A DNA stretch of 64,000 bases from Sulfuricaulis sp. (lineage in GTDB: Bacteria; Pseudomonadota; Gammaproteobacteria; Acidiferrobacterales; Sulfurifustaceae): positions 1 through 64,000 of the forward strand of contig NZ_JANLGY010000011.1 of assembly GCF_024653915.1 (NCBI RefSeq). Direction: 5' to 3'. Below the pieces are notes generated by a model. It searched no databases. It saw nothing but the letters and a program-made list of their open reading frames with translations, and had not been told where the DNA came from. Below are positions 1 through 64,000 of the stretch, piece after piece; the stretch's first letter is position 1, and every line of letters starts with the position of its first letter. Both the position numbers and the translations under genes were made by a program.

Positions 1-74
1 ACGCCCTCCCTGGCGTCGCGACAGAAACCCCGATAAACCCCGGCCCGCACATCCCTGTGCGGGCGCTCAGCGGC

Positions 75-99
75 GCCGATGTACGTTAAGTACATCGGC
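75..99. repeat. Perfect inverted repeat (hairpin)
   Basis: A 10-bp perfect stem (GCCGATGTAC / GTACATCGGC) with the 5-nt loop GTTAA lies just past the 3' end of the minus-strand hflD gene. A second GC-rich hairpin sits at about 44-68. It could end transcription of hflD or be an intergenic repeat unit. There is no U-tract on the hflD side, so a simple intrinsic terminator is not certain. Confidence 0.6.
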
Positions 100-118
100 A
101 ACTACTCCGCTTCGCCCT

Positions 119-142
119 GTTAATCCTGTAAATCCTGTCTAT
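119..142. repeat. Short tandem repeat overlapping the hflD stop codon
   Basis: The unit AATCCTGT occurs twice, 8-9 nt apart, in a form seen as a dispersed repeat in many environmental proteobacteria. On the minus strand it encodes the last residues of hflD (RQDLQD) and its TAA stop, so the repeat appears to have entered the 3' end of the gene. Confidence 0.5.
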
Positions 143-785
143 TCGTTTTTTCTTCCAGAATACTCGCCGCTTCGCCGGCGATCTTTTTCCGGCTGAACAA
201 CAAATGCCAGCGGCTGCCGCCGAGCTGATGCCACAGAAGCGCTGAACGGATGCCGGCGAACAGGGTCGCGCGCACCTTGGCCGCGATCGCCGGATTGCTC
301 AGATGGCCGTGTTCGCCGTTGACCATGATGCGCGGGGTGAGCGTGCTGATGGTTTGGGCGTAGAGTTCCGCCAGTTTTTCCACCAGACGTGGGTGCACTG
401 TTTCGCCATTCTCCGATGCTTCGAAAAACTTCATCTGTTCGCTTATGGCTTCCATCCCGCGACGGATGGCATCCTGCATTTCCGGATGCCGCCGCAGTTG
501 ACCTTCAAGCTGGATCATGGCGATGACGTAGCGTGCGATCTCGACATCGTTGGCATCGGTATTGCCGCTGAGCTTGCTGCGCAACAGCTCCAGGCCGGGT
601 TTCACGCCCTGAGTCCCGCCATACACGGCCTCGGTACTGGGGGCATCAATGAGCAGCAGGCTTTGAATACTGGATGCCAGGACGGCCGTTTCAGCGCGTC
701 CCTCGCGCGCCAGCTGTTGCGCCAGCCGTGCGGCCTGGAACAGGCCCGCCAGGGCCAGTGTACGGTCGGTGTACGCTGTGCTCAT
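120..785 (-). CDS. hflD: HflD family protein (high-frequency lysogenization protein homologue)
   Basis: A 221-residue, all-helical protein without a signal peptide. The N-terminal LALAGLFQAARLAQQLAREG stretch and overall length fit HflD (YcfC), a peripheral inner-membrane protein. In Escherichia coli hflD lies between mnmA and purB and its product binds phage lambda CII. The expected neighbour mnmA would lie outside the window, because an unrelated gene follows upstream. The final seven residues are encoded by a dispersed repeat, so the native C-terminus is probably slightly altered. The start ATG at 785 has only a weak ribosome binding site but matches the usual N-terminus of the family. The identification is from remembered family features; the cellular role outside E. 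coli is poorly defined. Confidence 0.85.
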   Translation of the reverse strand: MSTAYTDRTLALAGLFQAARLAQQLAREGRAETAVLASSIQSLLLIDAPSTEAVYGGTQGVKPGLELLRSKLSGNTDANDVEIARYVIAMIQLEGQLRRHPEMQDAIRRGMEAISEQMKFFEASENGETVHPRLVEKLAELYAQTISTLTPRIMVNGEHGHLSNPAIAAKVRATLFAGIRSALLWHQLGGSRWHLLFSRKKIAGEAASILEEKTNRQDLQD

Positions 786-896
786 GGATGTGCAATTCTG
801 GACTTTTGTTGGAAGACAATTCTAAGCGGAAGCGATGGAGACAGCCAGAAACGGAATCAGCGAGGCACTGCGCGAAGGCAAACGGGATAGCGGGGC

Positions 897-1157
897 TCAG
901 TCTTCCTTCATGCAGGCGCGTTCGACTTCGACGCGCTTCACGCCTGGCACGCCTTCGACGGCGCGCTTGATTTGCGCCACGATGCTTTCGGCGAAGGGGC
1001 AATTGGGCGTGGTGAGCTGGATTTCGAGATGCACATAGTCGTCGACGATATCGATCTCCTGGATAAAGCCCAGTTTGACGATGTCGTGTTTCAGCTCCGG
1101 GTCCATGACCTTCTTGAGCGCTTCGTAAACCATGGCTTCAGTGACTGGCGTGCCCAT
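897..1157 (-). CDS. MIP18/DUF59 family iron-sulfur cluster assembly factor
   Basis: An 86-residue protein consisting of a single MIP18 (DUF59, SufT/PaaD-like) domain. Family marks are the N-terminal VYEALKKVMDPELKHDIVKLG (split here into its DPEL core), the CPF segment after TTPN, and the C-terminal VEVERACMKED tail. The conserved cysteine in NCPFAES is present. Relatives help mature Fe-S proteins or load metal on scaffolds. This organism encodes many Fe-S enzymes in the same window, which makes such a role sensible. The ATG at 1157 is preceded by AGAGGT at a good distance. It stands alone, about 110 bp downstream of nothing co-directional except hflD, with which it could be co-transcribed. 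Confidence 0.8.
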   Translation of the reverse strand: MGTPVTEAMVYEALKKVMDPELKHDIVKLGFIQEIDIVDDYVHLEIQLTTPNCPFAESIVAQIKRAVEGVPGVKRVEVERACMKED

Positions 1158-1264
1158 CGCAATGACCTCTTTTCGGTACAGTAAACACAGTCTATCAAAT
1201 CGTGTTGCGGCTGTACCGCATACCCGATAGCTGTTATCAACTTAGCCCCCATAACATAATAAAT

Positions 1265-1361
1265 TCAAACCACGGGGGACACGGGGAAAGACACGTAAAG
1301 GCAAGAATAGCCACCCTGCTTTTCTGGTACTTTTAGCTCCCCGTGCTCCCCGTGGTTCAAG
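1265..1361. repeat. Inverted repeat of the CCACGGGG-ACACGGGG family
   Basis: The left arm carries CCACGGGGGACACGGGG and the right arm its near-complement CCCCGTGCTCCCCGTGG, about 45 bp apart. Each arm is two copies of an about 9-nt unit. The same family recurs at 49007-49110. It fills most of the 260-bp gap between the DUF59 and VOC genes. Confidence 0.8.
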
Positions 1362-1418
1362 TCTTTGGTTCTCATTTTTCAGATACTCTTAGGGTATTTC
1401 ATCTGATTCCGTGTCGGG

Positions 1419-1859
1419 TCACAGGCGCAGCGGTTTGACAGGCGCCTCCATCCATTCCTGCGCATGACGCCAATCGACACCCGGGTCGTCCACAAACAGT
1501 TCGATTTCATTACCGTCCGGATCGCGCAGGTACAGACTCTGGCTCACCGTGTGATCGGACATGCCCTCGATGTCATGTCCGTGCGCCCGGATGCGGTCAC
1601 GGACTTGGCGCAAGTCATCGAGGCTTTCACCGACTTTCCAGCCCACGTGGTAAAGCCCTATGCGTTTTCCCTGCAGAGGCCCCGGCGCCGCGCCGACCTC
1701 AATGAGCAACAGCTCGTGGTGTGTAGATCCACCGGTGAGCATGGCGGCGTGTCCGCTGAAAATCCGCCCGTCGATCTCAAGGCCCACGACGTTTTGGTAG
1801 AACGCCACGGATTTTTCGAGGTCGCGCACATAGAAAACCACATGCCCAAGGGTAACCAT
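1419..1859 (-). CDS. VOC superfamily protein (glyoxalase/extradiol dioxygenase fold)
   Basis: A 146-residue protein with two beta-alpha-beta-beta-beta modules typical of the vicinal oxygen chelate fold. It opens with GHVVFYVRDLEKSVAFYQNV, and the second module ends in LRDPDGNEIELFVD, the standard VOC signature. Plausible metal ligands are H6, H47 or H48, H71 and E120. It resembles catechol 2,3-dioxygenase-like or CppA-like single-domain VOC proteins, but the substrate cannot be read from the sequence. It is transcribed divergently from the patatin-like gene, with about 118 bp between the starts. A glyoxalase, an epoxide- or antibiotic-modifying enzyme and a ring-cleaving dioxygenase are all possible. 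Confidence 0.75.
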   Translation of the reverse strand: MVTLGHVVFYVRDLEKSVAFYQNVVGLEIDGRIFSGHAAMLTGGSTHHELLLIEVGAAPGPLQGKRIGLYHVGWKVGESLDDLRQVRDRIRAHGHDIEGMSDHTVSQSLYLRDPDGNEIELFVDDPGVDWRHAQEWMEAPVKPLRL

Positions 1860-1977
1860 GGTTTTATCCTTTGTTGACTATAATAATGAGGCGACGCGCC
1901 AATCATAAACAAAGTGCAAGTTTCAGCGTCGGGAATCGTCATGTCATTGTCAACAGGGACCCATGAAGCCGCGGTAA

Positions 1978-3135
1978 ATGAGCGATATGGAGGATAAACC
2001 CAGGGTAGGGCTGGTACTGGCCGGTGGCGGCGCGCGCGCGGCCTATCAGGTGGGCGTGTTGAAAGCCATTGCCGAGATGCTCCCGAGGGATACCCCGAAT
2101 CCATTTCCCATCCTTTGCGGCAGCTCTGCCGGTGCCATCAATGCCACCACCCTGGCGATTTACGCCACCCGCTTCCACGAAGGGGTGCGGCGCCTTACTT
2201 ACGTGTGGCGCAATTTTACCGTGCATCAGGTTTTCCGCGCCGATGCCTTCGGTGTGCTGGGAAACGGGTTGCGCTGGCTGGCGGCCATGATGCTGGGCGG
2301 GCTGGGAAGGCAAAACCCGCACGCGTTGCTCGATCGCGCGCCGTTGCGGAGCCTGCTGAAACAAACCATGCCTTGCAAAAAAATCCAGGAGTCGATTGAC
2401 GCCGGTGCGCTGCATGCGCTGAGCGTCACGGCGTCGGGTTATGGTTCGGGGCAATCCGTGACTTTCTATCAGGGCGTGTCTTCGCTGACGACATGGCGAC
2501 GCGCACGACGTGTCGGCAGCGCGGCGAACATCACCATCGATCACCTCATGGCATCCTCGGCGATTCCCCTGGTTTTTTCCGCGGAGAAAATAAACCGCGA
2601 ATATTTCGGCGATGGTTCCATGCGCCAGATTGCGCCCATCAGTCCCGCCCTGCACCTGGGCGCGGACCGCGTGCTGGTGGTGGGTGTGCGCAGTGAAGCC
2701 CCACCCCGGGCCGCGCGCGCGGAGACCGACGACTACCCTTCGCTGGCACAGATTGCCGGCCATGTCCTGAACAGTATTTTTCTCGACAGTCTTGAAGCCG
2801 ATCTTGAGCGCTTGCAGCGCATCAACAAAACTATCAGCCTGATTTCCGCCGAACAGATGCGCGAGGGAGGATTGACGTTGCGCAAGGTGGATGTGCTGGT
2901 AATTGCGCCGAGCGAGGACCTGGAAAAAATCGCCGCGCGTCACGCGCATCACCTGCCGCGCGCGATACGGTTTCTGTTGCGCGGCTTGGGCGCCTTCAAC
3001 CGCCATGGATCGAATCTGGTGAGTTACTTGTTGTTCGAAAAACCCTTTTGCCGCGAGCTGATCGACCTGGGATACAAGGATGCGATGCACCGCAAGGAGG
3101 AGATCCTGCGGTTCCTCGACATGCCGGCGGCATGA
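1978..3135 (+). CDS. Patatin-like phospholipase
   Basis: A 385-residue cytoplasmic or membrane-associated lipid acyl hydrolase of the patatin/RssA type. The oxyanion-hole loop GGGAR is at residues 16-20. The nucleophile elbow GSSAG is at 48-52, with Ser50 as the expected nucleophile. The Asp of the catalytic dyad is in the DG of EYFGDGSMRQIAP, near residue 205. The C-terminal third (DLEADLERLQRIN onward) matches long bacterial patatins with an extra helical region. There is no signal peptide. The substrate is unknown; phospholipid turnover is the usual assumption. ATG at 1978 is used; ATG at 1987 is an alternative. A pair of REP-like hairpins directly follows the gene. Confidence 0.85.
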   Translation: MSDMEDKPRVGLVLAGGGARAAYQVGVLKAIAEMLPRDTPNPFPILCGSSAGAINATTLAIYATRFHEGVRRLTYVWRNFTVHQVFRADAFGVLGNGLRWLAAMMLGGLGRQNPHALLDRAPLRSLLKQTMPCKKIQESIDAGALHALSVTASGYGSGQSVTFYQGVSSLTTWRRARRVGSAANITIDHLMASSAIPLVFSAEKINREYFGDGSMRQIAPISPALHLGADRVLVVGVRSEAPPRAARAETDDYPSLAQIAGHVLNSIFLDSLEADLERLQRINKTISLISAEQMREGGLTLRKVDVLVIAPSEDLEKIAARHAHHLPRAIRFLLRGLGAFNRHGSNLVSYLLFEKPFCRELIDLGYKDAMHRKEEILRFLDMPAA

Positions 3136-3144
3136 TTTGCTGTC

Positions 3145-3202
3145 GTCCCCGCGGAAGCGGGGACCCAACCTTTCCGTCATTCCGGCGAAAGCCGGAATCC
3201 AG
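3145..3202. repeat. Two tandem REP-like hairpins
   Basis: Hairpin 1 has arms GTCCCCGC and GCGGGGAC around GGAA (3145-3164). Hairpin 2 has arms ATTCCGGC and GCCGGAAT around GAAA (3179-3198). A related unit, read in the other direction, is at 4911-4940. These are the common GTCATTCCGGCGAAAGCCGG type of extragenic palindrome. Confidence 0.75.
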
Positions 3203-3870
3203 GTTTTGAATGGTTCGCGCGCTTTGCGCGCGACTCAAAAGCATAATTGCGGGTTGCTCCGCCCCGCACCCTGGGTGACTTTTGACCGAAGCCATCCCTG
3301 GCTTCGGCCCTGCGGGCGCACTGAAGTGCGCCCAATTTTGTTCCCGATAAAATTGTGTTTCGGCAAAAGTCACCAAAACCACTCCCCCCGGAGCGCGCGA
3401 AAACCCTTCGTACCCGGGGTGCGCCGATCCACGGCGCACCCGTTCGACGGCGTGGAAGTCCACCGGACTTCCACGAAACCTCCGCCTCACCCTCGCCCCA
3501 CCGGGCGCTCGACCAACTCGCCGGGCGCGAAATACGCGCTCCGGGCTCGAACACGGTCTCGCTTAACTACTCCCGGTGGGGCTGCGGTGCTCGGCGCGCG
3601 CTACGGGGCTTGAGCAACACCTTCTCCTGCCTGAGTTTCACTCTGCTTGCCTTGCAGGGTTTGTCGGATCGGTTAATACTGCATCGCCATGCTGGTTTAT
3701 GACCTAAATGCTTGTTGGCAAGCTACTTATGGTCTTCTGACCCTGCCAGGTTAGACGTCACGGGGCCAGGTTATACGTCAGTATGTGACGTCTAAATTAC
3801 GTTAGGCCCGGCCGAAGCATTGCAGTAGGCTGCCGAGTAGCATCCGGATGTCCAAACACGACAATTGCGG
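3203..3870. other. Long intergenic region with small hairpins, no convincing gene
   Basis: About 670 bp without a supported gene. It holds several short palindromes (for example GGATGGCTTCGG-type and GCGCACTGAAGTGCGC around 3317-3332) and a stretch (3355-3620) whose translations give only low-complexity Arg/Pro/Ser-rich frames on both strands. A direct repeat occurs near 3755-3790, where GACGTC-containing units (GTTAGACGTCA, GTTATACGTCA, GTGACGTCTAAATTACGTTAG) recur. The block resembles a dispersed intergenic repeat rather than a decayed gene. No transposase remnant was recognised. Confidence 0.4.
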
Positions 3871-3878
3871 AGGGCACC

Positions 3879-4466
3879 TTGAAAAGTGTCAACATTCCTG
3901 AGAAAGCCTTCCCTGTGGTGTGTGTGGGCGGCTCGGCCGGTGGGTTGGACGCATACATCCGGTTACTACGGCATCTGCCAGTAGATATGGGCGTTGCCAT
4001 TGTCATCGTCAACCATGTAAGAACGGTTGCGACCCAGCTACACAAGATTCTGCCTAACTTCACGGCGATGCCCGTCGAACTGATTACGGAGCAGCTACTC
4101 ATTCAGCCGGACCGCGTGTTCATCATCCCGGAACAGCGGGACCTGCACGTCCTCAATGGAGAGTTCCGTCTAGAGCCAATATCGAAGCCCAGGGGATGGC
4201 CCGACGTGATAACGGTCTTCCTGCGGTCCCTAACACAGGACTGGGACGGAAAGCTCATTGCGGTCATTGTCTCCGGCTATGACGGGGATGGAGCAGCCGC
4301 CCTGTGCGGAATAAAGGAAGTGGGAGGCACGACGATTGCGCAGAAGCTCGACACAGCCGTACAGCCGGATATGCCTGCCAGCGCCATCGCAAGTGGCTGC
4401 ATCGACTTCATCCTGGACCCAGAAGACATCGCCGCACAGATCGTGCGAATCGCGCGCGCCAACTAA
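3879..4466 (+). CDS. Stand-alone CheB-type methylesterase domain protein
   Basis: A 195-residue protein that is essentially one CheB C-terminal catalytic domain with no receiver domain. The catalytic Ser19 is in GGSAGGLDA, His46 in VNHV, and Asp137 in SGYDGDG, which replaces the usual SGMGxDG. CheB hydrolyses glutamyl methyl esters on chemoreceptors. No cheR, receptor or other che gene is nearby, so the target is unknown. Stand-alone domains of this kind also occur fused to CheR and PAS in sensor proteins, so this may be a detached module. The start is a TTG at 3879, preceded by GGAGGG at ideal spacing, which decides it over later ATG codons. Confidence 0.75.
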   Translation: MKSVNIPEKAFPVVCVGGSAGGLDAYIRLLRHLPVDMGVAIVIVNHVRTVATQLHKILPNFTAMPVELITEQLLIQPDRVFIIPEQRDLHVLNGEFRLEPISKPRGWPDVITVFLRSLTQDWDGKLIAVIVSGYDGDGAAALCGIKEVGGTTIAQKLDTAVQPDMPASAIASGCIDFILDPEDIAAQIVRIARAN

Positions 4467-4520
4467 CTGATCAGTGAGGCGGAAGAAAAGGGGTCAGTAC
4501 CCTTTTCTATACCCGGCGCA

Positions 4521-4760
4521 CTAGCGACTACCGAGCCGTTCCCGCATGCGGCGCCGGAATTCGTCCCGGTCGATGAGTTTCGCGGTGCCGGCATCAATCT
4601 CGGCGAGGCGGCGCCGGATTTCCTTGTCCCACGCCTCCGTGGCATCCGCGTCGGCGGGGGCATCCAGGCTGGTTACCAGCGCATGGGCCAGTTCGGCCCG
4701 GTCTGTCTCGGACAGCATCAGTGCTTCGGAACGAACTTTTTTCAATGCTTCGGTACCCAT
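4521..4760 (-). CDS. Addiction-module antitoxin-like protein, orphan
   Basis: A 79-residue protein of the addiction module component family (the small antitoxin group, TIGR02574-like), with LSETDRAELAHALVTSLD followed by AWDKEIRRRLAEIDAG. Such proteins normally pair with a RelE/ParE-type toxin gene directly downstream. Here the 54 bp between this stop and the convergent CheB-like gene contain no toxin gene, and none was seen upstream. It is therefore an orphan antitoxin or the residue of a degraded toxin-antitoxin pair. The ATG at 4760 is chosen over 4787 because GGAGGAACC lies immediately before it. Confidence 0.65.
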   Translation of the reverse strand: MGTEALKKVRSEALMLSETDRAELAHALVTSLDAPADADATEAWDKEIRRRLAEIDAGTAKLIDRDEFRRRMRERLGSR

Positions 4761-4872
4761 GGTTCCTCCGGATATGCCTGTATCCAAACATCATATGCCC
4801 GGTTGAATATAACTAACAAGCATAGCAAGCCGGCATGAACCCCTCTTCCGTAAACGGAAAGGCGGTCAGAAG

Positions 4873-4900
4873 TCAAAAGCCGCCTTTCGGCGGCTTTTGA
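4873..4900. terminator. Intrinsic terminator of the glycine-zipper lipoprotein gene
   Basis: A perfect 12-bp stem (TCAAAAGCCGCC / GGCGGCTTTTGA) with loop TTTC. Read on the minus strand, the stem ends in a T-rich segment and lies 45 bp past the stop of the gene at 4945-5400. It is close to symmetrical and could work in both directions. Confidence 0.7.
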
Positions 4901-4910
4901 TCATTCACTA

Positions 4911-4940
4911 CCTGGACCCCGGCTTTCGCCGGGGTGACAG
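4911..4940. repeat. REP-like palindrome
   Basis: The sequence CCCCGGCTTTCGCCGGGG flanked by TGGA and TGACAG is the reverse-oriented relative of the hairpin at 3179-3198. Confidence 0.65.
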
Positions 4941-4944
4941 CTGA

Positions 4945-5400
4945 TTAATGTGTCACTCTCGTGACGCCACTACCCGACAGGATCCGCACGCGTTCACCGG
5001 CCTTGAACGTTTCTTTTTCGTCGGCCGCCTGGGTTATCGCCAGCATACGGCCGCCGTCGAGCTTGACCGTAATTTCAACGCCTTTCTGCTTGGTGGTACC
5101 TTCTTCCACCGCCGAGCCGGCGACGCCACCGGCGACCGCGCCCAGGACGGATCCAACGACTGAGCCTTTGCCGTGCCCGATAGTACTGCCGGCGACACCG
5201 CCGACCACGGCGCCGGCCGTGGTGCCGACGCCGGATTTAGTGCCTTCGATTTTCACTTCGCGCACGGATTCCACCACGCCCATCTGCACTTCCTGGACTC
5301 CGCGCGTCTGCATGCGTTCGTAATCGCCGCCGCCGAGACCGCCGGCACAACCTGCAAGCAGCAGGGCAGTAGTGACACCAATGAGAAACAGGTTACGCAT
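4945..5400 (-). CDS. Glycine-zipper 2TM outer-membrane lipoprotein (SlyB/Pcp-like)
   Basis: A 151-residue lipoprotein. The N-terminus MRNLFLIGVTTALLLAGC is a lipoprotein signal with lipobox LLAGC, so Cys18 would be acylated. The middle has an alternating glycine zipper (GAVVGGVAGSTIGHGKGSVVGSVLGAVAGGVAGS, described here in parts) typical of the Rick_17kDa_Anti/SlyB domain. The C-terminus (VKLDGGRMLAITQAAD to RVRILSG) forms the usual small beta domain. Family members are abundant outer-membrane lipoproteins linked to envelope integrity. The gene has its own terminator downstream. Function beyond envelope stability cannot be told. Confidence 0.85.
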   Translation of the reverse strand: MRNLFLIGVTTALLLAGCAGGLGGGDYERMQTRGVQEVQMGVVESVREVKIEGTKSGVGTTAGAVVGGVAGSTIGHGKGSVVGSVLGAVAGGVAGSAVEEGTTKQKGVEITVKLDGGRMLAITQAADEKETFKAGERVRILSGSGVTRVTH

Positions 5401-5474
5401 GAAAACCTCCAGATCAGATGAAACGGGAATGAAAGATAAACGTTAGAGACACCGCCGGGTTGACAAGTTCCGGC

Positions 5475-8400
5475 CTAAACCCGGGCGACATTATGACGCT
5501 GAAGCAGGTAATCCAGCCACTGATCGGTCAAATGCTCCTGTACCCGGTTCTGGGACAGGCGCTCGTCGAGGTTGTCGAGGTCCACGATGTCGAGCGGTTG
5601 GTCCTGCCACGAGCAGCTGAAAACCGCCTTGGTGCGCTTGCCGGTGGCGGGGTCCAGCTGCCATTGCAAGCATTGTGAGCACACGCCCTTAAGGCAGCAT
5701 TGCATCGGCGTGGAAATCGAAGCCGTGGTCATCTGATTTTTCGCCAGGTACAGCGCCAGATCTCCACGCCGGCCGTCGCGGATCAGGCGCACCAGCCGGT
5801 TACTGCCGACCACCAGTACGCGAGTGACGTCCTGTAGCCGGATGGGTATATCGCCCAGCTTGCCGCCAGCGTATTGGCTGATGCCATCGAGCACGGGTGC
5901 CGTAACGCTGCGATCTTGTGGCCGTCGCGGTTTGACCGGCGTGCCGCTGGCGGTGATCCACAGCACCGCGTTCGCCGCGGCCTCGATTTCATCCTGACAG
6001 AACACATCCTGCGCCGTGTCGAAACAACCGGCGAACAGGACGCGATTGCCGTTTTCGCGCAAGGCCACGCCGGTGGATTGGACATGCGCCGCACCATGCC
6101 GGCCGCCGATGAAGAGAATGGTTTCACCACCATGCGGGATGGCCGCGCGCACGCCGGTCGGGCCCATGAGCGCCACCGGCTCGCCCGGTTTGAGCCCCGC
6201 CACCAGGCGCGAACTCGCGCCGCGTTCGATCACCATGAGCGAAACAATTCCCGTGGCCGGGTCCACGCGCGCGCCGGTCATGGCCAGCGCCTCGGTTTGC
6301 AGGCGCGTGCCGTCCACCAGCGCTGATTGCGTTTCGAAATTCTGCAAGCGGAAGAACTGCCCGGCCTTGAAGCGTTTCGCCGCCATCGGCGCGCGCACTT
6401 TGAGTTCCACTACCGAAGGCGTTAAGCGTTTGACCGATTCCACGCGCGCCGCCAGTGCTTCCTCGATGCGCATCCGGAATTGATGATACTCCCTGGCGTC
6501 GCCTTTTTGATTTACGCGCGCGCCGAGCGCTGCCACGATCTTGGGATAGGTGCGCAGCCCGGAGGCGACAGCCTTGACCACGCTGCCGTGAAACACCGGG
6601 TGCGTGTCGCCGAGAAAACTGATACGGCGGTCATTCAGGCTGTAGGAAGTGAATGGCCCGAAGTCGCCGATCTTGCAGTGCGGCGCCACCGGTATCGGTT
6701 CGAGCTTGCCGCCCACGTCATGGTGCGTCTGGTAGTGACCACGCTCCTTGTGAAAACTTCCCTTGTGCTCGAATTCGTAGGCCACGTTCGGGCGCGCACC
6801 GGTGGCGACCAGAATGGCGCGCGTCGGAATGATCACTTCCTCGCCGGTGTCCATCCATTTGCCGTTTTCGTCCGGCCGCAGCCGCTTGGCCACCAGCGCA
6901 TCGACTTGACCATCCTTGTCCACGCGCGCCTCTTTCGGGTCGAGACCCTCGGCGTAATAGATGCCTTCCTCAAACGCCTTGGTGATTTCCTCGTGGTTGC
7001 GGATGTAAGCCGGCGACTGGTTCATGCCCTTGCGGTAGGCGATGGTGACGCCGCCCCACTGGCGGATAAGTTTTAAAAAATCCGGTTCGACGCCGGCTTG
7101 GCGGGCGCGTTCACGCTCCACACGGACCGTGCGCCCGTGAGTAAGAAATTCATCGAGGATCTTCAAGGAAGCGGCATCGAGCCCGGCGCGTACGACTGCT
7201 TCGTTTTTGGCCTTGACCAGTGTTTCGTAGCGTTCAAGCATCTTTTCAATCTGCACGATGTAATAGGCCTGGATCTCGGTGGCGGTGTCCACGCCGGTCA
7301 GTCCGCCGCCTATCACGATCGCCGGCAGTCGTACCTGAAGATTGGCCAGACTGGAATGTTTCGCCGCGCCGGTCAGTTGCAGCGCCATGAGAAAATCATT
7401 CGCCTGACGCATGCCGGGCGCGAGGCTGCCGGGAACGGGCAAGGCCTGCGGCAGGCCGGCGCCGATGCAGATGGCGATGTGATCGAATCCCAGATCCCAG
7501 GCGTCCTCGACGGTCAGCGTGCCGCCGAAGCGGATGCCACCGAACACCTGGAAATGTTGACGGCGCGCTAACGACAGGTAAATGAGCTTGAGAAAATTCT
7601 TGTCCCAGCGGTTGGTGATACCGTATTCGGCCACGCCGCCGAAGCCCGTCATGATACGGGTGTCGAGGGATTCCTCGAGGGTGGTGAATTCGCGGATCGG
7701 TTCGCGCACCAGCTTGTCGGGCAGCGGTTCGATTTTCAGACCCTCCGCGCCGACCACGGCGAAGCCTTCCATGAGCATGTGATGCGCCAGCGTGAAGCCC
7801 GCCGGGCCCATGCCGAATACCAGTACCTTGAGGCTGTTATAGGGTTTTGGCAGCCACTGTTGGGGGCGCAGCGGGTTCCAGCGAATCAGCAGGTCGTAGA
7901 TCTCCACGCCCCAGGGCAGGTCGAGCACGTCGGTCAGGATGCGCGTCTCGGCCTGCGGGATATTCACCGGCTCCTGCTTCTGGTAGATGCAGGCCTTCAT
8001 GCAGTCGTTGCAGATGCGATGCCCGGTGGCGGCGCACATCGGGTTGTCGACCGTGATCATGGCGAGCGCGCCGATGGTGTGGCCCGATTTTTTCAGGCTG
8101 TGCATCTCGGAAATCTTTTCATCCAGCGGGCAGCCGGTGAGTGTCACACCCAGCGGATTGACCTTCAGGCCCTTGTCCGGCTCACCCTTCTTTTCCGGAA
8201 AGCCCTTGGAGCAGAAATCGCCGTCGTGGTCGTGACAGTAGATGCAGTAATGGATTTCATTCTGTACCTCGCGCGCGTTCATGCGCGGGTCGGTGAGCTT
8301 GAAGCCGTCGCGCGTACGCAGGTGTTGCGGCGGCCCCGCCACGCGTCCGATGCTGTCGTTAATGGGAAAGATCGGCACCAGTTTCTGGTGATCAATACCC

Positions 8401-8999
8401 TCCGGCAGGCGAAAGCTGACCCAGCCTTTGACCGCGGCCTTGCCCTCGGGCACGGTGAGCGCGCGCAGGCACCAGCGCGTGAGTTTTTCAATCGGGTCGG
8501 CGTGTACCTTTTCGTCCTTGAGCAACTGTTCGCCGTATTTCGCTACCGCCAGCTCGCGGTCGGCCGCATCAAGACCCGCCTGCTTGAGTGATTGGGTCAG
8601 CCAAGAGTCCAGTTCGGCGAAATTCTCGAATTCCTCTTTTTTCAGCAGACGCCGGCGCGCGCGCCGCTGCACGAAGAATTTCTTGAAATGAAATATGGGA
8701 TCGTGCGTCAGCGTGCGGATCCGCACCGCCTCCAGCGCATCCCGGATATTGAAGAGGTTGGCGATGAAATCATCCAGCACCGGCCCGCAGGCGAGCAGCA
8801 CTTCGCTGACTTGAAGTGGCGCAAGACTTTCTTGTCCCGATCTCCAGGTGAGCAGGGCATCGTGCACCTTGGCGTCGTGCTCACGCAGGTGGCTCAGGAA
8901 CAGGCTGTCGATTCGTTGCAGACCTTCCGGCGTGAAAAGCTCGGTGAAGGTGAGGCCGTGATTCAGCACCAGGGCCGGCGGCGATTCAGGTCGGGACAT
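5475..8999 (-). CDS. Large multi-domain FAD/Fe-S pyridine nucleotide oxidoreductase
   Basis: A 1174-residue cytoplasmic protein combining several redox modules. Residues 1-240 are helical and unrecognised. Cysteines at 252, 255, 263, 290, 322, 330, 333 and 337 form a GltD-like double Fe-S region (CIYCHDHDGDFC, CNDCMKAC). An FAD/NAD(P) two-dinucleotide-binding region follows, with VFGMGPAG at 394-401 and a second glycine-rich IGGGLTG near 575. The last 300 residues look like a ferredoxin-reductase/DHODB electron-transfer unit, ending in a 2Fe-2S motif CCLKGVCSQC near residue 1115. The order resembles glutamate synthase small subunit fused to a PyrK-like reductase. It probably moves electrons between NAD(P)H and an unknown partner. 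It is last in the minus-strand series that starts with the nxr-like operon, about 130 bp after the DUF2892 gene, so co-transcription is possible. Confidence 0.7.
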   Translation of the reverse strand: MSRPESPPALVLNHGLTFTELFTPEGLQRIDSLFLSHLREHDAKVHDALLTWRSGQESLAPLQVSEVLLACGPVLDDFIANLFNIRDALEAVRIRTLTHDPIFHFKKFFVQRRARRRLLKKEEFENFAELDSWLTQSLKQAGLDAADRELAVAKYGEQLLKDEKVHADPIEKLTRWCLRALTVPEGKAAVKGWVSFRLPEGIDHQKLVPIFPINDSIGRVAGPPQHLRTRDGFKLTDPRMNAREVQNEIHYCIYCHDHDGDFCSKGFPEKKGEPDKGLKVNPLGVTLTGCPLDEKISEMHSLKKSGHTIGALAMITVDNPMCAATGHRICNDCMKACIYQKQEPVNIPQAETRILTDVLDLPWGVEIYDLLIRWNPLRPQQWLPKPYNSLKVLVFGMGPAGFTLAHHMLMEGFAVVGAEGLKIEPLPDKLVREPIREFTTLEESLDTRIMTGFGGVAEYGITNRWDKNFLKLIYLSLARRQHFQVFGGIRFGGTLTVEDAWDLGFDHIAICIGAGLPQALPVPGSLAPGMRQANDFLMALQLTGAAKHSSLANLQVRLPAIVIGGGLTGVDTATEIQAYYIVQIEKMLERYETLVKAKNEAVVRAGLDAASLKILDEFLTHGRTVRVERERARQAGVEPDFLKLIRQWGGVTIAYRKGMNQSPAYIRNHEEITKAFEEGIYYAEGLDPKEARVDKDGQVDALVAKRLRPDENGKWMDTGEEVIIPTRAILVATGARPNVAYEFEHKGSFHKERGHYQTHHDVGGKLEPIPVAPHCKIGDFGPFTSYSLNDRRISFLGDTHPVFHGSVVKAVASGLRTYPKIVAALGARVNQKGDAREYHQFRMRIEEALAARVESVKRLTPSVVELKVRAPMAAKRFKAGQFFRLQNFETQSALVDGTRLQTEALAMTGARVDPATGIVSLMVIERGASSRLVAGLKPGEPVALMGPTGVRAAIPHGGETILFIGGRHGAAHVQSTGVALRENGNRVLFAGCFDTAQDVFCQDEIEAAANAVLWITASGTPVKPRRPQDRSVTAPVLDGISQYAGGKLGDIPIRLQDVTRVLVVGSNRLVRLIRDGRRGDLALYLAKNQMTTASISTPMQCCLKGVCSQCLQWQLDPATGKRTKAVFSCSWQDQPLDIVDLDNLDERLSQNRVQEHLTDQWLDYLLQRHNVARV

Positions 9000-9131
9000 G
9001 AAAAATTCGGTTAAATCCGATCAGGAGATGGTTCGGCGAGACCGTATTGTATGTCGTGGCGCCGACGAATGCATGGGACGAGACGCAGCGACCGGCAACA
9101 TGGAGCCGGTGTTTCATTGACGCGCTGCGCG

Positions 9132-9329
9132 CTATTTTGTCTTGCAGGTATTGATGCCCAACAGCGCCCAACCCGGGCACCAACCAAAGACCACAGTCAG
9201 AATGGGAATAATTCCGATCAGCCCAAGCCAGCGCAGGTCGCCCTCCAAGAAGTAGAGCAGGCTGAGGAGTCCAATACCTATGACGATGCGCAGAGTCTTA
9301 TCGACAGGATGACCGACATTGCATTGCAT
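9132..9329 (-). CDS. DUF2892 (YgaP-like) inner-membrane protein
   Basis: A 65-residue protein with two predicted membrane segments. The opening MQCNVGHPVDKTLRIVIG and the GLLSLLYFLEGDLRWLGLIG / LTVVFGWCPGWALLGINTC pattern is diagnostic of the DUF2892 family. Two cysteines near the second helix (CPGWALLGINTC) are typical. Some relatives are fused to rhodanese domains, as in YgaP, so a link to sulfur metabolism is often assumed but not shown. The ATG at 9329 follows AAGGAGGTTTT, a very strong ribosome binding site. Confidence 0.85.
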   Translation of the reverse strand: MQCNVGHPVDKTLRIVIGIGLLSLLYFLEGDLRWLGLIGIIPILTVVFGWCPGWALLGINTCKTK

Positions 9330-9396
9330 AAAACCTCCTTTTGATCAGGGGAAATGTTCCAGCCATTATATAACGTGGGGCAGGACAGGCCTCATT

Positions 9397-9870
9397 TCAA
9401 CGTCGCCACTCGCCCGATTTTCCACCGGATTTGGACACCAGCCCGATGTCCGTCAGTGTCATGCCGCGATCCACGGCCTTGCACATGTCATAAATGGTGA
9501 GCAAAGCGATTTCGACAGCGGTCAGCGCTTCCATCTCGACGCCTGTCTGCGCCCGGGTGCGTACCGTGGCGCGACAAAATACCGCAGAGCGATTGGCATC
9601 GGCAGTCAGCTCGATGTCAACAGCGGTGAGGGGAATGGCATGACAGAGCGGAATGAGTTCAGCGGTTTTTTTCGCCGCCATGATGCCGGCCACGCGCGCG
9701 ACTGCCAGCACATCGCCTTTTTTGTGTGCGCCTTCGACAATGAGCCTAAACGTTTCCGGCTGCATGCGGATCAGCCCTTCCGCGACGGCCGCACGCTCGG
9801 TAACGTCCTTGCCGCCCACGTCCACCATGCGGGCCGAGCCGGATTCGTTGATATGGGTCAGCTTGCTCAT
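9397..9870 (-). CDS. moaC: Cyclic pyranopterin monophosphate synthase MoaC
   Basis: A 157-residue enzyme of molybdenum cofactor synthesis, acting with MoaA to make cyclic pyranopterin monophosphate from GTP. Family motifs are [18 protein letters not shown] near the N-terminus, then [33 protein letters not shown] (in pieces) and [24 protein letters not shown] with the conserved MCK. The ATG at 9870 was chosen because the frame upstream runs into an intergenic inverted repeat and only gives a spurious extension. It follows moaB on the same strand, downstream of the nxr-like molybdoenzyme operon, as expected for cofactor supply. Confidence 0.95.
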
Positions 9871-9886
9871 GGTTAATATGAGTTTT

Positions 9887-9968
9887 TGCCGCAAAGACGC
9901 AAAGACGCAAAGATTTCTCGGGTTTTTTTCGCCTGATCTTTTCTTTGCGCCTTTGCGGCTTTGCGACA
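9887..9968. repeat. Inverted repeat of the CGCAAAGA family
   Basis: The left arm is GCCGCAAAGACGCAAAGACG continuing with one more CAAAG unit, and the right arm is CTTTGCGCCTTTGCGGCTTTGCG. The unit ACGCAAAG recurs every 9 nt. The same family is found at 13432-13514. It fills the moaB-moaC gap and, if read through, produces a false N-terminal extension of moaC. Confidence 0.85.
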
Positions 9969-9992
9969 AATGATCATATAAATCTCTCTTCC

Positions 9993-10532
9993 TTACCTGG
10001 GCGCCGGATCATGGCGGATGCGCGGCAGCATCTCGGCCAGGTTGCAGGGTCCGGTGGTGGCGTTCAGCTGCGGCAGGATGATCTTGTCCATGCCGAGCGT
10101 GCAGGCGCCGGTGGAGCCCGGCAGGCAGAAGATCAGCGTGTCGTCGGCGACACCGGCGAAGGCGCGCGACTCGATGGTCGAGGTCCCGATGTCGGTGTAG
10201 GACAGCCAGCGGAACAGCTCGCCGAAGCCGGGGATGTGCTTGGTGAGCAGCGGCGTGAGCGCTTCCACGGTGATGTCGCGTCTGGTCAGGCCGGTGCCGC
10301 CGGTGCCGATGACGGCGTCCACGTTTTTATCCGCGATCCACGCGCGCACCTGCGTGCGCAGCGCCTCGATGTCGTCCTTGAGAATCACGCGCGCGGCGAC
10401 CTTGTGTCCCGCGGTCTCAAGCCGTGCCTGGATGAGATCGCCGGAGGTGTCGTTCTCACGCGTGCGCGTGTCCGACACCGTGAGCACGGCGACGTTCAAC
10501 GAAACGAAGGGGCCTTTTGCTTTTTTGCTCAT
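9993..10532 (-). CDS. moaB: Molybdenum cofactor biosynthesis protein MoaB
   Basis: A 179-residue MoaB/MogA-fold protein that adenylylates molybdopterin or assists that step. Recognisable parts are [20 protein letters not shown], the nucleotide-binding [11 protein letters not shown] near residue 78, and the [19 protein letters not shown] segment near the C-terminus. The length fits MoaB rather than MoeA or MogA fused forms. It lies between the TorD-like chaperone gene and moaC, with an inverted repeat in the 120-bp gap to moaC. Together with moaA, moeA and mobA in this window it gives most of the bis-MGD pathway; moaD, moaE and mog are not seen. Confidence 0.92.
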
Positions 10533-10659
10533 TTTTGTTTACCCGCCTGCCGATAGGCATCCATGATGGGATGCGACCATAAATATACAGTCTCACGCCG
10601 TCGCGGGGAATGCATCCGCGGCGCCGGTGACTGGCGCCGAAATCCGTCGGTGGCTCGGC

Positions 10660-11406
10660 TCAATGCGACGCCGTCTGGGGGTTGGCGCGGGGGCAGACAA
10701 AGGACTCGTCCTGCATCACGTCAGGCGGCAGGCGCTCGATGAAGGGCAGCGGCTGGACGCGCAGGCGTTTGCACTCCGCTTCGACCGTGGCCGCCACGGC
10801 GTTGGCCAGGTCGAGATAGAGACCGCCGTTGTGTTCTTGCAGGCTGGCTCTCAGCGGTTCGGTCCACCGGCCCAGGTGCTGTTCGAGAAAAGTTTTGGCG
10901 GCTTCGCGCGCCAGGCGTGCCCGGGACAGCCAGCCCCGCGTCAACGCATATGATTCCTTCACCAGCAGGAGGCTGTAAAATTCAAGCTCCGTGCACAGAT
11001 GATCCGGCAGATCCGGGTCGCTTTCGGAAAGTGTCAAGCCGAAGGCCGCGTAAAACCCATTGATGTCGGCGAGCTCCACGGGCCGCCCGGCGATGCGTCG
11101 GCCGTCGCCATAAGCCGTCTCGTGCAGTGACACCGGCCCCGAGCCGAGAAACAGGCGCATGTATTCCCGTGACGTCTCGTTCCCGTCGGCGTGGCGCCAC
11201 CCCTGTTGCGCGCGCGTGAGCGCGAGCGCAACAGGGGGGGTGAAGCGGGTATAGCGGTCCGCTTCGTACAGGCGCGCGAAGTCCCGTTGCATTTCGTGCC
11301 CATGACCCTCGGCCGGATAGGCAAACCCGCGCGCGAGCAGCCGGAACACCGCCGCGCGTGCGAGCAGTTTCTGCGCCTGTTCTTCCGCTTGCTGTCTTTT
11401 TTTCAT
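10660..11406 (-). CDS. TorD/DmsD (NarJ-like) molybdoenzyme chaperone
   Basis: A 248-residue helical cytoplasmic protein of the TorD/DmsD/NarJ chaperone family. It starts with a Lys/Gln-rich helix and then FRLLARGFAYP. It contains the signature region around YMRLFLGSGPVSLHETAYGDG and LPDHLCTELEFYSLLLVKE, which matches the conserved E/D-rich core of these chaperones. Such proteins bind the Tat signal of the catalytic subunit and guard cofactor insertion. Position as the fourth gene after the alpha, beta and gamma subunits, 22 bp after the gamma gene, supports dedication to the alpha subunit at 13518-17003, which has a twin-arginine leader. Confidence 0.85.
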   Translation of the reverse strand: MKKRQQAEEQAQKLLARAAVFRLLARGFAYPAEGHGHEMQRDFARLYEADRYTRFTPPVALALTRAQQGWRHADGNETSREYMRLFLGSGPVSLHETAYGDGRRIAGRPVELADINGFYAAFGLTLSESDPDLPDHLCTELEFYSLLLVKESYALTRGWLSRARLAREAAKTFLEQHLGRWTEPLRASLQEHNGGLYLDLANAVAATVEAECKRLRVQPLPFIERLPPDVMQDESFVCPRANPQTASH

Positions 11407-11428
11407 ATGTATTTGTGAGATTTGTTAC

Positions 11429-12262
11429 CTACTCGATCTTCAGCGGCACCCAGTTGGACCAGGCCTTGCGGGAACCGACCTCGCGCGCGCCGCCTTCCCA
11501 TACCGCGAAGGCCGCGACGGTTTCCATGCCCACGGCGAGTTTCGGGTCGTTGTCGCCGCCGCTGAACGGATAAGAAATCACCACGCGCCAGCGCCCGTCC
11601 TGCCACAGCCCTTTGGCCTCAGCGCGCTGCTCAAGCTTGACTGTCATCGTGCCCCAGCCCTCGGCCATCTGATCCAGCACCGGCGTGCGGTTGGGGTGTG
11701 AGATCGGGTTGTCCAGGCCGACCGCGCCCATGTACGGTCGCGCATCGGTGGCGCGCAGCACCTGATCGGGGTAGATGTCCACGAGCGCATGGGGATAGAG
11801 GTCGCGTATCTGCGGCTCGCCGGCTTCAAGGTCTTTCTGGAAAGCGGCGCGCCATTGCAGAATCGTCACACGCGCGCCCTGGTGTCCCATCATGGGGGAG
11901 GGCGGCTTGTCCGGAATGAACTGGTTGGGAAGCTCCACGGCCACCTGGTCGCCGTATTCGTCCACCACGATGCGGTCGCTCCGGGCGGGATCGGCCCATT
12001 CGATGAGAAAGGCGATGCGGTGGCCGTTGTGCGCGGCCTTGACCTGGAGCTCCTTCACCGCCGGATCGAGATGGCGCGGCGTGGCCACCATCTGACCCAG
12101 CATCGGTACGCCCGCGGCCTCGATGTTTCCCCAATACGCGGCGCGCGGGTCATTCATGGCGCCCGGGTCCACGACCCATTTGGCGTGCAGCGCCGTTTCG
12201 GCCGACGCCGTGGCGGCCAGTATCAGACCCGCGCCCAACAGAATTGCATTTGACAGTTTCAT
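11429..12262 (-). CDS. Heme-binding gamma subunit, ethylbenzene dehydrogenase-like (NxrC-like)
   Basis: A 277-residue exported protein. The leader MKLSNAILLGAGLILAATASA is a Sec signal peptide. The rest matches the ethylbenzene dehydrogenase heme-b-binding domain (EB_dh), shared by gamma subunits of type II DMSO reductases and by NxrC. Family features include HNGHRIAFLIEWADPARSD after a beta strand and the later NPISHPNRTPVLDQMAEGWG segment. These subunits hold one b-type haem, usually through Met and Lys, and pass electrons between the Fe-S subunit and a periplasmic cytochrome c. It sits 17 bp downstream of the beta subunit gene and has a good GGAG site before ATG 12262. Confidence 0.82.
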   Translation of the reverse strand: MKLSNAILLGAGLILAATASAETALHAKWVVDPGAMNDPRAAYWGNIEAAGVPMLGQMVATPRHLDPAVKELQVKAAHNGHRIAFLIEWADPARSDRIVVDEYGDQVAVELPNQFIPDKPPSPMMGHQGARVTILQWRAAFQKDLEAGEPQIRDLYPHALVDIYPDQVLRATDARPYMGAVGLDNPISHPNRTPVLDQMAEGWGTMTVKLEQRAEAKGLWQDGRWRVVISYPFSGGDNDPKLAVGMETVAAFAVWEGGAREVGSRKAWSNWVPLKIE

Positions 12263-12278
12263 CTCCGGCTCCTGTGCA

Positions 12279-13406
<1,128 letters not shown>

Positions 13407-13431
13407 TGTCAGTCTCCTGAATAAGATCGTT

Positions 13432-13514
13432 TCACCGCAAAGACGCGAAGAGCGCAAAGAAACGCGTGTTCATTCTTGAGAATCTTTTCGTCTGCTTTGT
13501 GCCTTTGCGGTGAG
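13432..13514. repeat. Inverted repeat of the CGCAAAGA family, second copy
   Basis: The arms CACCGCAAAGACGCGAAGAG and CTTTGTGCCTTTGCGGTG are complementary and separated by about 45 bp. It lies between the alpha and beta genes of the nxr-like operon, so it would be transcribed as a hairpin inside the operon mRNA. The paralogous element is at 9887-9968. Confidence 0.8.
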
Positions 13515-13517
13515 TAT

Positions 13518-16500
13518 TTATATATTGCGAATCCGCACGAAGCCGCCGCCCAGATAATTCTTGAACATGGCATTCTCGACCGTGGGCCGGAAACCGAGCG
13601 CGACCGGTCGCCACAGACCCTTGTTGCCAATCCCGCCATCTTCGGCCTTGGTGAATTTCACAAAGGATTCGCGCGGCGCTCCGGTGACGCAGTGCACGTC
13701 GGGCTGGAAACCTTTCACCAGTTCATGCGTGAACAGGTTGCGCGTGATGAGCCCCGCGGTCTGATGCGTGGGCTTGAGCCAGGAGCGCGTGAGCGCCTGA
13801 TGGCCGCCGTAGCGGAACAACGCCTGGTAACGCGTCTCCGCGTTTTTGGCGATGCCATCGGGACGGGTTTCATGCGCCTTCACTGTGCCCGGCGTGGCCA
13901 TGTAGCCGTTGAACCACATGCGGGTGATGCCGGCGGGCGTGCCGGGGTAGTAGCGGGCCCGCGCCATGCAGCGCGCCACTTTGTATTCGGCTTTGCGCTT
14001 GGGATCATTCCAGCCGCGGAAGGGCAGGTCTTTCGGGTCGCCATCGATCCAGACGTAGTCGCCGTCGTTGATGCCCATGGACTTCGCGTCTAGTGGATTG
14101 ATGTCGACATACATCTCGCCCGTGCCCGGCATGCGTTTGTCGCGCCGGTACATGTCACCGAAAGGCCCGAACAGCGCGGCCATGTAGTCGGTGTCGATAG
14201 GCATGGTGTGCGCGCCGTGGCGATACTTGGGCGTGTGAAACACATGACGGAAGCCCAGCTCCGCGAGCGGATGTTTGGTTTTCATCAGTGCCGCGACGTC
14301 GTAGGTGGTGTTGCGCATCTGGCGCGTGATGTGCGTGCGGTCGCCTTCGGCGATGCCCCAGTCCTTGGGCCGCATGGGCCGGATCGCCGGGTGCGGCGCC
14401 GCTGCGATGGCGCAGGGATCGTAGAAGGTGGCTTCCGAGGGCTCGCGGTGAACCACCAAGTTCTCGCCAGCTTCGACAAACTCGATCTCCGGCCGATAGA
14501 ACTCAAGCCGCCCGGTTTTGGTGTACCACGGCTTTGATTCCTGCACTTGCTCCCAGGAGCCGACGCGCGGATAGGTGCGGCTATTCATAAGCGCCGGTAT
14601 GCCGAGTTTGGCGTTGGCCTCCAGATTGTCGAAGTGATAACCCTTGAGCGACGGCGAGCCGTCGATGATGCGTTGCAAGTACACGTCCACGCGCTTGTCG
14701 GCCACGAATTGCCACATCTGTGCCAGGCGCGGCTCATCCACGAGTTTCGCCAGTTCGCGGGACACACCGAGGTAGGTCTCGTTGTCAGAGACGGTGTTGA
14801 AGGCGCGCGCCACCGGCGTGCGCGGGTAGACCTGCACGAAGGGATTGGAGTTGGAGCCGGTCATGTCCGGATGCTTGAACTCCATCCAGGAATCCACACC
14901 GTAGACGATGTCGCTGTACTCGCAGGAGGCCGTCCACCACCATTCGTTGTACACCACGCACTCCACCCGCGGCAGCGTGTTGTTGACCACGTCGAAGTGA
15001 CCCTTCTGGTTGCCGAGGCTCGAGTTGGAATTGACCTGCCAGATGCTCTTGGTGGGTGTGGGCATGTGCGCGCCCTGGGTGATTTTTTTGTTGCCGGCTT
15101 TCATCACGCGCTCGCCATTGGCCCAGTAGTGCATGGACTCGTAGCGAATGTATTTTTTTACTTTCACCGGCCCTTCGGGATCGAGTTGCAGGTGAAAGGG
15201 GTCTTCCATCGCGTACCGCGGAATGCCGGCGAATAATGAAATTTTGTAATTGCCGGCGTAGGAGCCGATGTTACCTCCGTGACGTCCGAGCGAGCCGGCC
15301 AGCGCCAGCACCAGAAAGATGGCGCGGTCCTTGTTGTCGTTGTTGAAAAACTGGTTCGGTCCCATGCCGCAGGCGATGAGCGTGTGACCCTCGCTCTCCG
15401 CGATGGTGCGCGCGAGGCCGATGGTGGCCTGCTGCGGCGCCCATGAAATTTTCTCCACCTGCGCCGGGGTCATGTTGTCGTCGAGATACTGTTTGGTGAG
15501 ATCAAACACCGGGCGGCACGTGACCTCCGTGCCATCGACCAGCTTTACCTTGAACGTACCGGTGAGTGCGGGATTGACCTTGAGCTTGGCGAAATGCTCC
15601 CCCAACTGATCGTGACTGACGGCGGCAGGCTTGCCTTTTTTTTCGTCCCATACCACGAAGTCGGCTAATTCTTTTTTAAGGTGCTCCGGTACCTGAATGC
15701 CTTTTTGTTCGAGCATGGGCGGAGTCTTGCCCTGTACCACCGTGGTCCAGTTCGCAAGCTCGGCGTCCTGGTGACCGGCGAACACGTCGTGCGCCTTGAG
15801 CCGCTCCAGCGTATCGAGACGCACGAGCGAGGGCAGATCGGTAAGGCGTTTGACGAAGTCGGCGTTATAGAGATTTTCCTTGATCATCACCTGCGCCAGC
15901 CCGAGCGCGAACGCCGGGTCGGTGCCAGGGCGGATGACAATCACGTCATCACAACGCGCGGCCGTCGCGGAATATTCCACGGTCACGGCCACGGTCTTGG
16001 CGCCTTTCAGGCGCGCTTCGGTGAGCCAGTGCGAATCGGGCATCTTGGTGGTGATCCAGTTCATGCCCCAGGCAATGATGACCTTGGCGTTCTCGGTATC
16101 GCACAGCTCGAAGTCGTTGGTCTGATCGCCGGTCACCATGGGATGGCCGGGTGGGAGATCGGTATGGAAGGTGTAGGAATCCCAGGCGCCCGCGCCCTTG
16201 GCCTGATCATCCTTCACATCGCGCACTTTGGCATCGAGCAAGGCCATGCTGTTGGCGAAACGGAAAGCGCCGACGATGCGCGCCGTGCCTTGAAACGCCA
16301 TGCCGCCGCGAAATTTCATGACGCGCGTGCCAGCACCCTCGGCCGCCGCCACCATGTCAGGGTCGTAGCCCTGGGCCAGCAGGTATTTCCTGCCGGTCTC
16401 GCCCGAGTAAGTCTTGGCGATGTTGGCGAGCGCGGCCGCGTGATAGCGGAAGGCATCCTCGTGCGCTACGCGCTCCCAGGAGTCCCAGCCCCGACGCATC

Positions 16501-17003
16501 AATGCAGCGGGCGCGGCGCCCGTCACCGGATCGCGCGGGAATCCCCGGTCCACCCACTCCTTGAAACCCTTGCGCAGGAAGGCGCCGTTGACGCGCCGGT
16601 CGCCGTAGAAACGCCGCGCCAGCACCAAGCCTTTCTGGCAGCAGCGCGGATCCCAGCGGTTCGTGGCCTGATTACCGTAGAGATCCCTGGCCTTGCCATA
16701 GCCGTAAGTCGGTTCGATGCGCACCACGACATCGTTTTTGACGTGGGCGTTGAGCAGACAATTATGCGTATCGTTCGGGCAGCACAGGAACACGAAGCTC
16801 TTGTCGGTACGGAAGATATCGCGGTAGATGCGTTCCCACTCGCGTGACGGGTAGTGCTTCAATGGATTTTCCACCGACACCGGCGCGAGATAACGATACT
16901 GCGCGAACAACTCCGCCGGCGCCGCCAGCGCGCCGAAGCCGGCGGCACCCGCCATTTTCAGAAACCGGCGCCGCGAGGATGAATAGTCTTTTGATCCGCT
17001 CAT
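13518..17003 (-). CDS. Molybdopterin catalytic alpha subunit, Nxr/pNar-like type II DMSO reductase family
   Basis: A 1161-residue periplasmic molybdenum enzyme. The leader has a twin-arginine motif [12 protein letters not shown] at residues 8-19. The FS0 cluster site reads C74-x3-D78-x3-C82 and then C120 ([16 protein letters not shown]), in place of the H-x3-C-x3-C of canonical NarG and most type II enzymes. The expected Mo ligand is Asp281 in HTDLPPGHP. The length is nearer NarG/NxrA than the roughly 900-residue DdhA/ClrA group. By architecture it could reduce nitrate or oxidise nitrite in the periplasm; direction cannot be read from the sequence. The order alpha-beta-gamma-chaperone is that of nxr and type II operons. 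ATG 17003 follows GGAGGC. The operon is divergent from an FNR-type regulator, with an FNR-like box between. Confidence 0.85.
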
Positions 17004-17102
17004 GAGGCTGCCTCCGATCGTTGCATGGGATTCGCACGGTGTCGAATTTTCACGGCGCATTACATTCGATACGTCGAGACTTGTCTTTGCGAAATATCAA
17101 AT

Positions 17103-17116
17103 TTGACTTACATCAA
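17103..17116. promoter_or_regulatory. FNR/DNR-like box between the nxr-like operon and the FNR-type gene
   Basis: TTGAC-TTAC-ATCAA, one base off the TTGAT-N4-ATCAA consensus. It lies 100 bp before the alpha-subunit start (minus strand) and 76 bp before the regulator start (plus strand), so it could serve either or both promoters. Confidence 0.7.
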
Positions 17117-17191
17117 GGTGGCTTCGCGGCGGGTGACCGATCCTCGCCTCGGCCCGGTAAACGGTATTGTCTCGATTGGTTGGGAACAACG

Positions 17192-17968
17192 ATGGCGTGC
17201 GTATGCAATCGCGATGACTGCGTCCTGTGCGAAGGACGGTTGTTCAACGGTCTCGCGTCGAACCAGGTCTGTCGCGTCCGCGGACTGATCGCCTCCGTAT
17301 CTTATCCCGCGCGCACGATGCTGTTTCGTGAGCGCGCGCCCGCCGATCGGCTGTTTATTCTTAAGTCCGGTTGCGTGAAACTGACCACGGCGCTGGCGGA
17401 TGGAAGAGAGCAGATTCTGCGTCTCGCCCTTCCCGGGCAGATGTTCGGTTTCGAGTCCCTCGACGAAAGTTCCTATCCTTATAGCGCGTGCGCATTGACA
17501 GAGGCGAACGTCTGCGCTGTGCGCCACCGGGACATGATGCAGATCCTGGAGAAAGATCCCGGCGTTTCGCTGCGCATGATCCGCATGCTGAACGGCGAGC
17601 TGGAGCGTTCCCGCGCGCTGATCCGGGACCTGGGGCTCAAGTCGTCCACGGAACGCATGGCCTCGTTCATTCTTTCATTGATGCCGCTGCAACACGGTCT
17701 CGCCGGCGATTTTGCATTGCCGCTCACGCGCAAGGAGATTTCCGAGATGCTCGGGCTGACCGTCGAGACGGTGAGCCGCGCGATGACGGGATTCCAGCGC
17801 GCCGGCATCATCCGCGCCTCGCGTGGACGGATTCATGTCTTGGATACGGCCAGGCTGAAGGCGCTGGCCGAAGGCACGCCACCTTGCGCCGCGGTCACAT
17901 GGCACGACGGTGCGGCACCGGCGGAAAGCGGCGTGAGCGCCTATGACTGCAAGACTGGAACGGGTTGA
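17192..17968 (+). CDS. Crp/Fnr family transcriptional regulator with N-terminal cysteines (FNR-like)
   Basis: A 258-residue regulator with a cyclic-nucleotide-binding fold (about residues 25-145) and a C-terminal winged helix (LTRKEISEMLGLTVETVSRAMTGF, the usual FNR recognition region with E-TVSR). The N-terminus MACVCNRDDCVLC has cysteines at 3, 5, 10 and 13, and another cysteine lies in the sensor domain (SACALTEANVCAV). This could bind a [4Fe-4S] cluster as in FNR, although the spacing C-x4-C-x2-C differs from E. coli. The ATG at 17192 was taken because upstream codons lie over the FNR-like box. It is divergent from the nxr-like operon and precedes a PAS-LuxR gene by 85 bp. Confidence 0.82.
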   Translation: MACVCNRDDCVLCEGRLFNGLASNQVCRVRGLIASVSYPARTMLFRERAPADRLFILKSGCVKLTTALADGREQILRLALPGQMFGFESLDESSYPYSACALTEANVCAVRHRDMMQILEKDPGVSLRMIRMLNGELERSRALIRDLGLKSSTERMASFILSLMPLQHGLAGDFALPLTRKEISEMLGLTVETVSRAMTGFQRAGIIRASRGRIHVLDTARLKALAEGTPPCAAVTWHDGAAPAESGVSAYDCKTGTG

Positions 17969-18053
17969 TTTCTTCGGCCGAGGAATCGATGTCCGGAGGG
18001 GTGTGCTCAGAATGTATATGTATGATTAGCGGAAACCCAAAGGGGAGGCCGCC

Positions 18054-18722
18054 GTGGCTGAGCCGATAAATTACGGTCGGGAAGCGGTACCGCCGATCAA
18101 GCCGGCCGAGCAATGGCGTGAGCTCTTCGCCGGCGTCGCCGATGCAGCCTGTGCGGTGGACGCTGAGCAGCGCATACAATGGAGCAACGACGCCTTCGCG
18201 CGCTTGTGCCAGCGCGCGCCGGAACAGATCCACGGGCGGTTCTGTCGCGAGGTGATCTGCGGACACACGCTCGATGGCCAGCGCTTGTGCGGCGGTTCGT
18301 GCCTCGTCAGCGGTCGCTTGGCGCGGCGTGAGCCGGTCGAAAACTTCGACATCGCCATGCCCCAGGCCGGCGGCGTACCGGTGTGGGTCAATGTCGGCAT
18401 CCTTTCCGCCCCGCGGTCGTGGAATCCCGTGACGCATGTTTTCGTGTTGCGCCCGGTCAATTTGTATGCGATCGTCAACCGCCTGCGCGGCGCGGCGCAT
18501 CATGGGAGCGCCGCTGCGCCGGATGATCTGCCGCGCTTGACCCGGCGCGAGCGCGAGATCTTGCGGCTGCTCGCTCAGGGCCACGGCGCGCACGCGATCG
18601 CGCAGCAACTGCATATCAGTGCCCTCACCGTGCGTAACCATATCCGTAATATCTATTCGCACCTCGGCGTCCGCACCCGAGCTGAAGCCATCAGCTTCGC
18701 CTTCCGTCATTGTTTGCTCTGA
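18054..18722 (+). CDS. PAS-LuxR transcriptional regulator with Cys4 motif, paralogue 1
   Basis: A 222-residue regulator with an N-terminal PAS domain (about 20-145) and a C-terminal LuxR/NarL-type helix-turn-helix (RLTRREREILRLLAQG to TVRNHIRNIYSHLGV, about 158-215). The PAS domain carries C64-x4-C69-x9-C79-x3-C83. Two paralogues at 31572-32183 and 35607-36227 have the same spacing, so the four cysteines are likely functional, perhaps for a redox, Fe-S or zinc site. There is no receiver domain and no adjacent kinase, which suggests direct sensing. The GTG start at 18054 follows GGGGAGG. It lies 214 bp upstream of the second molybdoenzyme operon, which it probably controls. Confidence 0.8.
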   Translation: MAEPINYGREAVPPIKPAEQWRELFAGVADAACAVDAEQRIQWSNDAFARLCQRAPEQIHGRFCREVICGHTLDGQRLCGGSCLVSGRLARREPVENFDIAMPQAGGVPVWVNVGILSAPRSWNPVTHVFVLRPVNLYAIVNRLRGAAHHGSAAAPDDLPRLTRREREILRLLAQGHGAHAIAQQLHISALTVRNHIRNIYSHLGVRTRAEAISFAFRHCLL

Positions 18723-18936
18723 GCCCGCCGTCCGCCGCCCCCGCAGCATAGTGTCGCACCAGTCCGGATTGGCCATAAAAATGGTTCATTCGGGTCATTC
18801 TCTTCTGGATATCGCTCGGTCACTATTCCTCCAAAGGGCGCTCCGCCAAAGCCGAATCGGAGTATTCCGCGAGAGCGCCGCCGCCGCATAAGACGACGGC
18901 CGCTTTTCGTAACCACCGAATGACAGGAGGATAACG

Positions 18937-21660
18937 ATGGCCAAATGGTCCCGACGTGACTTCTTGAAGACAGCGGGCGCGACGCTCGCGGCGGTCGCCG
19001 CCAAGGATGTTCTGGCGCTCGATCTGCTCGCGCCGGTGGCCGATCCCCTGGGGGCTTATCCCTACCGCGGCTGGGAGACGCTCTACCGCGACCAGTACAG
19101 TTACGACTACGTCGCGCGCTCCACGCACTCGGTGAACTGCACCGGTTCGTGCACCTGGAAGATATACGTCAAGGACGGCATCGCCTTCAAGGAAGAGCAG
19201 TACGCCGACTATCCGCCGATCAACGCCACGCTGCCCACCTATAACCCGCGCGGGTGCCAGAAGGGCGCGAACTACCTCGAGTACGTCTACGGCCCGCAGC
19301 GCCTGAAATATCCGCTGATCCGCACCGGCGCGCGCGGCGAGGGCAAGTGGCGCCGCGCGAGCTGGGATGAGGCCCTGAGCTACATCGCCTCGCGGATCAC
19401 CGCCAACATCCAGACTTATGGTCCGGACACGATCACTTTCTACTCCGCCATTCCGGCCAAGCATTTCGTCACCTTCGCCGGCGGGGCGCGGCTGGCCAAC
19501 CTGATCGGTGGCGTGATGTGCAGCTTCTACGACTGGTACTGCGACCTGCCGCCCGGCGAGCCGATCACCTGGGGCGAACAGACCGACTCCTGCGAGGCCG
19601 CCGACTGGGTAAACTCGAAGTACCTGATCCTGTGGGGCGCGAACCTGCTCGAGACCCGCATCCCGGACGCGCACTTCATGACCGAGGCGCGCGCGCGTGG
19701 CACGAAGATCGTGGCGATCTTCCCGGAATACAACCCGGTCTCGACCCACTCCGACCTGTTCGTGCCGGTCAAGCCCGGCACCGACGCCGCGCTCGGGATG
19801 GCCATGGCCAACGTGATCGTGAACGAGGGCCGCTACGACGCCGCCTACTGCAAGCAGTTCACCGATTTCCCGTTCCTGGTGCGCACCGACAACAACAAGT
19901 TCCTGCGCGAGGCCGACGTGGTCTCGGGTGGCAGCACCGACAAGTTCTACGTCTGGAACACGGCGACCAACAAGGCGGTGCTGGTGCCCGGCACCTGGGG
20001 CGACAGCAATAAGACCCTCAACCTCGGATCGATCGATCCCGCGCTCGAGGGTACGTGGAACGTCACGACACGGGCCGGCAGCAAACAGGTAACGACGGTG
20101 TTCGCAATGTTGAAGGCGAAGCTCGCGAGCTACTCGCCTTCCGCCATGGCGGGCGTCACCGGCATCGACGCCGGGCTCATCGCCCAGATCGCGCGCGAGT
20201 TCGCCGGCACCAAGCCGGGGCGCATCATCGAGGGCGCCGGCACCAATCATTATTTCCACAACGACCTGAATAACCGCGTGCAGATCCTGTTGGTGGCGCT
20301 GACCGGCAACGTCGGCAAACCCGGCGGCGGCTTCGACCACTACGTCGGCCAGGAGAAGATCTGGCCCGAGCACGGCTTCATCAATCTCGCCTACCCGCTC
20401 ACCACCGCCAAACAACGCTTCCAGAACATGACGCTGTGGACCTACGTCCACGCCGATACCGTCTCGGACGTGGACAGCGTACTGCCGCGGCCGTTGTCGC
20501 AGTACATCACGGAGAGCGTGAACAACGGCTGGATGCCGCTCTACCCGGAGGGCACGCTCACCACCGGCAAGACCCCCAAGGTGCTGATCATCTGGGGCGC
20601 CAACTACGTGAACCAGTCCAAGGGCTACGAGAAGGTCGTCAACACGCTGCTGCCCAAGCTCGATCTCATCGTCGACGTCAACTTTCGCATGGACACCTCG
20701 GCGTTCCACGCCGACGTGGTGCTGCCGGCGGCGAGCTTCTACGAGAAGTGGGACCTCAATTCGACCGACCTGCACAGCTACATCCACCCGTTCACGCCGG
20801 CGATCCCGCCGCTGCACGAGAGCAAGACCGACTGGCAGATCTGGATCGCGCTCGCCCAGGCCCTGCAGGACACGCGCTACAGCTACTACGACGCGAAGTT
20901 CGGCATGCAGCGCGATTTCTCGCGCCTGGTCGCCGACTTCACCATCAACAACGCGATCCGTGACGACAAGGCCGCCTGCCAGTACCTGCTCGACCATGCC
21001 GAGGAAACCGCCGGCGTTACCATGGACCAGATCAATACCCAGCCGCACCGCTTCACCCAGACCAGCGAGGTCTGGACCAGCGACATCAAACCCGGGGTCG
21101 CCTACTACGGTTTCCAGCGCATGACCGAGCACAAGCGACCGCTCAATACCCTCACCGGGCGCCAGCAGTTCTACGTGGACCACGACTGGTTCCTGGAGAT
21201 GGGCGAGCAGTTGCCGGTGTACAAGCCGCCGGTGGATGTCGATGCCTACCCGCTGCGCTGGAACACGCCGCACGGGCGCTGGAGCATCCACTCCACCTGG
21301 CGCGACGCCAAGTTCCAGTTGCGCTTGCAGCGCGGACGGCCGATCGTGTATTTAAGCCCCGGCGAGGCGGCCCGGCGCGGGCTCGTGGATAACGACAAGG
21401 TCGAGGTGTACAACAAGAACGGCAGTTTCGTCGCCCACCTCAACATCTCGCCGCGCCTGCCCGACGGCATGGCCCAGATGTACCACGGCTGGGAGCGTTA
21501 CTTCTTCCAGCAGGGCGGTTGGCAGACGCCGACGACGATCCGCATCAAGCCGACCCAGCTTGTCGGCGGCTACGGCCAGCTCAAATTCAAGCTCAACTAT
21601 TGGGGTCCGACCGGCAACCAGAAGGACACCCGGGTCGAGATCCGCAAGTTCATCGGCTGA
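18937..21660 (+). CDS. Type II DMSO reductase family molybdenum enzyme, catalytic alpha subunit
   Basis: A 907-residue periplasmic molybdoenzyme with a twin-arginine leader (SRRDFLKTAG, residues 5-14). The FS0 site is canonical: H64-x3-C68-x3-C72-x34-C107. The Mo-ligand Asp203 is in FYDWYCDLPPGEP. Length and motifs place it with dimethylsulfide dehydrogenase, chlorate, perchlorate and selenate reductases and ethylbenzene dehydrogenase rather than with cytoplasmic NarG. It differs clearly from the alpha subunit at 13518-17003. The substrate is not determinable here; a sulfur compound, an oxyanion or a hydrocarbon are all possible. It is the first gene of an alpha-beta-gamma-chaperone-moaA operon behind a PAS-LuxR regulator, with a strong AGGAGG site before ATG. 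Confidence 0.87.
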   Translation: MAKWSRRDFLKTAGATLAAVAAKDVLALDLLAPVADPLGAYPYRGWETLYRDQYSYDYVARSTHSVNCTGSCTWKIYVKDGIAFKEEQYADYPPINATLPTYNPRGCQKGANYLEYVYGPQRLKYPLIRTGARGEGKWRRASWDEALSYIASRITANIQTYGPDTITFYSAIPAKHFVTFAGGARLANLIGGVMCSFYDWYCDLPPGEPITWGEQTDSCEAADWVNSKYLILWGANLLETRIPDAHFMTEARARGTKIVAIFPEYNPVSTHSDLFVPVKPGTDAALGMAMANVIVNEGRYDAAYCKQFTDFPFLVRTDNNKFLREADVVSGGSTDKFYVWNTATNKAVLVPGTWGDSNKTLNLGSIDPALEGTWNVTTRAGSKQVTTVFAMLKAKLASYSPSAMAGVTGIDAGLIAQIAREFAGTKPGRIIEGAGTNHYFHNDLNNRVQILLVALTGNVGKPGGGFDHYVGQEKIWPEHGFINLAYPLTTAKQRFQNMTLWTYVHADTVSDVDSVLPRPLSQYITESVNNGWMPLYPEGTLTTGKTPKVLIIWGANYVNQSKGYEKVVNTLLPKLDLIVDVNFRMDTSAFHADVVLPAASFYEKWDLNSTDLHSYIHPFTPAIPPLHESKTDWQIWIALAQALQDTRYSYYDAKFGMQRDFSRLVADFTINNAIRDDKAACQYLLDHAEETAGVTMDQINTQPHRFTQTSEVWTSDIKPGVAYYGFQRMTEHKRPLNTLTGRQQFYVDHDWFLEMGEQLPVYKPPVDVDAYPLRWNTPHGRWSIHSTWRDAKFQLRLQRGRPIVYLSPGEAARRGLVDNDKVEVYNKNGSFVAHLNISPRLPDGMAQMYHGWERYFFQQGGWQTPTTIRIKPTQLVGGYGQLKFKLNYWGPTGNQKDTRVEIRKFIG

Positions 21661-21682
21661 CGCGGCGCGAGGAGGATAAGCG

Positions 21683-22735
21683 ATGGCGACGATACAAAAA
21701 CAGGTCCGGATGGTGTTCGATCTGAACAAGTGCCTCGGATGCCACACCTGCACCATGGCCTGCAAGACCATGTGGACCGACCGTAACGAAGGCCAGATGT
21801 ACATGTACTGGAACAACGTCGAGACCCATCCGGGCGAGGGTTACCCGCGCAAGTGGGAAACCCTGGGCGGAGGCTTCGACGCCAACGGCAATGTGATCCT
21901 GAGCGCGCCGCTGCCGGAAATTGTCGCCAGCTACGGCGCGGCCTGGGAGTATAACTTCGACGCCGTCCTCAAGGCCGGCGGCGGCAGCGCCACCGCGGGT
22001 CAGGTGATCCCGATCCCCTCGCCCGACGGCTCGAATGCCTATGCGAGCAACTGGCAGGAGGACATCGGCGCGGGCACGAGCCCCAGCGACGCGCATTACT
22101 TTTACCTGCCGCGCATCTGCAACCATTGCAGCAACCCCGCGTGCGTCGCGGCCTGCCCGCGCGGCGCGGTGTACAAGCGCGAGGAAGACGGCATCGTCCT
22201 CATCGACCAGAGCCGCTGCCGCGGCTACCGCTACTGCCTCAAGGGCTGCCCGTACAAGAAAATCTACTGGAACCCGGAGGAGAAGAAGTCGCAGAAGTGC
22301 ATTTTCTGCTATCCGCGCATCGAGCAGGGCCAAGGCAACTTCTGCGTGACGCAGTGCGCCGGGCGCATCCGCTGGGTGGGCTACGCCCAGAATACGGCGA
22401 GCAACGTCTACAAGCTGGTGGAGGTGTGGCGGGTGGGGCTGCGTCTGCACCCGGAGTTCGGCACCGAGCCCAACACTTTCTATATTCCACCGCTCTCACC
22501 GCCGACCTTCGCCTCGCCGGGCGGGCCGGTCACGAACACGCGGCGCATTCCGACCGACACGCTCGCCAAGCTGTTCGGCGACAACGCCCAACAGACCCAC
22601 GCCGAGCGCGTGGCGCGCATCGAGGAGATTTTCGACATCATTGAGACCGAGCGCGCCAAGGTGAAAGCCGGCAGCAGCTCGGAACTGATTGACATCCTGG
22701 TCTCTGTATCCGAGACCGATCGCGTCCAGCTTTGA
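21683..22735 (+). CDS. Fe-S beta subunit of the type II molybdoenzyme
   Basis: A 350-residue four-cluster ferredoxin-type subunit. Cysteine groups are CLGCHTCTMACKTMW near residue 16, CNHCSNPACVAACPRG near 147, CRGYRYCLKGCPYKKIYW near 179 and CIFCYPRIEQGQGNFCVTQC near 207. The Trp in the first group (KTMWTD) and the absence of a signal peptide are typical of type II beta subunits exported with a Tat-carrying alpha. It would relay electrons from the Mo site to the haem of the gamma subunit. It starts 22 bp after the alpha gene with an AGGAGG site and ends 13 bp before the gamma gene. Confidence 0.9.
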   Translation: MATIQKQVRMVFDLNKCLGCHTCTMACKTMWTDRNEGQMYMYWNNVETHPGEGYPRKWETLGGGFDANGNVILSAPLPEIVASYGAAWEYNFDAVLKAGGGSATAGQVIPIPSPDGSNAYASNWQEDIGAGTSPSDAHYFYLPRICNHCSNPACVAACPRGAVYKREEDGIVLIDQSRCRGYRYCLKGCPYKKIYWNPEEKKSQKCIFCYPRIEQGQGNFCVTQCAGRIRWVGYAQNTASNVYKLVEVWRVGLRLHPEFGTEPNTFYIPPLSPPTFASPGGPVTNTRRIPTDTLAKLFGDNAQQTHAERVARIEEIFDIIETERAKVKAGSSSELIDILVSVSETDRVQL

Positions 22736-22748
22736 GGGGGAGGAGGCC

Positions 22749-23525
22749 ATGATGACAGCGAGAAGGTTGCGGGATTTCTCCAGGGAATGCGCCGTGATCG
22801 TCCTGGCGGTGATGTTGTGCTTGTCGCCGGCGACTCAGGCGGCTGGGCCCGGCGGTGGGGGCAGAGGAGGGGGCGGTGGCACGACGGTTACCGCCGCCTA
22901 TGTGCCCGGCGCCAACGGACTTAGCCCCTCCGATTCTTCGTGGGGCGCGGCGTCGGCGGCGACGGTGACGCTGGTGCGCTACATCGATTATGTCAGCAAC
23001 GCCGATACCAACGACACCATGTGCATGATGCTGGGCAGCGCCATCAACCGCGCGGTCACGGTCAAGGCGGTGCACAACGGCAGCGACATCTTCTTCCGCT
23101 ACGAGTGGAGCGACAGCACGGCGGATTCCACGGTGAGCGACACGCCGAAGTTCGCCGATGCCTTCGCCATGGAGATTCCGTACAGCGGCTCGAGCGGCAC
23201 CAATCTTGCCATGGGCACGCAGAGCGGGCCGGTGAACATCGTCTTCTGGCGCGCGGACCTGTCGCAACCGCAGAACATCGTCGCCGGCGGCATCGGCACG
23301 CCGCAGCCGAGCCCGGATGCGCAGAACCTGATCCACTACCAGAGCTGGGGCAGCGGCCGGTGGACAGTGATCGTGAGTCGCCCTTTGACCGGAGCCTCGG
23401 TCAACCAGGTAACACTCGCCCGCGGCGCAAGTTACCGCGCGGCGTTCGCCAACTGGAACGGTTCGGCCCTGGATCGCAACGGGCGCAAGGCCATCTCCGG
23501 CTGGGGCACGTTGGCGATTCAGTGA
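22749..23525 (+). CDS. Heme-binding gamma subunit of the type II molybdoenzyme
   Basis: A 258-residue exported protein with a long leader (charged start MMTARRLRDFSRE, then a hydrophobic stretch ending TQAAG) followed by a glycine-rich linker. The mature part is an EB_dh domain: TLVRYIDYV, an Asn/Asp-rich loop with CMMLG, KAVHNGSDIFFRYEWSDS, and VNIVFWRADL. Family members carry one haem b with Met and Lys ligands and hand electrons to or from a soluble cytochrome c. Starts at ATG 22749 or the next codon 22752; GGGGGAGGAGG precedes both. The gene order alpha-beta-gamma-chaperone equals ebdABCD. Confidence 0.82.
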   Translation: MMTARRLRDFSRECAVIVLAVMLCLSPATQAAGPGGGGRGGGGGTTVTAAYVPGANGLSPSDSSWGAASAATVTLVRYIDYVSNADTNDTMCMMLGSAINRAVTVKAVHNGSDIFFRYEWSDSTADSTVSDTPKFADAFAMEIPYSGSSGTNLAMGTQSGPVNIVFWRADLSQPQNIVAGGIGTPQPSPDAQNLIHYQSWGSGRWTVIVSRPLTGASVNQVTLARGASYRAAFANWNGSALDRNGRKAISGWGTLAIQ

Positions 23526-23550
23526 CACCCCGCCACGCGGAGGCAATATC

Positions 23551-24354
23551 ATGGACATGAGCGAGCACGCAAAGGCGGCGGTCGCCGATCCGGACACCCG
23601 CAGCCGCGCCTACCGCCTGCTGGCTGAGCCGTTTCGCTATCCCACCGTCGCCTTCTTCGAGCGGTTGCGGGACGGAGCCTATGCGGCGGAACTGCGCGAG
23701 GCGTTGGCGGAGCTTGCGCATGCACGCTTAAGCGAAGCCGAATGGCAGGCGCTTGCCGACGGTCTGTCGCGGGCGCTCGCAGGATGCGCCTTCGAGGACT
23801 ATGAGTCGCTCTACATCACAACCTTCGATGCGGGGGCCCCGCAGCCGCCCTGCCCGCCGTACGAAGGTTCTTACCGCGACGGCGTGCCGAAGGCCAAGAT
23901 CCTGCTCCATCTGGCGGGCTTCTACAAGCATTTCGGCCTGCGCATGAGCACGGAGGAAGGCAAGCGCGAGCTGCCGGATCACATCGCCGCCGAGCTGGAG
24001 TTCATGCACTTCCTCGCCTTCAAGGAGGCGCAGGCGCGCGAGGTGGACGACGGCGCGCTGTTGCAAGGCTACGTGCTGGCGCAGCGCGATTTCCTGAGCC
24101 GCCACCTTTGCCGCTGGATGCCGCGCTTCGTGCAGGCGCTGAAAGCGGCACGCCCCGCCAGTGCTTTCGCGCTGTTGGCGGAGGCGGCGCATGATTTCTT
24201 CCAGAAGGATCTCGCGCTGGTGCAGGGTTATCTCAAGGACATGGGAATAGCGGAACCGCCCGCGCCACCGACGCGCGAGACGATCCCGATCGTGGCGCAA
24301 GACGACACCGCACCGCCCGGCGCTGAGCCGGACGCGGGCCATGTTGATCGATAG
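23551..24354 (+). CDS. TorD/DmsD family chaperone for the type II molybdoenzyme
   Basis: A 267-residue cytoplasmic helical protein. Signature regions are RAYRLLAEPFRYP near the start, YESLYITTFDAG, PPCPPYEGSY and LPDHIAAELEFMHFLAFKEAQA, which form the conserved core of TorD/DmsD proteins. It should bind the twin-arginine leader of the alpha subunit and hold it open for bis-MGD insertion. It is not closely alike in sequence to the chaperone at 10660-11406 apart from the family core, in line with each operon having its own. Its 3' end overlaps moaA by 14 bp, so the two are probably translationally coupled. Confidence 0.87.
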   Translation: MDMSEHAKAAVADPDTRSRAYRLLAEPFRYPTVAFFERLRDGAYAAELREALAELAHARLSEAEWQALADGLSRALAGCAFEDYESLYITTFDAGAPQPPCPPYEGSYRDGVPKAKILLHLAGFYKHFGLRMSTEEGKRELPDHIAAELEFMHFLAFKEAQAREVDDGALLQGYVLAQRDFLSRHLCRWMPRFVQALKAARPASAFALLAEAAHDFFQKDLALVQGYLKDMGIAEPPAPPTRETIPIVAQDDTAPPGAEPDAGHVDR

Positions 24355-25330
24355 TTTCGGCCGGTGTATCGACTACCTGCGGGTATCCGTCACCGACCGC
24401 TGCAACTACCGTTGTTTCTACTGCATGCCGCGGACCGGCGTGCGCTTCGCCGCTGCCGCCGATCTCCTCACCAGCGAAGAACTGGCCCGACTGATACGCC
24501 TGTTCGCGGAGCTGGGCGTGCACCGCGTGCGGCTGACGGGCGGCGAGCCGCTGGTGCGTCGCGATCTCGCCGGGCTCGCCGCCATGATCGGCCGCCTGCC
24601 CGACATCGTTGACCTGTCACTCTCTACCAACGGGCAGTTGCTCGCGCGCCACGCGCACGCGCTCAAACAGGCGGGCGTGACGCGCGTCAATATCTCGCTC
24701 GATTCGCTCGACCCCAAGGTCTTCGCGCGCATCGCCTGCGGCGGCGACCTGCGCGCGGTGTTGCGCGGGATTGAGGCGGCGCTCGATGCCGGCATGGCGC
24801 CGGTGAAACTCAACATGGTGGTGATGAGGGGAATCAACGACCAGGAAATCGAGACGATGCTCGAGTTCGCGGTCGCACACGGCGTGGACCTGCGCTACAT
24901 CGAAACCATGCCCGTGGGACCGCAAGCCGCCGACGGCATGGCCCATCATTATCCGGCCGCGCTGATTCTTGAGCGCCTGCGCCGGCACGCCGGCGCCGAG
25001 CTCGTTCCGGCGAAGGGCGGCCGGGGCGCGGGTCCGGCGCGGTATTATCAGATCGGTTCCGGCCCGGTGAGGGTGGGCGTGATCTCCGCGGTGTCGCGCC
25101 ATTTCTGCGCGGGCTGCAACCGCGTGCGGCTGACCGCCTCCGGTGAGCTCGTGCTCTGCCTGGGACACAATGATCGGGTTTCTCTCCGCGAGGCGCTGCG
25201 CGGCGGATGTTCAGACGAAACGCTGAAGACGATGATTCGTGCCGCGGTGATGAACAAACCCGAGCGGCATGACTTTCAGAAAACGGGTGGAGAGATTGTC
25301 GCCATTCCGATGTCCGCGCTTGGCGGATGA
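24341..25330 (+). CDS. moaA: GTP 3',8-cyclase MoaA
   Basis: A 329-residue radical SAM enzyme that converts GTP to (8S)-3',8-cyclo-7,8-dihydroguanosine 5'-triphosphate, the first step of molybdopterin synthesis. The radical SAM cluster is C21-x3-C25-x2-C28 (CNYRCFYC). The second, C-terminal cluster is formed by CAGCNRVRLTASGELVLC near residue 250. VRLTGGEPLVRRDL is the usual SAM-binding glycine motif. The C-terminal MNKPERHDF ending lacks the doubled glycine of many MoaA proteins but keeps the related GGE segment. It is the last gene of the type II molybdoenzyme operon, which ties cofactor synthesis to enzyme expression. Confidence 0.95.
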   Translation: MLIDSFGRCIDYLRVSVTDRCNYRCFYCMPRTGVRFAAAADLLTSEELARLIRLFAELGVHRVRLTGGEPLVRRDLAGLAAMIGRLPDIVDLSLSTNGQLLARHAHALKQAGVTRVNISLDSLDPKVFARIACGGDLRAVLRGIEAALDAGMAPVKLNMVVMRGINDQEIETMLEFAVAHGVDLRYIETMPVGPQAADGMAHHYPAALILERLRRHAGAELVPAKGGRGAGPARYYQIGSGPVRVGVISAVSRHFCAGCNRVRLTASGELVLCLGHNDRVSLREALRGGCSDETLKTMIRAAVMNKPERHDFQKTGGEIVAIPMSALGG

Positions 25331-25362
25331 GCGACAGCAGCAGGGTGCGTCTCGCGCACCGC

Positions 25363-25434
25363 TCGTGAATCGTGATCCGTAAGTCGTGATTCGTCTTCCG
25401 ATTTACGGTTCACGGTTTACGAATCACGATTCAC
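25363..25434. repeat. Inverted repeat built of CGTGATTCGT/ACGAATCACG units
   Basis: The left arm has CGTGAATCGTGATCCGTAAG and a further TCGTGATTCG unit; the right arm has TTTACGGTTCACGGTTTACG followed by AATCACGATTCACC. The arms are nearly adjacent, giving an almost continuous long hairpin between convergent moaA and the DNR-like gene. It may act as a bidirectional terminator. Confidence 0.75.
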
Positions 25435-25438
25435 CGCC

Positions 25439-26143
25439 TCATTCCTCCGGCGGCAGGTGCACGAGATTGCGCAGGGCCTGCACGTCGCGGATGGTGATGT
25501 GATTGCCGTGCACTTCGATCAAGCCACCCTGGCGCAGTTTGGCGAGGATGCGCGACAGCGTTTCGGGCTGGATTGCGAGTCGCGAAGCAATGACACCCTT
25601 GGGTGTCGTGAGTTGCACTTCCGGCGAGGTCTTGACGTCGCGTGGAATCTGCTCGAGCAGGTACGCCACCAGGCGGTAAGTGGCGTTTTGCAACGTGAGG
25701 CTTTCGATCTGGTTCACCAGCATGTGCAGCCGGCGGCTCATGGAGCCCAGCAGGCCGAAGGTGGCTTCGTTCGATTCGCGCAGGAGATTGAGGAAAACCT
25801 TTTGCTCGAAGGCATAAACCCGGCTTTCGTTAATGGCCTCGGCATTGACCGGATAGCGTCCCTGATTGCCCATGAACATGACCGCCTCGGCAAAGGTCTC
25901 GCCCGGCCGCATGATCTCGATGATTTTTTCATCGCCCTCCGGCGACATGCGGAAGAGCTTGACCAGTCCTTCACGCAAAAAATAAAACCGCTCCGCCGCC
26001 TGCCCTTGCCGGAACAACGTCTTCCCGGCATCTAGATGGATATCCTGCATGCCGTTGACGAGCGATTGCAGATGCGGCTCCGACATGTCCGCGAACAGGT
26101 AGGCGCGGCGCAGGTCGTGCGCGATATCGGACGGTCGGTTCAT
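25439..26143 (-). CDS. Crp/Fnr family regulator, DNR-like (putative NO sensor)
   Basis: A 234-residue regulator with a cNMP-binding sensor domain (about 15-135) and a winged helix with KGVIASRLAIQPETLSRILAKLRQ as recognition region. It has none of the FNR cysteine cluster at the N-terminus. The opening RRAYLFADMSEPHLQSLVNG and the overall length match Dnr of Pseudomonas, a haem-dependent NO-responsive activator of denitrification. A perfect palindromic box (26173-26186) lies 30 bp upstream, consistent with autoregulation. It would be the natural regulator of nirS, nnrS, hemerythrin and NO reductase genes here. Haem binding is inferred from the family only. Confidence 0.8.
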   Translation of the reverse strand: MNRPSDIAHDLRRAYLFADMSEPHLQSLVNGMQDIHLDAGKTLFRQGQAAERFYFLREGLVKLFRMSPEGDEKIIEIMRPGETFAEAVMFMGNQGRYPVNAEAINESRVYAFEQKVFLNLLRESNEATFGLLGSMSRRLHMLVNQIESLTLQNATYRLVAYLLEQIPRDVKTSPEVQLTTPKGVIASRLAIQPETLSRILAKLRQGGLIEVHGNHITIRDVQALRNLVHLPPEE

Positions 26144-26172
26144 GGTGCAATCATAACCTCAGTGAGGCCCGG

Positions 26173-26186
26173 TTGACCAAGGTCAA
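26173..26186. promoter_or_regulatory. Perfect FNR/DNR-type palindrome
   Basis: TTGAC-CAAG-GTCAA with perfectly complementary 5-bp arms. It lies between the divergent DNR-like gene (start 26143) and the thioredoxin-like gene (start 26256), so it may control both. Confidence 0.75.
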
Positions 26187-26255
26187 TGCCCTTGCCGGCG
26201 TGGCGTTTCAAAGTGACACAGGTATCCGGTGTTGCCCGAAGCAAACGGAAGGAGA

Positions 26256-26501
26256 ATGAAAGTCCAGCTACTGGTTTCGGAGTCGTGCGTCCCTTGTGAA
26301 CAGGCTGAAAAGGTCTGGCGCCAGGTGGCGCAAGAGCGTGCGCTCGATTTTTCCGTGGTCAACCTGGCCGATCCCGAAGGCAAGCAGCTGGCCGATGAGT
26401 TACAGCTCAAAACCATTCCGGCCGTGGTGATCGACGGTGTACTGGTCGCCATTGGCGTGCAAAGCCTTGAAGAGGCGCGTACGCTCATTTCGCGGACATA
26501 G
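26256..26501 (+). CDS. Thioredoxin/glutaredoxin-fold small protein
   Basis: An 81-residue thioredoxin-fold protein with the redox motif C-V-P-C at residues 10-13 (SESCVPCEQAE), a cis-proline region KTIPAVVIDG, and a C-terminal helix. It is close in size to small archaeal-type thioredoxins and to glutaredoxin-like NrdH. It lacks a signal peptide and so acts in the cytoplasm. ATG 26256 is chosen over an upstream GTG because GGAAGGAGA precedes it. It shares its upstream region, including a DNR-type box, with the DNR-like regulator gene, which suggests it is induced with denitrification or nitrosative stress. Confidence 0.8.
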   Translation: MKVQLLVSESCVPCEQAEKVWRQVAQERALDFSVVNLADPEGKQLADELQLKTIPAVVIDGVLVAIGVQSLEEARTLISRT

Positions 26502-26579
26502 TTTCAATAGTTCTGGTTCTTCCAAGGGTATCTCTGACGCGGTCTAGGCCCTGACCCCGATTTGCGCTACCGTTCCGGG

Positions 26580-27779
26580 ATGCTGAGTCTCGAAGAAGCC
26601 CGTGCCGCCATTCTCGCGGAAGTAACACCATCTGCCACGACACAGACGGTGTCGTTGTTGCAGGCGCATGGCCGTTTCACCGCGCAGGAATTGCGTGCCC
26701 AAGTGGACAACCCCGCGTTCGATAATTCCGCCATGGACGGCTACGCCGTGCGCACCGCCGATCTGGTCGCCGCCGGCTTTGTATTGCCGTTGCACGGCGA
26801 ATGTCGCTGCGGCGATGCGCCGGGAAAGCTCAGCCCTGGATCCACCATGCGCATTTTCACGGGCGCGCCCATGCCCGAGGGCGCGGACAGTATTGTGATC
26901 CAGGAAGACGTGAAGCTTGAGGGCGGCAAGGTCATCTTCCCCAAATCAGTGCAGCCGGGCAGTCATTTGCGCCGGCGTGGCGAGGATTTCCGCCACAGCG
27001 ATGTGCTGTACCCTGCCGGCCGCCGGCTGTCATCCTACGATCTGGCGTTACTGTCCGCGGCCGGTGTGGCGCAAATTCCGGTATACCCTCGGGCGCGTGT
27101 GCTGGTGGCCGCCACCGGCGATGAGCTGGTCACGCCCGGCACGCCGCTGCAGCCCGGACAGATATACGAATCCAATCGGCTGGCGACATTATTATTGTTG
27201 CAGGAGCTGGGAATGGATGCCGTGGACGGTGGCACGGTGCGCGACGATCCGGCGGCGCTGCGCGAACTGTTGAAGTCGTCCGCGGATTTCGATTTTGTCA
27301 TCACCAGCGGCGGCGCTTCGGTTGGCGATCATGATCTCGTCAAGCAGGTATTCGCCGAGATCGGCGAGATAAAATTCTGGAAAGTGAAAATCAAGCCGGG
27401 CAAGCCCATTGCCTTCGGTCGCGTGGGTTCCCGCACGCATTTCTTCGCGCTGCCGGGCAATCCGGTCTCCAGCCTCGTGACGTTCAAGCTGTTCGTCGAG
27501 CCCGCGCTCATCGCGTGGCACCACGGCGTTTCGCGCATGCCGCAACTGGCCGCGACCGCTACCAATGATTTTCGTCGTCACCCCGGGCGCACCGAGTTCG
27601 TGCGCGCGCGGCTTGTCACCGAGAATGGCAAGCTCCTGGCCACCGCGTTGCCCGGCCAGGGCTCGCACATGCTGGGGCCGTTGCGCGAAACCAACGGCTT
27701 TATCCGTGTCGAGGCCGACAGCGCCGGCTTCAAGCAGGGTGAAACGGTGATGGCAATTCCTTTGAGCACGGACTTATGA
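26580..27779 (+). CDS. moeA: Molybdopterin molybdenumtransferase MoeA
   Basis: A 399-residue enzyme that inserts molybdate into adenylylated molybdopterin. Diagnostic stretches are NPAFDNSAMDGYAVRTADL, the FTGAPMPEGADSIVIQED core, TSGGASVGDHDLVK (the MoCF-binding motif), and the GKPIAFGRV/LPGNPVSSLVTF pair near the end. The start is set at ATG 26580; a TTG at 26562 in frame would add six residues and has no better ribosome site. It overlaps mobA by 4 bp (ATGA), so the two are translationally coupled. This pair completes the late steps of cofactor synthesis for the two bis-MGD enzyme operons. Confidence 0.94.
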   Translation: MLSLEEARAAILAEVTPSATTQTVSLLQAHGRFTAQELRAQVDNPAFDNSAMDGYAVRTADLVAAGFVLPLHGECRCGDAPGKLSPGSTMRIFTGAPMPEGADSIVIQEDVKLEGGKVIFPKSVQPGSHLRRRGEDFRHSDVLYPAGRRLSSYDLALLSAAGVAQIPVYPRARVLVAATGDELVTPGTPLQPGQIYESNRLATLLLLQELGMDAVDGGTVRDDPAALRELLKSSADFDFVITSGGASVGDHDLVKQVFAEIGEIKFWKVKIKPGKPIAFGRVGSRTHFFALPGNPVSSLVTFKLFVEPALIAWHHGVSRMPQLAATATNDFRRHPGRTEFVRARLVTENGKLLATALPGQGSHMLGPLRETNGFIRVEADSAGFKQGETVMAIPLSTDL

Positions 27780-28399
27780 CGGCCATTGAACACAAGGCTA
27801 TCGCCAGACATGAAATTACCGGCGTCATACTCGCCGGCGGACGCGGCAGCCGACTGGGCGGTGTGGACAAGGGGCTGGTGCATATGCATGGCCGACCATT
27901 CGTCGAGCATGCCATCGACGCCCTGCGACCGCAGGTGGGGAGTCTGCTAATCAGTGCCAACCGCAACCGGGATGTCTATGCGTCATACGGTTTTCCCGTC
28001 GTCGCCGACGCCATGGGCGACTATGACGGACCGCTGGCGGGGATGTTGAGCGCCATGCGAGTTACCGAGACGACTTATATTCTTGTTGTGCCTTGCGACA
28101 CTCCTGCGCTGCCTTCAGACCTGGTTGAACGTTTGGCGAGTGCATTGACTCACGCGCAGGCCGAGGCTTCCGTTGTTTTCTGCCACGGTCGGATGCAACC
28201 GGTGTTTGCGCTAATGCGTAGCGATGTGGACGATCGTCTGGAGCAGTATATGACAGCAGGCGCTCGCGGCGCGGGCGAGTGGATGCATCGGCTGGGGGCG
28301 GTCAGCGTCGATTTTTCCGATCGGGCCGATGCCTTCGATAACATCAATACGCCCGAAGAACTGAAGCGTCTTGAGGAAAAAGTTCTTCAGCAAGCCTGA
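27776..28399 (+). CDS. mobA: Molybdenum cofactor guanylyltransferase MobA
   Basis: A 207-residue nucleotidyltransferase that joins GMP to Mo-molybdopterin to make the guanine dinucleotide cofactor needed by DMSO reductase family enzymes. The N-terminal ITGVILAGGRGSRLGGVDKG is the GTP-binding signature, and VVPCDTPALPSDLVERL carries the metal-binding Asp. The C-terminal NINTPEELKRLEE is typical. The presence of mobA agrees with the two bis-MGD enzymes in the window. It ends four bases before the convergent cytochrome b561 gene. Confidence 0.95.
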   Translation: MTAIEHKAIARHEITGVILAGGRGSRLGGVDKGLVHMHGRPFVEHAIDALRPQVGSLLISANRNRDVYASYGFPVVADAMGDYDGPLAGMLSAMRVTETTYILVVPCDTPALPSDLVERLASALTHAQAEASVVFCHGRMQPVFALMRSDVDDRLEQYMTAGARGAGEWMHRLGAVSVDFSDRADAFDNINTPEELKRLEEKVLQQA

Positions 28400-28402
28400 C
28401 GC

Positions 28403-29056
28403 TCATCCCGGTTTGCGTCCGGTGAACATGGCGCGCACCAGATTTTCCCGGTGCACCAGGCTGCCGATAATCACGCCCGCGATGTGCAGCACCACCAGCA
28501 GCAGTGTCAGGTTGGCGAAGAATTCGTGCAGCTCTTCCCATATCTCATCGTTTTCATTCTTTCCATTATTGTGCACCTTGTCGTCATCATCGGCTAAGGC
28601 CTCGGCAATTACACCAGGCATCGTCATCGTGGCCCCGGTGGAAAGAGAGGCAAAGGGTCCGGTGCCTTGTTCCGCGCCCTCCAGGGCGAGCCCCGTAATC
28701 CCGGCGGCAAGCAGCGATACCAGCAGCGCCAGGACCATCAATCCGCCCAGCGGGTTGTGTCCCAGATGACGTTTGGATTTTCCGAGCGTTAATTCCCTGA
28801 TGTAAGACAAAATGACCGAGGGACGGTAGACAAAATCGCTGAAGCGCGCGTATCGTGTGCCAACGAATCCCCAGACAATCCGTATCAGCACCAGGCCGAT
28901 GACGGTGTACCCGGCCAGTTCATGCAGGCGGGATTCCTCGTCGCCGGTGAGCCAGGCAATGGTAAACGCTGCCACCAGCGACCAGTGGAACAGGCGCACC
29001 AGCGGGTCCCAGACCTTGATTGCTTTCTGCAAAACAGGTGATTCAGGCAGGTTCAT
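28403..29056 (-). CDS. Cytochrome b561-type membrane protein
   Basis: A 217-residue integral membrane protein of the bacterial cytochrome b561/Ni-Fe hydrogenase cytochrome b type. The start VWDPLVRLFHWSLVAAFTIAWLTG (split here: VRLFHWSL) is the family hallmark. Haem-ligand histidines are expected in FHW (residue 24), LHELAGY and the LLVVLHIAGVIIGS helix. Between helices 3 and 4 there is a long acidic loop, ADDDDKVHNNGKNENDE. Such proteins take electrons from quinols or a soluble cytochrome c. The gene is alone on its strand and convergent with mobA, so its partner is unknown. Confidence 0.82.
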   Translation of the reverse strand: MNLPESPVLQKAIKVWDPLVRLFHWSLVAAFTIAWLTGDEESRLHELAGYTVIGLVLIRIVWGFVGTRYARFSDFVYRPSVILSYIRELTLGKSKRHLGHNPLGGLMVLALLVSLLAAGITGLALEGAEQGTGPFASLSTGATMTMPGVIAEALADDDDKVHNNGKNENDEIWEELHEFFANLTLLLVVLHIAGVIIGSLVHRENLVRAMFTGRKPG

Positions 29057-29207
29057 GGCTGGCTCCTTGAATGTGACAAAGGCGCGAATGGTGCGGCAGA
29101 AGGAATTGGCAAGCGCGTACCGGATTCAATAGGCGATCAATGACTGTGTTAGGCTTGAACAGGCATCGAAGTGGCCACGAAGAGTGCATCAGCAGGGGGA
29201 GTCGATC

Positions 29208-29606
29208 ATGCCGGAACTTTCTGAAAAGCAACTGCAGCAGTTCGAGCAACGGCTGAGAAATCGCCGTGAGGAACTGCGTGAGATTATTCATCGCGAGCTG
29301 GCCAACTCGAAGCAGGAAGACTTCACCGAACTGGCCGGCATGGTGCACGATGCCGGGGAAGAATCGTTTGCCGAGCTGCTGCGCGGCATCAACATTGCCA
29401 CGCGTACCCGTGAACTTGAGGAAATCCGGGACGTTGAGGCGTCGCTCGAACGCATCAAAAACGGTATCTACGGCACCTGTGTCGATTGCAACGACAAAAT
29501 CGTCCTCGAACGACTCGATGCCTATCCGACGGCGAAGCGTTGTATCAACTGCCAGAGCCGGAATGAAAACCGTCGCGGGGGACGCGACGCCACTCCCAGT
29601 CTCTAA
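29208..29606 (+). CDS. DksA/TraR family zinc-finger protein
   Basis: A 132-residue protein with a long N-terminal coiled coil (about residues 5-80) and a C4 zinc finger near the end (CVDCNDKI...AKRCINCQ). It has the DxxxD/A-type tip seen in DksA-like RNA polymerase secondary-channel factors, here within DAGEESFAEL, although a strict DxxDxA tip is not obvious. Members modulate initiation at stress and ribosomal promoters. ATG 29208 follows AGGGGGAG and is preferred over a GTG at 29184. It is isolated between two minus-strand genes. Confidence 0.82.
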   Translation: MPELSEKQLQQFEQRLRNRREELREIIHRELANSKQEDFTELAGMVHDAGEESFAELLRGINIATRTRELEEIRDVEASLERIKNGIYGTCVDCNDKIVLERLDAYPTAKRCINCQSRNENRRGGRDATPSL

Positions 29607-29621
29607 TCCAATCACCGCTGT

Positions 29622-30794
29622 TTATGCTCCCTGGACGGCCGTGGTGAGCGAGCGCCTGGTCAGCAGAACTTCCAGCAATTCACGGACCTTGCGTATCTCC
29701 GCGCCGAAGGGCAGTGATTCCGATCCGCGGAAGAACAATCCCTGCTGAATATTGCCGCGTTGCGCCGCCGCGAGCTGCGTCTCGATGCAGAACTGGCCGG
29801 CGGCCGGGTTGCCATCCTTGAAACCGCAATGCGCCAGGCACTCAAGCCGGCTCGGGCACTGGGAGCATTCAGGGCTCGCCTTGGCGCGCAGTTTATTTTC
29901 CTTGGCGAGATAATTTTTCAACCACGGGGTCAGCACGGCGCGCGCGGGCAGGCCGGCGGCGCTCATGAAGGTCACGATGTCTTTCGGCCCGGCCTCGGCC
30001 AGCACCTTTTTGAAGTTGGGATGCGCGTCGCATTCCTCGGTGACGGCGAATGGCGTGCCGATCTGTGCGCCGGCGGCGCCCATGTCGAACAGCTCCTTGA
30101 GCTTCTGGAATGAATTGATGCCGCCCGCCGGTATCAGGGGAATGCTGCCAATGGCGATTCCCAGCTCCTGAAACACGCGCCGGATCTCCTCCAGCACGCG
30201 CCCGAAATCGAATTTGGGATCGTTGACCTCTTCCATGCGCGTGGCGCCGAGATGGCCGCCGGCGTAGCGCGGGTGCTCGATGACGATGGCGTCCGGCAGT
30301 CGTCCCTTGCGCATCCATTTCTTCAGTACCGCGCGCACGCCGCGTTCTTCCGAAAGGATCGGGATCAGCGCGACGTTTTTGAATTTCTCCGTGAGCTCGG
30401 GCAGGTCGAACGGCAGTCCCGCGCCCGAGACGATGGCGTTTGCCCCGCTCTTGCAGGCCTGCACCACGAGTTCGGCGTAATTCGACAGCGCGCGCATCAC
30501 GTTCACCGCGACGAAGCCGTCCGGCGCGATCTCGTGCGCCGCGCGAATCTCGCGATCCAGCGCCTCGATATTGGCGGCGCTGTGTACTTTCGGATCGTTG
30601 CATTTGCGCAAACGTTGCATGATGTCCGGGTACAGGCGTCGCAGGTCCACGCTGGCAATGGTGCCGACCGCGCCTTCCCGGGCGACGGCACCGGCCAGCC
30701 GGTGGCCGGAAATGCCCACACCCATGCCGCCCTGGATGATGGGAAGCAATTGGCGCCCACGGATAGTGAGCATGGGGAAAGAAGTATGAATCAT
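29622..30794 (-). CDS. Nitronate monooxygenase/NPD-like flavoprotein
   Basis: A 390-residue TIM-barrel FMN protein of the 2-nitropropane dioxygenase/nitronate monooxygenase superfamily. Typical parts are PIIQGGMGVGISGHRLAGAV at the N-terminus, VSGAGLPFDLPEL, the HPRYAGGHLG segment and PLIPAGGINS / GAAGAQIGTPF, which form the phosphate-binding end of the barrel. A C-terminal cysteine-rich tail (CSQCPSRLECLAHCGFKDG) is a feature of one subgroup and might bind a metal cluster. It could detoxify nitronates or act as an enoyl reductase; the family is functionally mixed. An FNR/DNR-type box lies 53 bp upstream, which favours a role under denitrifying conditions. Two alternative starts (30773, 30818) exist. 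Confidence 0.78.
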   Translation of the reverse strand: MIHTSFPMLTIRGRQLLPIIQGGMGVGISGHRLAGAVAREGAVGTIASVDLRRLYPDIMQRLRKCNDPKVHSAANIEALDREIRAAHEIAPDGFVAVNVMRALSNYAELVVQACKSGANAIVSGAGLPFDLPELTEKFKNVALIPILSEERGVRAVLKKWMRKGRLPDAIVIEHPRYAGGHLGATRMEEVNDPKFDFGRVLEEIRRVFQELGIAIGSIPLIPAGGINSFQKLKELFDMGAAGAQIGTPFAVTEECDAHPNFKKVLAEAGPKDIVTFMSAAGLPARAVLTPWLKNYLAKENKLRAKASPECSQCPSRLECLAHCGFKDGNPAAGQFCIETQLAAAQRGNIQQGLFFRGSESLPFGAEIRKVRELLEVLLTRRSLTTAVQGA

Positions 30795-30846
30795 GGAATA
30801 AGCTGGGCCGTGCAACACAACCTAGCCTAATTCGTGAAAAAAAGTG

Positions 30847-30860
30847 TTGATCAAGGTCAA
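30847..30860. promoter_or_regulatory. FNR/DNR-like box upstream of the nitronate monooxygenase-like gene
   Basis: TTGAT-CAAG-GTCAA, very like the box at 26173-26186. It is centred about 60 bp before the likely start at 30794 on the minus strand. Confidence 0.68.
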
Positions 30861-30886
30861 GCTCGCGGCCGGGTGTAACGGGATCG

Positions 30887-31267
30887 CTAGCCAATATAAG
30901 GCAGCACCTGCCGGGTCAACGCGACTAGAACGATATAAGCGAAAATAGCGATCGCGATGAACCAGGCGGCGATGCGGATTTTTCTGGTTTTGCCGTATTT
31001 AAGGCCAATCGCGCCGACCACGATGTAGGCAACGAGCGCCAGCACCTTGGCCGTGAGCCAGCCGTGCACAAAGGGGTATTGCTGAATTTGCAGTGTTAGC
31101 AGAATGGCTGAAACCAGCAGCGTTGTATCAATAATATGTGGCGCCACCCGTGCCCATTTTTCCTGGAGCCAGGGCGACTCGCGGATCATCCAGATGCCGC
31201 GGATCACGTAACCGGTGATGGAAAGAATGACGCTGGCGACGTGAATGGTCTTAAGGGCAATAAACAT
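30887..31267 (-). CDS. SirB2 family inner-membrane protein
   Basis: A 126-residue protein with four predicted transmembrane helices. The N-terminus MFIALKTIHVASVILSITGYVIRGIW and the VAPHIIDTTLLVSAILLTLQIQQYPF segment match SirB2-like proteins (once annotated as invasion gene expression up-regulators). Conserved histidines in IHV and PHIID may bind haem, as in related small cytochrome-like proteins. The function is not known. It lies upstream of the nitronate monooxygenase gene on the same strand with an FNR-type box between them, so they are probably separate units. Confidence 0.78.
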   Translation of the reverse strand: MFIALKTIHVASVILSITGYVIRGIWMIRESPWLQEKWARVAPHIIDTTLLVSAILLTLQIQQYPFVHGWLTAKVLALVAYIVVGAIGLKYGKTRKIRIAAWFIAIAIFAYIVLVALTRQVLPYIG

Positions 31268-31571
31268 CGGGAGTCCGGAGGGGTGGCGCCCTAAATTTAT
31301 ATTTTTTCAATTGACCGCAGGCCATGCGCATGCGCGGTATTGTAAACGAAATTCTCCCCCTGAATTTTTGCCGCCGGGAGTGTCTGCGCCGCCCAGGCTG
31401 ACAGAAAGGAAGCCGGGTAATCATCCACAATGTGCAGGGGTTACTGGCCTGGAGAACGGTAAATACCAGCGTGGCCAATCTTTGAATGGTTCTAAACCAG
31501 AAATATTTGTATTTGCGGAAGGATATAATTATCTTTGATACCTATAACTCTAAAGGGGAGGAGAAGAGGTC
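31268..31571. other. Intergenic region upstream of PAS-LuxR paralogue 2
   Basis: About 300 bp between divergent genes. It contains a GC-symmetrical site GCGCATGCGC near 31326-31335 and an AT-rich stretch (31500-31550) that ends in a strong GGGGAGGAGAAGAGG ribosome site for the regulator. No gene, terminator or FNR box was seen. A promoter for the regulator is likely within the AT-rich segment. Confidence 0.4.
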
Positions 31572-32183
31572 ATGACCGACCTGGGTGAAATTTTTTCCCG
31601 CACGTCAGACGCCGTTTTCGCGATCGATGGCGCCTGCCGGATTGTTTATCGGAACGAAATTTTCGCCGATCTTTTCCAATGCCCGGCATCCGAGGGGTCG
31701 GGCCGCCCCTGTTATGAAGTCGTGTGTGGCAAGACGCTGGGTGGCCAGGTTTTTTGCAGCCCTGACTGTCCGGTCGGAAAGTCCCTCACGAATGATCGTC
31801 CGGTCGAGAATTTTGATCTGATCATCTCTCCTGCCCACGGGGATTCAGCGTGGGTCAGCGTAGGCTCGTCCCCATTGCCGAAAACATTCCATCGCGCCGT
31901 CGCGGTCTTCCTGATCCGCCCCGTCAACGTCATGCATGCCCTCAATCGTCTCGCGCATGGCGGACCCTCCAAGGAAAACGACGAAACGGCACACCGGCTC
32001 ACGCCACGCGAGCGGCAAATCCTCAGGCTGCTTGCCGAGGGCCGCAGTACCAAGGAGCTCGCCGATATTCTGCACATCAGCCACGTCACGGTCCGTAACC
32101 ACATCCATAATATTTTTGAAAAACTGGACATCCACAGCCGGGCGGAAGCGGTGAGCTTTGCCTACCGCAACAGTCTCCTGTAG
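31572..32183 (+). CDS. PAS-LuxR transcriptional regulator with Cys4 motif, paralogue 2
   Basis: A 203-residue regulator with an N-terminal PAS domain starting at once (MTDLGEIFSRTSDAVFAID) and a C-terminal LuxR-type helix-turn-helix (RLTPRERQILRLLAEGRSTK to NHIHNIFEKLDIHSRAEAV). The cysteines are C47, C52, C62 and C66 (C-x4-C-x9-C-x3-C), identical in position to paralogue 3. The DNA-binding helix THVTVRNHIHN-like region is very similar among the three paralogues. It stands 215 bp upstream of the cytochrome-cupredoxin-propeller gene, with two palindromes in the gap that are good candidates for its operators. Confidence 0.82.
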   Translation: MTDLGEIFSRTSDAVFAIDGACRIVYRNEIFADLFQCPASEGSGRPCYEVVCGKTLGGQVFCSPDCPVGKSLTNDRPVENFDLIISPAHGDSAWVSVGSSPLPKTFHRAVAVFLIRPVNVMHALNRLAHGGPSKENDETAHRLTPRERQILRLLAEGRSTKELADILHISHVTVRNHIHNIFEKLDIHSRAEAVSFAYRNSLL

Positions 32184-32258
32184 CCGCGCGTAATCTCCGG
32201 TTTTTTGCATCGCTCTTCCCCGTTCTCATATCCCTGTTTCCGGCGTGGATTGCCTGCC

Positions 32259-32274
32259 TGATGCAAATGCATCA
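32259..32274. promoter_or_regulatory. Palindrome TGATGCA-N2-TGCATCA, copy 1
   Basis: Perfect 7-bp arms TGATGCA and TGCATCA around AA. Its first base is 140 bp before the start of the gene at 32399. An identical-arm palindrome lies 139 bp before the start of the gene at 36456. Identity of arms and distance suggests an operator shared by the two haem-protein genes. Confidence 0.65.
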
Positions 32275-32336
32275 AGCAAAATGACGCATTCGAATCATTT
32301 TTTCCGACTTTGATCGTAAATATATTGTTGCACGCG

Positions 32337-32353
32337 TGCGGCAATTTGCCGCA
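32337..32353. promoter_or_regulatory. Palindrome TGCGGCA-N3-TGCCGCA, copy 1
   Basis: Perfect 7-bp arms TGCGGCA and TGCCGCA around ATT, 46 bp before the start codon at 32399. The same palindrome with spacer TTT is at 35523-35539. A degenerate version (AGCGGCA-TTC-TGTCGCA) occurs at 50319-50335, upstream of the CuA oxidase/NO reductase operon. Confidence 0.62.
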
Positions 32354-32398
32354 CAGCGGTACCACCACAAATATCAAATATATATATAAGGAGGAGTC

Positions 32399-34522
32399 AT
32401 GTTCCACAATTATTCTATAAAGAGTGGGTGGGAGGCTGCGCTGCTTACAGTGGCCATCCTGCTCGCATCGCCGCTGGCGCAGGCCAGTGCCATTCAATCC
32501 CAACCGCCGGAAAAAATCTTCGCGGCCGCCTGTTCCACCTGTCACGGATCGGGCGGCCGTGGCGGAGACTCATGGGTCAATGACGTCAATGCCCCACGCA
32601 TCGCGGGCCTTAGGATGATCAGCGACACCGCGGCCAAAAACATGATCCGCAACGGATCGGACAACCGCGGCATGCCGGGTTTCGGGCCGGCGGAAATTAC
32701 CGACACCGAGCTCAACAGTCTCGTCAGTTGGCTGCGCAATAACTGCGGCGGCATGATGGGCAGCTGCCCGGCGCCCGCGCGTCCGTCGGGCACGGAAGTG
32801 AAGGTGGACATCCTGGATGCCGATCCGTGGTACACCGACAAGGGCGTGGACAACGCCAACGACCCCTATGACGACACACGGCGTGTGGTGCTCGGCGCCA
32901 ACCAGTACCTCACCGTGACCAACACCGGCAAGACCTGGCACACCATGACCAACTCCGCCGTCGGCAAGGACTCGGGCTTCATCGGCTACGCCGGCAATCT
33001 CGGCAGCGGCACCGGTTATTACTACGCGGATCAATCCACGGGGCTCGCGCCCGGCTGTGTACGCTATCTCTGCAAGCTGCATCCGTATATGCAGTTCGAG
33101 GCCTGCACTGCGGGCAATACGCCGGCGGAAATCACCAAGGCCTCGAAGGTCGCCATCGCCAAACCGGCCGTGGCGGGCAGCGGTGAGGTCTGGGTGAACG
33201 CCCAGAGCCAGGAGGAAAGCGCCTCCGACACGGTGGACGGCGCGATGCAGGTCATCGACTCCGCGAACTGGAACATCAAGAACTACATCGCCAACGTCGG
33301 CAACAACCCGCACAATGCCTGGCCCGGAAAGGGCAGCAACGGCACATCCTACGTGCTCACGGCCAACTGGCACGACAACACCTCGACCGTGATCAACGCC
33401 AGCACCAAGGCGGTGGTGCGCACCGCCGCCACCGGCGCGGCGTCGGCGCACGTGCAGGTATCGCCCGGCGCGGCCGAACGCTGGTTCGTCACCATCATGG
33501 GCGGCGTGGCCATGCAGGAAGTGGACGTGGCCAAGTTCGCGGCGGGCCAAAGCGGCGCCCTCGTGGGCAACCCCATCCGCGGCCAGTTCTCGCCGCACGG
33601 CATCTGGTTCTGCGACGATGGCGAGCATTATCTGACCGCCAACACGCTGGCCAACTCCGTGTCGCTCTACTCCGTGAGCCAGGCGAAACAGCAGTCCTTC
33701 GCCTCGACCGGCGGCGTCTCGCCGCTCGCGGCGAGCGTGTTCAACGGCTACGGCACCGGCGGCTGCGTGCGCGCTTACACCAACAACGCTGGGACCGCGT
33801 CGGTGTCGGTGTACGACATCAACCCGACGGGCGGTACGATCACGCGCAACAGCAGCGTGATTCCGGCCGCGTTGCGGGATGCGAGCGGCAACCTGAAGCT
33901 CCGGGACACCTCGATCTATCCGGTGCGCTGGGTGCATATGCCGATCCAGACGCCGGTGAGCCCGCCTGACGCCACCACGCACGGCCGCTTCATGGTCACC
34001 GCGAACAAGGCGTCGTTCAACGTCGCGGTCACGGCGCTCAGTTCCGCGGGCAATCCGACGGCGGTTTACACCTTCCCGGCGGGCCTTGGAGCGCACGGCG
34101 TGACCTACGGCCGCAAGGCGTTGTGCGACAATGGCGTTCCCAGTTCCATCTGCTACTACGCCTACGTGACCAATACCTTCGAGGATTACATCAGCGTCTA
34201 TGACCTCGAAAAAGTGGCAAGCGCGGGCGCGCCAGGCTCGGCCGGCGAGCAGGTGAGCCTGCAGGGTTACGGCGCCAAGGCGTTGTGCAGCGGCCAGAGC
34301 TCGTGCAACGTGCCGATCACGACCTTCTGCCCCGACTGCCGCAGCGGGGCGCACGTGGGCGACGTGCCGCTCAAGACGACCACGACCGGCAAGTACACCT
34401 ATCTGAAGGAAGAGGTGTGGCTCGACCCGCTGGCCACGGAGCTGCCGCTGGATCTGGACCTCAAGATCAACACCGGCGCGCAAGGGATCATGGTCGCTCC
34501 CGCGCCCAAGCCTTGGCCGTAA
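32399..34522 (+). CDS. Cytochrome c-cupredoxin-beta-propeller fusion protein, unknown function
   Basis: A 707-residue periplasmic protein with an unusual domain order. A signal peptide ends near residue 30 (PLAQASA). Residues 38-115 are a class I cytochrome c with C45-S-T-C48-H49 and Met92 (RGMPGFG) as likely sixth ligand. Residues 133-240 look like a cupredoxin with type 1 copper ligands H181, C225, H228 and M231 (KTWHTMTN; CKLHPYM). Residues 260-707 are repetitive and propeller-like, with histidines at 305, 325, 351, 400, 410, 513, 528, 566 and 652 in loops such as SPHG, GAHG and THGRF. This faintly recalls the His-rich propeller of N2O reductase, but the CuA motif and NosZ signatures are absent. 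It may be a multicopper or haem oxidoreductase, or an electron-relay protein. It follows PAS-LuxR paralogue 2 and precedes a hairpin terminator. Confidence 0.72.
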   Translation: MFHNYSIKSGWEAALLTVAILLASPLAQASAIQSQPPEKIFAAACSTCHGSGGRGGDSWVNDVNAPRIAGLRMISDTAAKNMIRNGSDNRGMPGFGPAEITDTELNSLVSWLRNNCGGMMGSCPAPARPSGTEVKVDILDADPWYTDKGVDNANDPYDDTRRVVLGANQYLTVTNTGKTWHTMTNSAVGKDSGFIGYAGNLGSGTGYYYADQSTGLAPGCVRYLCKLHPYMQFEACTAGNTPAEITKASKVAIAKPAVAGSGEVWVNAQSQEESASDTVDGAMQVIDSANWNIKNYIANVGNNPHNAWPGKGSNGTSYVLTANWHDNTSTVINASTKAVVRTAATGAASAHVQVSPGAAERWFVTIMGGVAMQEVDVAKFAAGQSGALVGNPIRGQFSPHGIWFCDDGEHYLTANTLANSVSLYSVSQAKQQSFASTGGVSPLAASVFNGYGTGGCVRAYTNNAGTASVSVYDINPTGGTITRNSSVIPAALRDASGNLKLRDTSIYPVRWVHMPIQTPVSPPDATTHGRFMVTANKASFNVAVTALSSAGNPTAVYTFPAGLGAHGVTYGRKALCDNGVPSSICYYAYVTNTFEDYISVYDLEKVASAGAPGSAGEQVSLQGYGAKALCSGQSSCNVPITTFCPDCRSGAHVGDVPLKTTTTGKYTYLKEEVWLDPLATELPLDLDLKINTGAQGIMVAPAPKPWP

Positions 34523-34545
34523 CCGGCTGGTAATGCGGTAACAAC

Positions 34546-34580
34546 AAAGCAGGGGGCAGCGAAACGCTGCCCCCTGCTTT
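34546..34580. terminator. Hairpin terminator or processing site after the fusion-protein gene
   Basis: A perfect 15-bp stem, AAAGCAGGGGGCAGC and GCTGCCCCCTGCTTT, around loop GAAAC. The stem ends in TTT but has no longer U-tract. It lies 24 bp past the stop and 8 bp before the next start, so it may reduce rather than stop transcription into the SurA-like gene. Confidence 0.7.
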
Positions 34581-34587
34581 CACGTCC

Positions 34588-35253
34588 ATGAAAAGGCTTC
34601 TCCTCTTGTTCGCCCTGTTGTTGCCGGGTGTTGCCGCCGCGGAAACGACACCGGCGACGCTTCCGGAAATCGTGGCGCGCATCAACGACGTTGCAGTCAC
34701 GCGCGCCCAATTCGAAACGCGCCTGGCGCAAAGCCGCTCGATGAACCCTTCGCTGTTCGATGCCATGGGCGCGGAAGAAAAGGCGCACGCCATGGTGCGC
34801 GTGCTGAACGGCATGATCCAGCGCGAGCTCGAAGTCCGGGAAGCACACCGCCGCGGTATTACCGTTGCCGAGGAGGAGATCGCGCAACGGCTGCGCGAGA
34901 TGGAGGCCTCTTACGCCAACAAAGGCGGGCTCAAACAGGCCTTCGCCGAATTCAAGATCACGCCGGAGCAGTGGAAGGAAGAAACGCGGCGCAATCTGCT
35001 GATCGAACGGCTCGAGGCGATCGAGTCGGCCGCCATGCCGGTTACCGATGAAGAAGTCCGCGAGGAATTCCTGCGTAACTTCTGGAAGGAAAAAACGCCG
35101 CCCTCGTCGCGGGAGTTAGCCGAACACCGCGAACATATGCGCATGGTGATCCGGCAGCGGCGCTGGCCCGAGCAGCGCAAAAGCTGGATGCAGTCGCTGG
35201 CGGACGTCGCCCGCCTCTGGCGCTGGACGCCCGCCGCCGGCGGCGCACCCTAG
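34588..35253 (+). CDS. SurA N-terminal-like periplasmic chaperone without PPIase domain
   Basis: A 221-residue exported protein with signal peptide MKRLLLLFALLLPGVAAAE. The mature part begins VARINDVAVTRAQFETRLAQS, the typical SurA/PpiC N-terminal opening, and continues with helices LNGMIQRELEVREAHRRGITV and EEEIAQRLREMEASYANKGG. There is no parvulin domain, so it would act only as a chaperone. Its place just after the cytochrome-cupredoxin-propeller gene suggests it helps fold that large periplasmic protein. The last residues overlap, tail to tail, with a decayed membrane-protein fragment on the other strand. Confidence 0.78.
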   Translation: MKRLLLLFALLLPGVAAAETTPATLPEIVARINDVAVTRAQFETRLAQSRSMNPSLFDAMGAEEKAHAMVRVLNGMIQRELEVREAHRRGITVAEEEIAQRLREMEASYANKGGLKQAFAEFKITPEQWKEETRRNLLIERLEAIESAAMPVTDEEVREEFLRNFWKEKTPPSSRELAEHREHMRMVIRQRRWPEQRKSWMQSLADVARLWRWTPAAGGAP

Positions 35254-35440
35254 CGGGTGGTTGTAGCGTGCACGATCCGACGATATAGCTGGACGGCGGA
35301 CATCAGATTCCATCCCGGCCACGCATACGAAAGCGCGATCGGGGTTGCGACCGGATATACCCGGAATCCGGGATGAACAACTACCATCGAAGTCAGCAAT
35401 AGCGCCGCGCCATACAGCCGCCGATGCGGCAACGCGCGCG
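35250..35440 (-). pseudogene. Remnant of an NnrS-like membrane protein gene (C-terminal fragment)
   Basis: The minus-strand frame reads RTRALPHRRLYGAALLLTSM and on through VVVHPGFRVYPVATPIALSY to AWPGWNLMSAVQLYRRIV. It matches the C-terminus of the protein at 44456-45763 (TRTRPQLWIHGVALL, ILHPGFWVYPAAATLALSYAW, GWNLSSAYAVFRR). An in-frame stop lies just upstream of the matching part, and the other 370 residues are missing. It is therefore a truncated duplicate or the tail of a lost gene. Confidence 0.75.
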
Positions 35441-35522
35441 TCCTGCCTTTTCAATTTATCGAGTGAATTCATATCCTGCCGCTGTCTGTTCCGCGGCGTT
35501 TGTTGGCGTATTTCTTGCTTGC

Positions 35523-35539
35523 TGCGGCATTTTGCCGCA
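35523..35539. promoter_or_regulatory. Palindrome TGCGGCA-N3-TGCCGCA, copy 2
   Basis: Perfect arms TGCGGCA and TGCCGCA around TTT, 67 bp before the start of PAS-LuxR paralogue 3. The arms equal those at 32337-32353. A candidate binding site for one of the PAS-LuxR proteins, perhaps autoregulatory. Confidence 0.6.
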
Positions 35540-35606
35540 CCCCCGATGCTTGTGATACCGAGATTCCGGGTGACAGAATGGTTGCGTCAGAGGGGATTCG
35601 ATCGTC

Positions 35607-36227
35607 ATGCAGGCATTACAGGATATCTTTTCCAGAACGTGCGACGCCGTTTTCGCCATTGACGATGCCTGCCGCATCGTTTACCAAAATGGAACGTTTG
35701 CCGAAATTTTTCTGCACGGCGATTCGGCGCCGTTCCCGCGCAAATGCTACGAAGTAGTTTGCGGCCGCAACCCGGAGGGAGAAGATTTCTGTTGCTCGCA
35801 TTGCCCCCTCGGGAAATCCCCGCTGGAGGGCCGGCCCGTTGAGAATTTCGATCTGCGAGTCCGCTTGAGCGATGGGAAAACGATCTTGCTGGATGTGGGA
35901 GTCATGCCCGTTTCCAGAACGTTCGATAATGTCGCCGCGATTTTCATGCTCCGGCCCGTTGACCCCTCTTGCTCTCTTTTCCACCCGGCTGACGACAGGG
36001 AACAAACAAACGGCATCTCACCCGATATCGAGCACGGGCTTACTTGCCGTGAACGGCAGGTTTTGAAACTGCTCGCCGAGGGCCTCGACGCCAAGGCCTT
36101 GGCGAACGCGCTGCACATCAGTCATGCCACCGCCCGGAATCATATCCAGCACATCTATGCAAAGCTGGGTATTCACAACCGGGCCGAGGCGGTGAGTTAC
36201 ATTTTTCGTAACGGCTTGATGCGTTAA
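35607..36227 (+). CDS. PAS-LuxR transcriptional regulator with Cys4 motif, paralogue 3
   Basis: A 206-residue regulator closely alike to paralogue 2: QDIFSRTCDAVFAIDDACRI at the N-terminus, then C47, C52, C62 and C66 in the same C-x4-C-x9-C-x3-C spacing (with an extra C63), then a LuxR-type helix-turn-helix from GLTCRERQVLKLLAEG to HIQHIYAKLGIHNRAEAV. There is no receiver domain. It precedes the triheme cd1-like gene by 228 bp. The high similarity to paralogue 2 and the parallel placement point to duplication of a regulator plus target module. Confidence 0.82.
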   Translation: MQALQDIFSRTCDAVFAIDDACRIVYQNGTFAEIFLHGDSAPFPRKCYEVVCGRNPEGEDFCCSHCPLGKSPLEGRPVENFDLRVRLSDGKTILLDVGVMPVSRTFDNVAAIFMLRPVDPSCSLFHPADDREQTNGISPDIEHGLTCRERQVLKLLAEGLDAKALANALHISHATARNHIQHIYAKLGIHNRAEAVSYIFRNGLMR

Positions 36228-36316
36228 ATTTTTTTTCTCTCTTCTTTAATGTAAGTTCCTGTGCCCCGGCCGCGTGCCGGGCTGACGCATTTCAGTTTCA
36301 CGCAATGTCCGAAAAA

Positions 36317-36332
36317 TGATGCATGTGCATCA
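36317..36332. promoter_or_regulatory. Palindrome TGATGCA-N2-TGCATCA, copy 2
   Basis: Arms TGATGCA and TGCATCA around TG; the symmetry extends outward to AA/TT. It begins 139 bp before the start codon at 36456, against 140 bp for copy 1 and the gene at 32399. A TTGACA-like hexamer follows about 14 bp further on. Confidence 0.65.
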
Positions 36333-36455
36333 TTGTCCGGTTGTTGACAGTCCTGACATAGTTCCAACGTCCGTAAAAGCGCAGGAAGGGCGCGGATTAT
36401 TCCATCATATATTTTTTATCATAAATAGATTCGGTTTATCCTGGAGGAGGCGGTC

Positions 36456-38612
36456 ATGAAGTTTCTGAAAATTCCTGTTCGGTTTGTTGCGGTTATACTG
36501 CTGTCACCCCTGATGATCGGCAGTGCCTGGGCCATGGGTGGTGGGGGCGGAGGTGGAGGCGGCGGCGGTGGGGGTGGTGATCCGGTCGCCGGCGAAGCGA
36601 TTTTCCAGGGCGTCTGTTTCGCCTGTCACGGAACCGATGCCGGCGGCCGCTTCGTGCGCAAGAGCATCCGGGACGCCTCGGCCAACAGGATCAGCGGCAT
36701 GATCCGGATGCGGCCGGAGATGCAGTTCCTGTCATATCTGACCAGCACCGACATCGCCAATGTCGCCGCCTACCTGGCCGTCCTTCCCGAGACCGGCAAC
36801 CCGGAACGGCTTTCCGGCAATGGCAATTCAACCAATGGCGAGGCTGCGTTCAGGAAAAACTGCACCGGCTGCCACTCCATGGGCACCAGCGCCCGGGTCG
36901 GGCCCGATCTGCTGAATGTGGTCCAGAGAAGAAGGCCCGTATGGATCCAGGCCTTCACCGTCGAACCCAAGGCCATGATCGGCCATGGCGCGTTCGGCAC
37001 CGGTCTGGAAAATTATCCCTGGTGGATGTCCGACACCAACCTGTCCGATTACACCGCCCTCGACATCTGGGCCTATCTCAATCTGCAGCAGGTGCGCGTC
37101 GAGACCCCACCAGTCACGCTGACGGCCGCGGAATTCGAGGACACCAAGAATCTCTACTTCAACCGCTGCGCCGGCTGCCACGGCCTGTATCGCAATGGCG
37201 CCACCGGGCCCAACATCGGCGAGGTCAGGGCCAAGGTGATCGGCACCGACGGCTTGGGCGCGATGATGCGCCACGGCACGCCGGGCGGCATGCCCAACTT
37301 CGGCACCGCGGGCATTCTCACCGACGACCAGATCACCAAGATGGCCGCCTACCTGCAACTGCCGCCGCCGGAAGCGCCGCCGCTGCCGATGGCGGAGATT
37401 CAGGCGAGCTGGCAGTTGCTGGTTCCGGTGGCCGATCGTCCCACGGCGCCGCAAACCACGCGCGACTGGCAGAACTACTTCGGCACGGTGCTGCGGGACG
37501 CGGGCCAGATCGCGATTTTCGACGGCGACACCCGCGAGGAGATCGTGCGCGTGGATGTCGGCTTCGCCGTGCACATCCTGCGCTCGTCGAAGTCGGGACG
37601 CTACTTCTACGCCATCGGCCGCGACGGGCTGGTCAGCATGATTGACCTGTGGGCGAGCACGCCGAACCTGGTGGCGAAGGTGAAGGGCTGTCACGACGCC
37701 CGCAGCGTGGACGGCAGCAAGTTCACGGGCTACGAGGACAAATACCTTATCGAGGGTTGTTACTGGCCGCCGCAGTACGTCGTGTACGACGGCCTGACGC
37801 TGGAGCCGCTGGCGCGCAACGACATCCCCCTGACCAGCATCACCGGGGAGACCCTGCAGGAGGTGCGGGTGGCGGCGATCGTGGCCTCGGAGTTCGAGCC
37901 GGTGTGGGTGATCAACCAGAAGGAATCCGGTTACGTCGGCATCGTGGACTATTCGCAGGCGGGCTTCCCACTGGCGGCGAACATCGCCACCGAGAAATAC
38001 CTGCACGACGGCGGCTGGGATCACACCAGGCGCTACTTCATGACGGCGGCCAACGCCAGCAACAAGATGGTGATCGTGGATACCGCCACGCGCAGCTTCG
38101 TGACGAGCTTCATCACCGGCAGCGTGCCGCATCCGGGCCGCGGCGCCAACTGGTACGATCCGGAGTATGGCTGGGTCAACGCCACGCCGCATATCGGCAG
38201 TCCCCTGCTCGCGGTGTACGGGGCGGACCCGGTGGGCCGGCCGGACGTTGCCTGGACCGTGGTGCGCAACATCACGCTGCCAGCCGCGGGTTCGCTGTTC
38301 CTCAAGACGCACCCGAACTCTCCCTGGGTGCTGGTTGACATGACCCTGAGCTCGACCAACGACAAGCAGGTCTGTGCCATCGCCAAGGCGACGGGCACGG
38401 TGGATCGCTGCTTCGACGTGGCGACCGCCGGCAAGGCGGTGCACCAGGAGTTCAACAGGGACGGCAGCCAGGTCTGGATATCGGACTGGGCCGGCGAAGG
38501 CGGCGGACAGGTCATCCTGGACGGCACCACGCTGGCGGAGATCGCGCGGATTCCGCTCCCCGCGACCACCGGCAAGTTCAACGTCTATAACACGTCGCAC
38601 GACATCTACTGA
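36456..38612 (+). CDS. Cytochrome cd1 nitrite reductase-like protein with three c-type haem sites
   Basis: A 718-residue periplasmic protein. A signal peptide ends near residue 26 and is followed by 14 consecutive glycines (28-41). Three CxxCH sites follow: C54-C57-H58, C136-C139-H140 and C238-C241-H242. The third domain aligns with the single c domain of ordinary NirS (NRCAGCHG, GGMPNFGT). The rest is a d1-type eight-bladed propeller: H373 in FAVHILRSS is the expected axial d1 ligand, and the catalytic pair H517 (LHDGGWD) and H559 (PHPGRGAN) is kept at the family spacing of 42. It is thus likely able to reduce nitrite to NO, or a related reaction, with extra haems as electron relay. Ordinary NirS is about 560-600 residues. 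A canonical nirS also lies at the window end, so this is a second, unusual form. Confidence 0.85.
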   Translation: MKFLKIPVRFVAVILLSPLMIGSAWAMGGGGGGGGGGGGGGDPVAGEAIFQGVCFACHGTDAGGRFVRKSIRDASANRISGMIRMRPEMQFLSYLTSTDIANVAAYLAVLPETGNPERLSGNGNSTNGEAAFRKNCTGCHSMGTSARVGPDLLNVVQRRRPVWIQAFTVEPKAMIGHGAFGTGLENYPWWMSDTNLSDYTALDIWAYLNLQQVRVETPPVTLTAAEFEDTKNLYFNRCAGCHGLYRNGATGPNIGEVRAKVIGTDGLGAMMRHGTPGGMPNFGTAGILTDDQITKMAAYLQLPPPEAPPLPMAEIQASWQLLVPVADRPTAPQTTRDWQNYFGTVLRDAGQIAIFDGDTREEIVRVDVGFAVHILRSSKSGRYFYAIGRDGLVSMIDLWASTPNLVAKVKGCHDARSVDGSKFTGYEDKYLIEGCYWPPQYVVYDGLTLEPLARNDIPLTSITGETLQEVRVAAIVASEFEPVWVINQKESGYVGIVDYSQAGFPLAANIATEKYLHDGGWDHTRRYFMTAANASNKMVIVDTATRSFVTSFITGSVPHPGRGANWYDPEYGWVNATPHIGSPLLAVYGADPVGRPDVAWTVVRNITLPAAGSLFLKTHPNSPWVLVDMTLSSTNDKQVCAIAKATGTVDRCFDVATAGKAVHQEFNRDGSQVWISDWAGEGGGQVILDGTTLAEIARIPLPATTGKFNVYNTSHDIY

Positions 38613-38630
38613 GTTTCAAGGAGGTAACAC

Positions 38631-38664
38631 GCCGGGCGCATCTCCCAACGGGGATGCGCCCGGC
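38631..38664. terminator. Intrinsic terminator after the triheme cd1-like gene
   Basis: A 12-bp stem GCCGGGCGCATC / GATGCGCCCGGC followed by TTGTGTTT, 19 bp past the stop codon. Confidence 0.75.
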
Positions 38665-38864
38665 TTGTGTTTGACGCCGGTTGCGTCCGTCTGGGACACG
38701 GCGAGATCGAGCTGCGGTCGCCCCAGGCGTTGGCCCGGCTGTCGCGGGGCGAAAGCGAGTGATCCTTAAATCACGCAAGGGCGTTTCCACGTTTTTTTCG
38801 AATCGGCGTAACCTTTTGAAATCGGGTTTCGCGGGCCTAAATCTGTAACCAAAATCACACCGCC

Positions 38865-38899
38865 GGGGCGGAGGACTTCACAGCCGCCCCGCTTTTTTT
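38865..38899. terminator. Second terminator-like hairpin before the porin operon
   Basis: A 7-bp stem GGGGCGG / CCGCCCC followed by GC and seven T residues. The interval 38613-38990 otherwise holds nothing firm: a 31-codon GTG frame at 38667-38762 and AT-rich promoter-like sequence at 38920-38960. Confidence 0.65.
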
Positions 38900-38990
38900 G
38901 CGGCGGATTTTTTGAACTATGCTTTCCTATGGATTAATTGAATAGCAGGCAAATCAAAGCATTTCGCATACCTCATGGGGGAGGTTCCTG

Positions 38991-40091
38991 ATGAATAATT
39001 GTCGAACGCGAGCGGCCGTCTCGTGCTGCGCTCGGTGGACAGCAGCAGCGATTCTGTCCGGTTTCCTGAGCGCGGGAGCAGGCGCGGAAGATCAGCGCCG
39101 CGACTACCTCGTGTTCCTCGACGCTTCCACCCAGCATCGCAGCGGTTCGCCGGTGGGTGACGAGATCAAGCGCAACGAGGGTGAGGCGAAGGCCACGTTT
39201 CTTTATTCCTGGCAGGACGACCGCTACCGTTTTTTCGGCGAGGCGCATGCCGCCGACGAAGGTGAATATGAACTCGCGCGGCTGCAATGGGGCTGGCGCT
39301 TGGCGCCGCAGACCACCGCCTGGGTCGGTCGCTTTCACAATCCGCAGGGGTACTGGAACACGCAGTATCATCACGGGGCCTACCTTCAGACGACTATCCG
39401 CCGCCCCGGCATCGAGGCGTTCGACGGACACGAGGGCGGCGTGCTGCCCTCGCATTTCATCGGTGCGCAACTCGACGGCGTGCGGCAGGCGGACCAAGAG
39501 GGCAGCCTGCGTTACGAATTGGGGCTGGGCGTGAGCGGCCAACTCGACGGAGAAGGGCTGGAGTCGCCGTTGATCGTGGGTCCGCAACGCTCGGCCAAAT
39601 CCACCGCGAGCCTGCGGTTGACCTATAACCCACAGGAGGGAGGCCTGGATTCCTTCGGCCTGTTCGTCGGCCGGAACCAAATACCGGCAAAGGAACTCGA
39701 CTTTCGCGAGGTGCGCCAGACCGTGGCGGGCGTATCCGTCAACAAGGTCGTGGAAAACCTGCGCTTCGTCGGCGCCGTTTTCTTTTTGCGCAACGAACTG
39801 GAAGGCGGCGCGACGTCCGGCACCGCGGGCGGTTTTGCCAGCGCCTATCTTCAGGCTGAATACCAGTGGAACGCGTTGTGGACGCCGTATGCGCGCGCCG
39901 AGGGAACGCGCGGCGCGGACGATGATGCTTACCTTATGCTGTTCCATCATTTCGTCAAGGGCCGCGGTCTTGCCGGCGTGCGCCGCGATTTCGGGAAGAA
40001 GCAGGCGCTTAAGCTCGAATTCGCGCGCTCGCGCATCGAGGCCGGACGCTACAACGAGACAGGCATTCAATGGAGCATGGTGTTTCCATGA
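38991..40091 (+). CDS. Outer-membrane beta-barrel porin-like protein
   Basis: A 366-residue exported protein. After a signal peptide (to about residue 32, SAGAGAE) it shows alternating aromatic beta strands such as AKATFLYSWQDDRYRFFGEAH, LQWGWRLAPQTTAWVGRFHNP and YLQAEYQWNALWTPYARAEG, and ends in a terminal phenylalanine-containing strand (GIQWSMVFP). No specific porin family is certain; it resembles unnamed OprO/P- or DcaP-like barrels found beside oxyanion-binding proteins. It is the first gene of a tightly overlapping operon with a PstS-like protein and two c-di-GMP-type sensors. Confidence 0.72.
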   Translation: MNNCRTRAAVSCCARWTAAAILSGFLSAGAGAEDQRRDYLVFLDASTQHRSGSPVGDEIKRNEGEAKATFLYSWQDDRYRFFGEAHAADEGEYELARLQWGWRLAPQTTAWVGRFHNPQGYWNTQYHHGAYLQTTIRRPGIEAFDGHEGGVLPSHFIGAQLDGVRQADQEGSLRYELGLGVSGQLDGEGLESPLIVGPQRSAKSTASLRLTYNPQEGGLDSFGLFVGRNQIPAKELDFREVRQTVAGVSVNKVVENLRFVGAVFFLRNELEGGATSGTAGGFASAYLQAEYQWNALWTPYARAEGTRGADDDAYLMLFHHFVKGRGLAGVRRDFGKKQALKLEFARSRIEAGRYNETGIQWSMVFP

Positions 40092-40549
40092 AGCGACGTT
40101 TTTCTTTCACCGGTCTCATGCTGTCGGCGGTACTGATCGCCAGCACCTTCGCGCTGCCGCTGCCGGCGACGGAAGGGCGCAAGCTCGTGCTCGTCGCCAG
40201 CCACCAGTCGGATGCCGCCGCGCTTTCCCCGGAGGAAGTGCGCAAGCTCTATCTGGGTGTCGCCGTCACCAAGGACGGCAAGACTTTCCTGCCGTTGTGC
40301 AACCACACCAATACGGTGGTGTACGAGGTTTTCATGCAAAAGGTCATGTACATGTCCGGACCGGCATATGAACGCGCCATGATGACCCGGGTGGTGCGCA
40401 CGATGAGCAGCCGTCCTCCGGAATACTCCGCGGAGAAAGAGTTGTTCCGAGCGCTCGCCACAAACCCGAATGCCGTCACCTACATGTGGGCGGACAAGGC
40501 CGAGGCCGCGGGACTGAAGGTCGTGGCGGAACTATGGCGCGAGAAATAA
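40088..40549 (+). CDS. Small PstS-like periplasmic substrate-binding protein
   Basis: A 153-residue exported protein with signal peptide MKRRFSFTGLMLSAVLIASTFALP. The mature domain begins KLVLVASHQSDAAALSPEEVRKLYLG, the opening typical of small phosphate ABC-type binding proteins, which are half the usual length of PstS. It has no ABC permease nearby. In such contexts these proteins are often thought to pass information on a bound anion to a neighbouring membrane sensor. The start at ATG 40088 overlaps the porin stop by four bases, and its 3' end overlaps the GGDEF-EAL gene by 16 bp. Confidence 0.75.
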   Translation: MKRRFSFTGLMLSAVLIASTFALPLPATEGRKLVLVASHQSDAAALSPEEVRKLYLGVAVTKDGKTFLPLCNHTNTVVYEVFMQKVMYMSGPAYERAMMTRVVRTMSSRPPEYSAEKELFRALATNPNAVTYMWADKAEAAGLKVVAELWREK

Positions 40550-42969
40550 CCCGCCAGGTTCTGCACGGCCTGACGACGCGACTGGCGCTGGGCGTGCTGG
40601 CGCTCGGGACACTGCTCGGCGCGCTGTTGCTTTCGGGGGTGCTGTATTTCGTTGTCGAGGATTACAAGGCGCAGTTCGTCAATAACGTCCGCTCGCAATC
40701 GCGCATGCTCGCCGGCCTGGTCGGCGCGGAGCTCGACGACCGGGCAGAGATCCAGTCGCTTTTCAGCGAACTGTTGCTGGGCGGCGAAGTGGTGTACGTG
40801 GAAGTGGCCATGGACGATCCCGACGATCCGCGCGCCATCGCGCCGAACGACCCGCAGGGCAAGCGGGATTTCAAGGAGGATTTTTTCTTCGGTGAACACG
40901 GCGACAACGTTTATTACATCTCCGCGCCGGTCGCGGACAGAGACGCACGCCCGCGCGGCACGTTGAATCTCGGCTTCGACGAAAGTTACACCCGCGAGCA
41001 GATCGCCCGTATCTACCGCCGCGGCTTTTATTTCGCCGGGGGCTATACGATCCTGCTGCTGATTCTGGCGATATTGCTCGGCATGCACCTGGGACGGCCG
41101 CTCCGGCAACTGCGCGAGGCGTCGCGCGAAATCGCCTCCGGCCATTTCGACCGGCCGCTGACGGTGGACAGCCGCCTGGCCGAAGTGGCGTATCTGTCCG
41201 AGGACCTGGAAACCATGCGCCGCGAGCTGATCCACCGCGGGCGCGAGATCGCCGCGCGCGAGGAGCGCCACCGCGCGGTGCTGGAGCACGCCGCCGAGGG
41301 CATCGTCACGCTCGACGGCCAGGGGCGCATCGAGAGCTTCAATGCGGCGGCGGAGCGGATTTTCGGTTACTCGGCTACCGAGGTGGCCGGCACGCCCTTC
41401 ACCCGTTTTTTCAGCCTCGCCGAGGCCGGCCGGGTGATCGGGCCCGACGGCCTGCCGCACATTGCCTCCGGCGTTACCCTGACCGCCCGGCGCAAGGATG
41501 GCGGCACCGTCCCAGTCCAGCTTTCCATCGGCGCCTTCCAGCATGGGGAGGAGAAGCTGTACACCGTCGTGGCGCAGGACATCAGCGAGCGCATGCAGTT
41601 CGAGGAGAAACTCGCGCGCCTCGCGTACTACGACCCGCTCACGGGACTGCCCAACCGGCGGCTGTTCCACGATCGCCTGGCGCAGGCGCTTGCCCGCGCG
41701 CAGCGCAACGAGAAACTCGTGGGGATTCTTTTTTTCGATCTCGACCGCTTCAAGGAGGTCAATGACACCCTCGGCCATTTGTTCGGCGATCTGCTGCTGC
41801 AAGCGGCGGCCAAGCGTTTAACGGAAGTGGTGCGCAAGGACGATTCCATCGCGCGGCTCGGGGGCGATGAATTCACCATCGTGCTCACCGACATCTCCAA
41901 CGTCGAGGACGCGGCACAGGTGGCGGAAAAAGTCATCGGCCTGTTCTCGAAGCCGTTCCAGATCGGCGAACACGAGGTCTTCGTCTCGACGAGCATCGGC
42001 ATCACGATCTATCCGTTCGACGACAGCGACATCGAGAACCTGATCAAGAACGCCGACACGGCGATGTACAAGGCCAAGTCGCTTGGCCGCAATAATTACC
42101 AGTTCTACGACGCGCGCCTGGGCGCGCAGTCCCAGGAGCGGCTGGTGCTGGAAACCTCGCTGCGCAAGGCGGTGCAGCAGGGAAATCTCACGCTCTACTT
42201 CCAACCGCAGGTGCTGCTGCACTATCAGCCGCAGTACGACCGCTTCAGCGGCCAGATCGTGGGCGCGGAGGCGCTGGCGCGCTGGCAGCATCCGGATCTG
42301 GGATTGCTGTACCCCGAGCGCTTCATCGCGCTCGCCGAGGAAACCGGGCTTATTATCCCCGTGGGCGAGTGGCTGCTGCGCGCCGCCTGCGAGCAGAGCG
42401 TGGCCTGGCGCAAGCAGGGTCTTCCGCCGCTGCGCGTGGCGGTCAACATCTCGCCGCGCCAGCTCCAGTACAAGGGCATCGTGGAGCAGGTCGGGCGCGT
42501 GATCGAAGAGACCGGCGTGGATCCGGCGCATCTCGAGATCGAACTGACGGAAAGTCTCATCCTGCACAACCACGCGGAAATCAAATCGGTGCTGTTCGAG
42601 CTCAAGAACATGGGCCTGACTCTGGCCATCGACGACTTCGGCACCGGCCACTCCTCGCTCGCCAACCTGCAACTACTGCCTATTGACGCCGTGAAGATAG
42701 ATAAATCCTTCGTGCACAACATCACGCACGACGAACACAGCGCGGCGATCGCCATGGCGGTCATCGAGATGGCGCACAAGCTGGGCATCCGGGTGGTGGC
42801 CGAGGGCGTGGAGATGGAGGAACAACTGGTTTACCTGCATTCGCACCAGTGCGATATCATGCAGGGCTATTACTTCAGCCGGCCAGTGCCGGCGGCGGAT
42901 TTCGAAACGTTGCTCAACGCCGACATGGAGATGCAGAATCCCCTGAAATCCTCCCGGGACAGTCCATGA
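40534..42969 (+). CDS. Membrane sensor with HAMP, PAS, GGDEF and EAL domains
   Basis: An 811-residue inner-membrane protein for c-di-GMP turnover. One helix (about 17-39) and a second (about 168-188) flank a periplasmic sensor region of about 125 residues. A HAMP segment (RPLRQLREASREIASGHFDR) and a PAS domain (about 240-365) follow. The GGDEF domain keeps the full motif RLGGDEFTIVL. The EAL domain keeps EALARWQHP, ELTESLI, IDDFGTGHSSL and KIDKSFV, so both activities may be present. It probably reads a periplasmic signal through the PstS-like protein encoded just before it. ATG 40534 was taken because the gene before it overlaps by only 16 bp. Confidence 0.88.
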   Translation: MAREITRQVLHGLTTRLALGVLALGTLLGALLLSGVLYFVVEDYKAQFVNNVRSQSRMLAGLVGAELDDRAEIQSLFSELLLGGEVVYVEVAMDDPDDPRAIAPNDPQGKRDFKEDFFFGEHGDNVYYISAPVADRDARPRGTLNLGFDESYTREQIARIYRRGFYFAGGYTILLLILAILLGMHLGRPLRQLREASREIASGHFDRPLTVDSRLAEVAYLSEDLETMRRELIHRGREIAAREERHRAVLEHAAEGIVTLDGQGRIESFNAAAERIFGYSATEVAGTPFTRFFSLAEAGRVIGPDGLPHIASGVTLTARRKDGGTVPVQLSIGAFQHGEEKLYTVVAQDISERMQFEEKLARLAYYDPLTGLPNRRLFHDRLAQALARAQRNEKLVGILFFDLDRFKEVNDTLGHLFGDLLLQAAAKRLTEVVRKDDSIARLGGDEFTIVLTDISNVEDAAQVAEKVIGLFSKPFQIGEHEVFVSTSIGITIYPFDDSDIENLIKNADTAMYKAKSLGRNNYQFYDARLGAQSQERLVLETSLRKAVQQGNLTLYFQPQVLLHYQPQYDRFSGQIVGAEALARWQHPDLGLLYPERFIALAEETGLIIPVGEWLLRAACEQSVAWRKQGLPPLRVAVNISPRQLQYKGIVEQVGRVIEETGVDPAHLEIELTESLILHNHAEIKSVLFELKNMGLTLAIDDFGTGHSSLANLQLLPIDAVKIDKSFVHNITHDEHSAAIAMAVIEMAHKLGIRVVAEGVEMEEQLVYLHSHQCDIMQGYYFSRPVPAADFETLLNADMEMQNPLKSSRDSP

Positions 42970-44363
42970 GCCCGCGCCTGGAAGAAACGCGGGCGTTGCA
43001 GCGATTCACCCTGGTTTTCGCGGTTCTGGCGCTTGCCATGGTGGGCGCGCTGCTCGCCTGGACCAGCCATGTCCGTTACCGGGAATTCGAGGCGCATCAG
43101 CAGGAACTCATGCGCAGCTCGGTGCAGGGCGCAGCCGGTGAGGTTGGCATTTTCCTCAACGAGCTGCGCCGCGCGGCGCGTCTATTCGCGGACACGGAAG
43201 CAACGCGCCTGCAGCGGCTGATGCGCAACCCCGAGGACTACGGCCTCTACGATGCCCTGCAGGCGTCGGTGAAATCGCATTTTCCCGAGGCCTTCGCCCT
43301 TACCATCGCGGACAAAAACGGCAAGCCTTACGTCACCGATTTCGAGGGTCGGGTGGAGGAAATATGCGTGAAGGACATGCGCCAATTCGCCGCCGACCGC
43401 GCGCACAGCGGTGTTTACGTCCACCCCAACAACCAGATGTACCACTTCGACATCATGGTGGACTGGGAGCGCGGCGGAAAATCCATGGGCATATTTTTCG
43501 TGAGTTTCTCCGCCGATATCGTCGCCCGTATCCTGAAGCACGGCGAACTCCCCGGACACAAGCTGATGCTGCTCAAACGGGATATCCCGGACCTTATCGA
43601 GATCACGTCCGACGGCGTGCGCATCGTTCTCGATCGCGAGTTCAAACTGAGTCCCGAGGAAATGCGCCGCATCGGCCACTCGGTTCCCGTCGAAGGCACA
43701 TTCTGGAATCTGGCGGATATGCCAGAGCCCGGGTTGTTTGAGAACGCGCGCCGCGACATTTGGCACGAGGCCTTGACGATCATGGCGATGGTCTTCGCGG
43801 TCAGCGTGGTAATGGTGGTATTGCTGTTCCGTTATCATCGGCGCAACAAAAAGCTCGAATATCTCTACACGCACGACACGGCGACCGGCTTCCCCAACCG
43901 CTATTTTTTGCTGGACCGGCTGCAACATTGCCTGCATGAGGGGCAGCAGAAGAATTCCTCTTGCGCGCTGCTGCTCGTTGATCTGGGCGGTTTCCGGATG
44001 GCGAGCGGCAGCTTCCTCAATCACCGCAACAATTACCTGCTGATAAAGGAAGCCGGCGACCGCATCCGGCGGACGATAGGCGAAGTAGACGTGCTCGCTC
44101 ACCTGGCGGGCAACGAATTCGCGGTTCTGCGATTCGGCATGGACGCGGAAACCGCGGTCAATACTGCGGGCGCCATTCTTGCGTCGCTGAAGCAGCCGTT
44201 CACCGCCGACAAGAGCGTCACGCTCCCCAAGGCAGTCGTTGGGATTGCGATCTCGCCCGAGCACGGTGAAGACGCAGAGACCCTGACGCAGCACGCCACC
44301 GCCGCGCTGTATGCGGCGCGGTTGAACGCCTCGGGTGTGGCGATATTCGCCAACCAAGCCTGA
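42966..44363 (+). CDS. Membrane sensor with degenerate GGDEF domain
   Basis: A 465-residue inner-membrane protein. It has an N-terminal helix (about 18-36), a periplasmic Cache-like sensor domain (about 45-255), a second helix (IMAMVFAVSVVMVVLLFRY) and a C-terminal GGDEF-fold domain (about 300-462). In place of GGDEF it reads AGNEF (LAGNEFAVLRFG) and the upstream DLGGFRMASG region is also altered, so cyclase activity is doubtful. It may act as a receptor or partner of the GGDEF-EAL protein, whose stop codon overlaps this start (ATGA). The last gene of the porin operon. Confidence 0.8.
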   Translation: MSPRLEETRALQRFTLVFAVLALAMVGALLAWTSHVRYREFEAHQQELMRSSVQGAAGEVGIFLNELRRAARLFADTEATRLQRLMRNPEDYGLYDALQASVKSHFPEAFALTIADKNGKPYVTDFEGRVEEICVKDMRQFAADRAHSGVYVHPNNQMYHFDIMVDWERGGKSMGIFFVSFSADIVARILKHGELPGHKLMLLKRDIPDLIEITSDGVRIVLDREFKLSPEEMRRIGHSVPVEGTFWNLADMPEPGLFENARRDIWHEALTIMAMVFAVSVVMVVLLFRYHRRNKKLEYLYTHDTATGFPNRYFLLDRLQHCLHEGQQKNSSCALLLVDLGGFRMASGSFLNHRNNYLLIKEAGDRIRRTIGEVDVLAHLAGNEFAVLRFGMDAETAVNTAGAILASLKQPFTADKSVTLPKAVVGIAISPEHGEDAETLTQHATAALYAARLNASGVAIFANQA

Positions 44364-44393
44364 AGCCATCTCAAAAATACCCATGCGAACATT

Positions 44394-44459
44394 TGGGTAG
44401 GCATCGCCCACCATATAGGGCTTCGATGGCTACTCAATGGTGGGCTGTGCCCACCCTAC
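44394..44459. repeat. Inverted repeat GGTGGGC-GCCCACC family
   Basis: The arms TGGGTAGGCATCGCCCACCA and TGGTGGGCTGTGCCCACCCT are imperfect complements about 25 bp apart. It lies between the convergent degenerate-GGDEF gene and the NnrS-like gene, where it could end transcription from both sides. The unit is a widespread proteobacterial intergenic repeat. Confidence 0.7.
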
Positions 44460-45763
44460 ATTTTTGGATTAATCAAACCTTCCATAACGTGCCGCCGGAA
44501 GACGGCGTAAGCGGAAGACAGGTTCCATCCCAGCCACGCATACGAAAGCGCGAGCGTGGCCGCCGCCGGATACACCCAGAATCCGGGATGGAGGATTGCC
44601 ACGGTTACCAGCAACAACGCCACGCCGTGAATCCACAGCTGCGGCCGGGTGCGTGTGTCCGGCATGATCTGTTTCATGTTCGGCAGGGTGCCGCGCACGT
44701 TCTGTTCGTGCAGATGCAGCCAGGTGAGAAACGGCACGATCTTGTACAGCATGCCATGAATGGCGCTGGAGGCAAAACCGGCGATCAGCCACGTCCCGAG
44801 CATCAGTTCCAGGCGCGGAAAGTTCCCCGGCGCGAACCGGAGCGCGAGCCCCATGACGACACAGGCGAGCAGGCTCGTCATCGCCAGTTGCCAGAAGCGC
44901 AGGGTGACGTCCGGCAACTGGCGCCGCCGCTGGCTTTGCAGACGCAGCGTCACGATCGCGAACGCCGCGAGGCCGAGACCGATGACCACCGCCAGCGCAT
45001 TGGCCATGACCGTGAAAAAGGAATGTTGCGGCGCCAGCAACAGGCCCAGGCTCCAGGCCGGCAGCGCCGCGAACAGCAGCGGTGCCAGCCGGCGCGTCAT
45101 CCATGCCGGGTAGGCGGGCGTGAGCTGGAACATCGGCACCACGTGGAAGGCCACGCCCATCACCAGCAGCCCGACCCAGCCGAGGAATCCCCAGGCGAGA
45201 TGCATATCGGTCCAGTGAGCGCTGGCCGAGCCGGCGGCGGACGTAGTCCGCGATATTCCGATGATGATGCCGAAAACCACCGTGACCAGCAACGCCATCA
45301 GTGCCAGACGCAACGGCCACACCGCCGGGTTGGCGCGATCCGCGCGCCACAGGCTCCACCCGGCCGCGGCGATGAACAGGGCGAATCCGCCGCCGAGCAA
45401 CCACAATGCCGCGCGCAGCAGCGGCGGATGCGAGGCCGCAAAACCGGCGCTCAGCGCCAGCGTGCCGAGCGTGAGCAGCCCGTGCACGGCACCGCCCACG
45501 AGTTTCGGTCGGGCGATGGGAGAGCTCGCCAGTACCGGCAGCAATTGCATCAGCGCGCCCAGCATGGTCATGGCGAGGAAACCGAGCGTGAACAGATGGG
45601 TGAGCGCGAGCGTGGTTGGAGACCAGCGCGAGGCCAGCGCCTCCGGGCCTTGCCACGCGAGCAACGCCGCCGCCAGCAGCGCGAACCACGGCGCCGTGAG
45701 AAAAAAACGCAACGGCACGGTAAACGGCGGCGCCTGATCGAGGCGCAGATCCGAGGCGCTCAT
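44456..45763 (-). CDS. NnrS-like/oxidase subunit I-like polytopic membrane protein
   Basis: A 435-residue integral membrane protein with about 12 helices. Histidines occur where haem or metal ligands are expected: LTHLFTLGF, TDMHLAWGF, GVAFHVVPMFQLTP, SSAIHGMLYKIVP and TWLHLHE. The layout resembles NnrS-family haem-copper proteins and small oxidase-like subunits linked to nitric oxide tolerance. It is the third gene of an operon after hemerythrin and DUF2249 genes, under an FNR/DNR-type box. A C-terminal fragment of a paralogue persists at 35250-35440. Exact family assignment is uncertain. Confidence 0.7.
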   Translation of the reverse strand: MSASDLRLDQAPPFTVPLRFFLTAPWFALLAAALLAWQGPEALASRWSPTTLALTHLFTLGFLAMTMLGALMQLLPVLASSPIARPKLVGGAVHGLLTLGTLALSAGFAASHPPLLRAALWLLGGGFALFIAAAGWSLWRADRANPAVWPLRLALMALLVTVVFGIIIGISRTTSAAGSASAHWTDMHLAWGFLGWVGLLVMGVAFHVVPMFQLTPAYPAWMTRRLAPLLFAALPAWSLGLLLAPQHSFFTVMANALAVVIGLGLAAFAIVTLRLQSQRRRQLPDVTLRFWQLAMTSLLACVVMGLALRFAPGNFPRLELMLGTWLIAGFASSAIHGMLYKIVPFLTWLHLHEQNVRGTLPNMKQIMPDTRTRPQLWIHGVALLLVTVAILHPGFWVYPAAATLALSYAWLGWNLSSAYAVFRRHVMEGLINPKM

Positions 45764-45766
45764 GGG

Positions 45767-46036
45767 TCAAACACCGTCAAGGATATGTCGCACGGCCGAC
45801 CGCGCCTGGTCATCGTGTCGCCGCCAGATGAAAAGTTCGCAGGAGCTGTCGCCGGCGCCGCGCGCCTGCCAGTCAAAGCCGGTCTGTTGCAGCAGCGGGT
45901 AGAGGGGAAGAGGCTCGTGCGGCAGGAAGGCGCGCAAATATTCTCCGTCGCCGAGCGCGTGGATGACGGCCAGCACCCGCTCCATCGGTTCGGGCGGCGG
46001 CAGACCGCGGGCGTCCAGCCGGTGCTCGGACGGCAT
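45767..46036 (-). CDS. DUF2249 domain protein
   Basis: An 89-residue cytoplasmic protein with the DUF2249 pattern: LDARGLPPPEPMERVLAVIH, GEYLRAFLPHEPLPLYPLLQ and a final hydrophobic strand CELFIWRR. The fold is TusA-like. It is often encoded beside hemerythrins, NnrS and denitrification genes, as here, but its biochemical role is unknown. It lies 7 bp after the hemerythrin gene and 3 bp before the NnrS-like gene, so the three are surely co-transcribed. Confidence 0.8.
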   Translation of the reverse strand: MPSEHRLDARGLPPPEPMERVLAVIHALGDGEYLRAFLPHEPLPLYPLLQQTGFDWQARGAGDSSCELFIWRRHDDQARSAVRHILDGV

Positions 46037-46043
46037 GGCGTCG

Positions 46044-46502
46044 TCAGGCTTGAGTGAATTGTCCGGCCAGCGCCGGCCCCTGCGCGCCCAGCACCTGATC
46101 GGCCAGGCGATAGAGGATGTTCTCCTCTTTCATGTTGTGCTGCTGCATCAGGATGAGCAGGGTTTCGGTGGCGCCAAGCAGGCGCTGCGTATCCTGTGCC
46201 TGCGCGCCTTGCTGCATGTCGCGGAACAGCGTGCGCATCTGCTCGTGTTCCATGCGCATCACCTGGGTCGGGCCGCCGGCGCCGATGACTTGTTCCAGCG
46301 CCGGGAACAGCGTCTGCTCCTCGAAGGCGAGATGATGGTTCATGGCCTCGATAAAGGCGGTGATGTCGCGCTGCGCCTGCGGCCATTCGCCCCGCGCGGC
46401 GTGTTTCTCGGCGCTGGCGAAGAGCTCGTCGCAGCGGTGGTGATCCTGCGCCAGCGTATCGCCGAGGCCGGGGGGATTTCGTGGTTTGCTCACGGTTTCC
46501 AT
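46044..46502 (-). CDS. Hemerythrin HHE domain protein
   Basis: A 152-residue four-helix protein with the HHE cation-binding motif: QDHHRCDELF, NHHLAFEEQTLFPALE, MEHEQMRTLF and QQHNMKEENILY. The His and Glu residues fit a di-iron site. Such soluble hemerythrins bind O2 or NO, and one group (YtfE/DNR-controlled) repairs or protects Fe-S proteins under nitrosative stress. An FNR/DNR-type box is centred about 40 bp upstream. First gene of the hemerythrin-DUF2249-NnrS-like operon. Confidence 0.88.
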   Translation of the reverse strand: METVSKPRNPPGLGDTLAQDHHRCDELFASAEKHAARGEWPQAQRDITAFIEAMNHHLAFEEQTLFPALEQVIGAGGPTQVMRMEHEQMRTLFRDMQQGAQAQDTQRLLGATETLLILMQQHNMKEENILYRLADQVLGAQGPALAGQFTQA

Positions 46503-46536
46503 GGGCGCACTCTTGGGCCTGCGGCGCCAATGCGCA

Positions 46537-46550
46537 TTGATTTACATCAA
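46537..46550. promoter_or_regulatory. FNR/DNR-like box upstream of the hemerythrin operon
   Basis: TTGAT-TTAC-ATCAA, perfect consensus arms. It is centred about 41 bp before the minus-strand start at 46502, i.e. near a class II activation position if transcription starts close to the gene. Confidence 0.8.
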
Positions 46551-46605
46551 CGGGGCTGTCATCGTCGTGTAATGCCCGGATGACCGCGGGGGTTTTGCGC
46601 GAAAG

Positions 46606-47844
46606 CTAGCCGGGGTTTCCGTCTGCGCGCGGCCGCAGGTACATCGGCGCATACAGCCGGGCCCATAACAGGAAGGCCAGCAGCCAAACAACCGCCGCCA
46701 GTACATTCAGTATGCTGCTGGCAGCCGCGGGCGCGAACTCCGCGGCGATGCGCAATGCCGCGACCAGGTTGATGCCGAACAACACGCGCCAGGTGAGATC
46801 GTCGGCTTCGAGCGCGCGGCCGGAGTGGCCGAGCGTGACGCGCGAGGCCATGGCCACGATCATGCCGCCGAAGAATCCGATGCCGAGCGCGTGCAGCGGC
46901 GCGCGCGCGAAATAATCCGTGCCGGTGACGAGCAGCGTCAGGCTCTGCGCGGTGAACAGCGCCATGCCGATGCCGAGCCACAGGAAGGCGATGTGCAGCA
47001 TCGCCAGCAGGCGCGCGTGAAAGCTGCGGCGGAATTGCCACAACCACGAGTGATGCAGCGCCGCCGCCGCCAGCGGCGCGTCCGCGAGAAAGCGCCACGC
47101 CGGCAATCCGGCGAGCTCGAAGGCCGCGTGCGCCACGACGCACACCACCATCAGCGGCGGTGTCCACGCCGGGCGCACCATCAGGTAATTGATGAGCGCG
47201 CTCTGGGTGAAAAACGGAATCATGCGATGCGCTACCAGGAACACCACCGGCATCAGAAACAGCCATAGGCCGATCTCGCGCGCCAACGTAAACGCCAGCG
47301 GCGACTGGATCAGGACGCCCGTGAGGAAACACAGGATACCGACTGCGCCGGCGGCGAGCGCGAGATTGAGCAGGCGCTCATGCGGTCCGTGTTTGGGTGC
47401 CTGGCGGAAAACCGTGAACAATGCATGGAGCGCCAACGCCCATCCCAGCAGTTGCAGGACCAGTGCCAGCGCCACGAGAAGGAGAGAAAAGAACAGGCCC
47501 GCGTAAAACAAAACCATGCCTGTAACGAGAAAAAAGAAAACGGCGACGTATCGCGAGGCCGCTATTACCGGGCCGCCCATCCAGCGCGGGTAAACGGTGA
47601 ACAGGAATCCGAAAATAAAATACGGAAACAATCCGAACAGCATGAGAAACACATGCGCCGATATGGAGGGCAGCACGAGTCGCAGGGGTTCTGACCAGCC
47701 TGCGCGCGCGAGTAGCTCGGCGAGCCAGAACAACATGATCAGTACGGTCTGGAGCGCGCCGGGGAGAAACATCATCCGGTGCGGCGCGGCGGTAAAGCTG
47801 TCCCAGCGAGAGGAGGCGGAATGATTAGTGTTGTCGGGAGACAT
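46606..47844 (-). CDS. nnrS: NnrS family haem-copper membrane protein
   Basis: A 412-residue inner-membrane protein with about 12 helices. NnrS marks include the start APHRMMFLPGALQTVLIML, the FPYFIFGFLFTVYPRW segment, RMIPFFTQ and the late MIVAMASRVTLGHSGR motif. NnrS proteins contain haem and copper and protect against nitrosative stress; their genes are classical targets of NO-responsive regulators. A perfect FNR/DNR-type box is 52 bp upstream of the start. It is followed on the same strand by the hemerythrin operon, which has its own box. Confidence 0.9.
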   Translation of the reverse strand: MSPDNTNHSASSRWDSFTAAPHRMMFLPGALQTVLIMLFWLAELLARAGWSEPLRLVLPSISAHVFLMLFGLFPYFIFGFLFTVYPRWMGGPVIAASRYVAVFFFLVTGMVLFYAGLFFSLLLVALALVLQLLGWALALHALFTVFRQAPKHGPHERLLNLALAAGAVGILCFLTGVLIQSPLAFTLAREIGLWLFLMPVVFLVAHRMIPFFTQSALINYLMVRPAWTPPLMVVCVVAHAAFELAGLPAWRFLADAPLAAAALHHSWLWQFRRSFHARLLAMLHIAFLWLGIGMALFTAQSLTLLVTGTDYFARAPLHALGIGFFGGMIVAMASRVTLGHSGRALEADDLTWRVLFGINLVAALRIAAEFAPAAASSILNVLAAVVWLLAFLLWARLYAPMYLRPRADGNPG

Positions 47845-47895
47845 GGTTGGCCGATTTCAGGAGACCTTACTTAGCAGCCATCGGCGTCACCGTAT

Positions 47896-47909
47896 TTGAT
47901 GCAAATCAA
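47896..47909. promoter_or_regulatory. FNR/DNR-like box upstream of nnrS
   Basis: TTGAT-GCAA-ATCAA, perfect consensus arms, centred about 58 bp before the nnrS start at 47844 on the minus strand. Confidence 0.8.
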
Positions 47910-47944
47910 AGGCGAACGAAAAACGCCCGCGCCTTATCGCCACC

Positions 47945-48976
47945 TCAGTTCTGACGGCTACGGAGCGTATGCAAGAGATACAGCGCGAGGCTGAACAGCA
48001 CCAGCGCACCGGCCTGGTGCGCCGCGCCCAGTGAAACCGGCGTGACATTTACCACCGTGGCGATGCCCAGCAGCACCTGCACCACGAGCCAGCCGAGCAG
48101 CAGGTGCGCCGCGCGCCGTGCCCGGTATGACAGGCCCGCACGCATTACCTTCCACCAGAAGACCGGGATCACCAGACACAGCAGAAACGCGAGCAGGCGA
48201 TGATTGAACTGCACCGTGGCGATGTTCTCGAACAGGTTGATCCAGAACGGTTGCATGGCGTACATCCCCTCCGGAAAAAATCTCCCGTTCATCCACGGGA
48301 AAGTATTGAAGGCGAACCCGGCCTTGGTGCCGGCAACAAATCCGCCCGAGAGGATCATGATAAATACCAGACCGGTAACGGTATGCGCGAATCGCCGCAA
48401 TTCCGGCGAAGCGTTGACCGGCCTGCGTTCCGAAACGAGATTCAGCGCTAACCACAGGATATAGGCGTAGATCGCCACCGCCAGCCCCAGGTGCGCGGTC
48501 AGGCGATAGGGGCTCACGCGCGGCAGATCAATGAGGCCGCTCGCCACCATGAGCCAGCCGAGCACGCCATTCAGCGCCACCAGCAAGGGTACTGCCACCA
48601 TGCGCGGGATCAATTTCTTCTCGATGCGGCCGCGCCACAGGAACCACAACAGTGGCACCAGCGCAACGAAAAAAATCAGCCGGCCCCAGAGACGGTGCAG
48701 GTACTCGAGCCAGAATATTTTCTCAAAGCCGGCGAGATCCATGCCGACGTTGATTTTCTGATACTCGGGCGTTTTTTTGTACAGATCGAACATCTCCTGC
48801 CAGTGTGCCTCGGTCAGCGGCGGCAGCGTGCCCTCAAAAAGCCGCCATTCGACGATGGACAGGCCCGAGCGCGTGAGTCGCGTGGTCCCACCCAGCACCA
48901 CCATCAAAAAAATCATTGCCGCGACAACCAGCAGCCAGCCGGCGACCTGCTTATTATGTGATGCAGTGTTTATCAT
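47945..48976 (-). CDS. ctaA: COX15/CtaA family heme A synthase, type 1 copy
   Basis: A 343-residue membrane protein with eight helices. VVLGGTTRLTRSGLSIVEWRLFEGTLPP is the alphaproteobacterial/mitochondrial Cox15-type signature. EYLHRLWGRLIFF and VQFNHRLLAFLL carry haem-ligand histidines, with others in TAHLGLAVAIYAY and GAAHQAGALVLFS. The enzyme oxidises haem O to haem A at its formyl side chain. A second, clearly different CtaA paralogue follows at 49117-50112. The presence of these two beside the CuA oxidase-type operon suggests that some oxidase or NO reductase in this organism uses haem A, though that enzyme need not be the neighbouring one. Confidence 0.87.
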   Translation of the reverse strand: MINTASHNKQVAGWLLVVAAMIFLMVVLGGTTRLTRSGLSIVEWRLFEGTLPPLTEAHWQEMFDLYKKTPEYQKINVGMDLAGFEKIFWLEYLHRLWGRLIFFVALVPLLWFLWRGRIEKKLIPRMVAVPLLVALNGVLGWLMVASGLIDLPRVSPYRLTAHLGLAVAIYAYILWLALNLVSERRPVNASPELRRFAHTVTGLVFIMILSGGFVAGTKAGFAFNTFPWMNGRFFPEGMYAMQPFWINLFENIATVQFNHRLLAFLLCLVIPVFWWKVMRAGLSYRARRAAHLLLGWLVVQVLLGIATVVNVTPVSLGAAHQAGALVLFSLALYLLHTLRSRQN

Positions 48977-49006
48977 TTAGAGCCGCTATCGAAATGAAAA
49001 CCAAAA

Positions 49007-49110
49007 TTTTAAACCACGGGGAACACGGGGAGTAAAGATGTCGAAAAACAGAAAGGCCGTTGTTTAACCGTTTTCCATGCTTTTCCCCGTGTCCCCCGTG
49101 GTTTGAATTC
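49007..49110. repeat. Inverted repeat of the CCACGGGG-ACACGGGG family, second copy
   Basis: The arms AAACCACGGGGAACACGGGG and CCCCGTGTCCCCCGTGGTTT are separated by about 50 bp. Same family as 1265-1361. It lies between the two heme A synthase genes. Confidence 0.82.
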
Positions 49111-49116
49111 ATCTTA

Positions 49117-50112
49117 TTATCTCGGTGTCAGGAGATGGTTCAGGTTCACGATGGACAGCAATAATAGCGTGGCAATCGCATTATGCGCTGTCACCAGAGC
49201 GAGGGGCAGGCTGAAGGCGACGGCAGATATGCCGAGAAGGATTTGCAGCGCGAGAAAAACCAGTATCGTAATGCCCGTGCCGCGATAACGGCTTCCCGAA
49301 CCGATGGCGCGCCAGCCGAGCCATGCCATATAAAGGAATGTGAGAACCGCGCCGGCGCGATGCACCAGATGAATGATCTTGCCGGCATCGCCCGTGATTA
49401 CGGCACCGGCGTCCGTGGCTGGCAATACGCGAGACAGGTTAAAGCTCTCGCGCCAAGGGCCATCGCTCCAGGGATAACCGCCGCAACCGGGAAGATCGGT
49501 GCAGGCGAGCGCCGCGAAATTAGCGCTGACCCATCCACCCAGTGCAATCTGAAAGAAGACAATGAAAATTCCAATCAGCGCCCATGGCCGCAACTCGTGC
49601 CTCTGTATATTTTCTGTTTTGGTTGATACGGAGCGTTGCCCCAGCCACCACAACATGGCCAGCATGGCCATGCCGCCGAGCAGATTGCTGAGCGTGACCC
49701 ACGGCAGCAGCGGCGAGGGCGTTTTGTAACCCAGTATCGAAAGAAAGACGGTCAGCCCCAGCACCGCGAGCGGGATCAGGACGGATTGCCCCGGTTCCCG
49801 GCGCCGGCGCCACGCCGTGACCGCGATCCCCAGCACCAGCATGCCCAGCGCGGAGGCCACTAAACGATGCGTCGCGGTGGCCCACGGCGGCACCAGATGC
49901 GCCGCGGCCAGCGATTCCGTGCCGCTTGTTTCCGCCTTGATCAGTGCGTAGCAGGACGGCCAGTCAGCGCAACCCAGGCCACTGCCCGACAGGCGCAAAT
50001 AGGCGCTCAGTATCACCACAATCAGCACCAGCAAGATGGAAACAGAGACCAGCAGCGTGTAAAGACTGCTCGCACGGCCGGATGTCGGCTGGTTGGCGGC
50101 GTGTTCGGTCAT
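49117..50112 (-). CDS. COX15/CtaA family heme A synthase, type 2 copy
   Basis: A 331-residue membrane protein with eight helices. It shows LSAYLRLSGSGLGCADWPSCY near the N-terminus and later TDLPGCGGYPWSDG, the paired-cysteine loops of the Bacillus-type CtaA. Haem-ligand histidines lie in ATATHRLVASALG, KIIHLVHRAGAVLTF and LVTAHNAIATLLL. It is only distantly alike to the copy at 47945-48976. Relatives with cysteine pairs and those without are two subclasses of the family. Some members near NO reductase genes may modify other haems. It is divergent from the CuA oxidase/NO reductase operon, which starts 310 bp away. Confidence 0.82.
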   Translation of the reverse strand: MTEHAANQPTSGRASSLYTLLVSVSILLVLIVVILSAYLRLSGSGLGCADWPSCYALIKAETSGTESLAAAHLVPPWATATHRLVASALGMLVLGIAVTAWRRRREPGQSVLIPLAVLGLTVFLSILGYKTPSPLLPWVTLSNLLGGMAMLAMLWWLGQRSVSTKTENIQRHELRPWALIGIFIVFFQIALGGWVSANFAALACTDLPGCGGYPWSDGPWRESFNLSRVLPATDAGAVITGDAGKIIHLVHRAGAVLTFLYMAWLGWRAIGSGSRYRGTGITILVFLALQILLGISAVAFSLPLALVTAHNAIATLLLLSIVNLNHLLTPR

Positions 50113-50271
50113 GGCGAGTTCCGGTCAGGAGACGAAAAGAGGGATGGCAGATACTGATAATTTCCCGGTCTCTTGATGTTGGTCATGGCGCAATTTCGGT
50201 TGCCTGCTACTTTTGTCTGCGATGAGATTGCGTGCATGATCGGCGCAGAGTGTAAAACATTTTCGGGGAAA

Positions 50272-50285
50272 TTGATCTAAATCAA
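50272..50285. promoter_or_regulatory. FNR/DNR-like box upstream of the CuA oxidase/NO reductase operon
   Basis: TTGAT-CTAA-ATCAA, perfect consensus arms. It lies 137 bp before the first gene of the operon (50422) on the plus strand, with a degenerate TGCGGCA-type palindrome at 50319-50335 between. Confidence 0.75.
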
Positions 50286-50421
50286 GTTTCCATATGCCCT
50301 AAACGGTTTTAAATCCACAGCGGCATTCTGTCGCATCATGTGAATTATGGAGCCGGCGTTGCGCGAGACAGCCCGGCAAAAGTGGCCCAACAGTATTTCG
50401 ATTTAATCTGGAGGTGTGAAC

Positions 50422-50589
50422 ATGTCAGCAGCCAAAAATACGGATTCAGGTCGGGACGAAAAGGTTCCTGCGATGCAGCGGGTGCTCGACAATCCCTTTC
50501 TGCTTTTGTTCATCGGAGTGACCATGCCCACGGTGTTTTACATCCTGTGGGGCATCATGGAAATCGTCACTTTACCCCTGGCCAAATAA
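50422..50589 (+). CDS. Small single-helix subunit of the CuA oxidase/NO reductase complex
   Basis: A 55-residue protein found by reading the gap before subunit II. It begins MSAAKNTDSGRDEKVPAMQR and contains one hydrophobic helix (FLLLFIGVTMPTVFYILWGI) near the C-terminus. CTGGAGGTGTGAAC before the ATG is a good ribosome binding site, and the gene ends 18 bp before the subunit II start. Single-helix polypeptides (subunit IIa) are known in ba3-type oxidases, and this would be the equivalent. Its size and place, not its sequence, support the call. Confidence 0.72.
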   Translation: MSAAKNTDSGRDEKVPAMQRVLDNPFLLLFIGVTMPTVFYILWGIMEIVTLPLAK

Positions 50590-50607
50590 CCTCCGGGAGA
50601 CACTGAC

Positions 50608-51144
50608 ATGAGCCTGACTCCTCCTGCCGAACGAATCTGGTGGAATGAACCCATCGAGGCCGTTGAGCTTTTCTGGGTCGCGATCGCGCTCGTTTGGGCG
50701 CTCGTGATGTTCTTCATGATGCCTTACTGGCACATCTACGGTAAGCAGAATCTTTCCAGCGAGGCCTATCGCACCACGCCCGAGATGTATACCAAGAAAG
50801 TGCAGGCGATGGTGGATCAGTACACCATCCGCAAGGAAACCACGCGCGACATGCCTGTGGTCGCACCGCCCGCGGGAGCTGACATTTACATGCTCGGACG
50901 ACTGTGGGAATGGTACCCGGCGCTGGAGCTCGAGAAGGGCCAAAGCTACCGCCTGCATCTTTCTTCCGTGGACTGGCAGCACGGCTTCTCGCTGCAGCCG
51001 GAGAACATCAATTTGCAGGTTATCCCCGGTTACGAGATGGTGATCAAAATCACACCTAACAAATCGGGAGAATACTCGGTGATCTGCAATGAATACTGCG
51101 GCATCGGTCATCACCAGATGATCGGCAAAATCTACGTGAAGTAA
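50608..51144 (+). CDS. CuA-containing oxidase/NO reductase subunit II (B-family type)
   Basis: A 178-residue membrane-anchored cupredoxin. One N-terminal helix (AVELFWVAIALVWALVMFFM) is followed by a short CuA domain. The CuA ligands are in DWQHGFSLQPEN (His) and CNEYCGIGHHQM (C-x3-C-x3-H-x2-M). The small size and single helix agree with ba3-type (B-family) subunits and with the sNOR class, rather than A-type oxidases. It accepts electrons from a periplasmic cytochrome c or copper protein. It is the second gene of the operon, before subunit I and a SCO protein. Confidence 0.85.
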   Translation: MSLTPPAERIWWNEPIEAVELFWVAIALVWALVMFFMMPYWHIYGKQNLSSEAYRTTPEMYTKKVQAMVDQYTIRKETTRDMPVVAPPAGADIYMLGRLWEWYPALELEKGQSYRLHLSSVDWQHGFSLQPENINLQVIPGYEMVIKITPNKSGEYSVICNEYCGIGHHQMIGKIYVK

Positions 51145-51157
51145 GGAGGAGAGGCCC

Positions 51158-52852
51158 ATGGCGAATACTGCGGAATTCCGAACCTGTCCCGACACCGGCC
51201 TGCTGTTCCACAAGCCGGCCGAGACGCTGATGAAACTCAACGCCGTTGTCGGCATCGTGTTCCTGCTGATTGGTGGTGTGCTCGGCCTGCTGATGGGCCT
51301 GACGCGCTGGCCCACGGTGCACCTGCTGCAGGCTGATTCGTTTTACATGTTGTTGACCGCGCATGGCGTCAGCGTACTGATTTTCTGGATCATCTTCTTT
51401 GAAATTGCAGTATTGTATTTCACCTGTACTACCTTGCTGAAATCACGTCTCGCGGGCCCGCGCTGGGCGTGGCTCGGTTTTGCGCTAATGGTCATCGGTT
51501 CCATCACGACCATGGTCTCCATCTTCCAGGGCCGTTCCAGCGTGATGATGACCTCGTACGTGCCGATGTCAGCCGAGCCACATTTCTATCTGGGGCTGAT
51601 CCTGTTTGCGGTCGGCGCGCTGATCGGATGTTTCGTGTTTCTGGGCACGCTGGTGATCGCGCGCGCGGAACGCACCTACGGCGACGGGTCGATCCCGCTG
51701 GTCACATTCGGCGCCCTGACGGCCTGCATCATCGCCATCTTTACCATCGCTTCGGGCGCCATTATTTTGATTCCGACCTTCCTGTGGAAGATTGGCTACA
51801 TCAACCACATTGATCCTCTCATGTACCGTATCCTCTGGTGGGGCATGGGCCATTCCTCCCAGCAAATCAACGTCTCGGCCCATATCGCCGTGTGGTACGC
51901 GGTCATGGGCGTGGTATTCGGCGCGCGGCCGCTGTCCGAGAAGGTCTCGCGCTCGGCGTTTCTGCTGTACATCCTGTTTCTGCAACTCGCCAGCGCGCAT
52001 CACCTGCTGGTGGATCCGGGCATTGGCACGGAATGGAAGATCTTCAACACCAGCTACGCCATGTACCTGGCGGTGCTGGCGAGCATGATCCACGGCCTGA
52101 CGGTGCCGGGCGCGATGGAGGCGGCGCAGCGCAAGCGCGGCTTCAACAAGGGCCTGTTCGAGTGGCTGCGCAAGGCGCCGTGGGGCAACCCGACTTTTGC
52201 CGGCGTGTTTCTCTCGATTCTCATCTTCGGTTTTCTCGGCGGCATTTCCGGCGTGGTTATGGGTACGGAGCAGATCAACCTGATCATCCACAACACCCTG
52301 TACGTGCCGGGTCATTTCCATGCCACCGTGGTCGGCGGCACCACGCTCGCCTTCATGGCCCTGACCTACTGGCTGGTGCCGATACTGTTCCGGCGTGACA
52401 TCATTCTGCCGTCGCTGTCGAAATTCCAGCCATATCTTTTCGGCATCGGCATGTCAGGGTTCTGTCTGTTCATGATGGGCGCCGGCACGCTGGGCGTGCC
52501 GCGGCGTCACTGGGACATCTCCTTCAGCGGCGCCATCTTCGGGCATCAGTTTCCGGAAACGGCGTACCTGCTGCTGGGCCTGACGGGCATCAGCGTTATC
52601 CTCGCGGTAATCGGCGGCGGGCTGTTTATATTGCAGATCGTCGGCTCGGTGTTCTTCGGCCGTAAGCGTGGCGAAACCAAGAGTGCGACCCCGATGATTG
52701 CCGAAATGGTTGCACCGGGTCTGCATGGCATCGGCATGGGCGGGATCTCCGTGCCCGGCACGCTGGTGTTGGCGCTGGTGTTCCTGACCTCGTTCATCCT
52801 GTACTACTTCGTCAACTGGAAGTACTTGTCCCAGGTCTGGGGCCTCGGCTAG
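51158..52852 (+). CDS. Heme-copper oxidase superfamily subunit I lacking the active-site Tyr; putative NO reductase (sNOR-like)
   Basis: A 564-residue membrane protein with about 13-14 helices. The six metal-ligand histidines are present: H69 (TAHGVS), H232 (GMGHSSQQ), H281-H282 (SAHHLLVDP) and the pair in GHFHATVVGG. In O2 reductases the residue four after the first CuB histidine is the cross-linked Tyr (H-x3-Y); here it is Gln236 (HSSQQ). Loss of that Tyr is a mark of NO reductase classes. The B-family-like sequence, CuA subunit II, SCO gene and upstream FNR/DNR-type box fit the sNOR group known from ammonia oxidisers (norSY-senC-orf1). O2 reduction cannot be excluded without assay. Confidence 0.78.
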   Translation: MANTAEFRTCPDTGLLFHKPAETLMKLNAVVGIVFLLIGGVLGLLMGLTRWPTVHLLQADSFYMLLTAHGVSVLIFWIIFFEIAVLYFTCTTLLKSRLAGPRWAWLGFALMVIGSITTMVSIFQGRSSVMMTSYVPMSAEPHFYLGLILFAVGALIGCFVFLGTLVIARAERTYGDGSIPLVTFGALTACIIAIFTIASGAIILIPTFLWKIGYINHIDPLMYRILWWGMGHSSQQINVSAHIAVWYAVMGVVFGARPLSEKVSRSAFLLYILFLQLASAHHLLVDPGIGTEWKIFNTSYAMYLAVLASMIHGLTVPGAMEAAQRKRGFNKGLFEWLRKAPWGNPTFAGVFLSILIFGFLGGISGVVMGTEQINLIIHNTLYVPGHFHATVVGGTTLAFMALTYWLVPILFRRDIILPSLSKFQPYLFGIGMSGFCLFMMGAGTLGVPRRHWDISFSGAIFGHQFPETAYLLLGLTGISVILAVIGGGLFILQIVGSVFFGRKRGETKSATPMIAEMVAPGLHGIGMGGISVPGTLVLALVFLTSFILYYFVNWKYLSQVWGLG

Positions 52853-53067
52853 CCGGATAGATTGTCTGCGCGGGCCACTGGGCCGGTCCGCGTTAGGGAG
52901 GCCGGGCAGGCTGAGCCTGCCCGGCTGTTCCTTTTGCATCCCTCGGCACCGCATTCGGCACTTTTCCGCTGCGCGTCCTGCTTCGCGGAAAAGCCCGGGG
53001 CGCACTTCCTGTGCGCCCGTTCGCCGTTTCGGCTCACCCCTGTGTCGCGGTTTGTTATGATGGCCAC

Positions 53068-53931
53068 ATGCTTTTAAATTCGCATACTTCCTTATTCTGT
53101 TTGATTGTTGGTCTGCTCTTGGCGCCGGCTGCTGTGGCTGTCACTCCGCATGATGCCGGCATGCATAACCCGCCAGCGGCGTCAGCGGCGGGAAGTTCGC
53201 CATCGAATTTCGATGAAAAGACCGCGCTCACCATCAGTCAGGGTGTGATCGGCAAATTCGTCGGTGATTACACGCTGACGGCGACGGACGGACGCCGTGT
53301 GCGCTTGTCGGAATATCGCGGCAAGCCGCTGGTGATCAGCCTCATCTACACCAGCTGCTATCACATCTGTCCCACCACGACGCAGCATCTCGCCAAGGTG
53401 ACGCGCACCGCACGCGCCGCGCTCGGGCCGGAGAGTTTCAGCGTTCTCAGCATCGGTTTCGACACGCCGAAAGACACACCGGTGGCCATGCGCCAGTTTT
53501 CGCTGGATCAGGGTATCGACATTTCCGGCTGGTTGTTTCTGAGTGCCGACGCGCCTTCGATGGAAGGTCTCACAAAAGAGCTTGGCTTCATTTCCTATCG
53601 CGCGCCGCACGGCTTCGATCACCTGATCCAGGCGACGGTGATCGATGCGCAGGGAAAAATTTATCGTCAGGTTTACGGAATGACCTTCGAGACGCCGCTG
53701 CTCGTGGAGCCGTTGAAGGAGCTGGTCTTCGGGAAACCGGTTGCGCACTCATTTCTCTCCAGCCTCAGCAACAAGATCAAGTTGTTCTGCACCGTCTACG
53801 ACCCGACAACCGACAAGTATCGTTTTGATTATTCGATATTCATGGGACTATTCATCGGCGCCAGTTCCATCGGCATCGTGAGTTTTCTGGTTTTCCGGGA
53901 ATGGCGTCGAAACCGCCGACGCCGGGGTTGA
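53068..53931 (+). CDS. SCO1/SenC copper chaperone
   Basis: A 287-residue membrane-anchored thioredoxin-fold protein. A signal-like N-terminal helix (LFCLIVGLLLAPAAVAV) is followed by the copper-binding motif SCYHIC (C-x3-C) within LIYTSCYHICPTTTQH, the conserved His in APHGFDHLIQ, and a second hydrophobic helix at the C-terminus (FMGLFIGASSIGIVSFLVF). SCO proteins load the CuA site of subunit II. The start was set at ATG 53068 because the longer frame begins in non-coding sequence. It follows subunit I by about 215 bp, a typical position for senC in sNOR-type operons. Confidence 0.87.
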   Translation: MLLNSHTSLFCLIVGLLLAPAAVAVTPHDAGMHNPPAASAAGSSPSNFDEKTALTISQGVIGKFVGDYTLTATDGRRVRLSEYRGKPLVISLIYTSCYHICPTTTQHLAKVTRTARAALGPESFSVLSIGFDTPKDTPVAMRQFSLDQGIDISGWLFLSADAPSMEGLTKELGFISYRAPHGFDHLIQATVIDAQGKIYRQVYGMTFETPLLVEPLKELVFGKPVAHSFLSSLSNKIKLFCTVYDPTTDKYRFDYSIFMGLFIGASSIGIVSFLVFREWRRNRRRRG

Positions 53932-53970
53932 CCTGCGTCATACTCTTATTCCCCACCATAATGCTAAGGT

Positions 53971-55629
53971 ATGTCCGTCGTTACACCGGATGAAGAGCGG
54001 ATATTTCGGAGACGGATATTGTTAGAAGCCATACAGCGCACGGGTCGTCAGGCATTTGCGTTTGTGGAAAATGCTTTTGATGCCGCGTTCGGTCCCCGGA
54101 TCAATCCTTTTTACCACCTCGGGGCGCTGTCTTTTTTCTTCTTCTGGGTCGTGACGGCCAGCGGCATTTATCTCTTTATTTTTTTCGAGACCAGCATCGA
54201 GGGCGCTTACCGTTCGGTCGAATATTTGACGCACAGCCAGTGGTACCTGGGCGGAGTGGCACGCAGCCTGCACCGCTATGCCTCGGATGCGATGGTGGTT
54301 GTTGTGCTGCTGCATCTGGTGCGCGAGTTCGTTCTGGATCGCTACCGGGGCGTGCGCTGGTATGCGTGGATCACGGGGGTGATGCTGTTGTGGTTCCTGT
54401 ACGCCTCGGGCATCGGCGGTTACTGGCTGGTGTGGGACCGCCTGGCTCAGTACATCGCGGTGGTGACCGCGGAGTGGCTCGACTGGCTGCCGATCTTCAG
54501 TGAATCCATCGCGCGAAATTTTCTCAACAGCGCAACCGTCAGTGACCGTTTTTTCTCGTTGCTGTCCTTCATGCACATCGGCATTCCGCTGTTTCTGCTG
54601 CTTGGCATGTGGATCCATATCCAGCGCATCAGCCGCGCCAAAACCAATCCGCCACGGGCGATCATGATCGGCACGCTGACGGCGCTCACGGCGCTGTCGC
54701 TGGTGTATCCGGCGTTGAGCCAGGGGCCGGCCGATCTCGACACAGTGGTCGGCGTGGTGCAGCCCGACTGGTTTTATCTCATGCTTTATCCGCTGATCGA
54801 TGTCTGGTCACCGGGAGCTGTCTGGGCCATCGCGGGTGGCGGCACCTTGTTGCTGATGATCCTGCCGTGGCTCCCGCGCAGGCAGGAGGCGGCCGCGGCC
54901 GTGGTCAGCCTTGCGAATTGCAACGGGTGCGGACGCTGCTTTGCGGATTGCCCTTACAGCGCGGTGATCATACAGCCGCGCACCGACGGGCTGCCGTATG
55001 AGAGTGAGGCTTCCGTAAATCCGGATTTGTGCACGGCCTGCGGGATCTGCGCCGGCGCCTGCCCGACCGCTACACCGTTTCGACGCACGACGGAACTCGT
55101 TGCCGGCATCGACATGCCGCTCCTGCCGGTGCGCGAGATACGTCAACGCACACTGGATGCCATGATGGGACTTTCCGGAAATGACCGGGTACTCGTCTAC
55201 GGCTGCCATTCCAGCGGCAACCTGGCGTCGCTTGAAACATCGGGAGTCGGCGTGGTCGCGTTGCCTTGCGTGGGGGCCTTGCCGCCTGCGTTCATCGATT
55301 TTGTCGTCACCCGTCGCCACGCCGATGGTGTGATGCTCGTCGGGTGTGCGGCGGGCGATTGTTATCATCGACTGGGAGTGGAATGGATGGAGCAGCGCCT
55401 GGCGGGACAGCGCGATCCTTATCTGCGCGGGCGCGTGTCGCGCGACCGGATCGCCACTGTCTGGGTGGCGCCGTCAGGTGCCGCGCTACTGATGCGTGAA
55501 CTGGAAGCCTTTCGCGCACGGCTGCGGGAAATGGGGCCATACCAGAAAGGCGGAGGCTTGCCACCGTCTTCCGCGCCCCCGGATCCAAATCAAGACGAGG
55601 CGAGAGATGTCTCTTATCGCATGGGATGA
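53971..55629 (+). CDS. Cytochrome b-ferredoxin-MvhD fusion protein
   Basis: A 552-residue membrane protein with three modules. Residues 30-250 are a cytochrome b N-terminal domain: helices with H-x13-H pairs (HRYASDAMVVVVLLH and HIGIPLFLLLGMWIH) that would bind two b haems. Another membrane pair follows to about 305. Residues 315-370 are a 2[4Fe-4S] ferredoxin (CNGCGRCFADC, CTACGICAGAC). Residues 395-500 match the MvhD/hydrogenase delta domain with conserved cysteines (YGCHSSGN, LPCVGALP, VGCAAGDCYHR), a 2Fe-2S-type electron carrier normally partnered with Hdr. The fusion could carry electrons between quinol and a cytoplasmic or heterodisulfide reductase-like acceptor. It overlaps the bacteriohemerythrin gene by 23 bp and sits between the SCO and second NO reductase genes. 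Confidence 0.78.
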   Translation: MSVVTPDEERIFRRRILLEAIQRTGRQAFAFVENAFDAAFGPRINPFYHLGALSFFFFWVVTASGIYLFIFFETSIEGAYRSVEYLTHSQWYLGGVARSLHRYASDAMVVVVLLHLVREFVLDRYRGVRWYAWITGVMLLWFLYASGIGGYWLVWDRLAQYIAVVTAEWLDWLPIFSESIARNFLNSATVSDRFFSLLSFMHIGIPLFLLLGMWIHIQRISRAKTNPPRAIMIGTLTALTALSLVYPALSQGPADLDTVVGVVQPDWFYLMLYPLIDVWSPGAVWAIAGGGTLLLMILPWLPRRQEAAAAVVSLANCNGCGRCFADCPYSAVIIQPRTDGLPYESEASVNPDLCTACGICAGACPTATPFRRTTELVAGIDMPLLPVREIRQRTLDAMMGLSGNDRVLVYGCHSSGNLASLETSGVGVVALPCVGALPPAFIDFVVTRRHADGVMLVGCAAGDCYHRLGVEWMEQRLAGQRDPYLRGRVSRDRIATVWVAPSGAALLMRELEAFRARLREMGPYQKGGGLPPSSAPPDPNQDEARDVSYRMG

Positions 55630-55999
55630 CCGGTTTTCAGTCGGTGATGCATCCGTCGATCACGAGCATCGTGAACTCATCGGGCTTATCAACGAAACCT
55701 ACGACAGGTTAAAGCGTCCCGACGCTGACATCACCGTGCCCGATTTTCTCGGCGAGATATATACGCGCATATCCGCGCACTTTGCACTCGAGGAAAAACT
55801 CATGCGCGCGAGTCGCTATGTTCACTTCCAGGAGCATAAGGCGGATCATGAGCGCCTGCTGGACGAAATCCGCGATATCATGGACGATTACGAGGACAAA
55901 CGGATTTTCGATGCGGAGCAACTCGTGCAGCGCTTGGGGGCGTGGTTTGGCGTGCATTTCCGCACGCACGACGCGCGGCTGCACCGGAATCTGGGCTAA
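55607..55999 (+). CDS. Bacteriohemerythrin
   Basis: A 130-residue single-domain hemerythrin. The start MSLIAWDDRFSVGDASVDHEH and the motifs HEHRELIGLINE, HFALEEKLM, HKADHERLLDEI and HFRTHD give the His and Glu ligands of the di-iron O2/NO-binding site. It overlaps the preceding fusion gene, so coupling is likely, and ATG 55607 (with GAGGCGAGAG before it) matches the usual family N-terminus. It may carry O2 or scavenge NO for the neighbouring haem-copper enzymes. Confidence 0.87.
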   Translation: MSLIAWDDRFSVGDASVDHEHRELIGLINETYDRLKRPDADITVPDFLGEIYTRISAHFALEEKLMRASRYVHFQEHKADHERLLDEIRDIMDDYEDKRIFDAEQLVQRLGAWFGVHFRTHDARLHRNLG

Positions 56000-56024
56000 T
56001 GAAGAGAGATTTTTATATGAATAT

Positions 56025-56101
56025 TCACCGCCGAGATCGCAGAGAGCGCAGAGTTAACAATAAATCATGAATTCAACCTCTCTGCGTTCTCTGCGGTTAA
56101 A
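56025..56101. repeat. Inverted repeat of the CGCAGAGA family, copy 1
   Basis: The arms TCACCGCCGAGATCGCAGAG and CTCTCTGCGTTCTCTGCGG are complementary in register; the unit CGCAGAGA recurs every 9-10 nt. A second copy at 56639-56713 lies on the other side of the 168-residue membrane protein gene, so the gene is bracketed. Confidence 0.8.
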
Positions 56102-56125
56102 TTTCATATCAAGAGGTTTTGAGTC

Positions 56126-56632
56126 ATGCTGAAAAACATTTTGCGGTATTCCGGCCAGGCCCTGTTCTACGGGCTGTTTGTCGCCTTTATCGGCTACTTT
56201 TCGGTGGCCCCGGCCTATGTGCATTTCCCCTCCGATCAGGGCCTGATCAAGGCGAGCTTCAGCCATGCCGGACAACCGCTGGAGGAATGCCGCGCGCGCA
56301 GCGCCGCAGAACTGGAGAAGCTGCCGCCCAACATGCGCATCCCCATGCTGTGCGGACGCGAGCGCTCTCCCTTGACGTTCGAGTTGGAGCTGGACGGCAA
56401 GCCGATTTACCGGGCTGAATTACCCCCGCGGGGCCTCTCGCGTGATGGCGCTTCCACCGTGTATCAACGCTTCCCGGTGCCCGCAGGCCAGCATCGTTTG
56501 CGCGCCCGCCTGAAGGATAGCGTGCGCGTACCTGACTTTAATTACACGAAGGAAGCCAACGTGAGCGTGACACCGGGTCAGGTTTTCGTGGTCGACTTCA
56601 ACGCCCGCGCCGGCGGGTTTGTGTTTAAATAA
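56126..56632 (+). CDS. Membrane-anchored periplasmic protein of unknown function
   Basis: A 168-residue protein with one N-terminal helix (ALFYGLFVAFIGYFSVAP) and a periplasmic beta-rich domain. Two cysteines (EECRARS, MLCGRERSP) are conserved-looking and could form a disulfide. No family was recognised. Its place between bacteriohemerythrin and the second oxidase-like putative NO reductase suggests an accessory role there, as for small orfs found with sNOR/eNOR-type operons. It is bracketed by two related inverted repeats. Confidence 0.7.
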   Translation: MLKNILRYSGQALFYGLFVAFIGYFSVAPAYVHFPSDQGLIKASFSHAGQPLEECRARSAAELEKLPPNMRIPMLCGRERSPLTFELELDGKPIYRAELPPRGLSRDGASTVYQRFPVPAGQHRLRARLKDSVRVPDFNYTKEANVSVTPGQVFVVDFNARAGGFVFK

Positions 56633-56638
56633 GAAATT

Positions 56639-56713
56639 CAACCGCAGAGGGCGCGGAGAACGCAGAGAGAATGAATGCATGATTGGTTTTTAACTCTGCG
56701 ATCTCTGCGGTGA
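56639..56713. repeat. Inverted repeat of the CGCAGAGA family, copy 2
   Basis: The arms ACCGCAGAGGGCGCGGAGAA and AACTCTGCGATCTCTGCGGT are complementary in register. It ends nine bases before the start of the next gene (56722), so an RNA hairpin could affect its ribosome site. Confidence 0.8.
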
Positions 56714-56721
56714 ATAATCAT

Positions 56722-58086
56722 ATGGAATTCTCGCTTCCGATTCCCGACGGCGCGCGCCGCAACCTGGCGCGCGGCTGGTTGTTGCTCGGACTGGTTTCGC
56801 TCCTGGTCTCGGGAATTTTCTCGGTGCTGCTGGTACTGGCGCGCACCCCCTACGTACAGAATTTTTTCCCGTGGACGGATTTTTTCCACACCGCGCTGGT
56901 GGTGCACGTGGACCTCTCGGTGCTGGTCTGGTTTCTCGCTTTTGGCGGCGTGTTGTGGAGTCTCAATTCCACGCCGCGGTTTTTGAGCGCCGGCCGACTG
57001 GCACTCCTGCTCGCCATACTGGGAACACTCGTAATGGCGACGGCACCCTTCCTCGGCGCGGGTGAGGCCTTGATGAGCAACTATATCCCGGTGTTGCAGC
57101 ACCCGCTGTTCCTGGCCGGTCTGCTGTTGTTTACCGGCGGCATAGGCTTGCTGGTGTTGCGCGCCATGGGGGCGATCCCGCCGGTGGGCCAGTGGATGCA
57201 GGGCGCCGCCGCCTTGCGCTTCGGACTCAATACGGCGGCGGTGTCGGCGATGCTGGCACTTATGGCCTTTGGTTGGTCGTATTTCACGGTTCCGGACATT
57301 TTGCGCGGCAAGCCGTATTACGAGCTGCTGTTCTGGGGCGGTGGGCATGTGCTGCAATTCACCTACACGCTGCTCATGCTGGTCTCATGGCTGTGGCTGG
57401 CCTCGGCCAGCAACGTGCGCCTCGCGCTGAGTCCTCGCGTGGCGCTGGTTTTTTTCGGATTCGGACTCGCCGCCGTGTTTATCACGCCGATCATTTATTA
57501 CTCGTATCCCGTGACGTCGGTGGAACACATCAAGCTGTTTACCTGGCTCATGCAGTATGGCGGCAGCCTGGCGGCGCTGCCCCTGAGTCTGGCATTACTT
57601 CACGGACTGTGGCGGGCGGAGCGCGCACAGGGTGACGCGCAACCGCTGCGTGCCGCCTTGATTGCCTCGATGGTCCTGTTCGGCGCCGGCGGCGTGATCG
57701 GTTTTCTTATCACTGGCACCAACGTCACCATCCCGGCGCATTATCACGGCAGCATTGTCGGTGTGACCTTGGCGCTCATGGGGCTGACCTATTATCTCCT
57801 GCCGCATTTCGGTTACCGCCGGCCCGACATGAAACTTGCCCGGCTCCAGCCGTACTTTTACGGCGGCGGCCAGTTGCTGCACGTGCTCGGGCTGGTGATC
57901 TCGGGCGGTTACGGCGTGCAGCGCAAGGTCGCGGGGGCCGCGCAGGAACTCGACACGGTGGAGCGCGTCGCCGGCATGGGACTCATGGGGCTGGGCGGAA
58001 TGATTTCCATCATCGGTGGATTTTTGTTTATCTATGTTTGTTACCGTGCCATGTGGCCGAAGCAATCGTTCAGCGCTAAACCCTAA
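56722..58086 (+). CDS. Heme-copper oxidase-like subunit I with altered metal site; putative NO reductase
   Basis: A 454-residue membrane protein with about 12 helices, near NorB or a small CcoN in size. Histidine H62 (VVHVDLS) and the late pair in IPAHYHGSIVGVTLALMGL match haem ligands. The active-site helix reads GGGHVLQF (H209), with Phe213 in the position of the cross-linked Tyr. The usual CuB His-His pair is replaced by Glu268-His269 (SVEHIKLF), if the alignment is right. Loss of Tyr and of one His points away from O2 reduction; classes such as gNOR are known to have altered ligands. No cytochrome c subunit is adjacent; electrons may come from the neighbouring cytochrome b-ferredoxin fusion. 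ATG 56722 is used because the longer frame starts in the inverted repeat. Confidence 0.72.
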   Translation: MEFSLPIPDGARRNLARGWLLLGLVSLLVSGIFSVLLVLARTPYVQNFFPWTDFFHTALVVHVDLSVLVWFLAFGGVLWSLNSTPRFLSAGRLALLLAILGTLVMATAPFLGAGEALMSNYIPVLQHPLFLAGLLLFTGGIGLLVLRAMGAIPPVGQWMQGAAALRFGLNTAAVSAMLALMAFGWSYFTVPDILRGKPYYELLFWGGGHVLQFTYTLLMLVSWLWLASASNVRLALSPRVALVFFGFGLAAVFITPIIYYSYPVTSVEHIKLFTWLMQYGGSLAALPLSLALLHGLWRAERAQGDAQPLRAALIASMVLFGAGGVIGFLITGTNVTIPAHYHGSIVGVTLALMGLTYYLLPHFGYRRPDMKLARLQPYFYGGGQLLHVLGLVISGGYGVQRKVAGAAQELDTVERVAGMGLMGLGGMISIIGGFLFIYVCYRAMWPKQSFSAKP

Positions 58087-58199
58087 GCCGCTACACGATA
58101 ATTCCTCCCTTCCTTTTCCCGCATTGATCACGAGCCTTTTCCCGAAAGGGATAGGCAGCGTATCCACGGTGGCGAGATGCCTCTCGCTGTTGGGTTCAC

Positions 58200-58213
58200 T
58201 TGATCTAGATCAA
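58200..58213. promoter_or_regulatory. FNR/DNR-like box upstream of dsrA
   Basis: TTGAT-CTAG-ATCAA, a perfect 14-bp palindrome, 141 bp before the dsrA start at 58354. No other gene on either side would clearly use it, since the gene before it ends at 58086. Confidence 0.75.
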
Positions 58214-58353
58214 TCACACGCGCACATGGATTTCTAATCATGGCTGCGTGAAAAACGGTATCGGTCGGAGTCTGTCGCCAGCGGTCGAACGGCGCACCCT
58301 CTCAGGCACTGGACCGGCCACGTGAAATCATTCCTGATCCGAGGAGAAGGCGC

Positions 58354-59586
58354 ATGAGCAAAAAGATGCACGCAACCCCGATGCTGGACCAGCTCGAAAG
58401 CGGTCCCTGGCCGAGCTTTGTCACCGGCCTGAAACGTCTGGCGAAGGACAACGATATGATGGTGGATCTGCTCGGCCAGTTGGAGCACTCCTACCAGACC
58501 CGCAAGGGTTACTGGAAGGGGGGCACCGCGAGCGTGAAAGGCTACGGCGGCGGCGTGATTCCACGATTCTCCGAAATAGCGGACAAGTTTCCGGAATCGA
58601 AAGAATTTCACACGCTGCGCATCATGCCGGCGCCTGGCATGCATTACGATACAGATATCCTGCGCAAGTTCTGCGATATCTGGGAGAAGCACGGCTCGGG
58701 CCTGATCGCGCTGCACGGGCAAAGCGGCGACATCATGCTCCAGGGCTGCACCACGGAAAACATTCAAGCCGCGTTCGACGAAGTGAATGAACTCGGTTTC
58801 GACATGGGCGGCGCGGGCCCGTCGGTGCGCACCTCCATGTCCTGCGTCGGCCACGCGCGCTGCGAGCACTCCTGCTTCGACGAAGGCCGCGCGCACCGTA
58901 CCGTGATGAACACCTTCACCGACGACCTGCATCGCCCAGCGCTGCCGTACAAGTTCAAGTTCAAGTTCTCCGGCTGCGGCAACGACTGCATGAACTCGAT
59001 CCAGCGTTCCGACATGGCCGTGATCGGCACCTGGCGCGACGATATCCAGGTGAACCAGGCCGAGGTCAAGAATTTCGTGAAGGCCAAGGGTCGCGAGTAT
59101 GTGATCGACAACGTCGTCACGCGTTGTCCGACCAAGGCCATCAAGCTCAAGAACGACGACACGCTCGAGATCGACAACCGCAATTGCGTCAGGTGCATGC
59201 ACTGCATCAACGTCATGACCAAGGCGCTGTCGCCGGGCAAGGACCGCGGCGTGACCGTCCTCATGGGCGGCAAGCGCACGCTCAAGATCGGCGACCTCAT
59301 GGGCACGGTGATCGTGCCGTTCATGAAACTCGACACCGACGAGGATTTCGAGCAGCTCGTCGAACTCGGCAGGAGCACCATCGATTTCTGGGCCGAGAAC
59401 GGCCTGGAGCACGAGCGCTGCGGCGAGATGATCGAACGCATCGGTCTCAACAACTTCCTGGAGGGTATTGGACGCGAGGTGGATCCGAACATGATCAACC
59501 ATCCGCGCACCAATCCGTACATCCGCATGGACGGCTGGGACGACGAGGTCGCGCGCCTGAAGGCCAGCAAGGCCCAAGCTGGTTAA
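58354..59586 (+). CDS. dsrA: Dissimilatory sulfite reductase alpha subunit
   Basis: A 410-residue cytoplasmic sulfite reductase subunit. The siroheme-[4Fe-4S] ligands are C164-x5-C170 (CVGHARC), C174, and C208-x3-C212 (SGCGNDC). A ferredoxin domain (about 258-300) has CPTKAIKL and CVRCMHCINV. Sequences of this kind work in reverse in sulfur oxidisers, turning sulfane sulfur to sulfite; that direction is expected here since no sulfate-reducer genes (dsrD, aprAB nearby) are seen, but it is not proved. dsrA is followed by dsrB, with an inverted repeat between. The other usual dsr genes (dsrEFH, dsrC, dsrMKJOP) are not in the window. Confidence 0.93.
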   Translation: MSKKMHATPMLDQLESGPWPSFVTGLKRLAKDNDMMVDLLGQLEHSYQTRKGYWKGGTASVKGYGGGVIPRFSEIADKFPESKEFHTLRIMPAPGMHYDTDILRKFCDIWEKHGSGLIALHGQSGDIMLQGCTTENIQAAFDEVNELGFDMGGAGPSVRTSMSCVGHARCEHSCFDEGRAHRTVMNTFTDDLHRPALPYKFKFKFSGCGNDCMNSIQRSDMAVIGTWRDDIQVNQAEVKNFVKAKGREYVIDNVVTRCPTKAIKLKNDDTLEIDNRNCVRCMHCINVMTKALSPGKDRGVTVLMGGKRTLKIGDLMGTVIVPFMKLDTDEDFEQLVELGRSTIDFWAENGLEHERCGEMIERIGLNNFLEGIGREVDPNMINHPRTNPYIRMDGWDDEVARLKASKAQAG

Positions 59587-59598
59587 AAAGAGCCACTG

Positions 59599-59689
59599 CA
59601 ACCACAGATAAACGCAGATGAACACGGATAAAAGCAAAAGATTTTTTGGTTTCTTAATCTGCGTTAATCAGCGTTCATCTGCGGTTTCA
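59599..59689. repeat. Inverted repeat of the CACAGATAAACGCAGAT family
   Basis: The arms AACCACAGATAAACGCAGAT and ATCAGCGTTCATCTGCGGTT, plus inner units, are complementary. The unit ACGCAGATGA recurs every 10-11 nt. It lies between dsrA and dsrB, so it forms a hairpin inside the dsrAB mRNA. Confidence 0.82.
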
Positions 59690-59712
59690 AAAATCATATA
59701 GAGGATATCAAT

Positions 59713-60786
59713 ATGACTGCACAGCCCCGTATGCCCATCGAGTCCGGCGTGCCGGATCATTTCCAGTACATGCATCCGACCCTGCGGCGCAATTACGGCC
59801 AGTGGGCCTGGCACGAACGCCCGCGCCCCGGCGTGCTGCACCACGTGTCGCAAACCGGCGACCAGGTCTGGACCGTGCGCGCCGGCACCCAGCGGCAGAT
59901 GGACGTGCACACCATTCGCAAACTGTGCGACATCGCCGACCAATACGCCGACGGCTATGTGCGCTTCACCATCCGTTCCAACATCGAGTTCATGGTGGCG
60001 GATGAAAAGAAAGTGAAACCGCTGATCGATGCGCTTTTAAAGGGGGGCTTTCCCGTCGGCGGCACCGGCAATTCCGTTTCGATGATCTCGCATACCCAGG
60101 GCTGGCTGCACTGCGATATCCCGGCCTCCGACGCTTCTGGGGCGGTCAAGTCGCTGATGGATGAGTTGCATCAGGAGTTCGTCAACGAGGATATGCCGAA
60201 CCGGGTCAAGATCACGACCTCCTGCTGTCAGATCAACTGCGGCGGTCAGGGCGACATCGCTATCAATATCCAGCACACGAAACCGCCCAAGATCAACCAC
60301 GATCTGGTGGCCAACCTCTGCGAGCGTCCCTCGGTCGTGGCGCGCTGCCCGGTGGCGGCGATCCGTCCTGCGATGGTCAACGGCAGGCCCTCGCTGGAAG
60401 TCGACGAGAAGAAATGCATCTGCTGCGGCGCCTGCTACCCGCCCTGCCCGCCGATGCAGATCAACGATCCCGAACATTCCAAATTCGCTATTTGGGTTGG
60501 CGGCAAGAACTCGAATGCCCGCACCAAGCCGATGTTCCACAAGCTGGTGGCCGCGGGCATCCCGAACAACCCGCCGCGCTGGCCCGAGGTCGCCGCGATC
60601 GTGAAGAAGATCCTGCGCGTGTACAAGGAAGACGCGCACGCTTGGGAACGCATGGGCGAATGGGTCGAGCGCATCGGCTGGCCGCGGTTCTTCGAACTGA
60701 CCGAGCTGCCGTTCACCAAGTATCATCTCGACAACTGGCGCGGTGCGCGCGCCAGTCTCAATGCCTCGGTGCATATCCGGTTCTGA
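59713..60786 (+). CDS. dsrB: Dissimilatory sulfite reductase beta subunit
   Basis: A 357-residue partner of DsrA, forming the alpha2beta2 enzyme. Features are the start RMPIESGVPDHFQYMHPTLR, the NSVSMISHTQGWLHCDIPASD region, the cluster site TTSCCQINCGGQG, and the ferredoxin motif CICCGACYPPCPPM (about residues 236-250). The C-terminal EAYEDWG-like end is replaced by RARSLNASVHIRF, typical of rDsrB. It shares the dsrA promoter and ends just before a strong terminator, so dsrAB is a two-gene unit here. Confidence 0.93.
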   Translation: MTAQPRMPIESGVPDHFQYMHPTLRRNYGQWAWHERPRPGVLHHVSQTGDQVWTVRAGTQRQMDVHTIRKLCDIADQYADGYVRFTIRSNIEFMVADEKKVKPLIDALLKGGFPVGGTGNSVSMISHTQGWLHCDIPASDASGAVKSLMDELHQEFVNEDMPNRVKITTSCCQINCGGQGDIAINIQHTKPPKINHDLVANLCERPSVVARCPVAAIRPAMVNGRPSLEVDEKKCICCGACYPPCPPMQINDPEHSKFAIWVGGKNSNARTKPMFHKLVAAGIPNNPPRWPEVAAIVKKILRVYKEDAHAWERMGEWVERIGWPRFFELTELPFTKYHLDNWRGARASLNASVHIRF

Positions 60787-60807
60787 GGGAATTTTTACTG
60801 GTGCTGT

Positions 60808-60840
60808 GCAAAAGGCGAGGGGGAATCCCTCGCCTTTTGC
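60808..60840. terminator. Bidirectional terminator between dsrB and the small membrane protein gene
   Basis: A perfect 14-bp stem GCAAAAGGCGAGGG / CCCTCGCCTTTTGC around GGAAT. The T-rich ends on both strands allow it to serve dsrB (plus) and the gene ending at 60854 (minus). Confidence 0.85.
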
Positions 60841-60853
60841 ATTGGCGCGCTGT

Positions 60854-61036
60854 TTACGAATGCATGAGGCGGCCGAGGAGCTGGAACGAGACCACGGCGA
60901 GCACCAGGATAATGACGAAGAAGATGACCGAGCGGTTCTCGAACGGGCGGCCACGAGAAGTTTCAATGCGGTCCAGTATCCAGTCGGATACAAAATAAAG
61001 CCCAATTCCTACCAATGTGAAGTAGACTATTTCCAC
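60854..61036 (-). CDS. Small two-helix membrane protein
   Basis: A 60-residue protein with two predicted transmembrane helices (IVYFTLVGIGLYFVSDWIL and VIFFVIILVLAVVSFQLLG) joined by a charged loop DRIETSRGRPFENRS. It has a GTG start at 61036 with GGAGG 12-13 nt upstream. Proteins of this kind are found as hypotheticals in sulfur-oxidising gammaproteobacteria, from memory. An FNR/DNR-type box lies 60 bp upstream, shared with nirI. The function is unknown. Confidence 0.72.
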   Translation of the reverse strand: MEIVYFTLVGIGLYFVSDWILDRIETSRGRPFENRSVIFFVIILVLAVVSFQLLGRLMHS

Positions 61037-61095
61037 TGTGCCTGCGCCTCCAGAGCGATTGTGACGGGATTCTATCGCGTTGTGAGACTTGGCAA

Positions 61096-61109
61096 TTGAC
61101 AGAAATCAA
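61096..61109. promoter_or_regulatory. FNR/DNR-like box between the small membrane protein gene and nirI
   Basis: TTGAC-AGAA-ATCAA, one base off the consensus. It is about 60 bp before the GTG start at 61036 (minus) and 77 bp before the nirI start at 61186 (plus). Confidence 0.72.
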
Positions 61110-61185
61110 TACCGCTGTAATCTCCCTGTATCAGGCTGGCTTCAGCCTTTTCAGGGATGCCTTCTTGTCCGCGCATGATTCTTTC

Positions 61186-62883
61186 GTGAAATATTTGACC
61201 GTTGTTTTACACCTGCTGATATTGTCCCTGCTCATTAGCGTGGTTGTCACGGCGCGCGCCGAAACCATCGATGAATTATATCCGGCGGTGAATACCTTTT
61301 TCCCGCAGGCGGACCGTTTCGATGAGCTCAAAGGCAAGCCGCCGGCCGCGGCCGTGTACCAAGGTGAGCGCCTGCTCGGGTACGCCTACCTGACCGGCGA
61401 CGTCATTCGCATCCCGGCCTATTCCGGCCATCCCATCAACACGCTGGTCGGCTTCGATCTTGCCGGGCAAATTGTCGGCATCCGCATCGTCGAGCATCAG
61501 GAACCGATCCTGGTGGTCGGCATCACCGAGGAGCGCTTGCAGCAGTTTGCGCGGCAGTATCAGGGAAAATCCGTATTCGATGATGTCGTCATTGGCAGCG
61601 GTGTAGCAGGTCAGGTCGCCATCGACAGTATCTCCGGTGCCACCATCACCGTGATGGTCGAGAACGCCACTCTCACACGCTCCGTCCGCCGCGTGGCCGA
61701 GTCCCGTGGACTGGCGCCGCCGGCTTTGCCCACAGTCACGAAAACGGAGGTCGCGTCGGTGGAGCAGCAAGCGCCGGTTTCTCCGTCGGCCGGTAAAGCC
61801 GGTGACACCAAAGCATCGCGCGCATCGACCACCGTGAAATCAAAATCCAGTACCGGCGTCGCAGCCGTCGAGGAACCGATCTGGAAGGGCGTTTGGCGCA
61901 AGCGCACTTTCCAGATCGCGGTATTGGTCGCCGGCCTCGCGTTCCTGACGCTGGTACTGGTGTTCCAGGACTGGCTCGCGAAGCGGCCGCGCCTGCTGGT
62001 TTACGTGCGCGACGGTTTCCTGCTGTACACGGTTTTTTTCATCGGCTGGTATTCCCTCGCCCAGCTTTCCATTATCAACGTGATCACCTTCGTGCATTCC
62101 TTCATGCACGGTTTTCAGTGGGAAGGGTTTCTGATCGACCCCATGATGTTCATCCTGTGGTCGTTCGTGGCGGTGACGCTGCTGTTGTGGGGACGCGGCA
62201 TCTATTGCGGTTGGCTTTGCCCGTTCGGAGCGTTGCAGGAGCTGACCCAGCAACTGGCGCGCCGGTTTGGCGTCAAGCAAAGAGAATTTCCCGAGATGAT
62301 GCACGAACGTTTGTGGGCGCTGAAATACATCATCCTGCTCGGGCTGTTCGGCATTTCGCTGCAGTCACTGACGCAGGCCGAGCGCCTGGCCGAGATCGAG
62401 CCGTTCAAGACTGCCATCACCATGCGCTTTCAGCGTGAGTGGGGCTACGTCCTGTTTGCCGCCGGACTGATCCTGGTCTCGGCCATCAATCGCAAGTTTT
62501 ACTGCAAGTATCTCTGTCCGCTCGGCGCGGCGCTCACCATCCCCGGCAAGTTCCGCATTTTCGACTGGTTGCGGCGGCATCGTGAATGCGGCCGTCCGTG
62601 CCAGGTGTGCGCAGCAGAATGCGAGGTACAGGCGATCCGCAAGAACGGGGAGATTAATGCCAATGAGTGTCACTACTGTCTTGACTGTCAGGTAACGTAC
62701 TGGAATGACCACAAATGCCCGCCGGAAGTTGATCGCCGCAAACGTCGTGGGCGCAGTGTTCGTGCACGTGAACTCGCCTTGGGCATGGAATCCGCCTTCG
62801 GTTCCACAGGTCTAGATGACGTCGGTGTAAGGGGTGAACCGGGGCAGGAGGGCTGCAGCGGATGCCCTCAATCCACGAAATAA
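61186..62883 (+). CDS. nirI: NosR/NirI family membrane flavoprotein, probably NirI
   Basis: A 565-residue membrane protein. After a signal-like helix (YLTVVLHLLILSLLISVVV) comes a periplasmic FMN-binding domain with the flavinylation motif SGAT near residue 152. Membrane helices follow, with two NosR-type CxxxCP sites (CGWLCPFGALQ, CKYLCPLGAA) and a C-terminal ferredoxin-like part (CRPCQVC-type, CHYCLDCQ). NosR serves N2O reductase and NirI serves nirS; the gene lies directly upstream of nirS with no nosZ in view, so NirI is the better name. The start is uncertain: the longest frame begins in the FNR-like box, so the GTG at 61186 is used because it gives a proper leader. Confidence 0.85.
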   Translation: MKYLTVVLHLLILSLLISVVVTARAETIDELYPAVNTFFPQADRFDELKGKPPAAAVYQGERLLGYAYLTGDVIRIPAYSGHPINTLVGFDLAGQIVGIRIVEHQEPILVVGITEERLQQFARQYQGKSVFDDVVIGSGVAGQVAIDSISGATITVMVENATLTRSVRRVAESRGLAPPALPTVTKTEVASVEQQAPVSPSAGKAGDTKASRASTTVKSKSSTGVAAVEEPIWKGVWRKRTFQIAVLVAGLAFLTLVLVFQDWLAKRPRLLVYVRDGFLLYTVFFIGWYSLAQLSIINVITFVHSFMHGFQWEGFLIDPMMFILWSFVAVTLLLWGRGIYCGWLCPFGALQELTQQLARRFGVKQREFPEMMHERLWALKYIILLGLFGISLQSLTQAERLAEIEPFKTAITMRFQREWGYVLFAAGLILVSAINRKFYCKYLCPLGAALTIPGKFRIFDWLRRHRECGRPCQVCAAECEVQAIRKNGEINANECHYCLDCQVTYWNDHKCPPEVDRRKRRGRSVRARELALGMESAFGSTGLDDVGVRGEPGQEGCSGCPQSTK

Positions 62884-62933
62884 CGTGAAATTTCAGAAAT
62901 TGCGTCGTGCAAACCTGCATGGATTCGTGGTTT

Positions 62934-62947
62934 TTGATACAAATCAA
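62934..62947. promoter_or_regulatory. FNR/DNR-like box upstream of nirS
   Basis: TTGAT-ACAA-ATCAA, perfect consensus arms, centred about 80 bp before the nirS start at 63021. This is the classical place for DNR control of nitrite reductase. Confidence 0.85.
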
Positions 62948-63002
62948 GGAGTGAAACCAGCCCCTCTCTAAAATTCCGGCCCATTCCGACCCATTAATTT
63001 AA

Positions 63003-64000
<998 letters not shown>

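Follow-up and report, generated by a model that had tools for sequence, protein, structure and literature searches.

A gene of a Sulfuricaulis sp. encodes a secreted protein in which haem c, a type 1 copper-type cupredoxin and a seven-bladed propeller form a single chain, and the predicted ligands for haem and type 1 copper are conserved in its family. This fusion protein is not a singleton but a rare haem c branch of a wide and little-described family, and possibly represents a copper enzyme of nitrogen cycling that has so far been overlooked. Its reading frame is open for 707 aa behind a strong Shine-Dalgarno sequence (AAGGAGGAGTC-ATG), and its GC content is 64.9% compared with 60.8% for the window, meaning the whole 64,000-nucleotide stretch of DNA that was analysed (Table 1). 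A sequence-only reading of this DNA had proposed the three modules in this order, and domain matches, AlphaFold2 and Foldseek bear it out.

Table 1. Features of the fusion gene and its neighbourhood, in window coordinates
Feature	Position	Strand	Basis or remark
PAS-LuxR regulator 1, 203 aa, Cys-rich PAS	31572..32183	+	
Palindrome TGATGCAAATGCATCA	32259..32274	+	Conserved in L031; motif also upstream of 36456
Inverted repeat GTGCGGCAATTTGCCGCAC	32336..32354	+	Core TGCGGCAnnnTGCCGCA also at 35523-35539
Haem c, cupredoxin and seven-bladed His-propeller fusion protein, 707 aa	32399..34522	+	Open reading frame, domain and fold matches
Sec-type signal peptide, residues ~1-30, ...LAQASA	32399..32488	+	Sequence inspection
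Cytochrome c domain, residues 36-113; C45/C48/H49, distal M92	32504..32737	+	Pfam PF13442, E=6e-13
Cupredoxin domain, residues 130-255; H181, C225, H228, M231, amicyanin-like loop	32786..33163	+	Family profile, model
YncE/YVTN-type seven-bladed propeller	33164..34519	+	AlphaFold2, Foldseek, alignment
Perfect 16-bp hairpin between fusion gene and SurA-like gene	34546..34580	+	
SurA-like periplasmic chaperone	34588..35253	+	PF13624 (SurA_N_3), E=8e-14; syntenic in L031
PAS-LuxR regulator 2, 49% identical to regulator 1	35607..36227	+	
Palindrome TGATGCATGTGCATCA	36317..36332	+	
Tri-haem c and cytochrome d1-type propeller protein (NirS-like)	36456..38612	+	PF02239, E=2e-92; three CxxCH

Module architecture and conserved ligands

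The Pfam Cytochrome_CBB3 domain (PF13442) was matched at residues 36-112, and the CSTCH motif and Met92 pointed out from the sequence are both present, with C45, C48, H49 and M92 conserved in all six haem c-type proteins; the CxxCH plus distal Met are those of a class I cytochrome c. No cupredoxin was called in a Pfam search of the fusion protein itself, and Copper-bind (PF00127) was matched by 4 of 24 relatives. A profile of 42 relatives matched amicyanin, pseudoazurin and copper nitrite reductase (E 1e-6 to 1e-5), and also the archaeal YVTN surface protein 1l0q, hydrazine synthase beta and, weakly, NosZ. Residues 130-255, modelled separately at modest confidence (pLDDT 67), gave matches to Cupredoxin_1 proteins, the Nitrosopumilus multicopper oxidase 9cck, amicyanin and pseudoazurin, in agreement with the cupredoxin fold expected at residues 133-240. 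The loop C225-K-L-H228-P-Y-M231 has the amicyanin spacing C-x2-H-x2-M, which makes this a one-Cys type 1 site and not CuA; with H181 it completes the amicyanin-like pattern (H ... C-x2-H-x2-M in a cupredoxin fold), and copper binding is predicted. The earlier assignment of a single-Cys type 1 cupredoxin is therefore supported by the four residues, the family profile and the model alike.

AlphaFold2, run on the family alignment of 42 sequences (six of them with haem c), gave a pTM of 0.82, with the propeller mostly at pLDDT 85-95 and haem c poorly modelled, probably because just six rows contain it. Counting strands on this model yields seven four-stranded blades, with A strands starting near residues 304, 349, 399, 445, 515, 565 and 652 and residues 263-298 closing the last blade. 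Foldseek matched the model to 1l0q, cytochrome cd1, YncE and hydrazine synthase beta, and Pfam gave a weak YncE propeller match at 277-475 (PF21783, below cut-off). Fold and repeat signature are those of a YncE/YVTN seven-bladed propeller, so that the propeller suspected from sequence is upheld by both programs.

Nine propeller histidines had been put forward as a possible metal site, all of which exist, although the alignment retains only some of them. Four (H305, H351, H400 and H566) are His in 41-42 of the 42 aligned sequences, from bacteria and archaea; H652 is branch-specific, being His in all five haem c members that cover the region and I/V/L in the other 36; and the remaining four are variable, H325 being His in 4/6 haem c members and H410, H513 and H528 varying across the family. 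The equivalent innermost-strand position in the seven blades is occupied by H305, H351, H400, L443, I516, H566 and H652, blades 4 and 5 carrying an aliphatic residue (L/I/V) throughout the alignment except for one threonine. Strictly conserved across bacteria and archaea are also N306, W308, W324, D326 and Q517. In the AlphaFold2 model H305, H351, H400, H566 and H652 begin innermost A strands, and the His-bearing blades, 6-7-1-2-3, follow one another without a gap around the ring; one common pocket is therefore plausible. Strand register supports a one-sided pocket of conserved histidines at one end of the propeller channel, so the idea of a single cavity fits the conserved residues by model topology and is not extended to the variable ones. 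The PHG and AHG loops elaborate on a position of the usual YVTN/YncE repeat. Whether the propeller histidines of the fusion protein bind metal is perhaps an even bet.

Family distribution and the exchange of haem c for a multicopper oxidase

A genome scan recovered 212 relatives among 304 candidate stretches, the best 79 loci of which were kept, and these relatives are found mainly in ammonia- and methane-oxidising microbes. The haem c form comprises the fusion protein and five others (L031 to L035). One of these, L031 (80% identity), lies on a 6.3 kb contig (L031:1-6327) binned as Candidatus Uhrbacteria with a 0.9 Mb genome; as this contig is syntenic with the window, it is probably misbinned. 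L032 belongs to an Armatimonadota MAG and L033 to the Nitrospirota MAG nzgw272, while the more distant L034 and L035 are on Methylococcales contigs. In a propeller-only tree the six haem c proteins form one clade (support 99/94, with a program warning that long branches meet). Relatives lacking CxxCH occur in Nitrosomonas, Nitrosospira, Nitrosovibrio, methanotrophs, Nitrosocaldus, Nitrososphaeraceae, Nitrospira and a few others. The full-length fusion protein was absent from 56 other genomes of its order, and a plasmid search returned nothing beyond distant propellers.

In most other family members a multicopper oxidase, fused or neighbouring, occupies the place of haem c. Among the best 79 of the 212 loci it is fused in 42, immediately upstream in 19 (six of these were listed as downstream with negative gaps, read here as a slight stop-to-stop overlap of frames) and absent in 18, namely five haem c loci, three at contig ends, five in Nitrosocaldaceae and five stand-alone. 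This swap of modules argues that the cupredoxin-propeller core does its own redox chemistry. The fused oxidase of Nitrosomonas europaea (L066:5377-9173) lacks HxHG in domain 1 and has YHDE instead of YHDH, and that fusion is immediately preceded by another oxidase-like gene. The methanotroph two-domain multicopper oxidase has no close counterpart in the Sulfuricaulis genome, just a distant 631-aa protein. AMO/pMMO subunit B (PF04744) was found in neither this genome nor those of L031-L034, and was found with L035 and N. europaea. Searches of an open-access literature library turned up no description of the cupredoxin-propeller core or of its multicopper oxidase fusion.

Gene neighbourhood and regulation

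Both the fusion gene and the tri-haem cd1-type gene (36456) are preceded by a PAS-LuxR paralogue, and the exact sequence TGATGCAnnTGCATCA lies upstream of each, the copy at the fusion gene being conserved in L031. Three exact copies occur genome-wide; the third is inside clpS, a gene identified by eye, and was judged a chance occurrence. A second dyad, TGCGGCAnnnTGCCGCA, precedes the fusion gene and the regulator 2 gene. The twin PAS-LuxR genes and the common TGATGCAnnTGCATCA make co-regulation of the fusion and tri-haem cd1-type genes likely, and we infer that the PAS-LuxR proteins would bind the TGATGCAnnTGCATCA and TGCGGCAnnnTGCCGCA sites. The regulator that the sequence-only reading placed before the fusion gene is thus in position, and its connection with the gene gains support from the operator-like palindrome common to both loci. 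A SurA-like gene does follow, as had been noted, but not quite directly: a hairpin intervenes, and co-transcription with the chaperone is consequently not established. Regulators 1 and 2 have a common Cys-rich stretch, CYEVVCG..FC..CP.GKS, which could be a metal or Fe-S cluster site and make them redox or NO sensors. The tri-haem cd1-type product (718 aa) resembles NirS but carries two additional haem c motifs.

Respiratory and N-oxide genes abound in the window. Two operons of the type II DMSO reductase family lie on opposite strands at 10660-25330, with alpha, beta and chaperone genes and, in one, a haem b gamma subunit; one of the alpha subunits (1180 aa) scores well below the family cut-off. 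An NnrS gene (46609-47844) is followed at 50608-52852 by haem-copper oxidase subunits, a CuA-type subunit II of 178 aa and a COX1 of 564 aa, both far below oxidase cut-offs, which possibly form an NO reductase-type haem-copper oxidase; SCO-like, CtaA-like and NnrS genes are nearby. Further along, dsrAB (58354-60786) precedes a NosR-like gene at 61096 (stretch 58354-62880), which adjoins a single-haem cytochrome cd1 nitrite reductase-like (nirS-like) gene that starts at 63021 and runs off the window. This NosR-like gene neighbours nirS in a genome without NosZ; a NosR homologue adjoining nirS is typical of NirI. The L031 copy is flanked by SirB2-like and NnrS-like frames, and a SirB2-like frame is also present at 30890 in the window. 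A relative on a Methylocystis plasmid clusters with a multicopper oxidase, a free YncE, SirB2, NnrS and a frame that we read from its translation as a NorB-like haem-copper oxidase.

Proposed function and comparison with known systems

Our leading interpretation, at a probability of about 0.38, is that the fusion protein is a periplasmic copper-dependent oxidoreductase whose substrate is a small N-oxide, perhaps NO. H305, H351, H400 and H566, with H652 in the haem c branch, would hold a metal, probably copper, at which a small nitrogen oxide, most likely NO, would be converted. Electrons would pass from type 1 Cu to haem c and the respiratory chain, in either direction, and in the sister branch, where a multicopper oxidase replaces the haem, the same core would exchange electrons with the oxidase. 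The protein is probably co-produced with the tri-haem cd1-type protein under the twin PAS-LuxR regulators, within a gene island of denitrification type. Here we infer metal binding, substrate and direction, the last two being guesses from gene context and taxonomic range. The interpretation draws on the strict conservation of four histidines at A-strand starts while blades 4 and 5 keep L/I/V, on the swap of haem c and multicopper oxidase with haem c confined to a single clade, on the range among ammonia and methane oxidisers with relatives beside NnrS, SirB2 and the NorB-like oxidase, and on the window context (nirS, NosR-like, NnrS and cd1-type genes) with its common operator-like site. Counted against it are a free YncE carrying three of the four histidines and the position of some relatives beside copper-homeostasis genes. 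That it stands for a new class of propeller copper oxidoreductases, acting on NO or another small N-oxide at a metal site of four to five His, with type 1 Cu wired to haem c or a multicopper oxidase, seems distinctly unlikely.

Those same copper-homeostasis genes lead to another explanation, somewhat doubtful in our view, in which propeller and cupredoxin bind or oxidise periplasmic Cu(I), for homeostasis or for metallation of a copper enzyme, and the oxidase or haem c takes the electron. The multicopper oxidase partner and the copper-rich hosts agree with such a role, one member weakly matches the zinc metallochaperone AztD, a Deinococcus YncE-like relative adjoins CueP, a Cu-ATPase and other copper-binding proteins, and another relative (L106) adjoins a P-type metal ATPase. 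However, no copper exporter or known copper sensor was recognised beside the window gene or L031-L033, whose surroundings are those of N-oxide respiration, and a dedicated haem c would be unusual for a chaperone. The free YncE propeller of the Methylocystis plasmid cluster (L029:3977-4951) has His aligned to H305, H351 and H566 and aligns better with the family than does L-NosZ, so the His set may mark a non-enzymatic YncE group. It is conceivable, if unlikely, that haem c and type 1 Cu form an electron relay and that the propeller is a metal-free scaffold or binding face, as is usual in YncE types and hydrazine synthase beta. The nearest propellers are indeed YncE/YVTN, and hydrazine synthase beta ranks high in both the profile and the fold comparison, yet four blade-specific His together with N306, W308, W324, D326 and Q517 seem beyond the needs of a scaffold.

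A divergent nitrous oxide reductase similar to clade III is highly improbable, even though NosZ of clades I-III is absent from the genome, where the NosZ I/II models match nothing but a CuA oxidase subunit. Proteins with a NosZ-like cupredoxin and a lactonase-type propeller have been described from the Nitrospirota class of L033, with their activity called untested (PMC11033732). L133:862-2640, from the same class, scores 659 bits against NF052460 (L-NosZ clade III; cut-off 700, E 3e-198), carries a C-terminal CuA motif and is, by these sequence features, a clade III L-NosZ. It resembles the fusion protein in that L-NosZ combines a cupredoxin with a seven-bladed lactonase/YVTN-like propeller, with His at matching innermost-strand starts, and is secreted in a denitrification context. 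However, its CuA is C-terminal (CxxxCxxxHxxM) and it has no haem, whereas the fusion protein has N-terminal haem c, a single-Cys cupredoxin and fewer His. The fusion protein does not match NF052460 at E 0.1, a model weakly matched by 31/42 relatives (best 1.5e-19) and by generic propellers too, and no nosDFYL was recognised in the window. In profile-profile comparison (hhalign) the family aligned with L-NosZ at E 1.5e-9 and with the free Methylocystis YncE at E 7.5e-19; being closer to the latter, it lies near L-NosZ within the propeller superfamily but does not belong to it. NosZ clades I/II (TIGR04244/TIGR04246, not among its matches) likewise have propeller-hub His and a cupredoxin and differ in domain order. 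NosZ of all clades requires a C-terminal two-Cys CuA, and the seven CuZ histidines come from six of the seven blades (PMC11573801), compared with four invariant and one branch-specific His at blade starts here. The sequence-only reading had set NosZ aside, rightly, given one Cys, an N-terminal cupredoxin and no family match. A search with PF18764 (nos_propeller) missed even its controls and carries no weight either way.

Should the propeller bind metal, CuZ would be joined by a further His-propeller copper centre, and nitrogen oxide metabolism would gain a candidate, open to testing, for one missing step. If the class of NO oxidoreductases is real, its oxidase-linked forms would be candidates for catalysing the still unassigned conversion of NO to nitrite in ammonia oxidation. 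The cupredoxin-propeller core spans ammonia-oxidising bacteria and archaea, one Nitrospira genome and methanotrophs, and the haem c branch offers a protein of a single chain that lends itself to purification and spectroscopic study.

Among other known systems, NirS and NirN share an N-terminal cytochrome c with a propeller, and a Foldseek match, but the fusion protein has an inserted cupredoxin, seven blades by strand count and not eight, and no match to the cd1 domain PF02239, which its neighbour at 36456-38612 does match. NirK has a two-cupredoxin fold (TIGR02376, unmatched here), and the fusion protein has one cupredoxin. Hydrazine synthase beta and YncE have a similar YVTN propeller, without cupredoxin or haem c in the chain, whereas the Nitrosopumilus maritimus multicopper oxidase (PDB 9cck) has a related C-terminal cupredoxin and neither propeller nor haem. 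The oxidase-cupredoxin-YncE proteins of Nitrosomonas, Nitrosospira, Methylocystis and Nitrososphaeraceae have a homologous core (~24-32% identity) with the same invariant ligands, and differ in that a two-domain multicopper oxidase, fused or encoded by the adjacent gene, replaces haem c.
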